Origin: Leptasterias polaris
Lineage: Eukaryota > Echinodermata > Asteroidea > Forcipulatida > Asteriidae
Assembly (NCBI GenBank): GCA_037783415.1
Contig: JAZGTN010000022.1
Span: forward strand, 5,802,001 to 5,866,000
DNA length: 64,000 bases
Direction of reading: 5' to 3'
This document shows, one piece after another, positions 1 to 64,000 of this stretch (position 1 is its first letter; every line of letters begins with the position of its first letter). The translations under genes were made by a program, and so were the position numbers. The notes under the pieces were generated by a model that was given only the letters and a program-made list of their open reading frames with translations, did no database searches and was not told where the DNA came from.

Positions 1-246
1 GCCGGTTGGCATGGACGGCCGAGTGTTAGCAAAACATTCAATCATGTTTAAAAAAATTGTGACCAAATTCAACATTTTCTGTAAAGATTCATGAACTGAA
101 ATACCTTCCAAACAAAATCAACACTATTTTTGAATATTTGCGTAACATTGCTACAAACTATGATTATCCAGAGTTTTTGATTTGCAGTTATGGCTTTCTA
201 TAGTTTTCCAACCTCGGTTGGCAAAAACTCGGGCTGTGACGTTGCA
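1..246 (+). mobile_element. MITE family 1, copy 1 (cut by window edge)
   Basis: Matches the elements at 12316-12625 and 34134-34442 (shared blocks GTTAGCAAAACATTCAAT, GTAACATTG.TACAAACT and GGCTGTGACGTTGCA). Its left end is outside the window and its right terminus is degraded. It lies in an AGGF1 intron. Confidence 0.7.
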
Positions 247-395
247 ATTATTACCAAGCTGAGGCTGGATGGAAATACAAGCTTTGTGGTTTATACTTTA
301 GATGCAAGGCGCTATATAAGTTCTATTTGTTATTATTATCACTATGTATTTTCCCAATGCATTCTCCCTACTCAATCTGTCACCCACTCACTCAC

Positions 396-546
396 CTCTG
401 ATATTGCCTTCCCATTGATTAATGTTCCATTCTGACTACCGAGATCTTTGATGGTGTACTGTCGTTCTTCTGACTCATACACAATCTGAGCATGACGCTT
501 GCTCACCTTCACACTTGGGATGAGTAAGATGTGACTGCTGCCCTCT
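396..546 (-). CDS. AGGF1: AGGF1 FHA domain, exon b
   Basis: A 151-bp exon, phase 2 in and phase 0 out. Acceptor TTATTTTAAG, donor GAG|GTGAGT. It encodes SSHILLIPSVKVSKRHAQI, then a DLGSQNGTLINGK motif: the conserved SxxH (as SKRH) and the N of GSQNGT are the phosphopeptide-binding signature of FHA domains, and both are present. The next exon (rest of FHA, linker, G-patch) must lie to the left of base 1. Confidence 0.88.
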
Positions 547-3500
547 CTTAAAATAAACAGAGACAATTTATTGAATTGATTTTTTTTACAATAATGATCT
601 TCTTGGTATAAATGAAACCCGGGCCCAATTTGATAGAGCTGCTTAAGCACAAAAGATGCTAAGCACAACAAAACTTTGCTTATCAGAATAAGGTTACCAG
701 CCAAACTACCATGTCACATGAACCATTTGTGACTGGTATCCTGCTCGTTTCTACTTAGCCGAGAAATGTTACGTAGTATTTTTTGCTTAAGCAGCTCTAT
801 AAAATTGGGCCAAGGGAATCCTGAAAACAGTTAAGCAATATTACCTTTTGATTGTAAAGTGAAGAGAAAACGATAAAGGAATTTGCAGTTCTAGATCTAG
901 GAGGAATACCTCCAGATGGATAAAAAACACGGCTACTTAGAAACTAAAAACTCAACTTGTGTGTTAACTTTGGTACAGAATGGAATCCCAACAAGGTTAC
1001 ACAGGAGTGAAATACCGGGAAAGTTTATAACCTAATCCCCAACATGTCGCTGCTTCTAAAAAAATACTAAGTTTACATAGCTTGTACCTTCCAATAGTTC
1101 CACCTGAACATGTGACAATGAAGAGTGATCCCAGTGGTTTGATGGTATCTGACTTGGTCACAATCATTCTGATACAAGGGGGGTAGTCTACCTTCAGCAC
1201 TGTGGGAGGAACAAGAATCATGTCACACACAAACTCAAAGACAAGTTTTATATGTTGAAGCTAAATGCAACGTGAAGGTTACAGACTTTTGCTTTAACTT
1301 TGATTTTTTTAAAGGTAGATTTACCTTGTTGGATTTGAGGCATTGCACGGTGAGGTATCAATGTATATTTGGTTTGCGGTAACATCATGTGCATATCTAC
1401 TTGCTGGGTAGATTTTGTTCTTTGAGAACTTGTCTTGCTATTTATTCTACTGCCGCGGAGTAGATTATTCGGAATTCGGGAGACTTCAGGAGACTTCACA
1501 GTTCTGAAAAGAACTGTCCTGCTTATTAACTACTACCTGGGCAGGAGGTAGGAAATCAGCTGGGACTACTACTTTCACTTAGTGGATTGAGGTGACTCCT
1601 CGTTATTAACATCACTGACGCGGAGTGAGTGAGTTCTTAATTGATTTACCTTCTATTCCAGTTGAATTATCAGAATCCAAAGCTATTTCTTCTAACTCAT
1701 CATCTGAGATATCACTATAGGATTCATAGGAGCTGGTGTTACTAAAGTCTGATCCAGATGACTCACTTTCAGACAGCTCTCCTTCTTCCAGTTCATCTGA
1801 ACTTAAGACAATTAACTCCTCCCCATCCTCAATAATCATTACATCTTCACCAATTTCGTAGGAGTTGGCCTCTGCTTCATTGCCTTTGCTCCTAATCTCA
1901 AGACTTGTTTCAGTTGGAGGTTCCACTTCCCCTGCTTCTGTTTCAGTATTGGGAACACCAACTCCATGGTTACTATCTGCTTCCTGTTCTGCTGATCCCT
2001 GACCTTTGGCCTGTTGACCTTTGTCTTCATCCGTCTTGACCTCTTCCCCGCTCTGTGAGTCGTCTTTAGCAGTTGATCCTTCAGAACTACCCCTTCCTGT
2101 TTCAGGACTGGTTTGGGCGTCTTGTCCATCTTTCTGATTTGCATTTCTAGTTGTCTTCTTAATTTTCTCATCCAGGGATCTCTGATCCTTTTTAGATTGA
2201 AGTTTACCGTCTTCTTCTCGTTCACCTCTCACTTGGCTCCTACTCTCAACCTCTTCATCAGCTCCTTCATCCATTCCAATCTCACCCTCAGATAACACCT
2301 CCATTACTCTGAGCTCATCCTGTCTCCCGTGGTAACTATGGTCATCCTCCTTGATCCTCCTTCCTTTATCTCCAGATTTCTTATCTTTCTTTCTTGAATG
2401 ACCCTCAAGTCGCTGTTTCCTTCTTCTTTCTCTAGACTGCTTTCTCCTGTTATAACCATGTCGACTCTTGACCACCTCAACTTCACCACCTTCTTCTTGA
2501 CTATGAGAACGATGCTTTTTCCTCAGTCTAACCTCACGTCGATCTCTTCTAGATTTGACACGCTCGCTTTCAGAAGCCCTTCTGTCGAGGTTCATCAACA
2601 ATCCTGTCCTTTGGCGTTTCTGTCCATGTCTAGTATCCTGTTCCATCTCAACAATTTCACAATCTTCATCATACACGCTGTCCTTCCTCTACAGCACCAC
2701 ACAAACAAAGAGGTAGAAGTAAAGGGGGAAAAAGAAAGAGATAATATTAGTTGACCTACCTGCAGGTAATGAGCGAGCAGGTAGGTTGATACGTATTCTG
2801 GGTGTTGAGCGAGCTTTGGGCGTATTAAGATCATGGCTTTGGGTGAAGCTTTGGGTGAAGGTAGTTGAATCATTGGCCCCAGGGTAAGCATCTTGCTTGG
2901 GTTCTAATGTTAGTCTTGACATGGTAGAAGTCAAAGAATCCTCCTGCATGGCACATGTAAAGAAGTACATTATACTCAGGTGGATTGCATGTGGTTTTTT
3001 TCCACATTTGGGATTTTTCTCCCACATCTTAAACTGGGACTTCTTCATCATCTTCTCTACACAGGTGTCTTTGGGCCTACAGGTCAAAGTGCAAGTCACT
3101 TTTGAGGGCTTCTTGGTTTTCTCTACCAGAAAGATGTAACACAGGGATGAGAGTCAAAGCTGGCAAAAAAGTCTGAAACTACATGTTGGATCCAAACTTT
3201 ATGACGTAGGGCCTACATGTATGTTGAAATGATGGCATTTCTACCTTTAGGTAACCCCTAGGGAGGGTTTGGAATTCAAAGGGCTTTTAGGAACAGTGTC
3301 CTAAGCACTAGTGAAGTAGATCAAAGGCAATTATTTCTTTTATTTGGAAAAATGAAAGGCTTTTTTTATTCACAGGGCTGACATAAAAAGTCTGAATTCA
3401 GACAAAAGTCTGAAAAATCTCATCCCTGGTAATAGTTATAATAGATCATGTTTTTTTCAAATCTAACATGAATAAAAAGAGTTCATAAGACATGATAGAT

Positions 3501-6500
3501 AGCTGGGATACCAAGCAAGGGTCAAATTGCTAACATCAAATCATAGGATGTCATGGCCGAGCGGTTTAGAGCATCGAATTCAAGTTCTGGTGGTTAAGTC
3601 ATCGGAGTGTGGGTTCGAATCCCGGTCAAGACACTTGTGTCTTTGAGCAAGATGCTCAACTATTATAGTTGCTTCTCTTCACCCAGGGGTATAAATGGGT
3701 ACCTGCAAAGGTAGAGGTTGATATTGTGTTTGAAAAAACCTTTGGAGCGCCACGGCAGTTCGGGGCTGTATACTCCCCAGGGAGCTGAGAAAGATTATAG
3801 GAATGTTATTGGCCCAATGACCAGGGCACTATTGTAAAGCACATTTATATGTTATTATAAAATGAGATATATATAAGAACTAGTTATTATCAATCATTCT
3901 GGAGTTGATTGTTGTTACGACACCAGTTCTTTCAGGGCCAGCACAATTCCCAATAATTGTTAATATTGTGTAACTACAGATCTAACTAGATTGCACTCCT
4001 ACGATGCAAAATATTATAATGAAATTGTGATTAGAAAAAAACCCAGCCCCATACCCACATGTACTGTGGGACTATAAACCAGTACAATAGTTTCTTACCC
4101 TTGCATCTCTCGTCTCCGCCACTCGTCTTTTCCCGGCCTTCTTCTCGAAACCTCTACCCCTACCCTTCCCAGAATTCCTTTGTCTTGCGGTTGCCTGAAA
4201 GGATGCTGGGAGTTCCACTTGAGAATGAAATTGGTAAGAGCAAGACCTTTCATCGTAGTAGTAGTAGGTTCCGGAGTTGGGATCATAATACAGTTTGTTT
4301 ACCTTAAAAAAATGAAAAAAAAATTAATCAGCAATTCATAAACCGATACCGAGTGTCACTACAGAGTTTGTTTGTTTGTTTGTTTGTTTTATTTCCATTC
4401 ATACATTCATACACTGATTGGTGAATCCAAACTAATAAATACATGGTAATACAACATGTCTTTTTTAGTTTTGAAAAAAAAATAATATTATATAATATAA
4501 TGTAGGGTGTCATGGCCGAGTGGTTAAGAGCATCGGATTCAAGTTCTGGTGGTTTAGTCATCGGGGTGTGGGTTCGAGTCCCGGTCATGACGCTCGTGTC
4601 CTTGAGCAAGACACTTTGCTATAATTGCTTCTCTTCACCCAGGGGTATAAATGGGTACCTGCAAGGGTAGAGGTTGATATTGTGTTTGAAAAAGCCTTCG
4701 GAGCGCCATCACGGCAGCCCGGGCTGTATACTCCCCAGGGAGCTGAGAAAGATTAAAGGAATGTTATTGGCCCAATGACCAGGGCACTAATGTAAAGCGC
4801 ATTGATACCGTTATTGTGAAATGCGCTATATAAGAACTAGTTATTATTATTATTATTATTATTATAACAACAGTATGAATGGAGCTGACATCCTGAGAAG
4901 GACTGGCCCTCTGAAGTAGGAGCACCGAGAACTGCCGCCAACAATTACATAACATCTAGAGTTAGTTACAACATGGAATAAGTACATACATGTAATAGTC
5001 CAGTGGAAGGGTCGTTTTTCATTCCACACTAAAAGCTTTTTCACTTATTTACACTTATTTACACTAGAAGAATAAAAGTATACTGAATAAGATTATCTCT
5101 GAAACTCATCAGCAACTTCTTCACTCACTGAAAACTGGAGGACATCCAAGTTTGTATGTGAAAGCACAACATTGAAACAGGTTCCTGTGTACATTACATA
5201 CCATTGCTTTCACTTGTGAAGGAAATAAAATTAGCAAACTTCATAAGACCCAACATTAGAATACACACCGAGTCTGTTCTCACCTGATCATAGTAATGGT
5301 GCCCAACATTAGAATACACACCGAGTCTGTTCTCACCTGATCATAGTAATGGTGCCCAACATTAGAATACACACCGAGTCTGTTCTCACCTGATCATAGT
5401 AATGGTGCCCAACATTAGAATACACACCGAGTCTGTTCTCACCTGATCATAGTAATGGTGCCCAACATTAGAATACACACCGAGTCTGTTCTCACCTGAT
5501 CATAGTAATGGTGCCCAACATTAGAATACACACCGAGTCTGTTCTCACCTGATCATAGTAATGGTGCCCAACATTAGAATACACACCGAGTCTGTTCTCA
5601 CCTGATCATAGTAATGGTGCCCAACATTAGAATACACACCGAGTCTGTTCTCACCTGATCATAGTAATGGTGCCCAACATTAGAATACACACCGAGTCTG
5701 TTCTCACCTGATCATAGTAATGGTGCCCAACATTAGAATACACACCGAGTCTGTTCTCACCTGATCATAGTAATGGTGCCCAACATTAGAATACACACCG
5801 AGTCTGTTCTCACCTGATCATAGTAATGGTGCCCAACATTAGAATACACACCGAGTCTGTTCTCACCTGATCATAGTAATGGTGCCCAACATTAGAATAC
5901 ACACCGAGTCTGTTCTCACCTGATCATAGTAATGGTGCCCAACATTAGAATACACACCGAGTCTGTTCTCACCTGATCATAGTAATGGTGCCCAACATTA
6001 GAATACACACCGAGTCTGTTCTCACCTGATCATAGTAATGGTGCCCAACATTAGAATACACACCGAGTCTGTTCTCACCTGATCATAGTAATGGTGCCCA
6101 ACATTAGAATACACACCGAGTCTGTTCTCACCTGATCATAGTAATGGTGCCCAACATTAGAATACACACCGAGTCTGTTCTCACCTGATCATAGTAATGG
6201 TGCCCAACATTAGAATACACACCGAGTCTGTTCTCACCTGATCATAGTAATGGTGCCCAACATTAGAATACACACCGAGTCTGTTCTCACCTGATCATAG
6301 TAATGGTGCCCAACATTAGAATACACACCGAGTCTGTTCTCACCTGATCATAGTAATGGTGCCCAACATTAGAATACACACCGAGTCTGTTCTCACCTGA
6401 TCATAGTAATGGTGCCCAACATTAGAATACACACCGAGTCTGTTCTCACCTGATCATAGTAATGGTGCCCAACATTAGAATACACACCGAGTCTGTTCTC

Positions 6501-9500
6501 ACCTGATCATAGTAATGGTGCCCAACATTAGAATACACACCGAGTCTGTTCTCACCTGATCATAGTAATGGTGCCCAACATTAGAATACACACCGAGTCT
6601 GTTCTCACCTGATCATAGTAATGGTGCCCAACATTAGAATACACACCGAGTCTGTTCTCACCTGATCATAGTAATGGTGCCCAACATTAGAATACACACC
6701 GAGTCTGTTCTCACCTGATCATAGTAATGGTGCCCAACATTAGAATACACACCGAGTCTGTTCTCACCTGATCATAGTAATGGTGCCCAACATTAGAATA
6801 CACACCGAGTCTGTTCTCACCTGATCATAGTAATGGTGCCCAACATTAGAATACACACCGAGTCTGTTCTCACCTGATCATAGTAATGGTGCCCAACATT
6901 AGAATACACACCGAGTCTGTTCTCACCTGATCATAGTAATGGTGCCCAACATTAGAATACACACCGAGTCTGTTCTCACCTGATCATAGTAATGGTGCCC
7001 AACATTAGAATACACACCGAGTCTGTTCTCACCTGATCATAGTAATGGTGCCCAACATTAGAATACACACCGAGTCTGTTCTCACCTGATCATAGTAATG
7101 GTGCCCAACATTAGAATACACACCGAGTCTGTTCTCACCTGATCATAGTAATGGTGCCCAACATTAGAATACACACCGAGTCTGTTCTCACCTGATCATA
7201 GTAATGGTGCCCAACATTAGAATACACACCGAGTCTGTTCTCACCTGATCATAGTAATGGTGCCCAACATTAGAATACACACCGAGTCTGTTCTCACCTG
7301 ATCATAGTAATGGTGCCCAACATTAGAATACACACCGAGTCTGTTCTCACCTGATCATAGTAATGGTGCCCAACATTAGAATACACACCGAGTCTGTTCT
7401 CACCTGATCATAGTAATGGTGCCCAACATTAGAATACACACCGAGTCTGTTCTCACCTGATCATAGTAATGGTGCCCAACATTAGAATACACACCGAGTC
7501 TGTTCTCACCTGATCATAGTAATGGGACCCAACATTAGAATACACACCGAGTCTGTTCTCACCTGATCATAGTAATGGTGCCCAACATTAGAATACACAC
7601 CGAGTCTGTTCTCACCTGATCATAGTAATGGTGCCCAACATTAGAATACACACCGAGTCTGTTCTCACCTGATCATAGTAATGGTGCCCAACATTAGAAT
7701 ACACACCGAGTCTGTTCTCACCTGATCATAGTAATGGGACCCAACATTAGAATACACACCGAGTCTGTTCTCACCTGATCATAGTAATGGTGCCCAACAT
7801 TAGAATACACACCGAGTCTGTTCTCACCTGATCATAGTAATGGTGCCCAACATTAGAATACACACCGAGTCTGTTCTCACCTGATCATAGTAATGGTGCC
7901 CAACATTAGAATACACACCGAGTCTGTTCTCACCTGATCATAGTAATGGTGCCCAACATTAGAATACACACCGAGTCTGTTCTCACCTGATCATAGTAAT
8001 GGTGCCCAACATTAGAATACACACCGAGTCTGTTCTCACCTGATCATAGTAATGGTGCCCAACATTAGAATACACACCGAGTCTGTTCTCACCTGATCAT
8101 AGTAATGGTGCCCAACATTAGAATACACACCGAGTCTGTTCTCACCTGATCATAGTAATGGTGCCCAACATTAGAATACACACCGAGTCTGTTCTCACCT
8201 GATCATAGTAATGGTGCCCAACATTAGAATACACACCGAGTCTGTTCTCACCTGATCATAGTAATGGTGCCCAACATTAGAATACACACCGAGTCTGTTC
8301 TCACCTGATCATAGTAATGGTGCCCAACATTAGAATACACACCGAGTCTGTTCTCACCTGATCATAGTAATGGTGCCCAACATTAGAATACACACCGAGT
8401 CTGTTCTCACCTGATCATAGTAATGGTGCCCAACATTAGAATACACACCGAGTCTGTTCTCACCTGATCATAGTAATGGTGCCCAACATTAGAATACACA
8501 CCGAGTCTGTTCTCACCTGATCATAGTAATGGTGCCCAACATTAGAATACACACCGAGTCTGTTCTCACCTGATCATAGTAATGGTGCCCAACATTAGAA
8601 TACACACCGAGTCTGTTCTCACCTGATCATAGTAATGGTGCCCAACATTAGAATACACACCGAGTCTGTTCTCACCTGATCATAGTAATGGTGCCCAACA
8701 TTAGAATACACACCGAGTCTGTTCTCACCTGATCATAGTAATGGTGCCCAACATTAGAATACACACCGAGTCTGTTCTCACCTGATCATAGTAATGGTGC
8801 CCAACATTAGAATACACACCGAGTCTGTTCTCACCTGATCATAGTAATGGTGCCCAACATTAGAATACACACCGAGTCTGTTCTCACCTGATCATAGTAA
8901 TGGTGCCCAACATTAGAATACACACCGAGTCTGTTCTCACCTGATCATAGTAATGGTGCCCAACATTAGAATACACACCGAGTCTGTTCTCACCTGATCA
9001 TAGTAATGGTGCCCAACATTAGAATACACACCGAGTCTGTTCTCACCTGATCATAGTAATGGTGCCCAACATTAGAATACACACCGAGTCTGTTCTCACC
9101 TGATCATAGTAATGGTGCCCAACATTAGAATACACACCGAGTCTGTTCTCACCTGATCATAGTAATGGTGCCCAACATTAGAATACACACCGAGTCTGTT
9201 CTCACCTGATCATAGTAATGGTGCCCAACATTAGAATACACACCGAGTCTGTTCTCACCTGATCATAGTAATGGTGCCCAACATTAGAATACACACCGAG
9301 TCTGTTCTCACCTGATCATAGTAATGGTGCCCAACATTAGAATACACACCGAGTCTGTTCTCACCTGATCATAGTAATGGTGCCCAACATTATACACACC
9401 GAGTCTGTTCTCACCAGGGCCCAATTTCACAGAGCTAAAGCAGACAATTTTGCTTAACTGCTTTCTGCTTAGCAAAAAAAAAGCAGGATACCAGTCACGG

Positions 9501-12500
9501 ATAGTACACGTGACATGGTATTTCGGCTGGTAACCTTACTCTGGTAAGCATAATTTTGTTGTGCTTAGCTACTTTTTTGTGCTTAAGCAGCTCTATGAAA
9601 TTGGGTCCTGATCGTAGTAATGGGCAGTCTAGTAATGGGACCCAACATTAGAATACACACAGAGTCTGTTCTCACCTGATCGTAGTAGTAGCCTGAGTTG
9701 CAATCATAGTACATGCCAGATGTTGTATCTAAGACAAAGCCACTCCTATTAACAGCAGCTTCAGCAGCAGCTTTCACACTATCAGCAACAGACTGAGATG
9801 ATGTACCCTAAACATCAAAACCAAGAACGAAATACCAGCATTAATCTCCGATAGGTCGCAAGACCATTAATAAATCTTTCACAAATCCTCCAAACTCCAT
9901 CCAGGGTTTGCCTGATTCGGTGTGTTTAGTAATGGATGACCATATCATCCATGCTAGATAAGAGAAGAGCATACCCATCTTATCAGAATCTATGCTGTTG
10001 ATTTTCCATATTCTGAATGTTTTTTATGTATAATGCCAAGGGGTCAGGCAGGCCTTTTATTGGCCATGGAGAGGCAATGGTCTCTGTTGTCCCTTGTCTT
10101 GGCCTTCGTGCCCCCTCAAAAAGTTTCCCATAGGCTGTAAGACTTTTCAATGGAAGTGCCCTTTGTAAAATGAAAATGGCCTTGCCCTCTCAAAGACAGG
10201 GATGAGAGTCAAAGCTGGCAAAAAAGTCTGAAACTACATGTTGGATCAAAATTTTAGGACGTAGGACCTACATGCATGTTGAAATGATGGCGTTTCGACC
10301 TTTTGGTAACCCCTAGGGAGAGTTTTGGAATTCAAAGGGCTTTAAGAAACAGTGTCCTAAGCAATAGTGAAGTAGATCAAAGGGCAATCTTTTTTTATAT
10401 GGAAAAATGAAAGGCTTTTTTTATTCACCAGGCTGACATAAAAAGTCTGAATCCCAGACAAAAGTCTGAAAAATCTCATCCCTGAAAAGATAAAATTCCA
10501 GGCTTGGTCAGGGTTTAAAGGCACTGTACACGTTTGGTAATTACTCAAAATATATATTAGCATAAAAACTTACTTGGTAACGAGCAACGGAGAGCTGTTG
10601 ATAGTATAAAACATTGTGAGAAACGACTCCCTCTGAAGTAACGTAGTTTTTGAGAAAGAGGTAATTTCTCACTAAAATAATAAAAGACTTCTGGCCAGAA
10701 GCCTTTTATTCCTATCTGAAAGCACACTAATTTGTACAACAAGGGTGTTTTTTCTTTCATCATTTTTTTGCAACTTCAATGACCAATTGAGCCCAAATTT
10801 TCACAGGCTTGTTATTTTATGCATATGTTGGGATACACCAAGTGAGAATACTGGTCTTTGACAATTACCAAACGTGTTCAGTGCCTTTAACTGGTTATAC
10901 CAACTGATACACAACATCAGAGGAACCAATAATAGGGACAATCAATGAATCTGAGACACATGGAATGTTAATATTCAATTACAATCATATTGTTATAAAT
11001 CAACGTTATGATGTGTAAAGCTGAATTGGTAAAATAAAACAACAGCTTTTATTAAAGATCTATCATTTGAAAAAAAGAAACTTCAACTAAAGTTGGGATG
11101 AAAATTCCTTGAATGAATTACATGAAAAATGTGAAGTTGCTTCAATATTCTGAAGTTCAGAATGTAAATGTACCATCCATGGATTTATATGATTTGGGAT
11201 TGAAAAAAAAAATTGACTAGAGCTGGATTTGAATCAATAACATCCGGATTAACGTGCCGGCGCTCTACCAACTGAGCTATGGACGGGTGGATTTAATATA
11301 TCTCCTAAACTTACAGCCGTTTGTTCTTCCATAACCCAATCTGATGGAACAACTCTATCTGCTGATGTTACGTCCGATGTAGTCATATCAATTATTGGGT
11401 CTATCTGACAACCTACATCCTTCACAGATTTCTTCAGAGTTCCGCGGACGTCAAGTAATTCTTGACTCAATGTTTCAACCTATAGAATGAGAAACATCAA
11501 ATTTAACGAATAAAACATGAAGTGGAGTGTCGTGGCCGAGTGGTTAAGAGCACCGAACTCAAGCTCTTGTGTTTCTGTTCAGCAGAGTGTGGGTTCGAGT
11601 CCCGGTCGTGACACTTGTGTCCCTGAGCAAGACACTTAACTATAATTGCTTCTCTCCACCCAGGGGTAAAATGGGTACCTGTGAGGGCAGAGATGGTTCT
11701 TGTGATTGATTTAGCTTAGTAGCGCATATATTGCAGCACAGGCTGTATACTCCCCAGGGAGCTGAGATGGTTTTAGGAATGAAATAAATGGCCCAGTGAC
11801 CAGGGGTAATAATGTTAAGAAGCGCTTTGAGACGCCCTTGGGTGTGATAAATCGCGATATAAATCCATATTATTATTATTATTATGATTTGTGATGATCA
11901 CAGAGAGAACTGGTTTAGAATCTGAAGTTTCACATTCTTGCAAAAAAATGTAACCCTTACAAAACTTGCAGGGTAATTTTTTAATAATTTGGGGTTGAAA
12001 AAAGATAAATTTATTAAGAGTGGGATTCGAACCAACAACCTCCGAATTAGCGTGCCAATGCTCTAGCAACTGAGTGACCTTGCCATAATGTTGGCGGTCT
12101 CCCATAAAGATACATGTAAGTTACGTGTGATAATTGGCATTTGGGTTTTGGGCATTTTAATTTTAATATCAGTCACCAATTCCAAATGAATATAGACCAG
12201 CTGCTGCTTTTAGGATTCATAGGGTGTACATTTTATTTGTGAATCATTGCCCTGGCTTGATGATTGAGGGGCGGAGATGACATCCCACTTTAGCACCATT
12301 GCTTGGTCAGTCTAAAGACCTTTCTATAGTGTTGATAAACAAATCGCGCTGGTTGGCATGGGCAGCCAAATGTTAGCAAAACATTCAATCCTGTTAACAG
12401 ATTTGACCAAATTCCACATTTCTGCAAACTTTCAATTACAAAAAAATTAATCCCATGATTGGTTGCTTTGTTTCAACAAATTCAACACTATTTTTAAACG

Positions 12501-13341
12501 CTTGTGTAACATTGTTACAAACTGTGGGTTTCTCTTTTTGCTTTGCATTATATGGCTTCCCATAGTTTTCAAGCCTTCTGGTTGGCAAAAACTTTGGCTG
12601 TGACGTTGCAGTAGAAAGGTCTATATGGGCGCAATCATGATAGACCAAGGTAAAGAATAGTTAGTCTGTTTTCATGTAATGGTATTATATTTATAAGATG
12701 TTACATGTGTCTGGAATGAAGACTTTATCTCATCAGCACCTTCTCTTGCAATTCCTCATTGTGTTTCTCCGTCTTGTTCCTGGACTCCTCAGACACAGCA
12801 AGTTCCCTCCGAACTGCTGTAAGCTTTTCTTTTGTCTCTTCAAGTTCTTCTTTGAGACCTTTGACCTCTGAACTTATGACCTCCATGTCATTATCCATTG
12901 GCTTGTCCATATCAGGCTGCTGTTCAAGGAATAACATAATTTAAAAAAACATTGATTACAAGAGCTGTATAGTTCTAGGCATGTTACTACTTTACCCCTA
13001 ATTCAAGAAAAACTGACAATATGATTAAGATAAATGCAGTACTTCTTAAGCTTAGAATAGGACTGCAATGGTTCCAAGGCCAAGGTCGGATACGAAGTGG
13101 ATTGGCCCTATTCAATATGGGGCTAATTCTTCGCCAGTCAGTGGGCCAGAACTTTGAAGTAAGTAAGACTCAAAGAGCTTGAGTGACTCACTGAGTGAGG
13201 GTTGAAATTAATCAATAAAACTCATATAAGTACTGTAATTCAGTTTAAACTGACCACCACTTTTTAACCCATTGCATGAGCAGAAGCATAACCATAATTT
13301 GGGTGAATAAGATATAATAATATAATAACACATACCTCCAT
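396..13341 (-). CDS. AGGF1: AGGF1 (angiogenic factor with G-patch and FHA domains 1), gene span, 3' end missing
   Basis: This is a spliced minus-strand gene whose coding exons run from a start codon at 13341 to an FHA exon ending at 396. Seen in the sequence: an N-terminal coiled coil (exon 12740-12919), an AAAEAAV helix followed by a tyrosine-rich OCRE domain split over exons 9676-9807 and 4099-4302, a long basic then acidic exon (1650-2688) with an EEGELSES motif, and an FHA domain (exons 1088-1199 and 396-546) with PPCIR, GGTIGR and GSQNGT motifs. This order is diagnostic of AGGF1, a nuclear or secreted factor linked in vertebrates to angiogenesis and to splicing through OCRE and G-patch domains. 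The G-patch exons should lie left of the window. Exon phases agree for E1-E5, the long exon and the FHA exons; one extra candidate exon (2760-2943) does not fit. Identification is by motif recall, not by a search. Confidence 0.9.
621..812 (+). mobile_element. MITE family 2 (GGGCCCAATTT termini), copy 1
   Basis: About 190 bp with long terminal inverted repeats: GGGCCCAATTTGATAGAGC at the left and the inverse of TATAAAATTGGGCC at the right, each followed by GCTGCTTAAGCA. Similar copies occur at 9416-9608 and 25346-25541. Noncoding; lies in an AGGF1 intron between the FHA exons. Confidence 0.8.
1088..1199 (-). CDS. AGGF1: AGGF1 FHA domain, exon a
   Basis: A 112-bp exon, phase 1 in and phase 2 out. 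Acceptor TCCTCCCACAG, donor GGAAG|GTACAA. It encodes VDYPPCIRMIVTKSD, then GSLFIVTCSGGTIGR, the first strands of an FHA (forkhead-associated, phosphothreonine-binding) domain. The PPCIR-(I/V)-V and TIGR motifs match AGGF1 closely. The splice inside the codon for the R of TIGR joins in frame with the next exon. Confidence 0.88.
1325..1483 (-). CDS. Possible optional AGGF1 exon
   Basis: An open stretch of 159 bp (53 codons, phase 1 in and out), ending CAACAAG|GTAAAT with acceptor ...CTGAAG. Being symmetric, it could be included or skipped between the long exon and the FHA exon. The peptide (SRIPNNLLRGSRIN..., ending MPQIQQ) has no recognised domain. A stronger acceptor at 1503 (TTCTTTTCAG) would put a stop in frame. 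It may be chance. Confidence 0.25.
1650..2688 (-). CDS. AGGF1: AGGF1 long charged exon (disordered, EEGELSES motif)
   Basis: A 1,039-bp exon, phase 0 in and phase 1 out, opening RKDSVYDEDCEIVEMEQD. The first third is very basic and RS/RE-rich (SRRDRREVRLRKKHRSHS), the middle is E/K/G/Q-rich and the end is strongly acidic, with DELEEGELSESESSGSD. In known AGGF1 proteins a shorter charged linker with a similar EEGE motif joins OCRE to FHA, so this one looks expanded. The donor is GAAG|GTAAAT. RS-like stretches fit a nuclear, splicing-related location (inference). Confidence 0.8.
2760..2943 (-). CDS. Possible AGGF1 exon, reading frame discordant
   Basis: An open segment between a good acceptor (...CATGCAG) and donor (CAG|GTAGGT). 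It encodes a polar S/T-rich stretch beginning EDSLTSTMSRLTLEPKQDAY. The length is 184 bp (3n+1). Exon 5 ends in phase 0 and the long exon at 1650-2688 needs phase 0, so including this segment would shift the frame. The intron to the long exon would be only 71 bp. It may be a skipped or poison exon, or there may be a one-base error or allele here. Splicing exon 5 directly to 2688 keeps the frame. Confidence 0.35.
3142..3428 (+). mobile_element. MITE family 3 (CAGGGATGAGA termini), copy 1
   Basis: A 287-bp element with inverted ends CAGGGATGAGA and TCTCATCCCTG, resembling hAT-type termini. About 90% alike by eye to 10197-10484. Inserted in an AGGF1 intron. Confidence 0.75.
3547..3892 (+). mobile_element. 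SINE family A (tRNA-Leu derived), copy 1
   Basis: The head resembles tRNA-Leu(CAA): A box TGGCCGAGCGGTTTAGAGC, anticodon region TTCAAGTTCTGGT, B box GGTTCGAATCCC. A tRNA-unrelated body follows (CACCCAGGGGTATAAATGGG, TGTATACTCCCCAGGGAGC), then a tail related to ATT repeats. Mutated; not a functional tRNA. Confidence 0.88.
4099..4302 (-). CDS. AGGF1: AGGF1 exon 5: second half of OCRE domain and basic tail
   Basis: Sixty-eight codons, phase 0. It opens VNKLYYDPNSGTYYYYDE, completing the OCRE domain begun in exon 4, then SYQFHSQVELP, then a basic GR/KR-rich tail (GKGRGRGFEKKAGKRR) that could be a nuclear localisation signal. Acceptor ...TTTTTTTAAG, donor AGG|GTAAGA. The intron upstream, to 9676, is about 5.4 kb and mostly the 53-bp array. 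SINE copies lie on both sides of this exon (3547-3892 and 4506-4865). Confidence 0.88.
4506..4865 (+). mobile_element. SINE family A, copy 2
   Basis: The best-preserved copy: head TCATGGCCGAGTGGTTAAGA, B box GGTTCGAGTCCC, body, then GCGCTATATAAGAACTAG and eight ATT units. It lies about 200 bp upstream of AGGF1 exon 5 in the direction of transcription, inserted antisense to the gene. Confidence 0.9.
4866..5248 (-). other. AGGF1 intron 4, unique part
   Basis: Unique intron sequence between SINE copy 2 and the 53-bp array. Nothing recognised apart from simple sequence at its left edge. Confidence 0.5.
5249..9415 (-). repeat. 53-bp minisatellite, 78 full units, each carrying a 5' splice site
   Basis: Seventy-eight head-to-tail 53-bp units run from 5249 to 9382, followed by a partial, slightly deleted unit to 9415. 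Units look identical by eye, apart from GGGACCC instead of GGTGCCC at 7525 and 7737 and at the first junction. Read on the AGGF1 strand, each unit contains ATTACTATGATCAG followed by GTGAGAACAG. This resembles the end of OCRE exon 4 (TACTACTACGATCAG) with its donor (GTGAGAACAG), and the remaining 30 bp match the start of intron 4 after 9675. The array fills most of AGGF1 intron 4. Homogeneity implies recent expansion or gene conversion. Confidence 0.97.
9416..9608 (+). mobile_element. MITE family 2, copy 2, inserted in the 53-bp array
   Basis: Same inverted termini (GGGCCCAATTTCA at left, TGAAATTGGGTCC at right). It interrupts a copy of the 53-bp unit: the unit breaks off at TCTCACC on the left and resumes TGATCGTAGTAATGGG on the right. 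It separates the homogeneous array from the OCRE exon and its diverged unit copies. Confidence 0.85.
9609..9675 (-). repeat. Diverged founder unit(s) of the 53-bp repeat next to exon 4
   Basis: The intron start (GTGAGAACAGACTCTGTGTG at 9675 and below) and a degraded unit (CCCATTACTACGATCA near 9610-9625) continue the 53-bp register up to the real donor. They carry the GACCC variant, so they are likely the ancestral form. Confidence 0.75.
9676..9807 (-). CDS. AGGF1: AGGF1 exon 4: AAAEAAV helix and first half of OCRE domain
   Basis: Forty-four codons, phase 0. The peptide runs GTSSQSVADSV, then KAAAEAAVNRSGFVLD, then the OCRE repeats GMYYDCNSGYYYDQ. OCRE (octamer repeat of aromatic residues) domains bind proline-rich spliceosomal peptides. 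The exon ends ...TACGATCAG and is followed by the donor GTGAGA. This exon end plus donor is the sequence that resembles the unit of the 53-bp array lying immediately downstream in the intron, separated from the array by a MITE at 9416-9608. Confidence 0.9.
10060..10510 (+). repeat. Dispersed repeat, host of MITE family 3 copy 2
   Basis: The parts outside the MITE resemble 17675-17845 (shared TTGGCCTT.GTGCCCC, AAGTTTC.CATA, TTTTCAATAGAAG-like block, CTCAAAGA, AAATTCCAGGCTTG). Old dispersed repeat of unknown class. Confidence 0.5.
10197..10484 (+). mobile_element. MITE family 3, copy 2, nested in another repeat
   Basis: A 288-bp element with CAGGGATGAGA and TCTCATCCCTG ends. The flanks (CTTGCCCTCTCAAAGA at left, AAATTCCAGGCTTG at right) match a continuous sequence at about 17810-17840, which acts as a paralogous empty site. 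Flanking AAAGA on both sides suggests a short target duplication. Confidence 0.8.
10519..10886 (+). mobile_element. TTAA-flanked MITE family 4 (piggyBac-like), copy 1
   Basis: A 368-bp element between TTAA direct repeats (10515-10518 and 10887-10890). Termini AGGCACTG and CAGTGCCT, with subterminal CACGTTTGGTAATTAC inverted at the right end. TTAA target choice suggests piggyBac-type mobilisation. AGGF1 intron 3. Confidence 0.88.
11190..11292 (-). mobile_element. SINE family B (tRNA-like), copy 1
   Basis: On the minus strand: CATAGCTCAGTTGGTAGAGC (A box), CCGGCACGTTAATCCGG (anticodon arm), GATTCAAATCC (B box), CTCTAGTCAA and a T-rich tail with TTCAATCCCAAATCAT. The same arrangement occurs at 17163-17290. 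Confidence 0.75.
11315..11479 (-). CDS. AGGF1: AGGF1 exon 3: end of coiled coil and linker
   Basis: Fifty-five codons, phase 0 at both ends, between the acceptor CTATAG and the donor GTAAGT. It begins VETLSQELLDVRGTLKK, continuing the heptad pattern of exon 2, then has a DVGCQIDP segment resembling the short conserved stretch after the coiled coil in AGGF1 relatives, and a disordered acidic linker ending EEQTA. A tRNA-like SINE lies about 30 bp downstream in the intron. Confidence 0.8.
11526..11886 (+). mobile_element. SINE family A, diverged subfamily copy
   Basis: Same tRNA-Leu-like head (GTCGTGGCCGAGTGGTTAAG, CTCAAGCTCTTGTG) and body. The 3' region is different (GACGCCCTTGGGTGTGATAA, CGCGATATAAATCCATATT) before the ATT tail. 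It lies in AGGF1 intron 2. Confidence 0.85.
11980..12110 (-). mobile_element. SINE family B, copy 2
   Basis: On the minus strand: GGGAGACCGCCAACATTATG leader, CACTCAGTTGCTAGAGCA, GGCACGCTAATTCGGAGG, GGTTCGAATCCCACTC, then TTTTTTCAACCCCAAATTAT. Diverged relative of the copies at 11190 and 17163. AGGF1 intron 2. Confidence 0.75.
12316..12625 (+). mobile_element. MITE family 1, copy 2
   Basis: About 310 bp, bounded by inverted AGACCTTTCTA termini (start AAAGACCTTTCTATAG, end GTAGAAAGGTCTATA). No coding capacity. Nonautonomous DNA transposon in AGGF1 intron 2. Confidence 0.75.
12740..12919 (-). CDS. AGGF1: AGGF1 exon 2: N-terminal coiled coil
   Basis: Sixty codons, phase 0 at both ends. The peptide is rich in E, K, L and R in heptad-like spacing (KGLKEELEETKEKL, ESRNKTEKHNEELQEK), matching the N-terminal coiled coil of AGGF1. 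The donor is AAG|GTGCTG, which is weak at positions +4 to +6. The acceptor is a CAGCAG (NAGNAG) tandem, so one glutamine codon can be included (start 12919) or skipped (start 12916). Confidence 0.8.
13336..13341 (-). CDS. AGGF1: AGGF1 coding exon 1: start codon plus one codon
   Basis: The minus strand reads ATG GAG followed at once by the donor GTATGT, so only two codons lie in the first coding exon and the rest is 5' UTR. Phase 0 matches exon 2, which opens CAG CCT GAT. Such a short coding start is easily missed by gene finders. An alternative is that the ATG in exon 2 (MDKPMD) is used and this is UTR. Confidence 0.6.
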
Positions 13342-13650
13342 TTCAACACTCTGGTAGAGTCCCTCCGGCCGTAATCAACCAACCAACATTCAACAAATCA
13401 AGAAGTGATTTTTCACTGTGACTGTGAAGAAGCTTCGGGTTTTGATGATTGAATGAATCAAAATTGCGACGCTCATCCGTACTCCACTGAAAACAAAAAT
13501 GAAATTGAAATGTTAGTCTTTACGATAAATGTCAACAGTTTGCGATCGCAGGAGAAATGTTTCATAAATAGAGGAAGAAACCTTGTGATGTTGTGTTCCA
13601 TTTCAGCTTGGAAAGTCGCCATAATGATAAACTGGCCAATACTTGTTTAT
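13342..13650 (-). promoter_or_regulatory. Likely AGGF1 5' UTR and proximal promoter region
   Basis: Directly upstream of the AGGF1 start codon. It has more CpG than its surroundings (for example GCGATCGC near 13542), a CCAAT box near 13634 and no obvious TATA. The transcription start was not located. The assignment rests on position only. Confidence 0.25.
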
Positions 13651-13916
13651 TGGTGGCGCTCTAATTTTTGGCTTCTCTTTTTGCTGAAAAATTAAACAAG
13701 TATGATATGCAGTAAAGACAAAAAAGTATTGTATTTAACTCAACGATAGATTTAAAATCATTAGTTTTATCTGCAGTTTGAGTTCGAGTTTCAGAAACAT
13801 ACACAATCTATAAAAACAACTACTAAATTTAAAAGAAAAGTATTTACAGTGCACATACAAAAGAACAGCGAATTACATTCATTTAACAAGTGCATATAAA
13901 CTAAATCAGTAAATTC

Positions 13917-13995
13917 ACCCCCCCCCCCCCCAAAAAAAACCCCCAAAAACCCAAAACCAAATAACAAATAAATAAATAAATAAATAAATAAATCA
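13917..13995 (+). repeat. Poly-C / A-rich / AAAT low-complexity tract
   Basis: A run of about 14 C, then A/C-rich sequence, then about eight AAAT units. Intergenic, upstream of AGGF1. Confidence 0.9.
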
Positions 13996-14589
13996 AAATT
14001 AACACAAAAAACACAACAACAGCCTTACAGATCCGGTTTGTGAGGGTTTTGCTATTGTTGTTCGATTGTTCCCTTTTTCTAAAGATTTCCCTTTTGCTTT
14101 GGGGTCCAGGTTAAACAAAGAATTCCCTTTTGGGGTCAATTTTTCCATTGTGTAAAAGACCCCACAAGGGCACTCCTGTATAGCTGTCTTTCATAAGTGA
14201 AAATTCCCTAGCAACCCTAATTATGTATTCAGCTTTGTTTGTTCTACCATCCCAAACAGCGCTCTAGCCCTTCATAATGTTAAATACGCATTACATGCAC
14301 TAGATATAAAAAATGCGGGGCATGATCACGACATATAAATCGATAAAATAGATGTTATTTTTTATTTTATTTTAATTATTTTTTTTTTACCTAAAAAAAT
14401 AAAAAAATAAAAAAAAATAAAATGCTGGTGGCAATAAAACATTATTCATTTCTGTCTGCTCAATGCGGTCTATATTTTTAGGGAGTCGAATATGGTGTGC
14501 ACGCTCTAACAATCCTGCTCATCCACCTACAAAATTTAATGTGCGCCGCATAGTAACAGGGAACCTGACTCGCAAAATGGCGCAATTAA

Positions 14590-14957
14590 AGGCACTGAAC
14601 ACGTTTGGTAATTACTCAAAATATATATTAGCATAAAAACTTACTTGGTAACCAGCAACGGAGAGCTGTTGATAGTATAAAACATTGTGAGAAACCACTC
14701 CCTCTGAAGTAACGTAGTTTTTGAGAAAGAGGTAACTTCTCACTAAAATAATAAAAGACTTCATGCATGAAGCCTTTTATTAGCATCTGAAAGCACACAA
14801 AATTGTGCAACAAGGGTGTTTTTTCTTTCTTTATTTTCTTGCAACTTCGATGACCGAATCAGCCCAAATTTTCACAGGCTTGTTATTTTATGCATATGTT
14901 GGGATACACCGAGTGACAATACTGGTCTTTGATAATTACCAAACATGTTCAGTGCCT
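14590..14957 (+). mobile_element. TTAA-flanked MITE family 4, copy 2
   Basis: Also 368 bp, flanked by TTAA (14586-14589, 14958-14961), about 95% like copy 1 by eye. Intergenic, upstream of AGGF1. Confidence 0.88.
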
Positions 14958-14961
14958 TTAA

Positions 14962-16150
14962 ACCATTAAAAGGTGAATTGGGTCGTCAGTCTTCCCCCCC
15001 TTCAGTAAAATAAACCCTTTGCAGCAATTCTTAGCATATACTGCCATTACTGGGTCAGTAAGGTCTGCACTTAATGAAAACACAACGAGAAATTATTCAC
15101 GTTAGGATTTGAAAAAGCAAGATTCTAATAATAATACCAATCCCTCCTATATCCAAACTGCTGTCTGTTGTTAGTGTTAATGTTTGATTCACAGGGCGTT
15201 CTATACCTATTAATTAAGCAATTTTGACAAACTTTGACTGAGGTCGTCCGGTAAGTTACCAGGTTTCATTCAAACAACTTTTTCCTCAACTTGACATTTT
15301 GTCTATAAAATTCTTTTGTCCGATTTCCAAAAAGTATATCTGTACTCAACACTATATTACGTACATTGGAATGTGTTTTCCAACGTTTTTGTGTGCAAAT
15401 TACCGCATCAACTAGAATTCAAAAGAAAGAAGGGGACGACTACACGACGGCACGGTCGACTTGGACCGATGGTCAGTGTGTTGTTTACGTTTTGTTCACA
15501 CGAGCACATGACTCTTTTATTGGATTTTATTTGAGGCTATATTGACTGTATCGTTACTGCATAATTATGTTATTATGATACAATTTTGTTCGTGCTTTAT
15601 TGTGGGGCAATGGGGGTAGATATTGGGACCTCTATTTTATCTGACATGGACACAGGAGTGGAACCAATTCAAGTTCCCGCAATGCTCTTTTCAACTTTTG
15701 ACTTTTGTTTACTTTTTGTTTAGTCCTTGCCGCATGATGATGATTGATGATCAAGTTTTGGTTATGAAATTTAATTTACTACTTTATATATTATTATTAG
15801 TTATTACTAGTCGTAAAATACAAGCAATGGGTTATTAATATTTTAACTACTAAACTACATAGTACATTGGAGGTTATGAAAAGCAATTATATTTCAATAT
15901 AGGCCTGTTTGCGCAGTTTGCATTATTCATCATTACAATTATTTTTCGCAACTATGCGCAGCTTTAGTTTAAGTTGACTGGAGACTTTGAGAGACATATT
16001 TCTGACTCTCTGAATATCATCAGTCAGAGCACACTAAAAAAAGCATTTAGAAAAAATTAAACAAAGCTGCTATTTTCAGGGGACAACTTCTTCTCAAACA
16101 TGTCAACAGAATGTTTCCTGTCATTCTTGGCCTGTACCCTATACATACAA
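14962..16150. other. Intergenic stretch between AGGF1 and the RCC1-repeat gene
   Basis: No gene, RNA or clear repeat recognised. Short open frames here lack coding character. Confidence 0.5.
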
Positions 16151-16528
16151 ATTAATAATAATAATAACTAGTTCTTATATAGCGCATTTTACAATAACGT
16201 ATCAATGCTCTTTACATTAGTGCCCTGGTCATTGGGCCAATAACATTCCTTTTAATCTTTCTCAGCTTCCTGGGGGGGATCGGAGTATACAGCCCCGAGC
16301 TGCCAAGGCGCTCCGAAGGACGTTTTCAAACACAATATCAATCTCTACCCTTGCAGGTACCCATTTATACCCCTTGGTGAAGAGAAGCAATTATAGCAAA
16401 GTGTCTTGCTCAAGGACACAAGCGTCTTGCTCAAGGACACAAGCGTCATGACTGGGACTCGAACCCACACCTGATGACTAAACCACCAGAACTTGAATCT
16501 GATGCTCTTAACCACTCGGCCATGACAC
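16151..16528 (-). mobile_element. SINE family A, copy 4 (minus strand)
   Basis: Reverse-oriented: AAT repeats at 16153, CTAGTTCTTATATAGCGC, body, and the tRNA-Leu-like head ending CGGCCATGACAC at 16528. A short internal tandem duplication (AAGCGTCTTGCTCAAGGACA region, about 16405-16445) is present. Confidence 0.9.
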
Positions 16529-17162
16529 AAATATAAAAAAAAAAAAATCCATTTTAAAAGTTAGATACACCAATGGAGAAAGGAGACCCAGTAACTTGGG
16601 TACTGTACTCCTTTTTTCCAAATTTTCTAAAACTTAATACCGCTGAAGAAAAAAAAATCAAAAAAGAGGAGTATAACTGGGTCTAGGGAGAAAAAAATTT
16701 AAGTTACATTATAATGTATGCAACTTTTGAAATACTTGCTCTTGACACATTTGGCAGTGGCCTCTACTGATACTGATGATACATAATGTATGGATCATTG
16801 TTTTTTCAATTCTTTGATTTTTTTATCATTTAATAAAAATTAAAAAAAATTCTTAGTGGTAAGGCTGGTTTTTTAAAAATTCGTTTTATAGTTGAAAAAA
16901 GAAGGTAATATTGATAATTAATAAACGGGTTTCATAATTTAAATGTGTGGTTAGCTCTGCATACCCTCTTGTTATTAACAAGCACTTTTCCCCTTTTTGA
17001 TAAATTGCTAGGTATGAACTGTGTACTATAATAATAAGTGATCCCCTGGCTGCCGCTTCCCAGGTTGTATCGTATACTTGGGTGTGATCCTTGGCTACAC
17101 GGCAGTTTACGGTTGAATGGCTTCTGACTGGCACCCACCGAACAAGGATATTGACAAAATAG

Positions 17163-17290
17163 GGAGACCGCCATCATAGGGCTAGATAGCTCAGTTGGTA
17201 GAGCGCCGGCACGTCAATCCGGCGGTCGTTGGTTCAAATCCCGCTCTAGTCAATTTTTCCTTGTTCAACCCAAAATCATTTAAAATTTAC
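17163..17290 (+). mobile_element. SINE family B, copy 3
   Basis: GGAGACCGCCATCATAGGGC leader, TAGCTCAGTTGGTAGAGCGC, CGGCACGTCAATCCGG, GGTTCAAATCCCGCTC, then the CAATTTTT...TTCAACCCAAAATCAT tail shared with the other two copies. The cloverleaf is imperfect (position 33 is C, anticodon stem mispair), so this is a SINE head and not a tRNA gene. Confidence 0.78.
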
Positions 17291-17674
17291 CCAGTCAGTT
17301 TCCCTTGTGGTTTATTATTTGATAATAATAAGTAAATGCATTACCACAAGACATATAGACCTTATGAATACCATTAACCCTCCTACTGTTCGCAACATTT
17401 TCAAGTGAGTTGACCAACCATTTGAAACCATTCAACTGCCAAAGTTGTGTATGGTGGCACAACTGTGCACAGAACTAACTGTGTACTGTGTACTATGCAT
17501 TCCCTCATGGTATCATATTGCAAGGCTGGCATAGCTTATCTATCATTCAAAACCACAGTGAATGGTATTGAATGGTCAGACAGCAAGAGGGTAATAACAA
17601 ATTCTGATTTGACATGAGATTTATAGTGAAGGATTCCTACTGGATCAGCAATTTTGTTTCAGTCCTGGAATTAC

Positions 17675-17845
17675 TCAAGAGGCCACAGAGACAGGCCATG
17701 GTGTCTGTCGCCCTGGTATTGGCCTTGGTGCCCCTTCTAAAGTTTCTCATACATGTAGACTTGAAGATTTTCAATAGAAGGACGTGTCCCTTTGCAAAAT
17801 AAGTGACCTTGCTCTCAAAGATCAAATTCCAGGCTTGCATTGTAT
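17675..17845 (+). repeat. Dispersed repeat, second copy (no MITE inserted)
   Basis: Matches the interrupted repeat around 10060-10510 and gives its uninterrupted form at the insertion point. No coding signal. Confidence 0.5.
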
Positions 17846-18585
17846 CTAATATCTGTCTCACTTTCGTTGGAATCGCTGACAGTTGTAAACTAAAATATTC
17901 ATAGAACTTTCCCTACTGTTGTATACAGAACCTTTTCAGCGGAAACAGTGTTTTTCCCTCAGGCACAAAATTTAAGTCTATACTTAGCAACATTTCTGCA
18001 AAATCTTCATGATCGACATGACAATTGTCCAAAAAGAAATATCCAATTCGGCGGTTGTTATTATCAGACTGCTTTTCAGATTTTCTGTGTTTGTCTGACA
18101 TTTCACTTTGTAATCCAGACAGTTATCAATTGAATCTCCCTTTAACGTCTCATGTTGCAATTCTGCAACAAAACATCACTCAGATTTCACTTGTGACATT
18201 TGAGGACGGCTTAGAAGGGGAAACTGTAGATGATTCTTCACCTGGTCAATTGTTGGTTTACAGTTATGTATGTTGTGGCAGAGAACTTTATCTGACTATT
18301 ACTTGGTTCAATTACCTTCGTGTTTCTAAGTAACATATTGTAGAGACATGCTTACAATACGGCCATGAGGAGGACAGTTTTAGTTTACTCGGAAAGATAT
18401 TGACAAGTGACGAATAGCATTTTGGTAATTCCATGCTCTTAAAAACCTTAAGACCTGGATATCTAGGTAGTTCATTGCTTATACTTGGAAGTCAAAGATA
18501 ATATCAAACATAGTCAGGCAGATTTGAAATGTTATAAGTTTTGTTCTCCACCTTTGCATTGGAACATTTAAAAATTCAAATCCCA

Positions 18586-18720
18586 AATTGATCACTTTGA
18601 GATAAAAAGCAAATCCTTGATTGATCACTTTTAGATAAAAAGCAAATCCTATTTTGATCACTTTTAGATAAAAAGTAAGTCCTAGATCGATCAAAAAGCA
18701 AATTCTGGATGAATCACTTT
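18586..18720 (+). repeat. About 33-bp tandem repeat, four units
   Basis: Units of the form TTGATCACTTTTAGATAAAA plus AGCAAATCCT. It creates a short repetitive open frame on the minus strand that is not a gene. It lies just upstream of the first RCC1-gene exon. Confidence 0.8.
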
Positions 18721-18894
18721 CATCAATTTATGATTTTATCTTTTCTTTTAGGCGATCATCCCAAGACAATTTCCAACCGGTCCAAGGGAAACGTTTCAGT
18801 GACTGATGGTAATTTACTTTGATTGAATGGAAGTCGTATCACCACCGACATCTCAGCGTAATTTATAGTCATTACGCTGTTAACAATTTACAAA

Positions 18895-19195
18895 ATGAGT
18901 GATAGCTCCAATGAGATTCCGGATGACAGAAGTGACATCAAAGTCACTGAATCTAACAACAATTGTCCAGAAGCCAGAGCCGATAACCATGGGTGTATCG
19001 TCTCATGGGGCTGTGGAGAGTTTGGACAGCACGGCCAGGGTAATACCAACAACATCAACGCAGAGGCATCTTTCATTAGTAACTTTTATGAGAAAATCAA
19101 ATCAAGTCGAATGTCCGGAGAGGTTTCTTCAGGACAAGCTGTAAAAGAGTTGAAGGCATTTGCATGTGGAGCCAGCCATACTGTTATTGTGACAG
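18895..19195 (+). CDS. RCC1-repeat gene, first coding exon
   Basis: Starts AAAATGAGT (A at -3) with an upstream in-frame stop. It encodes a polar N-terminus (SDSSNEIPDDRSD), then GCIVSWGCGEFGQHGQGN and CGASHTVIVT. The donor is ACAG|GTAGGT, phase 1. An upstream 5' UTR exon may lie at about 18752-18808 (acceptor TTCTTTTAG, donor GATG|GTAATT), which is uncertain. Confidence 0.85.
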
Positions 19196-22100
19196 GTAGG
19201 TTTGTGTTGAAGGCAACGTTGATTTTTCGTATTGAACTGTACATTCCCAGTGGGCAAAATACGTTGAATTAACGTTGCCGACGTTGGTGTAACGTTGAAT
19301 GATGATTGTATTTGCAAATTGAATTAACGTTGAAGTATGACGTAGATACAACGTTAAACCCACTACGTTGTTTCAATGTCGGCATGTATACGTTGTTTTA
19401 ACGTCAAATTTCTACGTTGAAATAATGTTGAATAATGATTGAATTTGCAAATTGAAATAACGTTGAAATGCTGACGTAGATACAACGTTAAACTCACTAC
19501 GTTGTTTCAATGTCGGCATGTATACGTTGTTTTTACGTCAAATTTCTACATTGAAATAATGTTGAATAATCTGTAATTATGTTGGCTCAACATTGCCCCA
19601 ACGTTGGGCCAACGTACAGTTAATCTAAAACAATGTCTTCGAGTTGAACTTTCTTGTTATGTAGTTAATGCCCATTATAATTAATTCAAGTAATTAGTAT
19701 ATGCTTATTATACTTATAAGGTATATACATGTAAGATATGATACCGATAACTAAATACATTCTACACTATAACTACAACTTATACAGGCCTATACATCCT
19801 TCTCCACTGCATGTCTTGTATTTATATAGTCCAGGATCTACAGAATTTCCAGTCATGGTTATAACACCTTTTTAAAATAAAACTATTTAATTTTTAATTC
19901 ACATCTTGGAATGACAAATGTTTCTTTGTACTTTTGATGTACATATTTTCTTACAAACGAATTACAAAAAAAAGTACAAAAACTTGCCTGGGAAATTCCT
20001 AAATTCAACCAAAATTGTTTTGATATTGTCAGAAAAAGTCATACACTTCTAAGTCCCGCCCACAAATTTGCATAAGTTTCAACGTAGTCCCAACGTTGTC
20101 TCAACGTTGGCTCAATTTTAGCATCTTGTCAAAAGGCGCTCATACCCAAAAGGAATGTATAGCTTTTTGCTTGCCAAATGTTAATGCAACATAGGAATGA
20201 TATAAAATTAGGTTTGAGATGTCGCATCAATTACCTGAACTTAGTATAAAAACAACATTTCCATACACAAATAATTATCCCCCAAAATGTTAAATTTTAA
20301 CTTCTTGTCAACATGTTGTGCACGAAAAACTAGTAGAAATGTTAAGCTTTTTACTTGCCAAATATTAATGCAACACAGGAATTGTACAAAATTGAGTTTG
20401 AGATGTCGCATTATCTACCTGATTCGAACTCGGTGTAAAAAATGTTTTTCCATACAAAAAAACTAGAAACAATTACACCTTGTCAACATGCGCTCAAAAC
20501 CAAACTGTGAAGGGCAACTTAGAAGTATACATTTGGTTTGAGGTTTCAATCACCTGTCTGAACCTTGAGTGAAAAAACATTTAGATATTTTGTAATTGTT
20601 AAAAAAACAAATAGCAACAAAAATGTGAATATTTTAATGGTTGGGGCGACCTCAAGTGCAGTCGTGAACTAAAAGCCTAGAGAAAGCCAACTTTGATCGC
20701 ATTTTTAGGGCTGGCTTTAGGCCTACATGTATATCGATCCCATTGTAGAATAGGTGACCTTTTTCAACATCACCGTCCTTGCATTTCTCTATGGTCTGTG
20801 GTACTAATGGAAATATTACATTATTATTTGGACCACGAATAATGCCTTTTATTTTGCGGTGATTTCAATCAATGTTATCTGGGCTATTTCTTGGAATCCT
20901 CGCCCCTCATGTGTCTATATTTCTTGTGATCTTCTTGGTAATTTTCTTGATGGAAAAATGGTTAAAACGATGGCAATAGATGGCTGGTAATAATAATATT
21001 AGTATGTTACTGACTGATAGTCTGACCGGACGCAATTGTTCAATATTTTACCATAGAGGAAGGATTTTATAAATTTAAGTGTTCACCATAATTAAGTATG
21101 CTAAATTCAATGTAAGAGTGTTTGGTTTAGCTCAAATCTAGATAAAAAAAGCAACTGCAACTTTTATCCAACATTGTACATACGTCAAAAACGTTACATT
21201 GAAACAATGTTACCAATTATAATGATGGATCAACATTGATTTTAGGTTGTTATTATCGCAACGCAATTACAACCTTTATCCAACATTGTACATACTTCAA
21301 TATTGTTACGTTAAAAAAAACCTTACCAGACTGACGTTGGATCAACATCGATTTTAGGTTGTTATTATCGCGACGCAACAATAACCTTAATCCAACATTG
21401 CATTAACTTTTAAAAGTATACGTTTTGAAATGACGTTACCCAACTGACATTGGATCAAAATTGATTTAAGGTTGTTATTATCGCGACGCAATAACAACCT
21501 TTATCCAACATTGTTCATACGTAAAAATCATTACGTGGAAAAAACGTTCCCAGAATGACGTTGGATCAACATTGATTTTAGGTTATTATTATCGCGACGC
21601 AATAACAACCTTTATCCAACATTGCACGTAGGCCAAAAACGTTACATTGAAAAAACGTTACCAGAATGACGTTGGGTCAACATTGATTTTAGGTTGTTAT
21701 TATCGCGACGCAAAAACTACCTTTATCCAACATTGCACATAGGCCAAAAACGTTACATTGAAACAACGTTACCTGAAAGACGTTGGATCAACATTGATTT
21801 TAGGTTGTTATTATCGCGACGCAATAACAACCTTTATCCAACATTGTACATACGTCAAAATCGTTACGTGGAAAAAACGTTACCAGAATGATGTTGGATC
21901 AACATCGATTTTAGGTTGTTATTATCGCGACGCAATAACAACCTTTATCCAACATTGTTCATACGTCAAAAACGTTACATTGAAACAACGTTACCAGAAT
22001 GACGTTGGATCAACATTGATTTTAGGTTGTTATTATCGCGACGCAATAACAACCTTTATCCAACATTGCATCAACGTTAATTAGTATACGTTGAAACTAC

Positions 22101-25100
22101 GTTGCCAAATTGACGTTGGATCAACATTGGTTTTTGGTTGTTATAATCGCGACGTTATTTCAACACTTTTCCAACGTTTACACAACGTCAAACTACAACT
22201 TAAAACAAACATCGCAAATGTGACGTTGAAATAACGTTGTTTTATGGTATTTCGACGTTGTGACGCCATATCAACCAAAATTCAACGTTGAAATAACGTT
22301 GTGTGCCCACTGGGTTTTCTTTGAAGAGTTTCTCAAGATGAGAGAGCAAATCTGAGAATATTTGAGATAAAGAAGTAAAAATTAGTACATGTATCCACAA
22401 CAGATGTCCAAATGGATATTAACAGGTTCATGTTTAGAACAGGTTGAAATTCTATCTTTAAACCAACTTTAAGTTACTTCATGAAAGCAACCTATGAAAC
22501 TTTCATTCCAAATAGTTGAGAAAATAGAATTAGCTGTTGCAAACTGCTTACCAACCAAAAGGACCTGTGGTATAAATAAACACTAGTTAGTGGCCTGATG
22601 TTTCGACCCTAGCAGAATCTTTCTGGAAGGCTAAATGACAACACAACACACTATGTGTGTTGTTCTTTAGCCTTTGAGAAAGACTCTGCTAGGGTCGAAA
22701 CGTCAGGCCACTAACTAATTTTTCCAAACAGTTCTTACATTTTTGAGAAAACATTACATGTACATATGTAACATTCATGTCTCTTTCTGTTTTACGCACA
22801 TAAGTAGTAAAATTTATAAGAATGATCTGATCTGATCCAAGTTCCTATTTTGATTATTCCTTGGAGGCTTTGATCTGATAATGATTAGGGTTCACCAGTC
22901 ATGGGTTTATTAGAAACATTCAAAATCTACAGCCCTAGAGTTGAATTACATCTGAATTTACAATTCAAATTACAATGAGAAAAAACAACCATGGAATTTT
23001 GCTTGATTGTTTAACCCATCCGACATTAAGTTTTCCTGAACAAACTAAAACATGTATTAATTGAGAACTATTAACAAATACAAGGGCTCCTTTTTGTTGG
23101 TAAATCTTGTTTTGGTTTAAAATAGTATTTGTTTATTTGGTCACTCGTTTAAGTATTTACTTTGGCATGTCATAGCCGAGTGGTCTAGTTCACTGGACCC
23201 AAGCTCTGGTGTTGGCAGCAGGAGAGTGTGGGTTCGATACCCAGTCATGACACTTGTGCCCTTGAGCAAGGCACTTAACCACACTTTCTTCATAAAAAGT
23301 TGGGAAGGTAGTGCATTCTGATGTACCAGACAGGCTCCTAGTGGATGATACCCATGCCTACATCCTTACAGACTGTGAAGGGGGTAACCCTGTGTCAGCC
23401 CTAGGAGTGGGTGGCAACGTGTCCCTGGTGACAGTTGATTTGGATTGATAGCCCAAATCAGTTAAGTGTTTAGCCCTCACCTTGAAGTGGCCGCCAGGAC
23501 CTTGTGATGTTAGGTGACCTCTCATAAAAAAATAATAACAAGTTAGAGCACTTAGGGCCTGTGTACTATTACAGTGTAATCCAGAAAGAAAGAAAGAAAT
23601 TAATGTGTAATAATCAGATGTCCATGATTGGTTATTTTCAGATACTGATGAGATTTATACATGGGGCAATGGCAACAGTGGCCAGTAAGTACATTAATTG
23701 TAGACAAGGAATTTTATTTGCTAATAGCTTAAAACAGGCATGCAACCCTTCGGCGGATCGGCGGATTTCCTCTTTTTATAAAATAGAATACCGCCGTTAA
23801 GAAAACAATCCGCGTAAAAAAAAATCACGCTGCATGAAAAAAAAATAAAAATCCCGCTGAAGGAAACATTGCTTATTGAAAAGAAATAAAGGTTCAGGAT
23901 TCTTAGTCTGGCTCCACGGAAGTTTACACATACCAAAGCATTACACAGTCCAGACACAGACACAAGTTCTCCTCGTACAGCATACCTTCTGCACTATTTT
24001 TTGCTGTCTGGCTCCGTAGTGTTTTTATTGCCATTTGTGAAGGGGCGGAAACCAGACGCTGTAAGAGTGCAAGTGAACCACGCGATCGATAAGTGTTTGC
24101 TCGAAAAATAACGATGGCGTCCACCAGGAAAGACATCGTTGATCGGTAATTTTCTGCTTTTTTTTTTCGGCTGAAGAGTTGCATGCCTGTTAAAAATTAC
24201 TTGTTCTGAAATGATTCAGCTCAAGATACTTTCAATTAGTTTTTTTCTCAAATGATATTTGAAATAAATACCACTTTAAAAATGACCACTTTAGCTGAAA
24301 GTACACTTGCTAAAAGTTTTGTTGTGTAGGTTATCGAAGGATGATGTGGTTTGACCTACAGTTGTACTTGAATGATATACAACCCAAGGTGTGCGGCAGG
24401 ATCTGAAATTAGCCTCTGTCCAAAATAGCTAAAAATTGAAAAATGTATGTTTAAATTGTTCACTTACACAACTTTTGACATATGAATGATGGATAAAGCA
24501 GGATGTTTGACTACACCTGGAGCCCCACCAGCTATCTGTATGATCAGACACCTCTTCCCCCTTCGCCGCTTCCCACTCTGGGAATCTCAGTCAACATAAT
24601 GTTTGTCTAGTGTGCCGGTTTGCCAGAGCTGTTGGCTCGAGTCATGCGACTTGGACTCCAGTTGCTATTTTTTTTGACTTGTGACTTGATTTGTAACTTT
24701 CAGCATCGACTTGTGACTTGACCTGGACTTGCAAAAAAAGACTTGGACTTGCAAAAAATAACTTGCTGCCAACTGTGCGGTTTGCCTATATTCAAGAACT
24801 TTTATTTACGCTAAATCTTTACAATGCTTAATTTGTCAGACTTGGTTGTGGAGACAAAGAGACACATCTTACACCCCAGAGGGTTCACCTACCCAGTGAA
24901 GGCAAAGTATCACCCATCAAAGGCGTAGCTTGTGGGGGTCGTCATACCACCCTGTGGTTAGAGAACGGCATGTGCTTCAGCTGGGGAAATAACTTCTATG
25001 CACAGCTTGGATATGATTTCCGAATAGAGAACTATAAAGATAATCAGGTATGTTGATTGTTTAATGTATACAATTCTTTTACACAGTGGTGTACCAGTAT

Positions 25101-27524
25101 GTAAATTACCCCCTCCCCCTCGCTTCCAAGCTTTCCCCTCTTCCTCCCCCCTCCCAATTGAGTTCGAAAATGGGGCACAAATGAATGGTTCGATACATCA
25201 AAGCCCCTCCCACCTCTGAAGGACACAACTAAAAATCAAAATGTTCTTGCCCCTGCTTGCTCCCTCAACTGAAAATGTCTACTTATGCCTCTGCTGTTAA
25301 ACTGATTCAGAAAAATCAAATGAATGGCTTGCTGGGTTCTCACCAGGACCCAATTTCATATGGCTGCTTAAGCACAAAAAGTAGCTTTCGGCACAACTTA
25401 TTACACTTACCAGATTAAGGTTACCGGCCAAAATATCATGTCACATTGTAAAATTTGTGACTGGTATCCAGCTTATTTTTGCTAAGCAGAAACTTGTTAA
25501 GCAGTATTGCCTGCTTAAGCTACTCTATGAAATTGGGCCCAGGGTTGAAGGATCTAGAGCGCTGTAAGTTTATCATAACTAATCTGGACTCAACAAGACA
25601 AAAAGAAAAGAAAATAATAATCTAGGGAGACACCACAACTGCTAAAAAAAGTGTCTGTGTTGAGATTCCTGGCTTACTTATCAAGGCATTAACTCTTTCA
25701 GTGCCCGTTATTTCTTTACGATTTGAACCTAAAATGCCCAGCTTTTTTAACTTTTTTGAAATTCTGTATTAGAAAAAAAAAAACTTTCTCACCAAACAAA
25801 AGTTATCTTGCTGATTTGTGTTGCCTTGGTACATCCCAAAGTCAATATTATTTCTGCCCTTTCGTGATACTGCCCTTTGGTGATAACATACATTGTGGGT
25901 CGTCGGGCCTAGGTCGTCGATTGAGGACACTTTTTAAGTACAAAAAAATAGATGTAAGATATTGGCATTTTCGGAATACATAAAATAGAATGTTTGACCT
26001 TGGCACAGAAAGAGTTAATTGAGACATCCATTTTGAGAGTGATAAATCCAAGTGTGGGTCATGTCTCTTTTGCAGGCTGCTCGTCAATATCTGCTACTTT
26101 GCTTGGCTAGAAAAAACATCTGTGATGAGGTATAGACTTATGGCATGGCTATACATGTACATTCACGCAAAATTTTGCTGCTTTTTGTTCTTAACCTCTT
26201 TGCTGCATGTGCTAATAACTTGAACATTGAACGGGAAGGTACAACAGTCAATAGGCTGATAACTTTAAACCAGAGTTCTTATTCCGATTGAATTGTTAAG
26301 AATCTGAAGGCTCATTTGGCAAATGAATTAGTACAGCCTGTATCAGTCAATCTGAATTGTGATGCTTCTTCAATTTTTAGAAAGTAAGAAACGCTAATTA
26401 TGAACTGTAAGACATCAATATATTCAAGGCAATGTGTTATTCATAGTTATCATTTAACAATGTAAAACTAATTTAACCAACTAAGAGTTGTGTAGTGTAT
26501 TCACTTTAACACGTCTGCCACTTTAAGAGTTACGCATGCGCATTCCAGTTGTGTTATAAGAAGTTGCTTTAATGATTAGAACCACAATGGAGTAAGTTCC
26601 ACATTCAGTGCTCCAGAAGTTTGGACTAATAAATATGTTAAAACATACATCTGCATCCGGTTGAGTTACTTAGGGATAGGACATAACAATTGGCGACGAG
26701 GATGGGATCCCTTAATAACATTTTGTTGCTGGCTACGATTCAAAATTAATGAACGAAAACAACGTCAAGTTCGACAAAGTTTCCAGCCCACAGCCACAAC
26801 AACACCGATGCATACACCGTACAGTACGTGCCCGCCTGCATAGCCTGCAGTAGCAGCCTACACACACAACGCTAGCCCTCGCCCATGCCCGCCCACCACC
26901 ACAGCCAAGCCCCAGATTCCCGCCGCAACCAGAGCAGCAGAAAGGACGCCGATCGATATTCACCAGTGCCGTTACAACGAGCTTACCCAGCCCCGCCCCG
27001 TTGCGTACTCCAAGCCATCATTGCATGATCGTCAGTACAGGAGGATTTCCGGAGGTGTGAGCCCAAGATGATGGTTAACTGGAACAGCCTTGCCAGTGGG
27101 AATGGTGGCGTTGTTGCATCGTTCGCCCAGCCATAAAACGTATGTAACGTAAAACAGTTTATGAAAGTTAAAAGAAAACAATTGATGAGGATCATCAAAG
27201 CTAAACCGTGAAAAAACGCAAAGAAACAAAAGAGAGGATTTGTGAGGAAATAAAGTCCTGTTTGAAATGTATCAGGAGTGATTAAATTCTGACAAATTAC
27301 GCCGAGAATCTTAAACGTTTCTACCGATGTCATCACTTCAACTTTATGGCTGTGAAGAAATGTTTGTGATTGCCCGATGCTGATGCCCCGCCAGCCTACC
27401 CCCCTTCAAACATTTTGTGATTGCCCGATGCTGATGCCCCGCCAGCCTACCCCCCCTGCCAGCCTACCCCCCCCCTGCCAGCCTACCCCCCCCTGCCAGC
27501 CTACCCCCCCTGCCAGCCTACCCC

Positions 27525-27608
<84 letters not shown>

Positions 27609-30600
27609 ACTACAAGGATAATCAAATGACTATGGACAATAGGTTCTGAAAAGGACTATGGACAATAGGGCCTGAAAAGGACTATGAACTGTAGGGCCTG
27701 AAAAGGACTTTGAAACGTAGCATTTATACATGTTGAATATTTTTATGCACATGTGCCCATTTTAAATGCCTGATTTATCTTGTTCATAATGCCAAAGTTA
27801 TAGACAGTTGTCTTGTTAGGGAAGTACTGTTTTAAAAAAACAGCGATTTTATGGTTAAGCACAATTTATGCTATTATTGTGTTTAAAAAAATATATATAT
27901 ATATTGCTCTCATGCTCAGCTGTATATTGCCGTACGGTTGAGTTGATGCAATTGCTCGCTGCCAAAAAATTGCTTCCTGTGCAAGAACTGATCTACATTG
28001 TTCTTTAAATGCCAATATGCTATTTGTGAAATATTGATTGTATTATTGCTGGTATAATTTTATTTCTATACAATGGCAACCCCACTTAGTGGTACCATAG
28101 GTGTCATCCCCCCGTTCGATTCAACGCAAATAGAAGAATGGATTGAGTTGCTAGAGGCTTGGTATTATGCTAATAATGTTGCTACCGACGAAAAGAAGCG
28201 TTCAGTCTTGTTGACAAGCCTTGGGAGTAAGGGTTATCATACACTCAGAGCCCTTCTACAGCCCAATAAGCCGACAGAAAAGTCGTACGAGGATTGTATT
28301 GACCTATTGAAACGTCACTTTGCACCAAAGCCTAGTGAAACTGTATTACGCTATCGCTTCTATACACGCTCACAAAAGCCAAATGAAACTGTTGCAGAAT
28401 TTGTTGCTGGTCTTCGTCAGCTGAGTGAGCATTGTAGTTTCAAAGAACTGAATAATATGCTCAGAGATCGCCTAGTAGTTGGATGTCGAGAGCCAGCCAT
28501 TCAACGCAAACTACTCGGTGAGGCCAATTTGACGTTCGAGAGAGCACTGCAATTGGCAACAGCAATGGAAATGGCAAACAAAGGTGTGGAAAATATCAAG
28601 CAGATAAACAATCCAGCCGAGAGCACTACGGTCAACAAAATGCACCTTAGGAAGTCGAAGCCAAGCAAGCCATTTGCCAAGTCTAACGGTGACCAACTGC
28701 CCAGACATAAAAGTACTGAGGTCACTAGTAGTAGCAACATATATGACGCTAGCACCCGCAAATGTTGGCGTTGTGGTGGAGCACATGCCCCAGAGTTATG
28801 CCGATTCAAAACAGAGCAATGCCACAAGTGCCAACGTACAGGCCATACAAAAAGTCAGTGTGAGAAGGTTGCCGCCTTCAACAGCAAAAGAAAGTTTAAG
28901 CCTAAGGCTCATCACTTGCAAGAAGATGAAGACCAGGTGGAAGAAATGGAGTTTGCCGCTTTAAGTCACCTGGAGGGTTGCACTCTCAACAAGTTGATGA
29001 CGTCTAAGCCCTATCACTTAATGATGAAAATAAATGGTCAAGAAGTCAACATGGAGTTAGACACAGGAAGCCCCTGGACTATTATTTCATCAGAGACCTA
29101 TAGTAAGGTCGGGAAGTTGAGTGATCTGAAGCCAAGCAAAGCTGGACTTAAGACGTATACAGGAAACAAAGTTCCTATTATAGGTGAAGCCATGGTTTCC
29201 GTTCAGCATGCATCTCATTCAGCCAAACAGTTGCCCCTGTTCGTTGTAGATGAAGGAGTAAGTCTGATTGGGAGAGAGTGGATTGAGCAAATCCCACTGC
29301 CATTAACGGAGATACTACCTTGCCACGCCGTTAGTGACAACACTGACATTGACACAACAGCCGAGTTGAATAAAATACTCAAAGCACATGAGCAAGTCTT
29401 TGACGACAGCACCCTTGGACTTCTGCAAGGTTTCAAGGCCAAAGTGTACCCTGTGAAAGAAGAGCCCAGATTCTTCAAAGCCGCACCAGTTGCATATGCT
29501 ACTAGACAAAAAATCGATAAGTGCCTCGATGAAATGCTAGAGCAAGGGGTACTAGAAGCTGTTAAATTCTCTGACTATGCCTGCCCAATTGTGGTCGCCC
29601 CTAAGCCTAATGGACAGATTCGCATCTGCGGGAACTACAAGATAACTGCAAACAAAGTTCTTCGCCTAGAACAATATCCCCTTCCAACTTTGGAAGACAT
29701 GATGCAAGATCTTCAAGGTGGTCAGAAATATACAAAGATTGACTTGTCTCACGCCTATCACCAAATTGAGTTGGATGAAGAAGCCCGCAAATATACAACT
29801 ATCAATACTCATCGTGGACTGTACCAATATACAAGAGTACCATTTGGCCTCGCTTCAGCACCAGCCTTATTCCAACGAACAATTGAGTCATTGATAGCAG
29901 ACATCCCTATGTGCCGCCCATACTTAGATGATATAATAATCACAGGTCATACCGATGCAGAGCATTTGGAAAATGTGAAAACTGTGCTCCTGCGTTTGGA
30001 AGAACATGGGATGAGAATCAGGAAAGGAAAGTGTGAGTTCCTGAAAGAATCAGTGACATATCTTGGTCATCGCATTGACGCAGAAGGAATACGACCAGTT
30101 GGAGACAAAGTAGAAGCTGCCACCACATAGCCCGATCCATCCATGGGAGTTTCCTGAGGGTCCGTGGCAACGGTTGCACATCGACTACGCCTTAGTTGAA
30201 GGTCACGAAGTGCTGATAGTGGTGGATGCATACAGCAAATGGATAGATGCAATAAAAGTCCACTCTGCCTCATCTCAGTCTACCGTCAAGGTGATGCGGA
30301 GATTGTTTGCATCCCATGGTATTCCAGAAACCATTGCAAGTGATAATGGTACACCATTCGTATCAGAGGAGTTCTTTTGTTTTCTCACGAACAACGGAGT
30401 GGAACACATTCAAACTGCTCCAAAGCACCCTTCCAGTAATGGCTTAGCTGAAAGAGCTGTCCAGACAGTTAAGCATGGAATCCGAAAAATAAAAGGAGGA
30501 GACCTGGAGTCGAGATTGCAGAAGTTTCTACTTCAGTATAGAGTAACCCCACAAGCAAGTACAGGAAAGAGTCCAAGTGAACTCCTGTATAAATGACTAC

Positions 30601-33600
30601 TACGTACCAAACTAGACATGATACGCCCCAACTTGGCCAAGAAAGTAAAACGACAACAAAAACACATGAAAGATCAAGCAGATAGAGGAACTAAACCGAG
30701 AACCCTCAAGACAGGAGATAGTGTCTTGGTAAAGAACTTCGGAGCAGGTCCTACCTGGCTGCGTGGTCATGTTAGAAGTGTCATCAGCTCTAGTCTTTTT
30801 GAGATACAGCTGGATGATGGTCGATCAGTGAGACGCCACATCGATCACATGAGATATGGGGAGCACAACCCAACTCCAACAAACGTGCCTGAAGTCATTG
30901 TTCCGGACTACCAAGAAGAAACCCTACAACTGCCCATGTGTACAACTGATCCAAGCCAAATCACTGTACAACAAGAAGTTGATTCTGCTGATCCTACTGA
31001 ACCAGATCAATCAAATCAGCAGTTGCACTCTCCTTCACCAAGAGTTTCTGCTAGAGCCAAATGTCCCCCAGAACACTTGAAAGATTACATTCTGTATAAG
31101 TAATTACATTTATACTCACATAACGATCTGCAGTATTACTAATTTTCTTGATCATACTTTTTGCCGAATTTGTTTTCAAAGTTAAAGCAAAATTCATGAT
31201 TGCATATCTCCAGTTTATGGTTTATGAAAAATTGTTGGTTGTTGATAAGTTTTTCATGTTGCGTTTAAAAAAAAAAAAAAAAAAAGTTGCCCTGATGTTA
31301 TCTAAAAAGGGAGGAATGTAGTGTATTCACTTTAACACGTCTGCCACTTTAAGAGTTACGCATGCGCATTCCAGTTGTGTTATAAGAAGTTGCTTTAATG
31401 ATTAGAACCACAATGGAGTAAGTTCCACATTCAGTGCTCCAGAAGTTTGGACTAATAAATATGTTAAAACATACATCTGCATCCGGTTGAGTTACTTAGG
31501 GATAGGACATAACAAGTTGTTATCCAAAACAAGAGTAAATGTGTTGTAGAACCTTTCAGAAAACAATTTCCCACAAAGTCTGTCTTCGTTACTAAATGAT
31601 TTTGAGTAAAAACTTAGTTTTATATTGCGTTGTTGTACCTTTCCCATTTGTTAAATTACGGTCATGGTACTTTTGATTTTATACTTTCCTTTTTAACCTT
31701 AGGCACAACAGGTTATAAAGAGTACTTTGCATGGGTCATGTGCGTGGTTTGCACACTTCTGTATAGATCTAGTAACAATATCAAATTCTTCAACATTAAT
31801 TGCTCTTTTGTTTGCCTTAACACATCCACAGATGGCCTTCCAGAATGTAAACCCAGTTTAACCTGTAATTGACACTTGAAAGATGTCATAAAGCTGTTGT
31901 AACAAAAGTAATTTTATGGGGGATGCTTTACCATAGAGAAATCTCTCTTATCTCTTTCAGTGCCTGCTTTTTAAAACGTTTTGAACCTAAAATGCCCAGC
32001 TTTTTGAGCTTTTTCGAAATTCAGTGTTAGAAAAAAAGTCTTTCTCACCAAACAAAAGTGTCTTGCTGATTTGTGTTGCCTTGGTACATCCCAAAGTCAA
32101 TATTATTTCTTGAGTGATACTGCCCTTTCGTGATAATATGTAAATTATTGGACGGTACGACTGATGACACTTTGTGAGTACAAAAAATAGATTGTACATG
32201 TATAAAGGCGTTTTCGGATCACACAAAAAAGATTGTACATGTACGACCTTGGCACTGAAAGTGTTCAAGATAATGGTAGCATTCTAATGTTGAGCTGTTG
32301 TATGGCTTTTTCTTTTCACAGCCAATGCATCACATGAAAGATAAATTGTTCATTGTGTTCATTGTGCTACTTATTCCTATGAAAGTAGTTCTTTCACTGT
32401 AGGCTGTAAGGTCCACTGGTGGTTGTGTTTTATGTTTATTTCATTTGCAAATATATTAATACTGAATTAACAGTTAGTTGTACACAGATGCTGTTACTGA
32501 CAATCTAATTTTCAAAAGGAAGTATTTGAAATCTAACTGTTAAACTTTGTGCCCCCTTTATCACCCTGAGCATCCTCTCTGTTTCAAATCATGTCCTATA
32601 ATTATGACAACATGATTTATAACTGATTTAACCAAACTGACCAGTAGCTTTCTACAAACAAAACAAAAGGATGATGCTTTTTGCTCAAGAATTTAAGCAT
32701 GTGTTGTGATGAAAATGTTGTGGTATTGGTGAGGATTAGAATGAAATGGATTTTTCAAGGATATAATACATTTGTAGACTGTGCAAGTCTCGTGCATATC
32801 AAAAACAAGAAAACAACTCAAGCGAAGACTATATTTTCTATGAAATAAAATATAAAAAAATTTCGACAAAATTCTTAAAAAACAAAAGTACCCATTGACT
32901 ATTTTGGTTTAATACAACACATTTTAAATCAACATTGACACAAAATTAAAACTTTGGAAGAGCATGCTTATTTAAAAAAAAAAAATTGTCAATCACAACC
33001 AAATTTGTAAGACCATTACGTAGGTCTAGAGATAAATTAAACGTTGATTGTGCAATATTGTACAAGTGACCGGAAACAAGGGTCAAGTCTTATCTATGAG
33101 TTTCGGGTTCTCTTTGTTGATTTGCAAAAGAATTTACTGTCATATAGTTCATTGCTAAGTTACACTTTCCCAACATAATGACAACATTTTTGTAGCCATA
33201 AACTATGTTAAACTGAATTATTAATTTTTGAAAAACCAGAATCTCGTACATGTCAAATACGGATCAGACCGAATTGGTTCCAGAAGTTTGGATACGCATG
33301 AGACTCACACAGTCTATTGAAATCTATTTCTTTTGATAGATTCAAATAACAGGTATTGATAAGTGCTGGCATTGTTCCTTTTGTGTAATAACAACAATAG
33401 ATTAACTGTTCACTAATAAGTCAAATTGTTCTTAAAGGGAAGGTATACGTTTGGTAATCACTCTTAAAATTAATGGCAATAAAAATCTACTTGGTTAGAA
33501 GTACAGCAGCTTTCGATAGTATAAAGCATTTGGAGAATCATTTCACTTCAAAGTAATTAATGTGGTTATGTATGTAAAAAGATATCAGTTTTTATGCCCC

Positions 33601-36251
33601 AAAATTTGAATCTGAGAAATGTTACTGTCAGAAATGTTTCTCTGTTTGTGTAGTCCTGTCAGGGATTAATCATCCTGCAAGAGCGTATTCGCTCTGGATT
33701 TTTGGCGATATCTCAAAAATGGGAACAACTTTTGAATTGAAATTTTCACAGGTGATTATATATAGCTACATTTAAAAAGGATTAAACATTCAAACGGTTC
33801 CAAAAACCAAAGGTATACTTTGCATTTAATGGTTGATAACATTTGCACTCTATATTTGATATGAAAGTAATGGAAGGCAATGAGCAGTGTTTGGTATAAA
33901 AAATTAAATGTACTACATTGGATCCACACTTTAGCTTTGTAAGCAAGCAATTTGTCAACCAATCTGGCCCATGATTCTTGATTGCTAAATATCTGTATTA
34001 TTTTTTTATTACAGGTATTGCCTCATGGGTTAAGTCCCATTGCACATCAGAAAGTCAAGCAGATAGCTTGTGGGGAGAAGCATACCTTGTTCTTGTATGA
34101 CACGGGTACCGTGGCTGCATGTGGGTGAGTAAAAGAGCTTTCCATTGCAACGTCACAGCCCGAGTTGTTGCCAACCGAGGTTGGAAAACTATGGAAAGCC
34201 ATAACTGCAAATCAAAAACAGATAGCCATAGTTTGTAGCAATGTTACACAAAATATTCAAAAATAGTGTTGAATTTGTTTGAAACAAATCAACCAATCAT
34301 GGAAGGTATTTCAGTTCATGAATCTTTACAGAAAATATTGAATTTGGTCTCAACATTTTTTAACACCATTGAATGTTTTGCTAACATTCGGCTGTCCATG
34401 CCAACCGGCGCACTTTGTTCATCAACAATGGAAAGGTCTATACCCAATTGATGTATCAGTCCTAGCTGTAGGGGTATCATGAATGTACCCAGGGTTGGGG
34501 CTGGAAGGAAACATACATTGTTACTTCAAGATACAGGTCTAGTGTTTGCATGTTGGTTCATCATCATCTCAATTACTCCCAACAGGGTGCCATCATAAAT
34601 TATACCCGTGGGCAGAACATTTGCTGGTTATACAGGTGTAGTGGCTGCACCCCAATGGGTATATCGGTCCCTATAGTAGGTACCTTGAGACGATTAAACA
34701 GGGCACACATTTTTAATGGCCACAGTGAATGCATATCCAACTAATTTCAAAACCATCACTTCTTGCCTCTTTCTCTGGAAGTATTGGCCAACGCTGCAAC
34801 CTAAGAACTGTGCCTGTTAAGGCGTTATAGCGCCCTCTGTTGGGTTAGCGGTGAGTCAGTATAAAGAAGGCTATGATGATCTGAGGCAACACAAAGGAAA
34901 AACAGACACTTTAGACTATACTACAGAGAGAAATGTCACTAAAGAATAAAAACAAGTAAATGATTTATCTTATTTCTACACAGATTTAATGGCTTTGGAC
35001 AGCTTGGATCAGGTGATCGAGCAGAGCTAGTTTCACCCAAGTCTCTGGAGTCACTAGAGGGGGTAGTTTACATTGCCTGTGGGGCAAACCATAGTTTAGT
35101 GGTTACAGGTAATCTATACTATAAAAGACATAACTTTTATTGTCTTGGATTTGAATCGTGCCATCTTGGATTTGAATTGTGCCATCATGATTTTGGTTAT
35201 GAATCATCACATGGATCTTTTAATTTATTTTGTTCTGATTGGTCATGAACCATCACATGGGTCTTATAATTTAGTTTGTTTTGATTGGTCATGAACCATC
35301 ACATGGGTCTTGTAATTTAGTTTGTTCTGATTGGTCATGAGTTGTCACATGGGTTTATTGAAGTACTCTTAAATGAACCATGTTTGATTGGTGAATAGTG
35401 TTTAAGAATGGTAAGAAATGGATCAAGCACTAGCTGTTCGTCAAGCTCTGTCACAAGGATGCACCCCTTCCAATTTCAGGTATCGAACAGTTTCTTCTTT
35501 TTCCCAACAAGAATGAGGAATTTGTTATTTTCTCCCCCCCCCCAAAAAAAGAAAAAAAAAAAAAAAAAAATCATGAATGGTTTATAAAATTAAGAGTCGG
35601 TCTTTAGGTATTTAGACCTACATGGTCTGTCACAATGCAATCTATATTTATTCTCTGGTAACTGTAAAACATTAAGCTCTTATTCCTCCAATAAAGCAAT
35701 CCACGTGATCATCATTCATCCAATTAGAATGTCTTATTTATGTAAGGCTATTGCTAACTCCAAGGATGAAGAGACTGAAACTCTCTGTTTGTTGACCCGA
35801 AGTCATTCATTATTTTTATAAGGAAATAATGTATGTATGTTGTAAACTTCCTGTTGATCCACTATTCTGATCGTCATAGGAGTAACTCTTGAAAAGAACA
35901 GAAGTTGAACAACCTCCAACCCCCCCCCCCCCCCATTCCAATGCTTCAAAAAGGAAAAAACACCCCAAGGGGAATTCTCTTTCTCTAAAAATACACCATC
36001 TCCCCCAAGATACTGTGGAATTGAACAAAAGCATCAGACCCTGTACACTTTAACTACAACTTTTTCTGTCCACTTTTTTTATTTTGTATTCTTTTTTTTC
36101 TTTGTAGACACAGGGGAACTTTTCGCGTGGGGTTTGGGCAGAGCGTGTGGATATCGCCGGCAGGACATCTTACAGCCAGTTCGCATGATGACTCGTCAAA
36201 GCAACGTGGTCATGACTGCAGGTGGCTGCGCGCATTCAGCGGCTCTAACAG
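18895..36251 (+). CDS. RCC1-repeat (beta-propeller) protein gene, 3' end missing
   Basis: Six plus-strand exons (18895-19195, 23642-23684, 24840-25047, 34015-34124, 34984-35108, 36108-36251) join with matching phases (1, 2, 0, 2, 1, 1) into one open frame. The product shows about five to six RCC1 repeats: SWGCGEFGQHGQG, CGASHTVIVT, YTWGNGNSGQLGCGD, VACGGRHTTLWLENG, CFSWGNNFYAQLG, IACGEKHTLFLYDTG, CGFNGFGQLGSGD, IACGANHSLVVT, LFAWGLGRACGY and AGGCAHSAALT. RCC1 domains are seven-bladed propellers that bind partners or act on small GTPases; the exact family (RCC1, HERC, RPGR or RCCD1-like) cannot be told from these blades. The N-terminal 32 residues are polar and unconserved. At least one blade is missing and no exon was recognised between 36251 and 64000. 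A stop (TAA) lies in frame 54 bases upstream of the ATG. Confidence 0.85.
19246..22314 (+). mobile_element. 3.07-kb TIR DNA transposon, nonautonomous, rich in CAACGTTG motifs
   Basis: Inverted ends CCCAGTGGGCA and TGCCCACTGGG. Both ends continue with many ACGTTGAA / AACGTTATTTCAACGTTG motifs (19258-19620 and 22080-22300). The middle (about 19640-21160) is AT-rich and noncoding. The right third (21190-22200) is a 111-bp tandem array. No transposase recognised. The superfamily was not assigned; the target duplication is unclear. It lies 50 bp after the first RCC1-gene donor. Confidence 0.85.
21190..22200 (+). repeat. 111-bp tandem array inside the TIR transposon, about 9 units
   Basis: TATCGCGACGC-type cores recur at about 21255, 21367, 21480, 21591, 21702, 21813, 21924, 22035 and 22146, a 111-bp period. 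Each unit holds a hairpin (GGTTGTTATT / AATAACAACC around ATCGCGACGC) and GTTGGATCAACATTGATTTT. The period is a multiple of three, so long spurious open frames appear. Confidence 0.9.
22578..22725. mobile_element. Fold-back (palindromic) element
   Basis: Two arms, TTAGTGGCCTGATGTTTCGA... and ...TCGAAACGTCAGGCCACTAA, each about 55-60 bp, around a short centre (ACACAACACACTATGTGTGT). The transcript or single strand would form a long hairpin. A fragment of one arm recurs at 59494-59532. Confidence 0.8.
23164..23540 (+). mobile_element. SINE family A-like, variant body
   Basis: A tRNA-Leu-like head (TCATAGCCGAGTGGTCTAGT, CCAAGCTCTGGTG, GGTTCGATACCC), then CTTGAGCAAGGCACTTAACC as in the other copies, but a different body (GATACCCATGCCTACATCC and a section with GGCCGCCAGGACC). 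The end is A-rich with AATAATAAC. Separate subfamily in RCC1-gene intron 1. Confidence 0.75.
23642..23684 (+). CDS. RCC1-repeat gene, exon 2 (43 bp)
   Basis: A very short exon encoding DTDEIYTWGNGNSGQ, between ...TATTTTCAG and the donor GTAAGT. Phase 1 in, phase 2 out. It would be missed without the neighbouring blades. Confidence 0.85.
23733..24191 (+). mobile_element. TIR element (AACAGGCATGCAAC termini)
   Basis: About 460 bp with inverted termini AACAGGCATGCAACCCTTC and GAAGAGTTGCATGCCTGTT. Single copy in this window. A 60-codon minus-strand open stretch inside has no recognised domain. It lies in intron 2 of the RCC1-repeat gene. Confidence 0.72.
24600..24790 (+). repeat. Degenerate GACTTG-rich repeat
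   Basis: Repeated ACTTGTGACTTGA and GACTTGGACTTGCAAAAAA blocks, 50 bp before exon 3 of the RCC1-repeat gene. Confidence 0.7.
24840..25047 (+). CDS. RCC1-repeat gene, exon 3
   Basis: Phase 2 in, phase 0 out; acceptor AATTTGTCAG, donor CAG|GTATGT. Encodes LGCGDKETHLTPQRVHLP, GVACGGRHTTLWLENGMC and FSWGNNFYAQLGYDFRIE: the end of one blade, a full blade and the start of the next. Confidence 0.9.
25346..25541 (+). mobile_element. MITE family 2, copy 3
   Basis: About 196 bp with inverted termini (GGACCCAATTTCATA at left, TATGAAATTGGGCCC at right) and internal GGTATCCAGCTTAT and GGTTACCGGCCAAAAT blocks shared with the other copies. It lies in intron 3 of the RCC1-repeat gene. Confidence 0.8.
25693..26014 (+). 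mobile_element. TTAA-flanked MITE family 6, copy 1
   Basis: Between TTAA repeats; termini CTCTTTCAGTGCC and GGCACAGAAAGAG, with AACCTAAAATGCCCAGCTTT and the long shared TTGCCTTGGTACATCCCAAA block in common with 31951-32266. Confidence 0.78.
26018..26490. other. RCC1-gene intron 3, unique part before the LTR element
   Basis: Intron sequence with no recognised gene or repeat. The last five bases (AGTTG) are the target-site copy of the LTR element. Confidence 0.5.
26491..26688 (+). repeat. 5' LTR
   Basis: 198 bp, TG...CA. By eye identical to the 3' LTR. Contains AATAAA at 26628-26633 and GCATGCGCAT near 26534. Target copy AGTTG directly before it. Confidence 0.95.
26691..26708 (+). other. Primer binding site (tRNA-Ser)
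   Basis: TGGCGACGAGGATGGGAT starts two bases after the LTR and is complementary to the 3' end, including CCA, of animal tRNA-Ser(GCT) as I recall it. Confidence 0.8.
27377..27720 (+). repeat. Simple and tandem repeats in the retrotransposon leader, including CCTG(n)
   Basis: A duplicated GATTGCCCGATGCTGATGCC block, then CCAGCCTACCCCCC units, then about 20 CCTG units (27527-27608), then three GGCCTGAAAAGGACTATG-like units. All lie in the long leader between the primer site and gag. Confidence 0.9.
28073..30130 (+). pseudogene. gag-pro-RT frame of the Gypsy element, truncated by deletion
   Basis: 685 codons open. Gag occupies about residues 1-225, followed by two zinc knuckles (CX2CX3HX4C from residue 231 and CX2CX4HX4C after it). 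The aspartic protease active site LDTGS has its D at residue 330. Reverse transcriptase begins near residue 470 and includes the catalytic YLDD box (residues 617-620). The frame then stops at TAG soon after the YLGH motif. The RT thumb, all of RNase H and the zinc-binding N-terminus of integrase are missing, so an internal deletion joined RT to integrase in another frame near 30110-30130. An intact relative would make one longer polyprotein of roughly twice this length. The product could not complete reverse transcription by itself. Confidence 0.92.
30126..31103 (+). pseudogene. Integrase core and C-terminal remnant of the Gypsy element
   Basis: In a different frame from the upstream RT frame, the sequence reads the integrase core: first catalytic D in LHIDYA (about 30183), second in ASDNGTPF (about 30350) and the glutamate in SNGLAERAVQ (about 30450). 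An in-frame TGA at 30594-30596 interrupts the frame before the C-terminal domain (KTGDSVLVKNFG, FEIQLDDGRSVRRH), which then stays open to the stop at 31101-31103. No start codon or frame is shared with gag, so it is not expressible as part of the polyprotein. Damage: the upstream deletion with frame change, plus one nonsense codon. Confidence 0.9.
31303..31316 (+). other. Polypurine tract
   Basis: AAAAAGGGAGGAA immediately before the 3' LTR, the usual plus-strand primer. Confidence 0.85.
31317..31514 (+). repeat. 3' LTR
   Basis: 198 bp, same ends and sequence as the 5' LTR, followed by AGTTG. Confidence 0.95.
31520..31950. other. RCC1-gene intron 3 after the LTR element
   Basis: No gene or repeat recognised. 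Confidence 0.5.
31951..32266 (+). mobile_element. MITE family 6, copy 2
   Basis: TCTCTTTCAGTGCC at left, GGCACTGAAAGTGTTCAA at right, same body as 25693-26014. The TTAA flanks are mutated. RCC1-gene intron 3. Confidence 0.75.
32267..33431. other. RCC1-gene intron 3, unique AT-rich part
   Basis: AT-rich intron sequence between MITE copies. Nothing else seen. Confidence 0.5.
33436..33825 (+). mobile_element. TTAA-flanked MITE family 5, copy 1
   Basis: About 390 bp between TTAA repeats. Left end AGGGAAGGTATACGTTTGGT, right end ACCAAAGGTATACTTTGCAT. Subterminal GTTTGGTAATCACTC resembles family 4. RCC1-gene intron 3, about 190 bp before exon 34015-34124. Confidence 0.82.
34015..34124 (+). CDS. 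RCC1-repeat gene, exon 4
   Basis: Phase 0 in, phase 2 out; acceptor TTTTTATTACAG, donor TGG|GTGAGT. Encodes VLPHGLSPIAHQKVKQIACG and EKHTLFLYDTGTVAACG. The preceding intron is about 9 kb because of the LTR retrotransposon and several MITEs. Confidence 0.88.
34134..34442 (-). mobile_element. MITE family 1, copy 3 (inverted)
   Basis: Reverse orientation of the same element, ending ATGGAAAGGTCTATA. It starts about 10 bp after the 5' splice site of the RCC1-gene exon 34015-34124, so the insertion almost touches the donor. Confidence 0.75.
34984..35108 (+). CDS. RCC1-repeat gene, exon 5
   Basis: Phase 2 in, phase 1 out; acceptor TTCTACACAG, donor ACAG|GTAATC. Encodes FNGFGQLGSGDRAELVSPKS and VYIACGANHSLVVT, one typical RCC1 blade. 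Confidence 0.9.
35191..35365 (+). repeat. 46-bp tandem repeat, about four units
   Basis: GATTGGTCATGAACCATCAC plus ATGGGTCTTNTAATTTAGTT recurs at 35191, 35237, 35283 and 35329. Starts about 80 bp after the donor of RCC1-gene exon 5. Confidence 0.85.
36108..36251 (+). CDS. RCC1-repeat gene, exon 6 (last one recognised)
   Basis: Phase 1 in and out; acceptor TTTTCTTTGTAG, donor ACAG|GTAAGT. Encodes DTGELFAWGLGRACGYRRQD and AGGCAHSAALT. The good donor shows that the gene continues, but the next exon was not found in the remaining 27.7 kb. Confidence 0.88.
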
Positions 36252-38480
36252 GTAAGTCCATTGTCTTGACAACCTCGCTACCGCGTGTGGTCGCCATGTT
36301 GACTGGCAATGATCGGTCGCACGAGGGCGCTGTTTTATCACTGTGATTTTAAATTAACTTGTTAACTGAAAAAACCTTTCCCCACAACTCTATTCAATTT
36401 AAAACTTTGATTGTGTCAGCCCTGATAAACTAAAACAAAAACCCTTTTTGTCATTGATCCGTCCAGTTTGTCTGACATAAACAGTGTATTGTTTTATCTC
36501 CAATTGCATTTAATGCATTTCATGAAGGCAGGTTTTTGTGATATTTATTCATCACAGTTTACCCATAATGAAGAGTAAATACATTCATAAAATGAAAAGA
36601 CTTAGAAATAAAAGGTTCACATTTGTGATTTTTATTTCGTTATGGATCTCTCCTTCTTTGCCTTCTAACTTACTTGAAAATAAATGAACTTACTATCAGG
36701 AATAAAAGACAAAGCCCTGTTGTGCACAAACTTCTAGTTTTTCAGTTTGTATTTTGATAGTGTGTAAGGTTGGTACAATGTAGTTGCATTTTTCGACCTC
36801 TACTCAGTTTTTATGATTTTGTTCTTTTGTGCAATCAAACCCCAGAAAAGATCATTTGCAATCTCAAAAACCTGATGTACCACATTTTGTTAAGATGGAG
36901 AAAATAACTCAATTGTGATTCAGTTCGCATTTGGTAATCCTACAGGGGGTACTTTCACCAGGTTCTACTTTGTACGGTCGTGTGTATCATTTTAAACGTA
37001 TTCGTATTTTTAATGTCTGTCTGTTTTGTAACTGTTTTTTTTTTTACCCTGCGAAATAATAAATGAAACAAGTTGAGTCTCCATGGATTGGTATTCACAC
37101 AGTATTGGTATTCACACAGCGTCTCCTGTACCATGTACATATGTATACATGTAGCCTGAACTTGTAATTACGAATAATTGTCATTTCCAGGTGCATTATG
37201 TGCACATGATTAATGATAAGATTATATCATAATTGACACCGTGCTGTATATTTCCCCCACCAGCAGAACACTAGAACGTTAGGATTTATAATCCTTCTTA
37301 ATCTTGTCCCAGACAATGAATAGTTTATAATGTAATCCCCCTCTTAAATACCATACTGTTGTCTGCGGAATGAGTGTTGCAGCTAACTTCATCCATGAGT
37401 TCATAATAGTCTGAAGTGTTTCTATCAGAAAATATACTCTCTTTCTACTCAAACCAAAAAACTACTTACATAACACTATCAATAATGTTTGAATGAGCTA
37501 TGAACCAAAGTCTGTCAACATTTCACCTTTTAAATAGTTAATTACATGTTATACAAACTAACACTGATAGGTTTGTTACTCTTGACTTGAAAACAGAGAT
37601 TGGATAATAGAGACATATGTCTCATGGTGATTCTCCCCAGCACCAATTTGAACAAACTGAACCTCCAGATAAAAAACCCCATATATTTTCATGATATCAA
37701 TCATCCAAACTTCACATCTCTGTGAATATTTTGATTCTAGAAGGTTTTTCTGCCCGGCTTCATTCTTTATTATTCATCTGCTAGAAACTTCCCTTGTGAG
37801 TACATATATTTGATAGAGTTGTTGTAAAATAGTCATGAGTTTTATTAGTTTATGGTACATGATCAGGTGGGAGTCTGTACCTGACTGAACACACTAATCC
37901 TATGATCCTTCATAGTCCTGGCAAAGAACAAAACAATTACAGGTTGTTGCTCCCTTTATATATATACACCCACCTCTATTATTCAAAGAGAAATATCTAC
38001 TCATTCTATGCCATCGGTTTAAACAATAAAATTGCATACATGATTGTGTGAACAATTCGTGAACAATTCGGTCACAGTTCGTACTGGCGATGTTTCATGT
38101 GAATGAAAGAAATCTGATGGAAAGTTCAATTTAGGAAACCACATGCGATTCTTAGTTTAACGGAGCTGTTGCTTTAAATGGATGATTTTATTTGTTAGAC
38201 TATCACTGGCTTCTTTTGATAGAGGCCGAGCATTATGAGTTGTTTGTATAATTGGTCTATTGTTTAATTATCGGCCATTGTTCCTAGGGTAGTTCAACGG
38301 GACCATTCTACTCAAAATAAGTCAATATTTTATCTGGAACATAAAAACATGTACACACAAACGTTAGCAATGTAGAACCACTTTTTGTGTGTATAGAAAC
38401 TAAACTGTGGAGGGGGCGGTCGCATTCAATACTTCCTTTCAACTCTTCCACAGACCCCAAGCTCTCATTTAACAATACGA
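36252..38480. other. Exon-free stretch after the last RCC1-gene exon
   Basis: AT-rich, probably intron. No exon, RNA gene or dispersed repeat recognised. Confidence 0.45.
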
Positions 38481-38489
38481 GGGATTCAA

Positions 38490-38800
38490 GAGTTGTGCTG
38501 GTGGTGGTGGAGGTGGTGGAGGTGGTATGTGTGCGTTGAAGAGGGGTGGGGGGGGGGGGGGGGCTGCATTGCCCCTATTGGCTCATCACAATGTCTTTAT
38601 CAAAACTGGAATCAAAATTTGTTAATGATCTTAACTTACAGCCAGATTCTTGTATTGAAAAAACCACACAAAACCCCCCCCCCCCAAAAAAAAACCCCCC
38701 AAACAAACAAACAACCCAACAACCCACCCAACAAACAAACAAACAAACAACCCAACAAACACCCCAACAAACAAACAAACAAACAAATAGGTAAATCAAA
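38490..38800 (+). repeat. G-rich and CAAA-rich low-complexity tracts
   Basis: GGT/GGA triplets and a run of G (about 38495-38565), then C runs and many CAAA / CCAACAAA units (38673-38790). They create spurious proline, cysteine or lysine-rich frames. Confidence 0.9.
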
Positions 38801-39057
38801 CAAATAATAGGCCTACTAAAAAATGTAGGTCAGTCTCCCATAAATCATTTGTACCCTTTTGTAAATCTTATTGTATGAAGTAATGTTTGTTTAGTTGACA
38901 TTGCTGTATAATTAAGGAGCAAGAAGCTTACCCAATAATTAACAAACAAATTATCCCATCCTTGGTTGTAGCAAACAGAGAATATGTTAATGTAGCACAC
39001 ACTGACGTACTAAATTGAGCTGCTTATTAACTCAGCGTATTTCATTTCAAGTGTACA

Positions 39058-39290
39058 ACATTGGTAATTGTCAAAGACCAGTATCCACACTTGATGTGGC
39101 CCATCATATACATGAAATAACAAATCTGTGAAAGTTAAAGCTCAATCGGTCTTCGGAGTCTTGAGAAAGCAGTGAAAAACCCCATTATATATTTTCACAG
39201 TTTTCAAACAGATTTTATCAGGCGTGATAAGTTATGTGCAAATCTGTGAACATTTGTATTTTTAATCTTACCAATGTTGTACACACCCTT
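39058..39290 (-). mobile_element. Relative of MITE family 4
   Basis: ATTGGTAATTGTCAAAGACC and AAATAACAAATCTGTGAAAG match the right half of family 4, read here in the plus direction from its outer end. Bounded by GTGTACAACATTGGTAA at the left and its inverse TTACCAATGTTGTACAC at the right. A shorter variant with new ends. Confidence 0.7.
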
Positions 39291-39610
39291 TACTGATTGT
39301 ACACAAATGTTAATTCATAAATGAACGAATATGGACAATTAGTTAACATCAAAGTAGACCTTGAACTTTGTGTAGAAAAGAGAACAGAAATGTGCCCACA
39401 TTGAAGGCCAATTTGGGGACAAGATAAATTTGTTATTAGAATTGTTTGTAATTGTTGGTTGATGTTCCCTTCAGCAGTAGGGCATCACTGCTAAACGAGG
39501 AGCATCTATTGATAATTGCCTTGGGCGATACTTTTAAATCAAGAGCCAATCTCATTGGTTGAAATTACGATGACTGGTTGAATGACACTGATTTCTTGGT
39601 TTCTCAAACA

Positions 39611-40339
39611 ACTGCAGTCTTTGAATACTTCCTGACCCATACAAGAATGAGTCTAAGAGAGCCAGAACGGAACTTTTATTATGACATTTGGACTGCAGTC
39701 TTTGAATACTTCCTGACCCATACAAGAATGAGTCTAAGAGAGCCAGAACGGAACTTTTATTATGACATTTGGACTGCAGTCTTTGAATACTTCCTGACCC
39801 ATACAAGAATGAGTCTAAGAGAGCCAGAACGGAACTTTTATTATGACATTTGGACTGCAGTCTTTGAATACTTCCTGACCCATACAAGAATGAGTCTAAG
39901 AGAGCCAGAACGGAACTTTTATTATGACATTTGGACTGCAGTCTTTGAATACTTCCTGACCCATACAAGAATGAGTCTAAGAGAGCCAGAACGGAACTTT
40001 TATTATGACATTTGGACTGCAGTCTTTGAATACTTCCTGACCCATACAAGAATGAGTCTAAGAGAGCCAGAACGGAACTTTTATTATGACATTTGGACTG
40101 CAGTCTTTGAATACTTCCTGACCCATACAAGAATGAGTCTAAGAGAGCCAGAACGGAACTTTTATTATGACATTTGGACTGCAGTCTTTGAATACTTCCT
40201 GACCCATACAAGAATGAGTCTAAGAGAGCCAGAACGGAACTTTTATTATGACATTTGGACTGCAGTCTTTGAATACTTCCTGACCCATACAAGAATGAGT
40301 CTAAGAGAGCCAGAACGGAACTTTTATTATGACATTTGG
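39611..40339. repeat. 81-bp minisatellite, nine units, open on both strands
   Basis: Nine head-to-tail units from ACTGCAGTCTTTGAATACTT to ATGACATTTGG, apparently identical. The period is 27 codons and no unit has a stop in one plus and one minus frame, so a 257-codon plus frame and a 246-codon minus frame run through it. The plus peptide unit (TAVFEYFLTHTRMSLREPER then NFYYDIW) looks protein-like but matches no family I recognise. Confidence 0.95.
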
Positions 40340-40351
40340 ATCGACATGTAA

Positions 40352-41110
40352 TTGTACCCAGGTCATTTACAGACTTGTTAGTGTACTTAACAAGGGGATT
40401 TAAGTCATTGTTACCAGAAGCCAGGATCTACAAGAGAGCAATTAACAATAGAGACCACCTTTGTCTCCCAGTATTCAGACCTAGAATATTTCATGATTAC
40501 ACCAAGGTTTAAGATAACAATTCTATCATCTTGAGTGGTCTTCAGTCCTTTAAAGGAGATTGTCAGTGTTAGTGGCAACCCAGCACAGTTAGGTACAGCT
40601 GAGACTCCCAGGAAAATGTTTTAGGGAGTAAATTATAAACGATGGCACTTACACAGAATTGTGGCTGCAGCTTAAACTACTATTCAAACAGGTTATACAC
40701 TGAAAAAGAAAACCTCAATTGTTTTTTTTAGTAATTCAGTACAAATTCACCATGATTTATGATATAAATTAGCTTTATACACGAACGTTTCATGGTGTAT
40801 AGAAATGTTGCATACATCAAACTACATTGACCTAACCTTCATTATGTCGATGACATCACTTAGTTGATGTGACCATGTGATACTCATGTGATTCCAACCA
40901 TGTCCATTCTGCTATTAACTTAACATGCCTCAAAATGGGTGTACCAGTGGCATCATTTAAAACAAGAATTTTTACAATATTTGTCGAGGGTTGAAACGAA
41001 CTCATTCAAAACCCCAAACAAAACATTGCGTATGTTTTCTTGAGATGCTGATCTTGTAACACTACAGAATGACCTTTTTACTTCATGAACATGATTGGAG
41101 ATATTTCCAT
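40352..41110. other. Stretch without recognised features
   Basis: AT-rich, no convincing exon or repeat. Confidence 0.45.
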
Positions 41111-41164
41111 GTAGCTCAAAAAGAGTAGGCTTTAATTTTCCTCAAGGACAAAGAACAGCAAATG

Positions 41165-41290
41165 TTTACCGTTTTTTTCTGCTCGTTAATGACATCCTTC
41201 AATTTAATCATACAGCGCTCAAGGTTGGGTCGTGTTTGTATTTTTTTGGCTGGTTGCCTTTTCATTCGTGACAATTCTTGTTTTTTCATC
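41165..41290 (-). CDS. Possible minus-strand exon, basic peptide
   Basis: On the minus strand an open stretch encodes MMKKQELSRMKRQPAKKIQ followed by TRPNLERCMIKLKDVINEQ, rich in K, R and E. It ends before a donor-like ACG|GTAAAC and follows CTTACCAAAG, a weak acceptor. No family recognised. It could be an exon of a nested or neighbouring gene, a pseudogene piece, or chance. Confidence 0.25.
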
Positions 41291-41699
41291 ATCTTTGGTA
41301 AGATCAATAGTTGATTTTTATGGTGTAATCCTTTTGGCAGAGCTTAAAATAATGACGGTAAATGAAGCAGTTAATGTGGCCTGGTACACCGCTAGATTTC
41401 AGAAGCATACATTCATTCAAATCGTTATGTTTTCATAGAACATACACACTGCATCTTATAGAGAAGGTTCAAACAAATTAACCACTACCAGCTAATTGTC
41501 AAGAATGATACATATTGGGCCTGAAATTTGTCTCCATTTTATCTTTTGCCTCCAAACTATCTTAAAAGGTGTGAATTTATAACATTGGAAATTAGACATA
41601 GGCCTCTACATGTAGTACCCAAACTTCTAGATAATGAGTGACAATACAGAGAGTCTGTAATAAAGTAAATACAAAACTCAGTGAGTTGATAGGGGTCTT

Positions 41700-42003
41700 G
41701 GCTCTAGACCATTTCATTTCAATTCATTTAATTTATTCTGGTTGTGAAGCTAATGACTCAGGAAAGCAAACTTAATCAATATACTAGCAAAGAACCCAAT
41801 GGAGAGAAGAGAAGGAAGGAAGTTTCAGTTTTAGATGTGGGAGGAAAACCCCAGAGAATTATTCCAGGGAAAACCCACGCATTCAGGCAGGGACTGAAAA
41901 CCCAATCCATGTAGTGCCCCCGGTGGGATTCGAACCAGGGTCCAAGAGGTGGAAGGCGAGGAAAGATACCACTAACCCAACCCAACCACGACCAAGAGGG
42001 GAC
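41700..42003 (-). mobile_element. SINE family C (tRNA-like head)
   Basis: On the minus strand: GGGTTAGTGGTATCTTTCCT, CGCCTTCCACCTC and GGTTCGAATCCCACC resemble a tRNA-Gly-type head, followed by GGGTTTTCAGTCCCTGCCTG and a body, ending in AATTGAAATGAAATG-type repeats. Single copy here. Confidence 0.65.
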
Positions 42004-42079
42004 CACTTCACATTTTAACATTTTCACATTTTTTGCCCCGTGGATACAACTTGATTTAAAATTCAAACTGTCTAGTTAT

Positions 42080-42421
42080 TAATAATAATAATCAACCATT
42101 TTTATATAGCGCATAACACATAGTGATTAAACATGTCCCTATGCGCTGTACAGAAGAAAAAACCCAACAAAATACAAATACAAGATGTACTAGGTTTCAA
42201 ACAAAATGCATGAATTAAATGTTAAATAAGTGCGTCTTCAAAGCAATCTTGAACTTATCAATGGAATCAATATTTTTCAAATGTTCCGGGAGATTGTTCC
42301 ATAGGGTTGAGGCAGTGTGAGCGAAGCTGCGTTCACCATATGACTTGGTCAAAACTGGTGGAATAACAAACAATTTTTTCTTGTTAGAACGAAGATTTCT
42401 TGATGGTGTGTACAATGTTAA
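42080..42421 (-). mobile_element. 5'-truncated LINE (L2/CR1-like), ORF2 C-terminus and 3' tail
   Basis: On the minus strand the end of a reverse-transcriptase ORF is readable (MYTPSRNLRSNKK, KSYGERSFAHTASTLWNNLP, IDSIDKFKIALKTHLF), a motif set typical of the C-terminus of L2/CR1/Jockey-group ORF2 proteins. A 3' UTR follows with ATGCGCTATATAAAAATGG and ATT repeats. The ATGCGCTATATAA plus ATT tail also ends SINE family A. Confidence 0.82.
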
Positions 42422-43019
42422 CAGCTCTTAAGAAGCATACACGATCCCATACAATCCCAATGTGAAAACCTTTTTGAATTACTTGTTCATAGATTGAATT
42501 CCAGTGGGGGTTTTTTCCGACAATTATTGAAACAATACCAATTTTCCAGGTGTGCACTGACAATACAATTTATTGCAACTTAGGGGGACAATGAAATACT
42601 TTATAAATCACTAAATAAAAAAGGCACAAATCTTGCAAAAGAGCAAAAGTTTCTCAAATTAACAAAAATTCATAATGTAAGTTTACATCCTAGTGACATC
42701 AGTAGTGATAAATTACACAATTCCTTCAAAACAGCATAGAATATTAAGATGTTGGAATCTATGTATGAGAATGTGATGAATGGAAACATGTTGATCATTC
42801 ATGGCAGACTGATTTACAGTAGTGTCCAATTTCAGGATTCATTTCAAGGGAATGTTTCTGTTTAAGGGGTGGGGGTTATTTACGAGGGGAATTCATCACA
42901 TTTTTGAGTCTTGAGAAACACATGTTACAAATTATTGTTATCAATTTATTCTTTTTTCTCATACATCAGAAGCTAATTGTTTCTGTGCTAAACTAATAAG
43001 TGAAAATGGGACCAGTCTC
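42422..43019. other. Stretch without recognised features
   Basis: AT-rich, nothing recognised. Confidence 0.45.
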
Positions 43020-43023
43020 TTAA

Positions 43024-43412
43024 AGGGAAGGTAAACATTTGGTAATCAAAATCTTAAAATTAATGGCAATAAAAACTTACTTGGTTATAAACAGCAGCTT
43101 TCGATTAGTATAAAGCATTTTGAGAATAATTTCACTTCGAAATAATGTGGTTATGGAAAAAGATATCATTTTATATCCCCAAAATATGAAACTGAGAAAC
43201 TTTACTGTCGGATACATTTTTCAGATTGTGTATTCCAATTACAGATTATTCTTCCTCATGGACAAAACCGCTTCGAATTTTTGGCAATGTCTCAAAAACT
43301 CTACCACCTTTTGAAATGAAAATTTCACAGGTTACTGTTATTGTATATATCTACATTTATATAGGATTGAAACAATCGAACGGTTCCAAAAACCAAAGGT
43401 GTATATTTCCCT
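43024..43412 (+). mobile_element. TTAA-type MITE family 5, copy 2
   Basis: AGGGAAGGTAAACATTTGGT at left, ACCAAAGGTGTATATTTCCC at right, with the shared body (AAACAGCAGCTTTCGATTAG, AATGTGGTTATGGAAAAAGA). Confidence 0.8.
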
Positions 43413-44859
43413 CAAAGCATCATTAGGAAATATCTAACCATAAATCTAAGTAGACTTCTTTCAAATCTTTAAAAACTTTGCAACAACTTTGTTTTCCAAA
43501 GCTACCCAGTGGTTGATATGAGTGCAAACTACAGTTTTAAAGCAACTAGTACAGTGCCTGGCCCTGTGTTGACAGATATAACCCGCTAGGTAATGAGTTA
43601 AGGGAAAGAATCGACTCATCCCAATTCAAACAAGCATTGTGTTTCTAACCTAGATTAGAAATTGCTGCTTGAAAAAGTACAACACTCAGGGTGTGGTGTT
43701 AGATTTTAAAAGTTAACATGTTACCTATGTAATCAATACTTAGTCCTACAAATCAATTCATGCCACAGGTGACCAACTTTAAATCCCTCCTTGACAAAAA
43801 AAAGCTAAATAAATAAATAAATACAAACAATTTTCTCTTTCATCTGAGTTTGTTCTAGTGACCCAATTTGTGTGTAGAAATTGATTTCTGTCTTCTCTTC
43901 CATCGTTATGAATTATGAATTTTGTATACTCTCATTCTTTTCTTTATTAGAAATAGGATCATCCTTGATTTATTTATTTCAAACTTTCCATTGGAAATAA
44001 AATAACCCAGTTTTTAAAAACCCATTTAAAAAATCTGCCGGATAGAACCTCTTCTTTTACATATAATCTTACATTAATGAGCTATAATTTTAAATTAATG
44101 CTACAACCAGATTGCATTAAGGACTTCTAACTTGTGTCTAGTTCAATACCCATTTTAAAATGTTTTTTAAAACCCCTGTTTTGCTCAACACTATAATGAT
44201 ACATTAATGTTACAACCAGAGTGCATTAAAGACTTCAAACTTAAGAGCTTCTGTCAATCCAAAATCCGTATACTTAGCCTAAATTCTATGCCGTCATTGT
44301 CAGAGGACCTTACCACAGCACATTAAAAAAGCCCAGGCCTCATAACCTTAACATGCACATGTTAATAATTATATTGGCTTGCTTTTGTGGCAATTTGAAA
44401 ATGTTTTTTTCTCCACATGCTGAGGTTTCCATGGCAACCATATTGACTCATATTATTGCAACATCCTATGTTCTTTTGCCATGGAAACAAAATGTTCAGT
44501 TGTTAAATACCTCTTTAGAAAATGTAAGTTCAAGGACCAACTCTCCCTTAAAGGCAATACAATGACTTTGTTACATAGAAGTTATTTGATTCATTGTTTT
44601 TTTTTGAAGGTGCTTAAATTCGCTTAGAGTTCTTCAACAATTCTTCTTTATATAGGTTGCCTCAGAAAAAGTATCTAGAAATAAGAATTATGTATTGTAG
44701 ACTTGTGGTAAAGTAGCCCTTACAATGAACCCTATTGTTAAATCCAAGCCTACATATTCAACACTTTTTTTTCTCGTAAATATGGATTTCAGTATAATTT
44801 AATTGTGGTTTATTAGTAATGTAGTTTTCTGATAAATTAATATTTCCAGTAGTTTTATT
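43413..44859. other. Stretch without recognised genes
   Basis: AT-rich, with two related segments (about 44075-44140 and 44190-44260, sharing ACATTAATG, CTACAACCAGA and GCATTAA.GACTTC) indicating an old duplication. No exon found. Confidence 0.45.
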
Positions 44860-44972
44860 TATGATTGTGTGTTATTTATTTATTTTTCTTTCTGTATTGC
44901 ATGTATTCAAACAGAGTTTCCTACATGGTGGGACAAATAAAAATTGAATTGAATTGAATTGAATTGAATTTT
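44860..44972 (+). mobile_element. LINE-like 3' tail ending in GAATT repeats
   Basis: TTTCCTACATGGTGGGACAA, then ATAAA and five ATTGA units. This looks like the 3' end of a heavily truncated non-LTR element. A similar tail in reverse orientation lies at 59752-59800. Confidence 0.5.
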
Positions 44973-45289
44973 AGATCACATGACGTTCAGCTGGTTTTGA
45001 TGGTAGAATTTCTACCGAGCGAAAGAAGTTGTATCCTTAATAGACAGTATTTGTCTGTTTCTAGCTATTAATATCCATAATGTCCATAAAATCAGTAAAA
45101 AGTGTCTCTCTGAGAAACAAGTTTGCAACTTATGAAAAAAGCTGGCTCTTACAAAACAAACTAAACCACAAGGCACTTTATATAAGGTGCAATTTAACGT
45201 ACAGAGAGGGAAGCACTTACAAACTGTATTTTTCACCATGTTAAGTGTTTTTTGATATGGCTGGTACATCAGAAACAATGATGAACTTC

Positions 45290-45910
45290 ACTCTGTATAT
45301 GTAGGTCACTGTGGCCAAAGGAAACCTGACTAATAAAAGGTCCTTTATTGCACGACGACGACCCTGAAAGGTTTTAAACGAACGTTCAAGACCGAGTCAC
45401 CTCTCTTTTATTCCCATTCAAATGCCCTTTTTGTAAAAAAACGTAATAATGTTGGGAAAAGTGTGAACATTTTCTATATATCTTCAATTCCTGTCACGTC
45501 TGCAGGCTTTGCTTTGCAAAGGGTCAAAATGCGAGCGCAGCTAAACGATTGTGGGTACGCGCACGTACTAAATATATTTTATATTGAGTATCAGTATGTA
45601 TTGACTGCATTATGCGTAAATTAGCACCACGCGTATTAGCTTGCGCGCCACGCGTATGTTTAAACACTCCTCATTGTGTTTATATCACACGTTTAAACTT
45701 GGCCACGTGATCTCTTCTTGACCAATTAGAATGGACAAACTGTCCCAGATATTTATGAATGTCCATTATTGATAAATTAATTTGAATGACACTGTGACGT
45801 TGAGATAAGCATTCTCTTTTTTTAAAAAATCCATCAAATATTGTACCTGAATACATTTTATTATTGTCTCAGACATCTTGGACACCCGGCCTCTCGTGGA
45901 CGTCTTGAGA
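45290..45910. promoter_or_regulatory. CpG-bearing island, possible regulatory element
   Basis: Unlike its surroundings this segment has many CpG sites (ACGACGACGACC, GCGAGCGCAGC, GTACGCGCACGT, CACGCG repeated, GCGCGCCACGCG), an E-box CACGTG, two GTTTAAAC sites and GACCAATTAGAATGG. No open frame. An enhancer or promoter is possible; inference from composition only. Confidence 0.3.
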
Positions 45911-45919
45911 TTGGGCTAA

Positions 45920-46090
45920 TTAATGAGTATTGTTGTTCTTCCATTTTTCCATGCTCTTCCAAAGCTTCTGTGTCTTAATCTCCCTCTTAAAGTCTTCTTG
46001 TCCCAATCTTGGTCTGGAATTGTCAGAATCTTGATTTTCATGGTCTGGGACAAGTTCACTTTTATTTCTTATTGAATTGACAGGTTTGTA
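45920..46090 (-). CDS. Possible minus-strand terminal exon
   Basis: An open stretch with coding-like composition: YKPVNSIRNKSELVPDHEN, SRPRLGQEDFKREIKTQKLW and KSMEKWKNNNTH, then a TAA stop. An acceptor-like CAAAATATAG precedes it. Lysine, asparagine and glutamate rich. No family recognised; no partner exons identified. Confidence 0.25.
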   Translation of the reverse strand, partial: YKPVNSIRNKSELVPDHENQDSDNSRPRLGQEDFKREIKTQKLWKSMEKWKNNNTH

Positions 46091-46120
46091 GCTATATTTT
46101 GAGTTAAGTTGACCATTCAC

Positions 46121-47180
46121 GTCAAGTCATTTGTCAAAATGGAGACTTTTGTAGCCAAACATGTGCTTTGAGAGTTAAGCACAGTTCATTCAAGGTGCAT
46201 CCTTCACTTTGATATTATGATGTAATGTCAAAGTCATTTTGCATTTCACTTTGGGTTAAAATTGTCTATTGGAAGGATTGTCATCCCTATGTAAAAAGTA
46301 GATTACTTGTAAGCATTCAGTAAATTGAAAAATATATAACAGATATGGAAAAAAATGAAGTAATAAAACCAGAAGAAGGAATATTTGTCACGATATAATT
46401 GACTTTAAAAGTCACCTTTTCAGCTGGAACACATCCTTTCAGTACTTCAAACCAAACACGAAGTCATTAATGTAATTCACGCCGCAAACTTGCTGATCTA
46501 TTTTGGTAAGTTTAATCATAGTACACAGTGTGTTTTTCCACTTAAATTGTCTGGATAGATTTCCATACCCAGTTGTTTGTAACCTTTTTTCATACTTTAA
46601 TTTTGAGAGACAGAATTCTTCTGGCCACTGAATTAAGATCAGCTGGCCATCTGATTCTCATGTGGTACGAACATTTCGTAACAATTAATTTTCAAGATGC
46701 ATACACTATACATACATGGTGGCAAGTGACTAGCTGATATTTCATCTATGGAAGTCCTATTGATTTCTATTGAAACAAACTCTATGCGTTCTTGTGTACA
46801 TTGAAGAGTTGAACTGTACTGGGGTCCATCTGTACTTTCTTATGATATTGCATCATTTAGAATATAGTGACTTTACATGTCAACTTCATAACGAACAAAC
46901 ACAGACAGAAACTTGTACAAAATCTCAGTCAATTTTCAATTAGCTATTGTTAATAGCAACAACAACAATTGTTTTCTGTATTCATGGAACACACTAGATG
47001 TTTTGAATGTACCTGTTAATGATTTGTTTGAATGACTACCATCTTTTAACTGAACCCTTTGAGGTATTTGTTAAAAAATTATGTTATCAATTCTAATTTA
47101 ATATGAACAGGGATTCAAAATTAGTATTATTCGGTACAGACTCTTCTCACAGCTTGTTGAGTTTAGCAATACAGTGATTG
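46121..47180. other. Stretch without recognised features
   Basis: AT-rich, nothing recognised. Confidence 0.45.
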
Positions 47181-47189
47181 CTCTTTATC

Positions 47190-47345
47190 CTGACACCCCT
47201 ATCTTCCGACACCCCTTTCTTCCGACACCCCTATGTTTCGCCACCCCCATGTTCGGCCACCCCTATGTATTAAAAGAACCCTAATGATTTACCCACTGGG
47301 GTTATGGTTGGGATAAGGGTTAGGGTTAGGGTGTAGGATTAGGAA
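47190..47345 (+). repeat. CACCCCTATNTTCCGA repeat and short telomere-like tract
   Basis: Five imperfect units of about 17-20 bp (47190-47270), then GGGTTATGGTTGGGATAAGG and GTTAGGGTTAGGGTG (about 47300-47330), a two-to-three-unit TTAGGG-like tract. Confidence 0.75.
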
Positions 47346-47424
47346 AATACACAGGGGTGTCAGAACAGGGTGTGTAACCAACAGTACACTCCTTTTATGG
47401 CATACAGTATGTAGGCATTAAGGC

Positions 47425-47575
47425 ACACCCGTAGGTGTCACATACTCCCTACTAGGTGTACACTTCCCAATCGGGTGTACTTGCAGACAGGGTATCCCTT
47501 CTAGGTGTCCACGAATTCCCATTTGGGCGTACTTGCAGACGGGTACATACTCCCATTTAGGAGGAGTAGTACAAC
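47425..47575 (+). repeat. Degenerate AGGTGT / GGGTGTACTTGCAGAC repeat
   Basis: GGTGTACTTGCAGAC or GGCGTACTTGCAGAC and CTAGGTGT(A/C)CAC blocks recur irregularly. No gene. Confidence 0.6.
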
Positions 47576-47605
47576 TACAATTTAATTTTTGTGTTCTCAC
47601 TTAAC

Positions 47606-48000
47606 AGTGGTCCGCTGGCCAAATGCTGGTTAAAATACTTGAGGAACAGTCTAAATTCTCTCCAAGTGGTCTGGCTGTTTAGTTCTGTGGTCCACTGGCC
47701 GGCCAAATGCTTGTTAAAACACCTGAGGACAGTCAAACTTTACTCATGATGGTCTGGCTGGCTAATTCAGTAGCCCGCTGGCCAAATGCTGGTCAAAATA
47801 CTTGAGGAACAGTCAAAATTCTCTCCAAGTGGTCTGGCTGGCTAGTTCAGTGGCCCGCTGGCCAAATGCTGGTTAAAATACTTGAGGAACAGTCTAAATT
47901 CTCTCCAAGTGGTCTGGCTGTTTAGTTCTGTGGTCCACTGGCCGGCCAAATGCTTGTTAAAACACCAGTGGACCAGAAATTCAGCTGGTTAGTTCAGTTT
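47606..48000 (+). repeat. 80-bp tandem repeat, nearly five units
   Basis: CCGCTGGCCAAATGCTGGTT-type starts at about 47612, 47692, 47775, 47855 and 47935, each followed by AAAATACTTGAGGAACAGTC and TCCAAGTGGTCTGGCTG. Two units carry an extra GGCC. Confidence 0.9.
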
Positions 48001-48689
48001 TTAAAAGAATCCCTTTTAATATATGAATTAGGGATTAGTGAATAAGCTGGGAGACTGGAGAAATGACAAGCTGAGTGGTCCCACTGGCTAGTCACTGGAA
48101 AAAGTTCAAAGTAAACCCAGTACATGCCTTGAATAGATTCTTGAAGGGACAGATAGAGTAATTGTTTCACTCATAAATGTCATTTCTAATCAGGAAAATG
48201 TGAATTTGTAGTGGGACTTTACAACTTTAGGGCACTGTGGCAAACCACAGCAAAAGCAATGGGGCGTCCACCGCAGTCGCCCGTGGGTGTCAGGATTAAA
48301 TTGAGGTGTGGAAGTATTCTGAAGTTGACTTCAAGGCCCAGAATCCTTTTCATATACTCTCATCTACAATGGACATTTATAGGTTTGTACTGATTGTAGA
48401 TGTTCCATTTACACAGTTATTCTCATCTATGCTCATGTCCTACTCTGCCACTACAAGCCATTCACAGCTGGCAGAGCTCATTTTCACCACCTGACACTCT
48501 GCCCACCATCTGGTGGCATACAAGCATTATTCATAGGCTTAAATTGTCAATCTCTAACCCATCATTTCCCCTTTAAAAAAACCCACAAATTATTTGGATT
48601 TTGAAAATCATCATTTCTGATTCTGTACCGCTACTCAGAGCTAATTGTTGACATGAATAGATAGATGTACTACCAAGTTCAAGGCGGGT

Positions 48690-50420
48690 ACACAGTGACC
48701 TAATATTGTATCCATTGCTTTACCACAAGTTCATGAAAAGGGGGGCAAAAACCTCTTTTGTTCCCCCTCATTACTGTGGCAGGTGGTAGTACGTTCCATA
48801 GAGCAACAATGTACAATGAAATGTACACGTTAACTGACACCCAGCCCAAAGGAAAGTGTGTTAGAGGAACATTTGTATTGGAATCAATGGTACACCGTAT
48901 GCTACTGCAGCATTTTATCCTGCTGAATAATGGTATAGAATTGGCACCCGCTCCCCCCCTCACCCCCCCCCCCCCTCTCCATTCTTCGATGAGTGGCATA
49001 GCAAGTTTCCATGGATCAATCCCCAAATGAAGTTTTTGTCGCAGGCATTTGATCAATATAGCGACCTGTAAATTGCTGGAGTTCCTTTGGGAACCAATCT
49101 CGCCCCCCTGTAAGTGCCTCGCACAATGGGTCCGGATTAAAAAGTAAAAATAATGAAAACAGGGCTCTATTGTTGCCGAGGCGACCTCTGGGTAGCTAAG
49201 CAATCACGTCTTGTCGTTGAACCTATCAGTGATTATCCTATGATACACAAACAGTGTCACCAGACCCTGTGTCGTTTTCTAAGTCTTGGGATCCTACTGC
49301 TTTCTTCTCTTCAGAATAACACCCATTCAAGCTCTAGTTCCCTGTATAACATTACCCCACCACCAAGCCCTTGGGGACAAACGGCCTCTTAATCCCCTCT
49401 GTAAATTCAATAAATGGATTAAGTCTGGCCTCGCTACCCTCCCGTTTATTTAGTGATGCAAACTGATTTTTACCTCCAGGATATCCAGCAGGGAAACAAG
49501 AACCGGTGGTGGGAGTTGGCCAACTACTTTAGGGGGGGAAAAAGATCGAGCTCTTCCCAAAACTTACTCTTTGGAGTAAGGTGTGTTTGGAGGAAAAATC
49601 ATTGATGGTATGCTGTGTAACATCAAAATCAATTTCAATATCGTTTGCAGATTCAAATAACTAGACAGTGTTCTTATTGCACTGGCGTTCCCTGGTTTAT
49701 TTGAACTTGACCCAGGGGGCTCTAGCCCGACACCGGCCGGGTACAGGTGGGTCCATTGATCTCTTCGTAACAACAAAAGACAGAGCGCTACAGTGCTCGG
49801 CTCTCCGGAGGACGACGTAGCGATCAGATTTCATAACACTCTACGCTAAGAGGACTAGTGCATGAATGTAGCGTGTGTACATTAGCGCATTCACCTCGCA
49901 CAGTCGGGATTCATTTACCGTCAGATCGAAGGTGAATAGCCTTGCCATGTTTTAGTTTCCTTTTTATTACGTACATCGCCTGGGGTTCATTACAGCTTAC
50001 GAAGCTACACGTGTGTTATTTTTGCTAATCTGCTTAGGCCCAGACAAGGAAATCCATACGTCTATTGAGAGACGCTTCTTATTTCTTCTTAGCCACTTTA
50101 GATTTTTTTCCCCTTTCCTTTCAAGATTTTTTTTTTTTTTAGCATAATATTCTAGTATGCTCCGGTTTGTATAGCACTTTTATGGAGGAGATTTTTTGAC
50201 CATCGGTGAAATGTTTGTTTCTTTTTGTCCCAGTTGGAGGCGCAGCAGTGTATGTTTTAAAACCCCATTATTCAATGGGAGGCCCCCACCAAGGAAACGT
50301 CAAACTTCAGGTTGTCAACGATTACCTGCAGTTTTGACAGTGATATATCCAGCCCCTTGCAGACCACTGTTGTTGGATTCTCTGCCTACGCAATGGCAAT
50401 GATAGTGCAATGATAACCTT
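48690..50420. promoter_or_regulatory. GC-elevated, CpG-bearing stretch, possible regulatory DNA
   Basis: Higher GC than neighbours with scattered CpG-rich pieces (CTCGCCCCCCTG, CTCCGGAGGACGACGTAGCG near 49805, CGACACCGGCCGGGTACAGG near 49727). A 167-codon minus-strand frame (48700-49203) has no coding character. Function unknown; composition only. Confidence 0.25.
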
Positions 50421-51680
50421 ACAAAAAGAGACCCGACTACTTTTTTCCCCAAGCCTCAATTTGATTCAGTTTGGAGAGAAACAAGACAAAATGCACTATT
50501 AAAAAGGTCATGAGGTTCCATTGTTGAAGCTTGAGTTTATTTATGATGGTTAAATGATATTGTATTCATCCAGATGGCTCCTGCTGAGCAGGGTGTCATT
50601 GTAGACGCTACTCACTCCTCACTTAGATCAGTCATTATTGGTTTCATAACCAGATAGAGCTTCAAGAGTCCAACAGAAACTTAGCTAATTGAGAGATAAT
50701 TATAGCACCTAAACCCCTGAGGGTGTGTTCCGGTTGACACATATTCAGATATGGGAAAAAGAAGTGAAATGGATCACTGATCAGTATTTGATTTCATCAA
50801 TATGTATATATATATAAAAATTATTGGTTCATTGAAATCATTATAAAATACATTTTCCATCTCGGCCAAGGGCCAAATTAGTGAAAACGAGTAAAATATT
50901 TATAAAGAAAATAAAAAAATTAAATTAAAAAAAAGTACAAAATACTGGAGATATAAAAAAAAGTGGTCCAAATAAAAAATAAAAAACGTCTAAATCTCAA
51001 ACGGCACACGAAAACAGAACAAAGCATAAAAAGCAAACTGGAGAGCACTACAGAGCTTTTTAAAAAAATGTTTTAAAATCACTAAACAATTTTTTTTAAA
51101 GAATATGTGTGTAGGCCTAGAAATCAATGTGAGTACCATAACAGGGTCCTCTGAAATCAAGCTGATTTTGTTCAATTTTTTGCTCTGTAGCTAGTTCTGA
51201 TAAGTCCAGTGTACATCATTTTACCAAAGTACTTTTATGATGTGAAGCCTTAGATGCTGACTGTATTTATTAACCACACATTTGAGACTTTAAAAGTTTA
51301 TACATATACCTTGAAAAGTTGGTGATAATATAGCAATTTAATTTTGGGCTGTTTTTAAGATGATAAATAGCCGTTTCAACACCCTACAATAAATGGAAAG
51401 ATAAATTTCATCCAACCAGAAGTTATTGATTAATTTATAAAAATGCATCAGAATTTATGTATTATTCATTTAAATACGGAGTATGATTTCAAGGCCTTTT
51501 TTGTAAAGTGACCTTCATTTCTCATTCTCATAGAATCTTTGATTTCTTAAGATTGTTCCTGAATGGCGCATTGAAAAAACACTGTTATTTCCTCTCTGGG
51601 TAATATTGTATCCCATATCCAAAGGTTTTTTTTGTGTCAAGTTTTGAGGTGATGTAGAGTTTCTCATTTAAAACTTGATA
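50421..51680. other. Stretch without recognised features
   Basis: AT-rich with A-rich tracts (50880-51000). No gene seen. Confidence 0.45.
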
Positions 51681-51690
51681 TCCAGAAGTT

Positions 51691-51960
51691 TCAGGAGGTT
51701 TCACCATCTTGACCGAGGGGGACATTGAATTTCAGTTTCTGTGTTTTGGAAGAAGTGTACGCTTTGCTGTCTACAACAATTTTGTCTCTGCCACTCGGAC
51801 AATTCTCCCAGACAGATCCCACTTCTCCTTTGTGAGTCCTCTTAACTTCTCCAACTCCTCCTTGTTGTGCAGTCAGTGATTTATCGTCTTGAAGTTGTTG
51901 TCCAGCACAGTTGGTACAGTATAGTGATGTATAGTACAGGGACATCCTCTCCAGCCATCT
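51691..51960 (-). CDS. Possible minus-strand coding segment
   Basis: The minus strand is open with coding-like composition: LERMSLYYTSLYCTNCAGQQ, EVKRTHKGEVGSVWENCPSG, RDKIVVDSKAYTSSKTQKLK and NVPLGQDGETS, then TGA. CTNC could be half of a zinc site. A second ATG in another frame (MAADVDGW) lies just upstream at about 51973. No family recognised and no splice partners found, so it may be an exon, a nested intronless gene or a retrocopy. Confidence 0.35.
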   Translation of the reverse strand, partial: RWLERMSLYYTSLYCTNCAGQQLQDDKSLTAQQGGVGEVKRTHKGEVGSVWENCPSGRDKIVVDSKAYTSSKTQKLKFNVPLGQDGETS

Positions 51961-51973
51961 ACATCTGCTGCCA

Positions 51974-54900
51974 TGATGAAGTATTATTCAATGAACTTCT
52001 AGGCAGGGACATCTCTTGGAAGTCAGAGAACATGGCTAAAGAGTAGTCAACTGGGTTCAAGGATTCAGATGGAAGCATCTGACACTTGTATCAATTGATA
52101 GAGGGAGTTGTTCTAATGAGTTTTTGTAGCTGGTTTCAGAGGAATGAGTCCAGCTGTTGGTCTGTGATTGGTTGGATGAACACTGGGAACACAAAAGTGT
52201 TGTGTATTTGTAATAGTTTTTACTTAAGTCGAATTAATATCCTTTTTTCAAAATACTTTGGCTATTTCAGTTTTAAAGTCATTTTAATGTATTTGCTGAT
52301 ACCTGAAAATAATCCTGTACACAAAATAGTTGTTTTTTTAAGGGCCTAAGGTAAATCCATCAAACTCAAATACGAAGAGAGAAGCATTTCAAGTACACAA
52401 GTTATTTCCATTTGACTCAAATTGTTGTTACCTTGTCATCAACAGTCTAGGTTGATGATAATTGGAAATGCATATTGAAATGGGGTTCAGTTGATGCAGA
52501 ATGACACCAAAATATATTAATTTGGTTTTGCCCTTAGTGAACCGACACGTTTTGAAGGGCTGCAAAATAAATCTGCAAAAATACTAATAGTAATTACTAT
52601 TTGCTCTTTCCTGCAAGTAAAGGTCTTGCCACTCATTTTTACAGACAAATTTAATACGAGTTCTTGGAACATTCCCAAGAATAAAAAACTTCAAGATAAA
52701 CTCCACTGGAGCTTGTAAACAACAACACAAATAAAAACTAAAAGTACATGATAAACCTGTAAACAACAGGACATGTACATGTGCATCATAACATAACTCC
52801 AACCTATATAGGATGGAATTCTTCATTTTAATCTTGGTATGCCATTAAGTTCAAGTGCATTTAAACCCTTAATAGACTTTGAAGAGGGTCAAATGTATCC
52901 TCTTCCAAAGTAATAACCTTAGAGTTAAGTCGCTTTAGCTTCACATATAGCCAGAGTGCACCTATCATTAACCTCAGGGTCAAAGGTTATGGTTTGTGTC
53001 ATAGGTCACATGTATCTTACCCAGAGGAGTCAACAAGTTGAGAGGGCCTCCTGCACCTGGTTATGACATGAGTCTTGATTGATAGTGAAGGCAGTTAAAT
53101 TGTGCTCCGACCCTGTAATTTCATTTCACAATTTTCTACTCTATCTTTGATGGGAGAAGAGCCTGGGCAGCATTAATGTAAACAAATAATGCCTTTGGTG
53201 CAAAGTACACAGCGAGGGACCAAACAATCATGAGATTGACTTGTTTTTGGGGGAGAACTCCATCCTTAAAATAGACTTAGAGAAACCATTTGCAGAATGG
53301 GGTCATGTTTGTTTGGGCTGCTTGCTTATCTTCACCACCTGCATAAGTGTCTGATGAATGTATTTTTACATCCCCCCCACCCCATGTCGAGTGCTAACAA
53401 GATGTGAAGAAGTGGTACATGATTTAGGCATTACTGTAGAATGGTCAGCAGCAAGCTGGACTGGTCATAATTATGACAATACATCATTTTATAAGCCAAT
53501 GTACTATTTCCAGTCAATGTCATCAGTTTATGATCTACGTTGTGAGGGAGGTTCCCAAAGTTGTTAAAACTGAGTTGTCTATAGACAATGTGACCTGTGA
53601 CATCACATGTTTACAAAAGAGCCACAGAGCCTGGACTTCCTGCAGGCACTCATTTGTACACAGATCAATGGAAGAAAACAACAAATCTTATGTTTTGTGA
53701 AGATTGCACTGTCTGATTTTTCTCAACTTTTGATATGAAGAAAGGGGGGACATCTCAAAAGCTGTACAGCTGTTGCTTTTGTAAATTTTGAATTTATGTG
53801 AAAATTATGACACAAAATGTAAATTTTCCCATAAAGCCTGTGTAGTATCTTGCCCGGCAGGAAACGCTTTAGAATGTACAAGGTCACCACTCTGTAAACA
53901 AATGTAACATGGTCTATAGCCCAGCAGACTTGTGACCAAAGATATTGGATTGGGGTTTGAATCCTGTTTGGTGTTTAGATGCATATGGTTTGAACTCATT
54001 ACTGATAGAACATAAAAATATGAATAAAGATACAAACTTAATTGAATACTGATGTAAAATATGTTAATTATTACAATAAAACAACTGTTTTTCTCTTTAG
54101 TCATTTGTAAGATTGAAGATGTACCTATTATTTAGCCACCAAGGAGTTTGGGAAATTTGAGTAAAAATGTAGGCTGTCTGACAAATAGGATATACTTCTA
54201 CTGCAAGGTGTTGTCAAGTACTGGTTAATTCCAACCAGTTACATGTAGTTGCTTTTTCTAGAGAATGAAAATGCTTGATGATATGTTAACTTCACAGCAT
54301 AAGATCTCTGGTTTGTTTCTTGATGGGCTTGCTTGGCTCTTGAATTGGTGAACTAGTTCTAAATCCATTCCGGCATCAGAAGGTAATCCAAATATAAAAA
54401 ATGTGGCTTTCTTAATGCAGTAACTAGATAAGAATAATTACAGGGAGTGCTCCTTTATTTATGGTTTGTTGTAAACTTTCTTCTAGAGTTCCACTATGTG
54501 TAGTTCATTTGATGAGTTAATTGAGATTTGTGTTTTGCATTTTTTTTTTTCCGGGAAAGATTTCATCTATTACTTTGTCATTGTCCAGAAAGTTATGTTT
54601 AAAATGTACGAGAAAACAATCTAAACATTTATACACAAGTTCTTCTTGAAAATATGAGCCTTCAAATAAGGGTTTCTGCAATGACATTATCCCTAAAAGC
54701 AAGGAATGCCCTCTTCCCCCAAAAAACAAATGTTTTTCTATCACCTTAAGATGTTATTTTGTGAAAAAGTATAAATTTAGAATGAAATTAATCCTTCAAG
54801 AACAACAAGTGTATCAACCTTTTTTTTATGTATTTTGCCCTCCGAGAAGATCATTGTGTGACTGGAAGAAGGGTGTTATGCTCTTCACTCTTGCTCCAGG

Positions 54901-55330
54901 CCCAGGCACACTAAGTACTTCTTGTCAAACAGTAACAGAAAGGTCTCAAGCAATGAAATGTCTCCTGGCAACAAAAATGTGGCATTTCTGTTACATTTCT
55001 GTTGCTAGATTTACCCCATAGACATGTTTTCTCATTCCCACGCAGAATTTAACCCTCCTATAATGACTTATGATGGCAGAAACTAATCAAACTGTTATGC
55101 TCAGTTTTCTTGTTACACAATTTTGCACATTAATTGTTTACGCTCTTTTTCTTGTAACTCTGTTGTTATGTCCTTCTTGCGGGCACAGAATGAGTTGTAC
55201 TTATACAACAAAGTAGACTTTTGTTAAGTCAAATGAAGTGCTTAGCATCAAGAGGCAGGTGTTTTGATTCTTCTATTTTTTGTTCATTTTTGTTTAAAGG
55301 TTGTACTGAAATATGTTTGTATAAAAGGTG
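51974..55330. other. Stretch without recognised genes
   Basis: Unique AT-rich sequence. Short open frames on both strands lack coding character. No repeat family member recognised. Confidence 0.4.
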
Positions 55331-55339
55331 TTTGTTCTC

Positions 55340-55490
55340 TTTTTTTCTTTGTTTATTTGTTATTTATTTATTTATTTATTTTATTAATGTTATTTTTTAT
55401 ATAAAAAACCCCAAAACAAATATTTTATTTTAATTATTTTATTTATTTATTGACTTTATTTATTTATTTATTTATTCAAATATTTAATCA
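55340..55490 (+). repeat. TTTA simple repeat region
   Basis: Several runs of TTTA / ATTT units around 55360-55480. Confidence 0.9.
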
Positions 55491-56334
55491 AATATTTTGG
55501 GGGACAGGGGCGAAGTGAACCTATGTGCAGTACAAAGAACCATACAAAGTTGTTTAAAATAGATTATTTTTATGCTGATATTTGATTAGCTGAAGAGTAA
55601 TCCTTTGACATATCCATGATTCTGAATTACAATGGCACTGAAATCCATGTCATCTGTCCCTCTACCTCCCAGACAGACAGACAGACAAACAAACAATCAA
55701 TAGATGATGTTTACCAGTCATGGACTAATGATCCCTTGGACTTCACCTGTTTCTCAATTGTTGAAACACAAACAATGAAAATGTCTGCTGATATCTGTTG
55801 AACTATGCCCTGTATTGTCCTTTACTACAATAGCGCAGTATAGCAAAGATGGCAAGGTGTCCTGTAAAATACGAGTCTTCAGTTGTGTAATGTTGACTGA
55901 TAAAACATTATGATGTCCTTTGATGCAGTCTCAAAGGTTGCCATGGGCTACACATTGAAGTTATGTATTATTATTAACAAAGAACAGACTGTGAAATAAA
56001 ACCACAAAGTTTAGTACATCTGACGGGGCTTTTCAATTGAGTTTGGAACTTCTAAAGGTCTGAATCTAATCTAGATACAAAAGTGTTTTCTGTCACATTG
56101 ACGCGGATTGTAAGAGGAGAATGACAGTGTTATTGTATTATGAGGTAATATGCAGTGGCAGGAAAACTGAGACTGGCCGCAGGGGTGATGATGATGACAC
56201 ACATATATATGACCTCACTCAAATAAGAAGAGTAATAATATTCAGCATTGCAATGCTGGGTATAATCCTGGCTTAAATTAACATTGACTCTTTATGTTAT
56301 TCAACAATAGAAGGAAACGCTCAATGGTCGAACT

Positions 56335-56695
56335 CAGTCAAACAACTCAGTATCACACTGAAATCATCAAACTCAATCAAATCATTGATCAAACTGAAAT
56401 CATCAAAATCAATCAAATCATTGATCAAACTGAAATCTTAAAACTCAATCAAACAATTTTTTTCAAATCATTTATCAAAATGAAATCATCAAACTCAATA
56501 AAATCATTTATCACACTGAAATCATCCAACTCAATCAAATTATTTATCAAATTGGAATCATCAAAATCAATCAAATCATTTATCAAAGTGAAATCATCAA
56601 ACTCAGTCAAATCAATCATCAAACTGAAATATCCAACTCAATCAAATCATTTATCAAAATGAAATCATCAAACTCAATCAAAGATTTATCAAACT
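56335..56695 (+). repeat. About 36-bp tandem repeat, ten degenerate units
   Basis: ATCAAACTGAAATCATCAAA plus CTCAATCAAATCATTT recurs with substitutions and a few indels. A 122-codon repetitive frame runs through it and is not a gene. Confidence 0.88.
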
Positions 56696-57474
56696 TATTG
56701 TATTCTTTGTGAACAGCCTTTGAGGAAAAATATCTTCATGTCTTCTTCAAAGCCTCCAGAATCACAATGCAGGTTTTGCTGGATTCTTGTTAGTCATCAT
56801 GAAGACTTAATGCCAATCAGAGTTTGGGAGTCTGGGAGTCAAGTAAAACTACCTGCTTAGTTAATCAAGAAAGATCTGATATTTCTATTAAATTTTTTTC
56901 TTCATATTATACAAAGCATACCCTGTCACATTTTGACTTCTGGTAGACCGTACCCTTATTCCGTGTAGTTGAATCACATATGGCTCTTTTCAATGAAACA
57001 AGTTTTTATGAGGTTCAGCAGTTGCTGTTATCTTTTATAGCAGGTTATTCTACAGGAACCATAAACTCTGAACTTGATGGTTGCCTTGGTTAGTCTAACA
57101 GGGATTCTAAATCCTAAATATAGATCGGTTGAAAGCATAAACACCATAATGTGTACCATAAATATTATGGGTGAAACTTTAAGGTCCTTTGGTTTCTTTC
57201 AATGTACCAGCCTCCTCCTATACATCACCAGTAATTGTGTGGGGACTCCACAAGCAATACAATGATGGTTATTGTACCATGGTCATTATATGTCGGTGCC
57301 AAGCTATGAGTTTGGTTCATTGTACATGGGTATGTTTATCAAGGGCAAGGATAATTTTTAGGGCTGTAGAATTTGTGTCTGTAAATGCCACGGAGTTTGG
57401 CACTTTGTGTGTAAGTGCAATGTAATTTCCTTCAAAAGATCTTTTCGTTGTTTATCCCTCAATAAAACGTTTAA

Positions 57475-57862
57475 AGGGAATATTTTTGGTAATCACTCTT
57501 AAATTGAATGGCAATAAAAACTTACAAGTTTAGAAGCACAGCAGCTTCCAATAGTATAAACATTTGAGAATCATTTCACTTCGAAGCAATGTGGTTATGG
57601 AAAACGATATCAGTTTATATCCCCCCCCCAAAAAAAAAAATTGAATCTGAGAAACGTTACTGTCAGATACGTTTCTCAGATTGTGTAATCCAATTAAGGA
57701 TTATTCTACCTGCGTGGACATAACCGTTCCGGATTTTCAGCGATATCTCTCAAAAACGCGACAAGCTTTTGAATTGAAATTTTCACAGGTTAGTTTTATT
57801 GTAAACATCTACATTTGTATAGGATTACATTTTGGTTCCAAAAACCAAATGTGTACGTTCCC
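57475..57862 (+). mobile_element. TTAA-flanked MITE family 5, copy 3
   Basis: Flanked by TTAA (57471-57474, 57863-57866). Left end AGGGAATATTTTTGGTAATC, right end AACCAAATGTGTACGTTCCC, body as in the other two copies. Confidence 0.82.
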
Positions 57863-59490
57863 TTTAAATAACCTGTTATGATAAATACAGTTGAAAACCA
57901 GCCAGTCTTTCAGATCATAGAGCAATGTAGATGAACATGACATTTAACCATTTAAAATCATTACACAATGGAGAATTAAGCAATCAATGTTATTTTATCC
58001 AAATCCCTGGACCTCTTTTAGATGTTCACAGAATCCCTAGTCATAGACCATTAGCCATATCTCTATATTGTTGATATTAAGTGTTTACATAAATATTGAT
58101 AGAAGCCTGGCAGCCAGTGGTGCATGTAATGGCTGGCTTGTAAGGTCACTGTGGTCAGCTTGGTATGTGACCTGAGGGTATAAGAGGGCAGTTGAGGTCA
58201 TCTAAGGACAAGCTTGAACATGTAAGTATTAGATCATTGTTTATCAAACTTGCCTTGCATGCAGAGTATGGAGGAAGACAAGGGGAATTTGAAAGCCAAG
58301 GTCTGTAGGTTAATGGTCAGGAGTTGTAGAAATCCCTGACCTAGTGACCTAATTGTGTAATAGTAGCTGGGGGGGGGGGGGGTGTCACAAAATGTGAGTT
58401 TACTTTATACTGATCACAGCTCCATATACAAACTTGAAGGAATTGTTCAATTATTCTCTCTAATTTCTCTCATGCTTTCAAGATGCAAAATGAAAACGTC
58501 AAAAACAATCAATCAGAAAAATGTAGGTTGTAGTGCTGGTATTACTAACTTGTTATAGTTAATGAAAAGTAAGTATTGAAAGAGATGCTGCATACTGTTG
58601 AATTCTTCCCAATCATTGCATCAAGTGGTACTTTTTTCAGGTTTTTTGTGTGTAAGTTTTTCATCCCTTCTTTTTGACAATTTTGAACTCAGGTCATTAA
58701 TAATATGTTTTTTCTTTTGTCTTTCAATGAGATAACATTAGAATATAAATACATAGAAGGTGTGGTGTTCGGTTTTGTTGAATACTCTCAATTGTGTGAA
58801 CAAGCTTCAGAAAAATGTTGGATTAATGATTTAGGTTTAGCAAAATGTCATAAAGGACTGCTCCCAAATCCTTTGTTTTAAGCTGACTGGTTTAATTATG
58901 TAACCCACCCATCAAGTGAAAGCACACATGGTTTGAACAAAATGGTTGACTTTTAACCCGGCAAACCTTTTTCTACAGTTTGCACCAATTCCCGCAGCTT
59001 CAAAACAAACTCTTCTCACAATAACACAAAAAAAAGTCAGACTGTTTAGTTACATAGCAATGATCCATAACCTAGCAAATCGGCATTGAGCCAAACAGTT
59101 ACCAACCTGTGAAAATAAACTCAGCGCTGCGTGACCCAGCGCAGGGCTTATTTGGGATGTCACCACCCTGAACTGTATGTATTTTCATGGTGGAATTCCA
59201 AACGCATTATTCATATTTCCAGCGTAAACAAGTTGTCAGGGTTCTCAAGCGATGGAAACATTCCACTATGAGGAAGTAGATCATGATATCCACCAGTGGC
59301 ATTTTCTTAGAGAAGTTTTTTTGTTGGCGTTCCTTTTTTTATTCATGAGGAAGATGATCAATTACTTGTGAGAATAATTTGTTGACCGTAATACTTACTT
59401 GTCAATGAGTGTTTTTTATGGTTTGAAGGAAAGTATTAAATTTAAACCAGTACCAATGGAAAATATACTTTGTATACATAATGGTGGATA
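57863..59490. other. Stretch without recognised genes
   Basis: AT-rich, with a G run at 58370-58382. A slightly GC-richer part (59110-59260) contains CAGCGCTGCGTGACCCAGCG. No gene recognised. Confidence 0.4.
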
Positions 59491-59493
59491 TCG

Positions 59494-59532
59494 AGAAAGA
59501 CTCTGCTAGGGTTGAAACGTAACTAATTTTTG
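59494..59532 (+). repeat. Fragment of the fold-back element
   Basis: GAGAAAGACTCTGCTAGGGT followed by GAAACGT and CTAACTAATTTTT, as in the right arm at 22676-22728. Confidence 0.6.
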
Positions 59533-59751
59533 CTGTAATAATTAAAACAGTTTCTTGTGAAGACATCCATTTATGTATTCCTGAGTGAGTTTGACCCATT
59601 GCTTACCTACCAATCCTCTGTGTCTGATACTATCATTGGGGAAATGTTTGTAATGGTTTTCCTCTCTGAGCCTAAACTTCTGAATTTTCAGAATTAAACA
59701 ATCAAAGAGGAATACTGAAAGACTAAACATTGGAAGATGATTAACCTCTCT

Positions 59752-59830
59752 CAATTCAATTCAATTCTACTTTATTTTCCCATCAAAGCATATGTTTATA
59801 AAGTTGGAGTAGTACAATAAAATAATTATT
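59752..59830 (-). mobile_element. LINE-like 3' tail, minus strand
   Basis: TCAATTCAATTCAATTCTAC followed by TTTATTTTCCCATCAAAGC; reversed, it resembles 44860-44972 (GGGAAAATAAA then ATTGAATTGA). Confidence 0.45.
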
Positions 59831-59937
59831 AAATTACAGCAGAAATATGTTACATTAGTGAAAAGTGACCAAGAACAAAAGAGCGGCAAAGATGTGGAGG
59901 TTGTGCATTCTGTGGAAGATAACAAAGTGAGATGTTT

Positions 59938-60400
59938 GACTGTTGATAGTTGGGCTTACTAGAGAATACCTGTTGTTGCTATGCCCTGTGGATTGCAGAG
60001 CACGACTTGTTCATAGGTGGGCTTAATACTAGAATACCTGTTGTTGGTATGCCCTGTGGATTGCAGAGCTGGACTTGTTCATAGGTCGACTTATTAGAAT
60101 AACTTATTGTTTCTGTGCCCTGTAGTTGATTGCAGAGTTGGACTTGTTCATAGGTGCGCTTATTAGAATAACTGTTGTTGCTGTGCCCTGTGGATTGCAG
60201 GGCTGGGTTTCTTCATAGTTGGGCTATAGATAACTGTTGTTGCTGTGCCCTGTGGATTGCAGAGCTTGAGTTGTTCATGGTTGGGCTAATTAGATAACTG
60301 TTGTTGCTGTGCCCTGTGGACTGCAGAGCTGGGTTTGTTCATAGTTGGGCTTATTAGGATAACTGTTGTTGCTGTGCCCTGTGGACTGCAGAGAGTTAAG
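59938..60400 (+). repeat. About 60-67-bp degenerate tandem repeat, seven to eight units
   Basis: CTGTTGTTGCTGTGCCCTGT followed by GGATTGCAGAGCTGG, CTTGTTCATAG and TGGGCTTATTAGAATAA recurs with small indels. Confidence 0.88.
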
Positions 60401-60439
60401 TGTTGTAGCCTGCTTGCCATAATTGATTGTCAAAGGTAA

Positions 60440-61230
60440 TGCATTGAAAGAAAGCTCCCTCTCCGACAGTATCCTATTAAAAAGTCTGTCCTTACTGTGC
60501 CCTGTGGGTGCAAGATGGGGGTGTGTTCATAGCAAACAAGATGGCCCCCAACGCTATAATATGAGCACAATCAATTCAATTGATTGTAATAAACTGTATG
60601 CACACATCTCTTCACATATCTGAGTGTTAAATAAGATTGATCTAATTCCATTGATGAAGCCAATAATCTTCGAAAGTGTATTTTAATGTATTCAAATCAT
60701 TTGAAATTCTACATTTTCATATCATTGGCTCAGTGCTTAGGGTCGGTAATTCCAACTTCACATCTGTAATGATCAAAAGGGCTTTAAATGAAAAATGTGT
60801 ATCAATTTGAATAACTAAATCAAAATCTACAAGTAAATGTCCTTCTTAAAAAATGAATGCTTGTTTTTGCTAAACATTTACTTTAAAGACCACTCTTGAT
60901 AATTAAACTCCATTTACCAGGAGCTCCAAAATATGCAGAAGCAATTTGATGAAATCCACACAAACTGCACTAACGATAAAAATTACTGTTACTGTACACT
61001 CCTACAAAGTTTGGAAAGTTACATTAATTGCTCTAAATTCCCAAAGTGATATTTACATGTTAATTTTGAATTAAAACTTGCATCAAATTGTAGTTGTTGT
61101 TTTTACTATTCAGTTAATTTTTTCTTCATTCAAACAACAATAATCCCATTCACACTTATTCATCTTTATTCTCAGTAGAAGCTTATACTTAACTGTCTCT
61201 TTCTCATAAATCACTAAAATCTCACAAATG
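60440..61230. other. Stretch without recognised features
   Basis: AT-rich. A diverged further unit of the preceding repeat may lie near 60490-60530 (CTGTGCCCTGTGGGTGCAAG). Nothing else seen. Confidence 0.4.
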
Positions 61231-61239
61231 AATACTGGG

Positions 61240-62240
61240 ACCTCAACTCCCAGACCCCGACTCAACCAACGAGAGCTAATTTTGTTATAAATCATCTCCC
61301 CTCTTTAGTTTCCTGTGAGACCCTCTCACGACCCCCATCCACAAGTTCATCTTACCCATGCTGCTGTTCCCAGCGAATGATATATCGCCCCCCCTGGTCG
61401 TTAGTCAACCCTCTTTGTGTATTTTTCCCGGGCATTTCTAAATCTGTTGCCGTGGACACAATAGCTAGGAGGATCCGGGGTCCAGTGCTAAAATAACATT
61501 GCTTGCCCCCAGTGACCGAAGCGTCTACTTTACCCCCACTCAAGGGAACCCAACGATCACAGGAAATCTAACAAGCCAGGAGTGATAGTTTTTCTCAGCA
61601 GATTTTACCACCTCGGGTTTAAAATGCAATTTGGTTTTTCCTCCACTTCCGTTTCTTATATCAAGTCCCTCTGTATTTTACTGTCACACACTTTAGCAGC
61701 TGTAACCCTAGCCTTCACGCGCGCTCTTCTTCTATTGTTATCTGCCCTCAAGTTATATACATTGCCGGCGAAAAACTCCTCTATTGTTGTTTAGTCTGAC
61801 GCTTTCACCTGTCAAAATATGTTTTTCTTGGGCAACCTGAAATGCCATGATCTCATTTTCCCAGTCTATTTCTCATTTTCATTTCTAGTTTTAACAGGTT
61901 TCCCTTGCTCAATTTATAGCATCCGTAGGCTGTGCTGGGGCAGAAGCGACTGTTAAAAAAAAGTTTGGCCATGGATTTTTCTGTATGGTTTGGAGGTATT
62001 TTTGTGTTGTCGGATGGAATGGAGAGGCAAGATTGAAATCTAATTGTTGAGAGACCTGTGAACTTTTGCTGCATATCAGCAACAGAAAAAGTACATGTAC
62101 GTCCCCAGCCTTACTCTTCAGGCCTGACCAATTTCAAAATTACATTAACAAATTTGTATGGTCTCTTACCAAATTTGGTAGGAAAGGTTGATCTATCTTT
62201 GCCATGGGGAACAAATTGCAAAGAACTAACTTCCCTCGTG
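61240..62240. promoter_or_regulatory. GC-elevated island, possible regulatory DNA
   Basis: Distinct from its AT-rich surroundings, with CpG sites and unique-looking sequence (CACGCGCGCTCTTC near 61717, CATTGCCGGCG near 61760, TTTTTCCCGGGCATTT near 61430). A 63-codon minus frame ending before GG|GTAAGA at 61354 could be an exon, but support is weak. Confidence 0.25.
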
Positions 62241-63157
62241 GCACCGAGGATTCCCTTCAATATTCAACATTGGTTTAAACAAAACACAGAATATTTTCTA
62301 ACGCAATTGTGTATAACTTTATTTGTGCGTTAACTGTTGAAATATTGATGGTTTTGACATTTAGTACATTGGATGTTTTTGCAGTTGCTACCATCTTTGT
62401 TTTAGGGTAGGCTATAACTCTGTGAGAGTCAAACTGAGACATTGATATAGTGAAATAGCATTTCATGAAGAACAGACTGAATGAAGTCTTTTTAAGCTGG
62501 TCTAATGGGTAGAAAAAAAGCACTACATTAATTATCAGAACATAAGACGCCTCTGCCCTCCCCAATTTTGATTATAATAATAATAATGACAATATAAAAA
62601 ATAAAAGAATAAGGTTGTACATAAAAATACTAATTTTGTTTCTTCATTAGACTGGAGACATTTAGGCAAAGACTAATTTCAACAATCGAAGCATAAAAGA
62701 TTGCTGAGCAGCAACGAAATACGCTTAGCACTAAAGGTTTTTTATAGTTGAAGCTGGTTTGAAAGCAACTTCAATTCAAAAGTGCTTTAATTTAATTGGG
62801 TACAAGTACCAATCAGCCTCGGAAATGATCACACAAAAACAAAATGCTTTCATTATTTAGTTAATACTTACCAAATTTGTTGTTTTCTAGACAACCTGAG
62901 CACTCATTGTTTAAAATGTTTACAAGGTTCCTCTAATGTTTCTCAAATCTCAAATCTCAAAGACACAAAAACATGTACTTTTACTGCAGTCTTTGAACTT
63001 TATTCTTAAATTAAAGAACACTGACATTTTCTCTTGACAAATGACGCATGTTAATGACTAAAGTTTTTGAATTTCTGTAAGAATTTGATTAGCATAAGAA
63101 TTGGTAAGAATTGTTTTGGGTTATTAATTCATGGTATTGGCTTAACACATGTCACAT
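62241..63157. other. Stretch without recognised features
   Basis: AT-rich; nothing recognised. Confidence 0.4.
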
Positions 63158-63440
63158 GTGTAACATTGGTAATTGTCAAAGACCAGTATCCACACTTGAT
63201 GTGATCCATGAAATAACAAACCTGTGTACGTTTAAGCTCAATCGTTCATCGGAGTCAAAAGAAAAAAGCGGGGAAAAACCTTAAATGTTTTCACTGTTTT
63301 CAAATATTGAGTTCTTGACTCTTGAGAGCAAAACTAATTATTTTACTAATTTCTCAAAAACTATAGCATCTCAGGCAAAAATATTTGAAAGGGGGGTTTC
63401 CCACCATGAACATCTTTATATACCATGTAAGTTATGCGTG
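63158..63440 (-). mobile_element. Relative of MITE family 4, second copy
   Basis: GTAACATTGGTAATTGTCAA, AGACCAGTATCCACACTTGA and AATAACAAACCTGTG match 39058-39290. The far terminus is eroded. Confidence 0.65.
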
Positions 63441-64000
63441 AATCTATGCAAATTGACAAACACCCTCAACGGAATAATGCTTCACCATCTTTTAAGACAT
63501 AGATTCTAAGCTTGGAGGATAAGAGATTTAACAAAGTCCCTACCCTTCAACACTTCTCATAATGAAGTAGATGATGATGTCATTCATAACAGAGACCATC
63601 ATGCTCAGTTGTTTTGGTAGCTCAATTTCAGTCTATTTGGTTTTAACAGATGTTGTTTGTTTTTTCTGCTATTATTCTCTTTCTGCTCTAATTGTGTAAG
63701 GTTCATGCACTTTATAATATTTACTGTTTTATTGATTTTAAAGGTCTGGAGGTCATTTTGCCATTAGTGTACTTTTTCTCAGTGTAGTGATGTTATATTA
63801 TAAAACAATTGTAAAATAATTATAAGAAAAGGTTATTAATTAGAATAGTCATTAGTCAATAGGTTAGGGTCATACAAAGCCATCAGTTTTGATGTTAACC
63901 TAAATTCAAGTTAAAACTTTGCCACTGTAACATTGCTTACTGACTATGCACTGGCCATTACAGCTTCTTATCTGCATCAACATGAATTCAGTACACCTTT
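63441..64000. other. Right edge of window, no feature recognised
   Basis: AT-rich; may still be intron of the RCC1-repeat gene. Confidence 0.4.

What the first reader, a model, noticed from the sequence alone, without database searches (positions are those of the whole stretch)
5249..9415. Seventy-eight tandem copies of an exon end plus 5' splice site inside the AGGF1 intron
Seen directly: on the gene's strand each 53-bp unit contains ATTACTATGATCAG followed by GTGAGAACAG. The real OCRE exon ends TACTACTACGATCAG with the same donor GTGAGAACAG, and the rest of the unit equals the first bases of intron 4. The intron therefore starts with the true donor and continues with 78 equal or near-equal donor sites in a row. 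The unit also has TTCTAATG, a branch-point-like motif, before its CAG. Inference: the array arose by duplication across the exon-intron boundary. It could act as a U1 snRNP sink, slow or retain the intron, or allow alternative OCRE ends. AGGF1 is itself linked to splicing through its OCRE domain, so a feedback role is conceivable.
Basis: partly seen in the sequence, partly recalled or inferred. Interest (0 to 1): 0.88.

Follow-up and report, generated by a model that had tools for sequence, protein, structure and literature searches.

The report
Splice-site minisatellite in sea-star AGGF1
In a sea star's AGGF1 gene, a short stretch covering the end of one exon and the start of the next intron has been copied about eighty times in a row, giving the intron dozens of spare "cut here" signals; a human gene (ABCA7) has a very similar repeat, so it is a striking example of a known kind of thing.

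Summary
On the minus strand the AGGF1 intron between coding exons 4 and 5 (9675-4303, 5,373 bp) holds 80 copies of GTGAGAACAG: the true donor at 9675, one CTG|GTGAGA copy beside a MITE-like element, and 78 CAG|GTGAGA units 53 bp apart, 75 of 78 identical. The unit matches the exon-4/intron boundary in 49 of 53 positions (12 exon, 41 intron bases). In a BLAST of the 630-Mb genome the 40 reported matches are the array (39) and that boundary (1). OCRE exons occur once and the gene reads as intact; the nearest protein found is from Asterias rubens.

Best reading: an ordinary, homogenised minisatellite born by tandem duplication across an exon-intron border. The human ABCA7 intron-18 VNTR has the same anatomy and measured effects: single-unit retention and length-dependent skipping of the next exon. 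Here array-donor use would bring a premature stop, and skipping exon 5 (204 nt, in frame) would remove about half of OCRE. A U1 sink or feedback role is unsupported: other donor-motif arrays do not exceed a reversed-motif control, and donor burial is not unusual. No RNA data were available.

The parts
9676..9807 (-). AGGF1 coding exon 4 (132 nt, phase 0), first half of the OCRE domain; ends TACTACTACGATCAG
   Evidence: splice borders and reading frame; OCRE PF17780 E 1e-17 on the joined exons; matches the Asterias protein
9666..9678 (-). True 5' splice site CAG|GTGAGAACAG
   Evidence: U1 duplex -11.1 kcal/mol
9635..9687 (-). Parental 53-bp segment: last 12 nt of exon 4 + first 41 nt of the intron; 49 of 53 identical to the array unit
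   Evidence: the only reported genome match of the unit outside the array
9608..9634 (-). Partial second copy of the exon end (CCATTACTACGATCAG) after the first intronic segment, cut off by the MITE
   Evidence: sequence
9415..9610 (-). MITE-like element (ends CAGGACCC...GGGCCCTG; 188 bp between the matched inner ends) separating the true donor from the array; its exact ends are ambiguous because CAGG/TGGT overlap the repeat unit
   Evidence: 4165 first-look candidates, 40 scored; the 39 others are 85-88% identical to it
5249..9415 (-). 53-bp minisatellite array: 78 CAG|GTGAGA units plus one CTG|GTGAGA unit at the MITE edge
4303..9675 (-). AGGF1 intron between coding exons 4 and 5 (5,373 bp; the TRF array span is 77.6% of it)
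4099..4302 (-). AGGF1 coding exon 5 (204 nt, phase 0 to 0), second half of the OCRE domain; skipping it keeps the frame into exon 6 or exon 7

Best explanation
A minisatellite born by a tandem duplication over an existing exon-intron border and later expanded and homogenised by unequal exchange or slippage. The duplicated segment is the last 12 nt of exon 4 plus the first 41 nt of the intron, so each regular unit carries a complete copy of the host exon's 5' splice site. Shown: anatomy, homology, one locus reported, gene reads intact. Inferred: the intron is older than the array. Inferred mechanism, by analogy with the ABCA7 intron-18 VNTR: the true donor, nearest to exon 4's acceptor, is used most; array donors are used rarely and give an exon 4 of at least 393 nt with a premature stop (expected NMD); and longer arrays may raise skipping of exon 5, which would remove residues 162-229, in frame, and so about half of OCRE. 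No selected function is needed to explain the array.
For: Unit equals the boundary in 49 of 53 nt, and the 40 reported genome matches are the array (39) and that boundary (1). The last unit runs out at GGGTCTTAT into unique intron, and the exon-proximal copy has GGGTCCCAT at the same place, as expected if 41 nt of intron were duplicated. Residues 2-840 of the 864 of the Asterias protein are covered by tblastn pieces in this locus; OCRE, FHA and G-patch are each recognised by Pfam; OCRE exons occur at this locus only among 13 scored candidates. The 3 sea-star proteins aligned (one Asterias, two from one Acanthaster contig) read YYDQ|VNKLYYDP across the junction with no array sequence. One of 7 homologues, P0005, has a 37-residue in-frame insert at this junction, beginning V-C-I-I as an unspliced GTATGT.. 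intron would, which suggests the intron position is old. Long homogeneous minisatellites are not rare here: a 61-bp x 32 array at 99% and an 81-bp x 9 array at 100% lie nearby. ABCA7 precedent: VNTR starting at the exon-18 donor, 12-427 units, single-unit retention, length-dependent exon-19 skipping.
Against: No RNA: every splicing statement is prediction. The exonic part of the homology is only 11 of 12 nt. P0005 is an unnamed predicted protein whose DNA I did not see. The MITE shows no clear target-site duplication here or in the copies listed (read by eye), so the order of events at the 5' edge is unclear. The species is not identified beyond sea star. In ABCA7, single-unit retention did not depend on VNTR length. 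The last 24 residues of the Asterias protein were not found in this locus.
Confidence: 0.75

Rival explanations
1. The array is a selected U1 snRNP sink or intron-retention switch that feeds AGGF1 back on itself.
For: 78 exact intronic copies of a good donor (U1 duplex -11.1 kcal/mol; the eight other AGGF1 donors modelled range from -5.3 to -11.8) in a gene with an OCRE domain.
Against: Triple CAGGTGAG arrays elsewhere in the genome are not in excess: 171 overlapping matches of which 76 are this array, leaving 95, against 117 for the reversed motif. RNA structure z is 0.76. The same unit homogeneity is seen in neighbouring minisatellites without donors.
Confidence: 0.06
2. Recursive (ratchet) splicing: each unit ends ATCAG|GTGAGA, so splicing into any unit rebuilds exactly the original exon-intron boundary and the intron can be removed in scarless steps.
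For: AG|GT juxtaposition in 78 units; TTCTAAT branch-like motif in each; the rebuilt boundary equals the true one over the donor by sequence.
Against: The 20 nt before the unit's CAG hold 11 pyrimidines; the gene's eight modelled acceptors hold 11-17, so the unit is at the weak end though not outside. The AG|GT pair is an automatic consequence of copying an exon that ends in CAG.
Confidence: 0.06
3. No effect at all: the first donor always wins by exon definition and the array is removed with the intron.
For: The next donor is 261 nt further on and would make exon 4 at least 393 nt long; the three sea-star proteins aligned show the normal junction.
Against: In ABCA7 a comparable array does change splicing.
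Confidence: 0.35
4. Copy number is partly an assembly artefact.
For: 75 of 78 units are identical, so the copy count is hard to assemble; raw reads are not available.
Against: The array sits inside a 9.75-Mb contig with distinct edge units and two internal variant units at 7774 and 7562; 4.2 kb is within long-read length, if long reads were used (not known).
Confidence: 0.07

Closest known systems
ABCA7 intron-18 VNTR (human; De Roeck et al. 2018, PMC5954066; passages and one section seen)
   Same: Minisatellite directly behind an exon whose first GT is that exon's 5' splice site; 12-427 units; use of the next donor retains one unit and shifts the frame; the downstream in-frame exon is skipped more as the array grows.
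   Different: Unit 25 bp starting at GT, against 53 bp here with 12 exon nt included; no MITE in the passages I read; human polymorphism and RNA are known, here neither is.
IFI6 / 6-16 minisatellite with multiple splice donor sites (Turri et al. 1995; only the title and citing passages seen)
   Same: Minisatellite that supplies repeated splice donor sites; downstream repeat units are used as donors (passage).
   Different: Recalled: 12-bp units; here 53 bp, out of frame, with a stop before the array donors.
Internal tandem repeats at exon-intron boundaries of human segmental-duplication genes (De Grassi and Ciccarelli 2009, PMC2812944; outline, passages and discussion seen)
   Same: Minisatellite expansion at exon-intron borders changes gene structure.
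   Different: On average 30-bp units repeated 4 times, in recent paralogues; here about 80 copies in a gene found once.
Intron gain by tandem genomic duplication (PMC4974935, PMC3443670; search listing only)
   Same: Tandem duplication of a segment that carries splice-site sequence (recalled).
   Different: Here the intron probably existed already (P0005); nothing suggests a new intron.

Membership tests
Minisatellite (VNTR-type) array | Head-to-tail units of roughly 10-100 bp, many copies | tested here: met
   53 bp x 78.7, 99%
Minisatellite (VNTR-type) array | Copy number varies between individuals | not testable with these tools
   one assembly only; one locus reported
Intronic VNTR that includes the host exon's 5' splice site (ABCA7/IFI6 kind) | Repeat begins at or spans the exon-intron border | tested here: met
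   parental segment -12..+41 of exon 4/intron, 49 of 53 identical; the MITE now separates it from the rest
Intronic VNTR that includes the host exon's 5' splice site (ABCA7/IFI6 kind) | Units carry usable donor sequence | tested here: met
   79 of 80 sites CAG|GTGAGA, U1 duplex equal to the true donor; actual use not testable
Intronic VNTR that includes the host exon's 5' splice site (ABCA7/IFI6 kind) | Repeat changes splicing | not testable with these tools
   no RNA reads available
Recursive (ratchet) splice site | Pyrimidine tract + AG|GT | tested here: inconclusive
   AG|GT present; pyrimidines 11 of 20, at the low end of the gene's own acceptors
AGGF1 | OCRE, FHA and G-patch domains in order | tested here: met
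   OCRE E 1e-17 and FHA E 7.4e-12, G-patch E 4.1e-14 in L071, beyond the window start; order by tblastn

The most novel reading that the evidence does not exclude
The array works as a length-tuned switch on the OCRE domain: dozens of equal donors, each able to rebuild the original boundary, slow or divert removal of this one intron so that the share of AGGF1 mRNA lacking exon 5 (about half of OCRE) or carrying a premature stop is set by copy number and by U1 supply, giving feedback on a splicing-linked protein.
Probability: 0.06. Interest if true: 0.75.

Novelty: new member of a known kind. Interest (0 to 1): 0.4.

Why it matters
It is a clean natural construct for an old question: when dozens of identical 5' splice sites stand in a row, how does the spliceosome choose? 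It also shows how a minisatellite can be founded on an exon-intron border, and it has the anatomy of the disease-linked ABCA7 VNTR in a distant animal and a different gene. The prediction that array length sets skipping of the next exon could be tested with RNA and long reads.

Tried and rejected
Rejected: (1) a hairpin that hides array donors. GGGCACC...GGTG looked suggestive, and the median array donor is 2.8 to 5.8 times less accessible than the true donor at three window settings (the last unit is an exception and is more open than the true donor at two of the three), but 23% of 300 controls with up to four random changes in the boundary unit are as closed as the consensus, and the TC variant is as closed as the CA consensus. 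(2) Donor arrays as a selected class in the genome: counts do not exceed the reversed-motif control; the two other arrays inspected, on C26, look like ordinary minisatellites, and one has its donor motif apparently antisense to an EGF-repeat gene (by eye). (3) Intron gain: the intron probably predates the array. (4) New OCRE ends: the stop comes before the array donors.

The last AGGF1-plus-repeat paper search was too broad: 10 of 3,976 papers listed, none of the 10 with AGGF1 in it. A U1-decoy paper search was seen as a listing only (15 of 28) and gave nothing used here; so was a recursive-splicing search. My 724-aa query joined exons 6 and 7, which the later frame check shows to be alternatives, so it is not a natural protein.
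Full report
Observation. The minus strand of the window carries AGGF1. TRF gives one array, 5249-9415, period 53, 78.7 copies, 99%. Counting exact words, GTGAGAACAG occurs 80 times on the minus strand and not on the plus strand; 79 of the 80 read CAG|GTGAGA and one, next to a MITE-like element, CTG|GTGAGA. The first of the 80 is the true donor of exon 4 at 9675. Seventy-eight units from 9364 down to 5283 are spaced by exactly 53 bp; 75 of these 78 equal the consensus over -12..+41, two carry TC for CA at +36/+37 and the last carries TCTT.

Gene model. Coding exons 13341-13336, 12919-12740, 11479-11315, 9807-9676 and 4302-4099 join in phase 0; the protein has an OCRE domain (residues 138-188, E 1e-17) and the ORF 372-713 an FHA domain (E 7.4e-12). 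The best relative among 25 proteins is an Asterias rubens AGGF1-like protein, 72% identical, then Acanthaster (only the 7,995 candidates sharing most words were scored), so the window is from a sea star (Asterias: class Asteroidea, family Asteriidae). tblastn of that protein against the start of the window plus 20 kb beyond it covers its residues 2-840 of 864 piece by piece, and the piece in L071 is a G-patch domain (E 4.1e-14). A 125-aa OCRE-exon query finds this locus only: 2 matches, the two exons, from 13 scored candidates. The gene therefore reads as intact and was found once. Exons 6 (2943-2760) and 7 (2688-1650) both run from phase 0 to phase 1: either one joined to exons 5 and 8 stays open, both together give 59 stops, so they look mutually exclusive; the Acanthaster row P0010 carries the exon-6 type and P0008 and P0009 the exon-7 type (by eye).

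Origin. In a BLAST of the whole 630-Mb assembly with two units, the 40 reported matches are all on contig 22: 39 in the array and one, 93% over 58 nt, at the exon-4/intron border (the tool calls its counts lower bounds). The border and the unit agree in 49 of 53 positions: 11 of the last 12 exon bases and 38 of the first 41 intron bases. Upstream of those 12 bases the exon is not similar. The intron's own copy reads ..TTGGGTCCCAT and the last unit runs out as ..TTGGGTCTTATGAAG into unique intron. The simplest history is a tandem duplication of -12..+41, then amplification; TC at +36/+37, shared by the border copy, two internal units and the last unit, is probably ancestral, and CA spread by homogenisation (inference). 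Between the border copy and the array lie a partial second copy of the exon end and one copy of a large MITE-like family (4,165 first-look candidates, 40 scored; the 39 others 85-88% identical). Its termini (CAGG......CTGGT) overlap the unit's CAGGT, so the exact insertion point is ambiguous, and I see no target-site duplication (by eye).

The intron is probably older than the array. Of the 7 relatives, one unnamed predicted protein (P0005) carries 37 extra residues at the exon-4/5 junction, starting V-C-I-I, as a read-through of an intron beginning GTATGT would (inference); the other six have no insert there. The three sea-star proteins aligned (one Asterias, two from one Acanthaster contig) read YYDQ|VNKLYYDP straight through.

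Is it special in this genome? In the DNA held (window plus 31 of 74 fetched loci, 112,802 bases besides the window) TRF gives 41 rows of period 20 or more, some of them overlapping; only this array has a donor-like 8-mer in its unit. Two other nearby arrays are as homogeneous: 81 bp x 9 at 100% in the window and 61 bp x 32 at 99% some 13-15 kb beyond the window's start. A genome scan for three CAGGTGAG at 28-58 bp spacing gives 13 forward and 158 reverse overlapping matches, 76 of them this array by the listed coordinates; the reversed-motif control gives 23 and 94. Outside AGGF1 that is 95 against 117: no excess. These are overlapping matches, not arrays; about 100 of the 171 were listed, and CAGGTAAG could not be counted. 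Two listed arrays on contig 26 were inspected: 26 bp x 66 (pyrimidine tract, CAG|GTGAGG, apparently antisense to an EGF-repeat gene) and 41 bp x 27.

What it would do. The donor pairs with the U1 5' end at -11.1 kcal/mol, as good in the regular unit as at the true site (the MITE-adjacent CTG copy -8.1); the eight other modelled AGGF1 donors range from -5.3 to -11.8. A message spliced from an array donor has an exon 4 of at least 393 nt and meets a stop in the 75th codon counted from the start of exon 4, before the first array donor (checked for four donors; it follows for the rest), so NMD or truncation is expected. The 53-bp unit is out of frame. Exon 5 (204 nt) can be skipped in frame: exon 4 joined to exon 6 or 7 and exon 8 has no stop. 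That would remove residues 162-229, 27 of the 51 residues matched by OCRE. Acceptors inside the array are possible but weak: AG with a TTCTAAT branch-like motif and 11 of 20 pyrimidines, against 11-17 at the gene's eight modelled acceptors. RNA folding gives no sign of a designed structure: the four-unit energy is weaker than the mean of 200 shuffled units (z 0.76), and the lower accessibility of array donors is matched by 23% of 300 random mutants.

Known relatives. ABCA7 intron 18 (PMC5954066; passages and one section read) holds a 25-bp VNTR whose first GT is the exon-18 donor, with 12 to 427 units. Use of a donor one unit on retains 25 bp out of frame, at about 2% in the tissues measured as I read the section; skipping of in-frame exon 19 was 3.2 times higher in the longest than in the shortest allele combination, while single-unit retention did not follow length. 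IFI6/6-16 is known by title for a minisatellite providing multiple splice donors (Turri 1995, citing passages only; not held). De Grassi and Ciccarelli (PMC2812944; outline, passages and discussion read) report minisatellite expansions at exon-intron borders in human duplicated genes. The AGGF1 array is thus a new, long and very clean member of a known kind; copying 12 exon bases, so that each unit rebuilds the whole boundary, is its distinctive trait among those whose details I read. I found no report of it, but my searches for this were few.

Verdict. Observation confirmed, origin inference supported, functional inference not supported but untested. Interest 0.4: a good test object with a direct human parallel, not a new kind of system.

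Noticed in passing
window 2760-2943 and 1650-2688: AGGF1 exons 6 and 7 look mutually exclusive: both go from phase 0 to 1, either is open, both together give 59 stops; sea-star relatives carry one or the other (by eye).
   Followed up: partly
window 39611-40340: Minisatellite of nine 81-bp units, 100% identical and open in frame on both strands; no Pfam match for the two-unit translation. Origin not explained.
   Followed up: partly
L072 5171-7127: 61-bp x 32 minisatellite at 99% identity on the same contig, beyond the last AGGF1 exon found.
   Followed up: no
L069 4557-6274: 26-bp x 66 array (93%) with many minus-strand units reading CTCCCCTTCCCAG|GTGAGG, a row of ratchet-like splice sites, apparently antisense to an EGF-repeat gene (by eye).
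   Followed up: partly
window 620-810: A second copy of the same MITE-like family, in the AGGF1 intron before the FHA exon.
   Followed up: partly
window 28058-31103: Long plus-strand ORFs that look like gag-pol of a Gypsy-type retroelement (by eye).
   Followed up: no
window 18862-19272 and 35909-36346: ORFs that look like RCC1-repeat exons of a neighbouring plus-strand gene (by eye).
   Followed up: no
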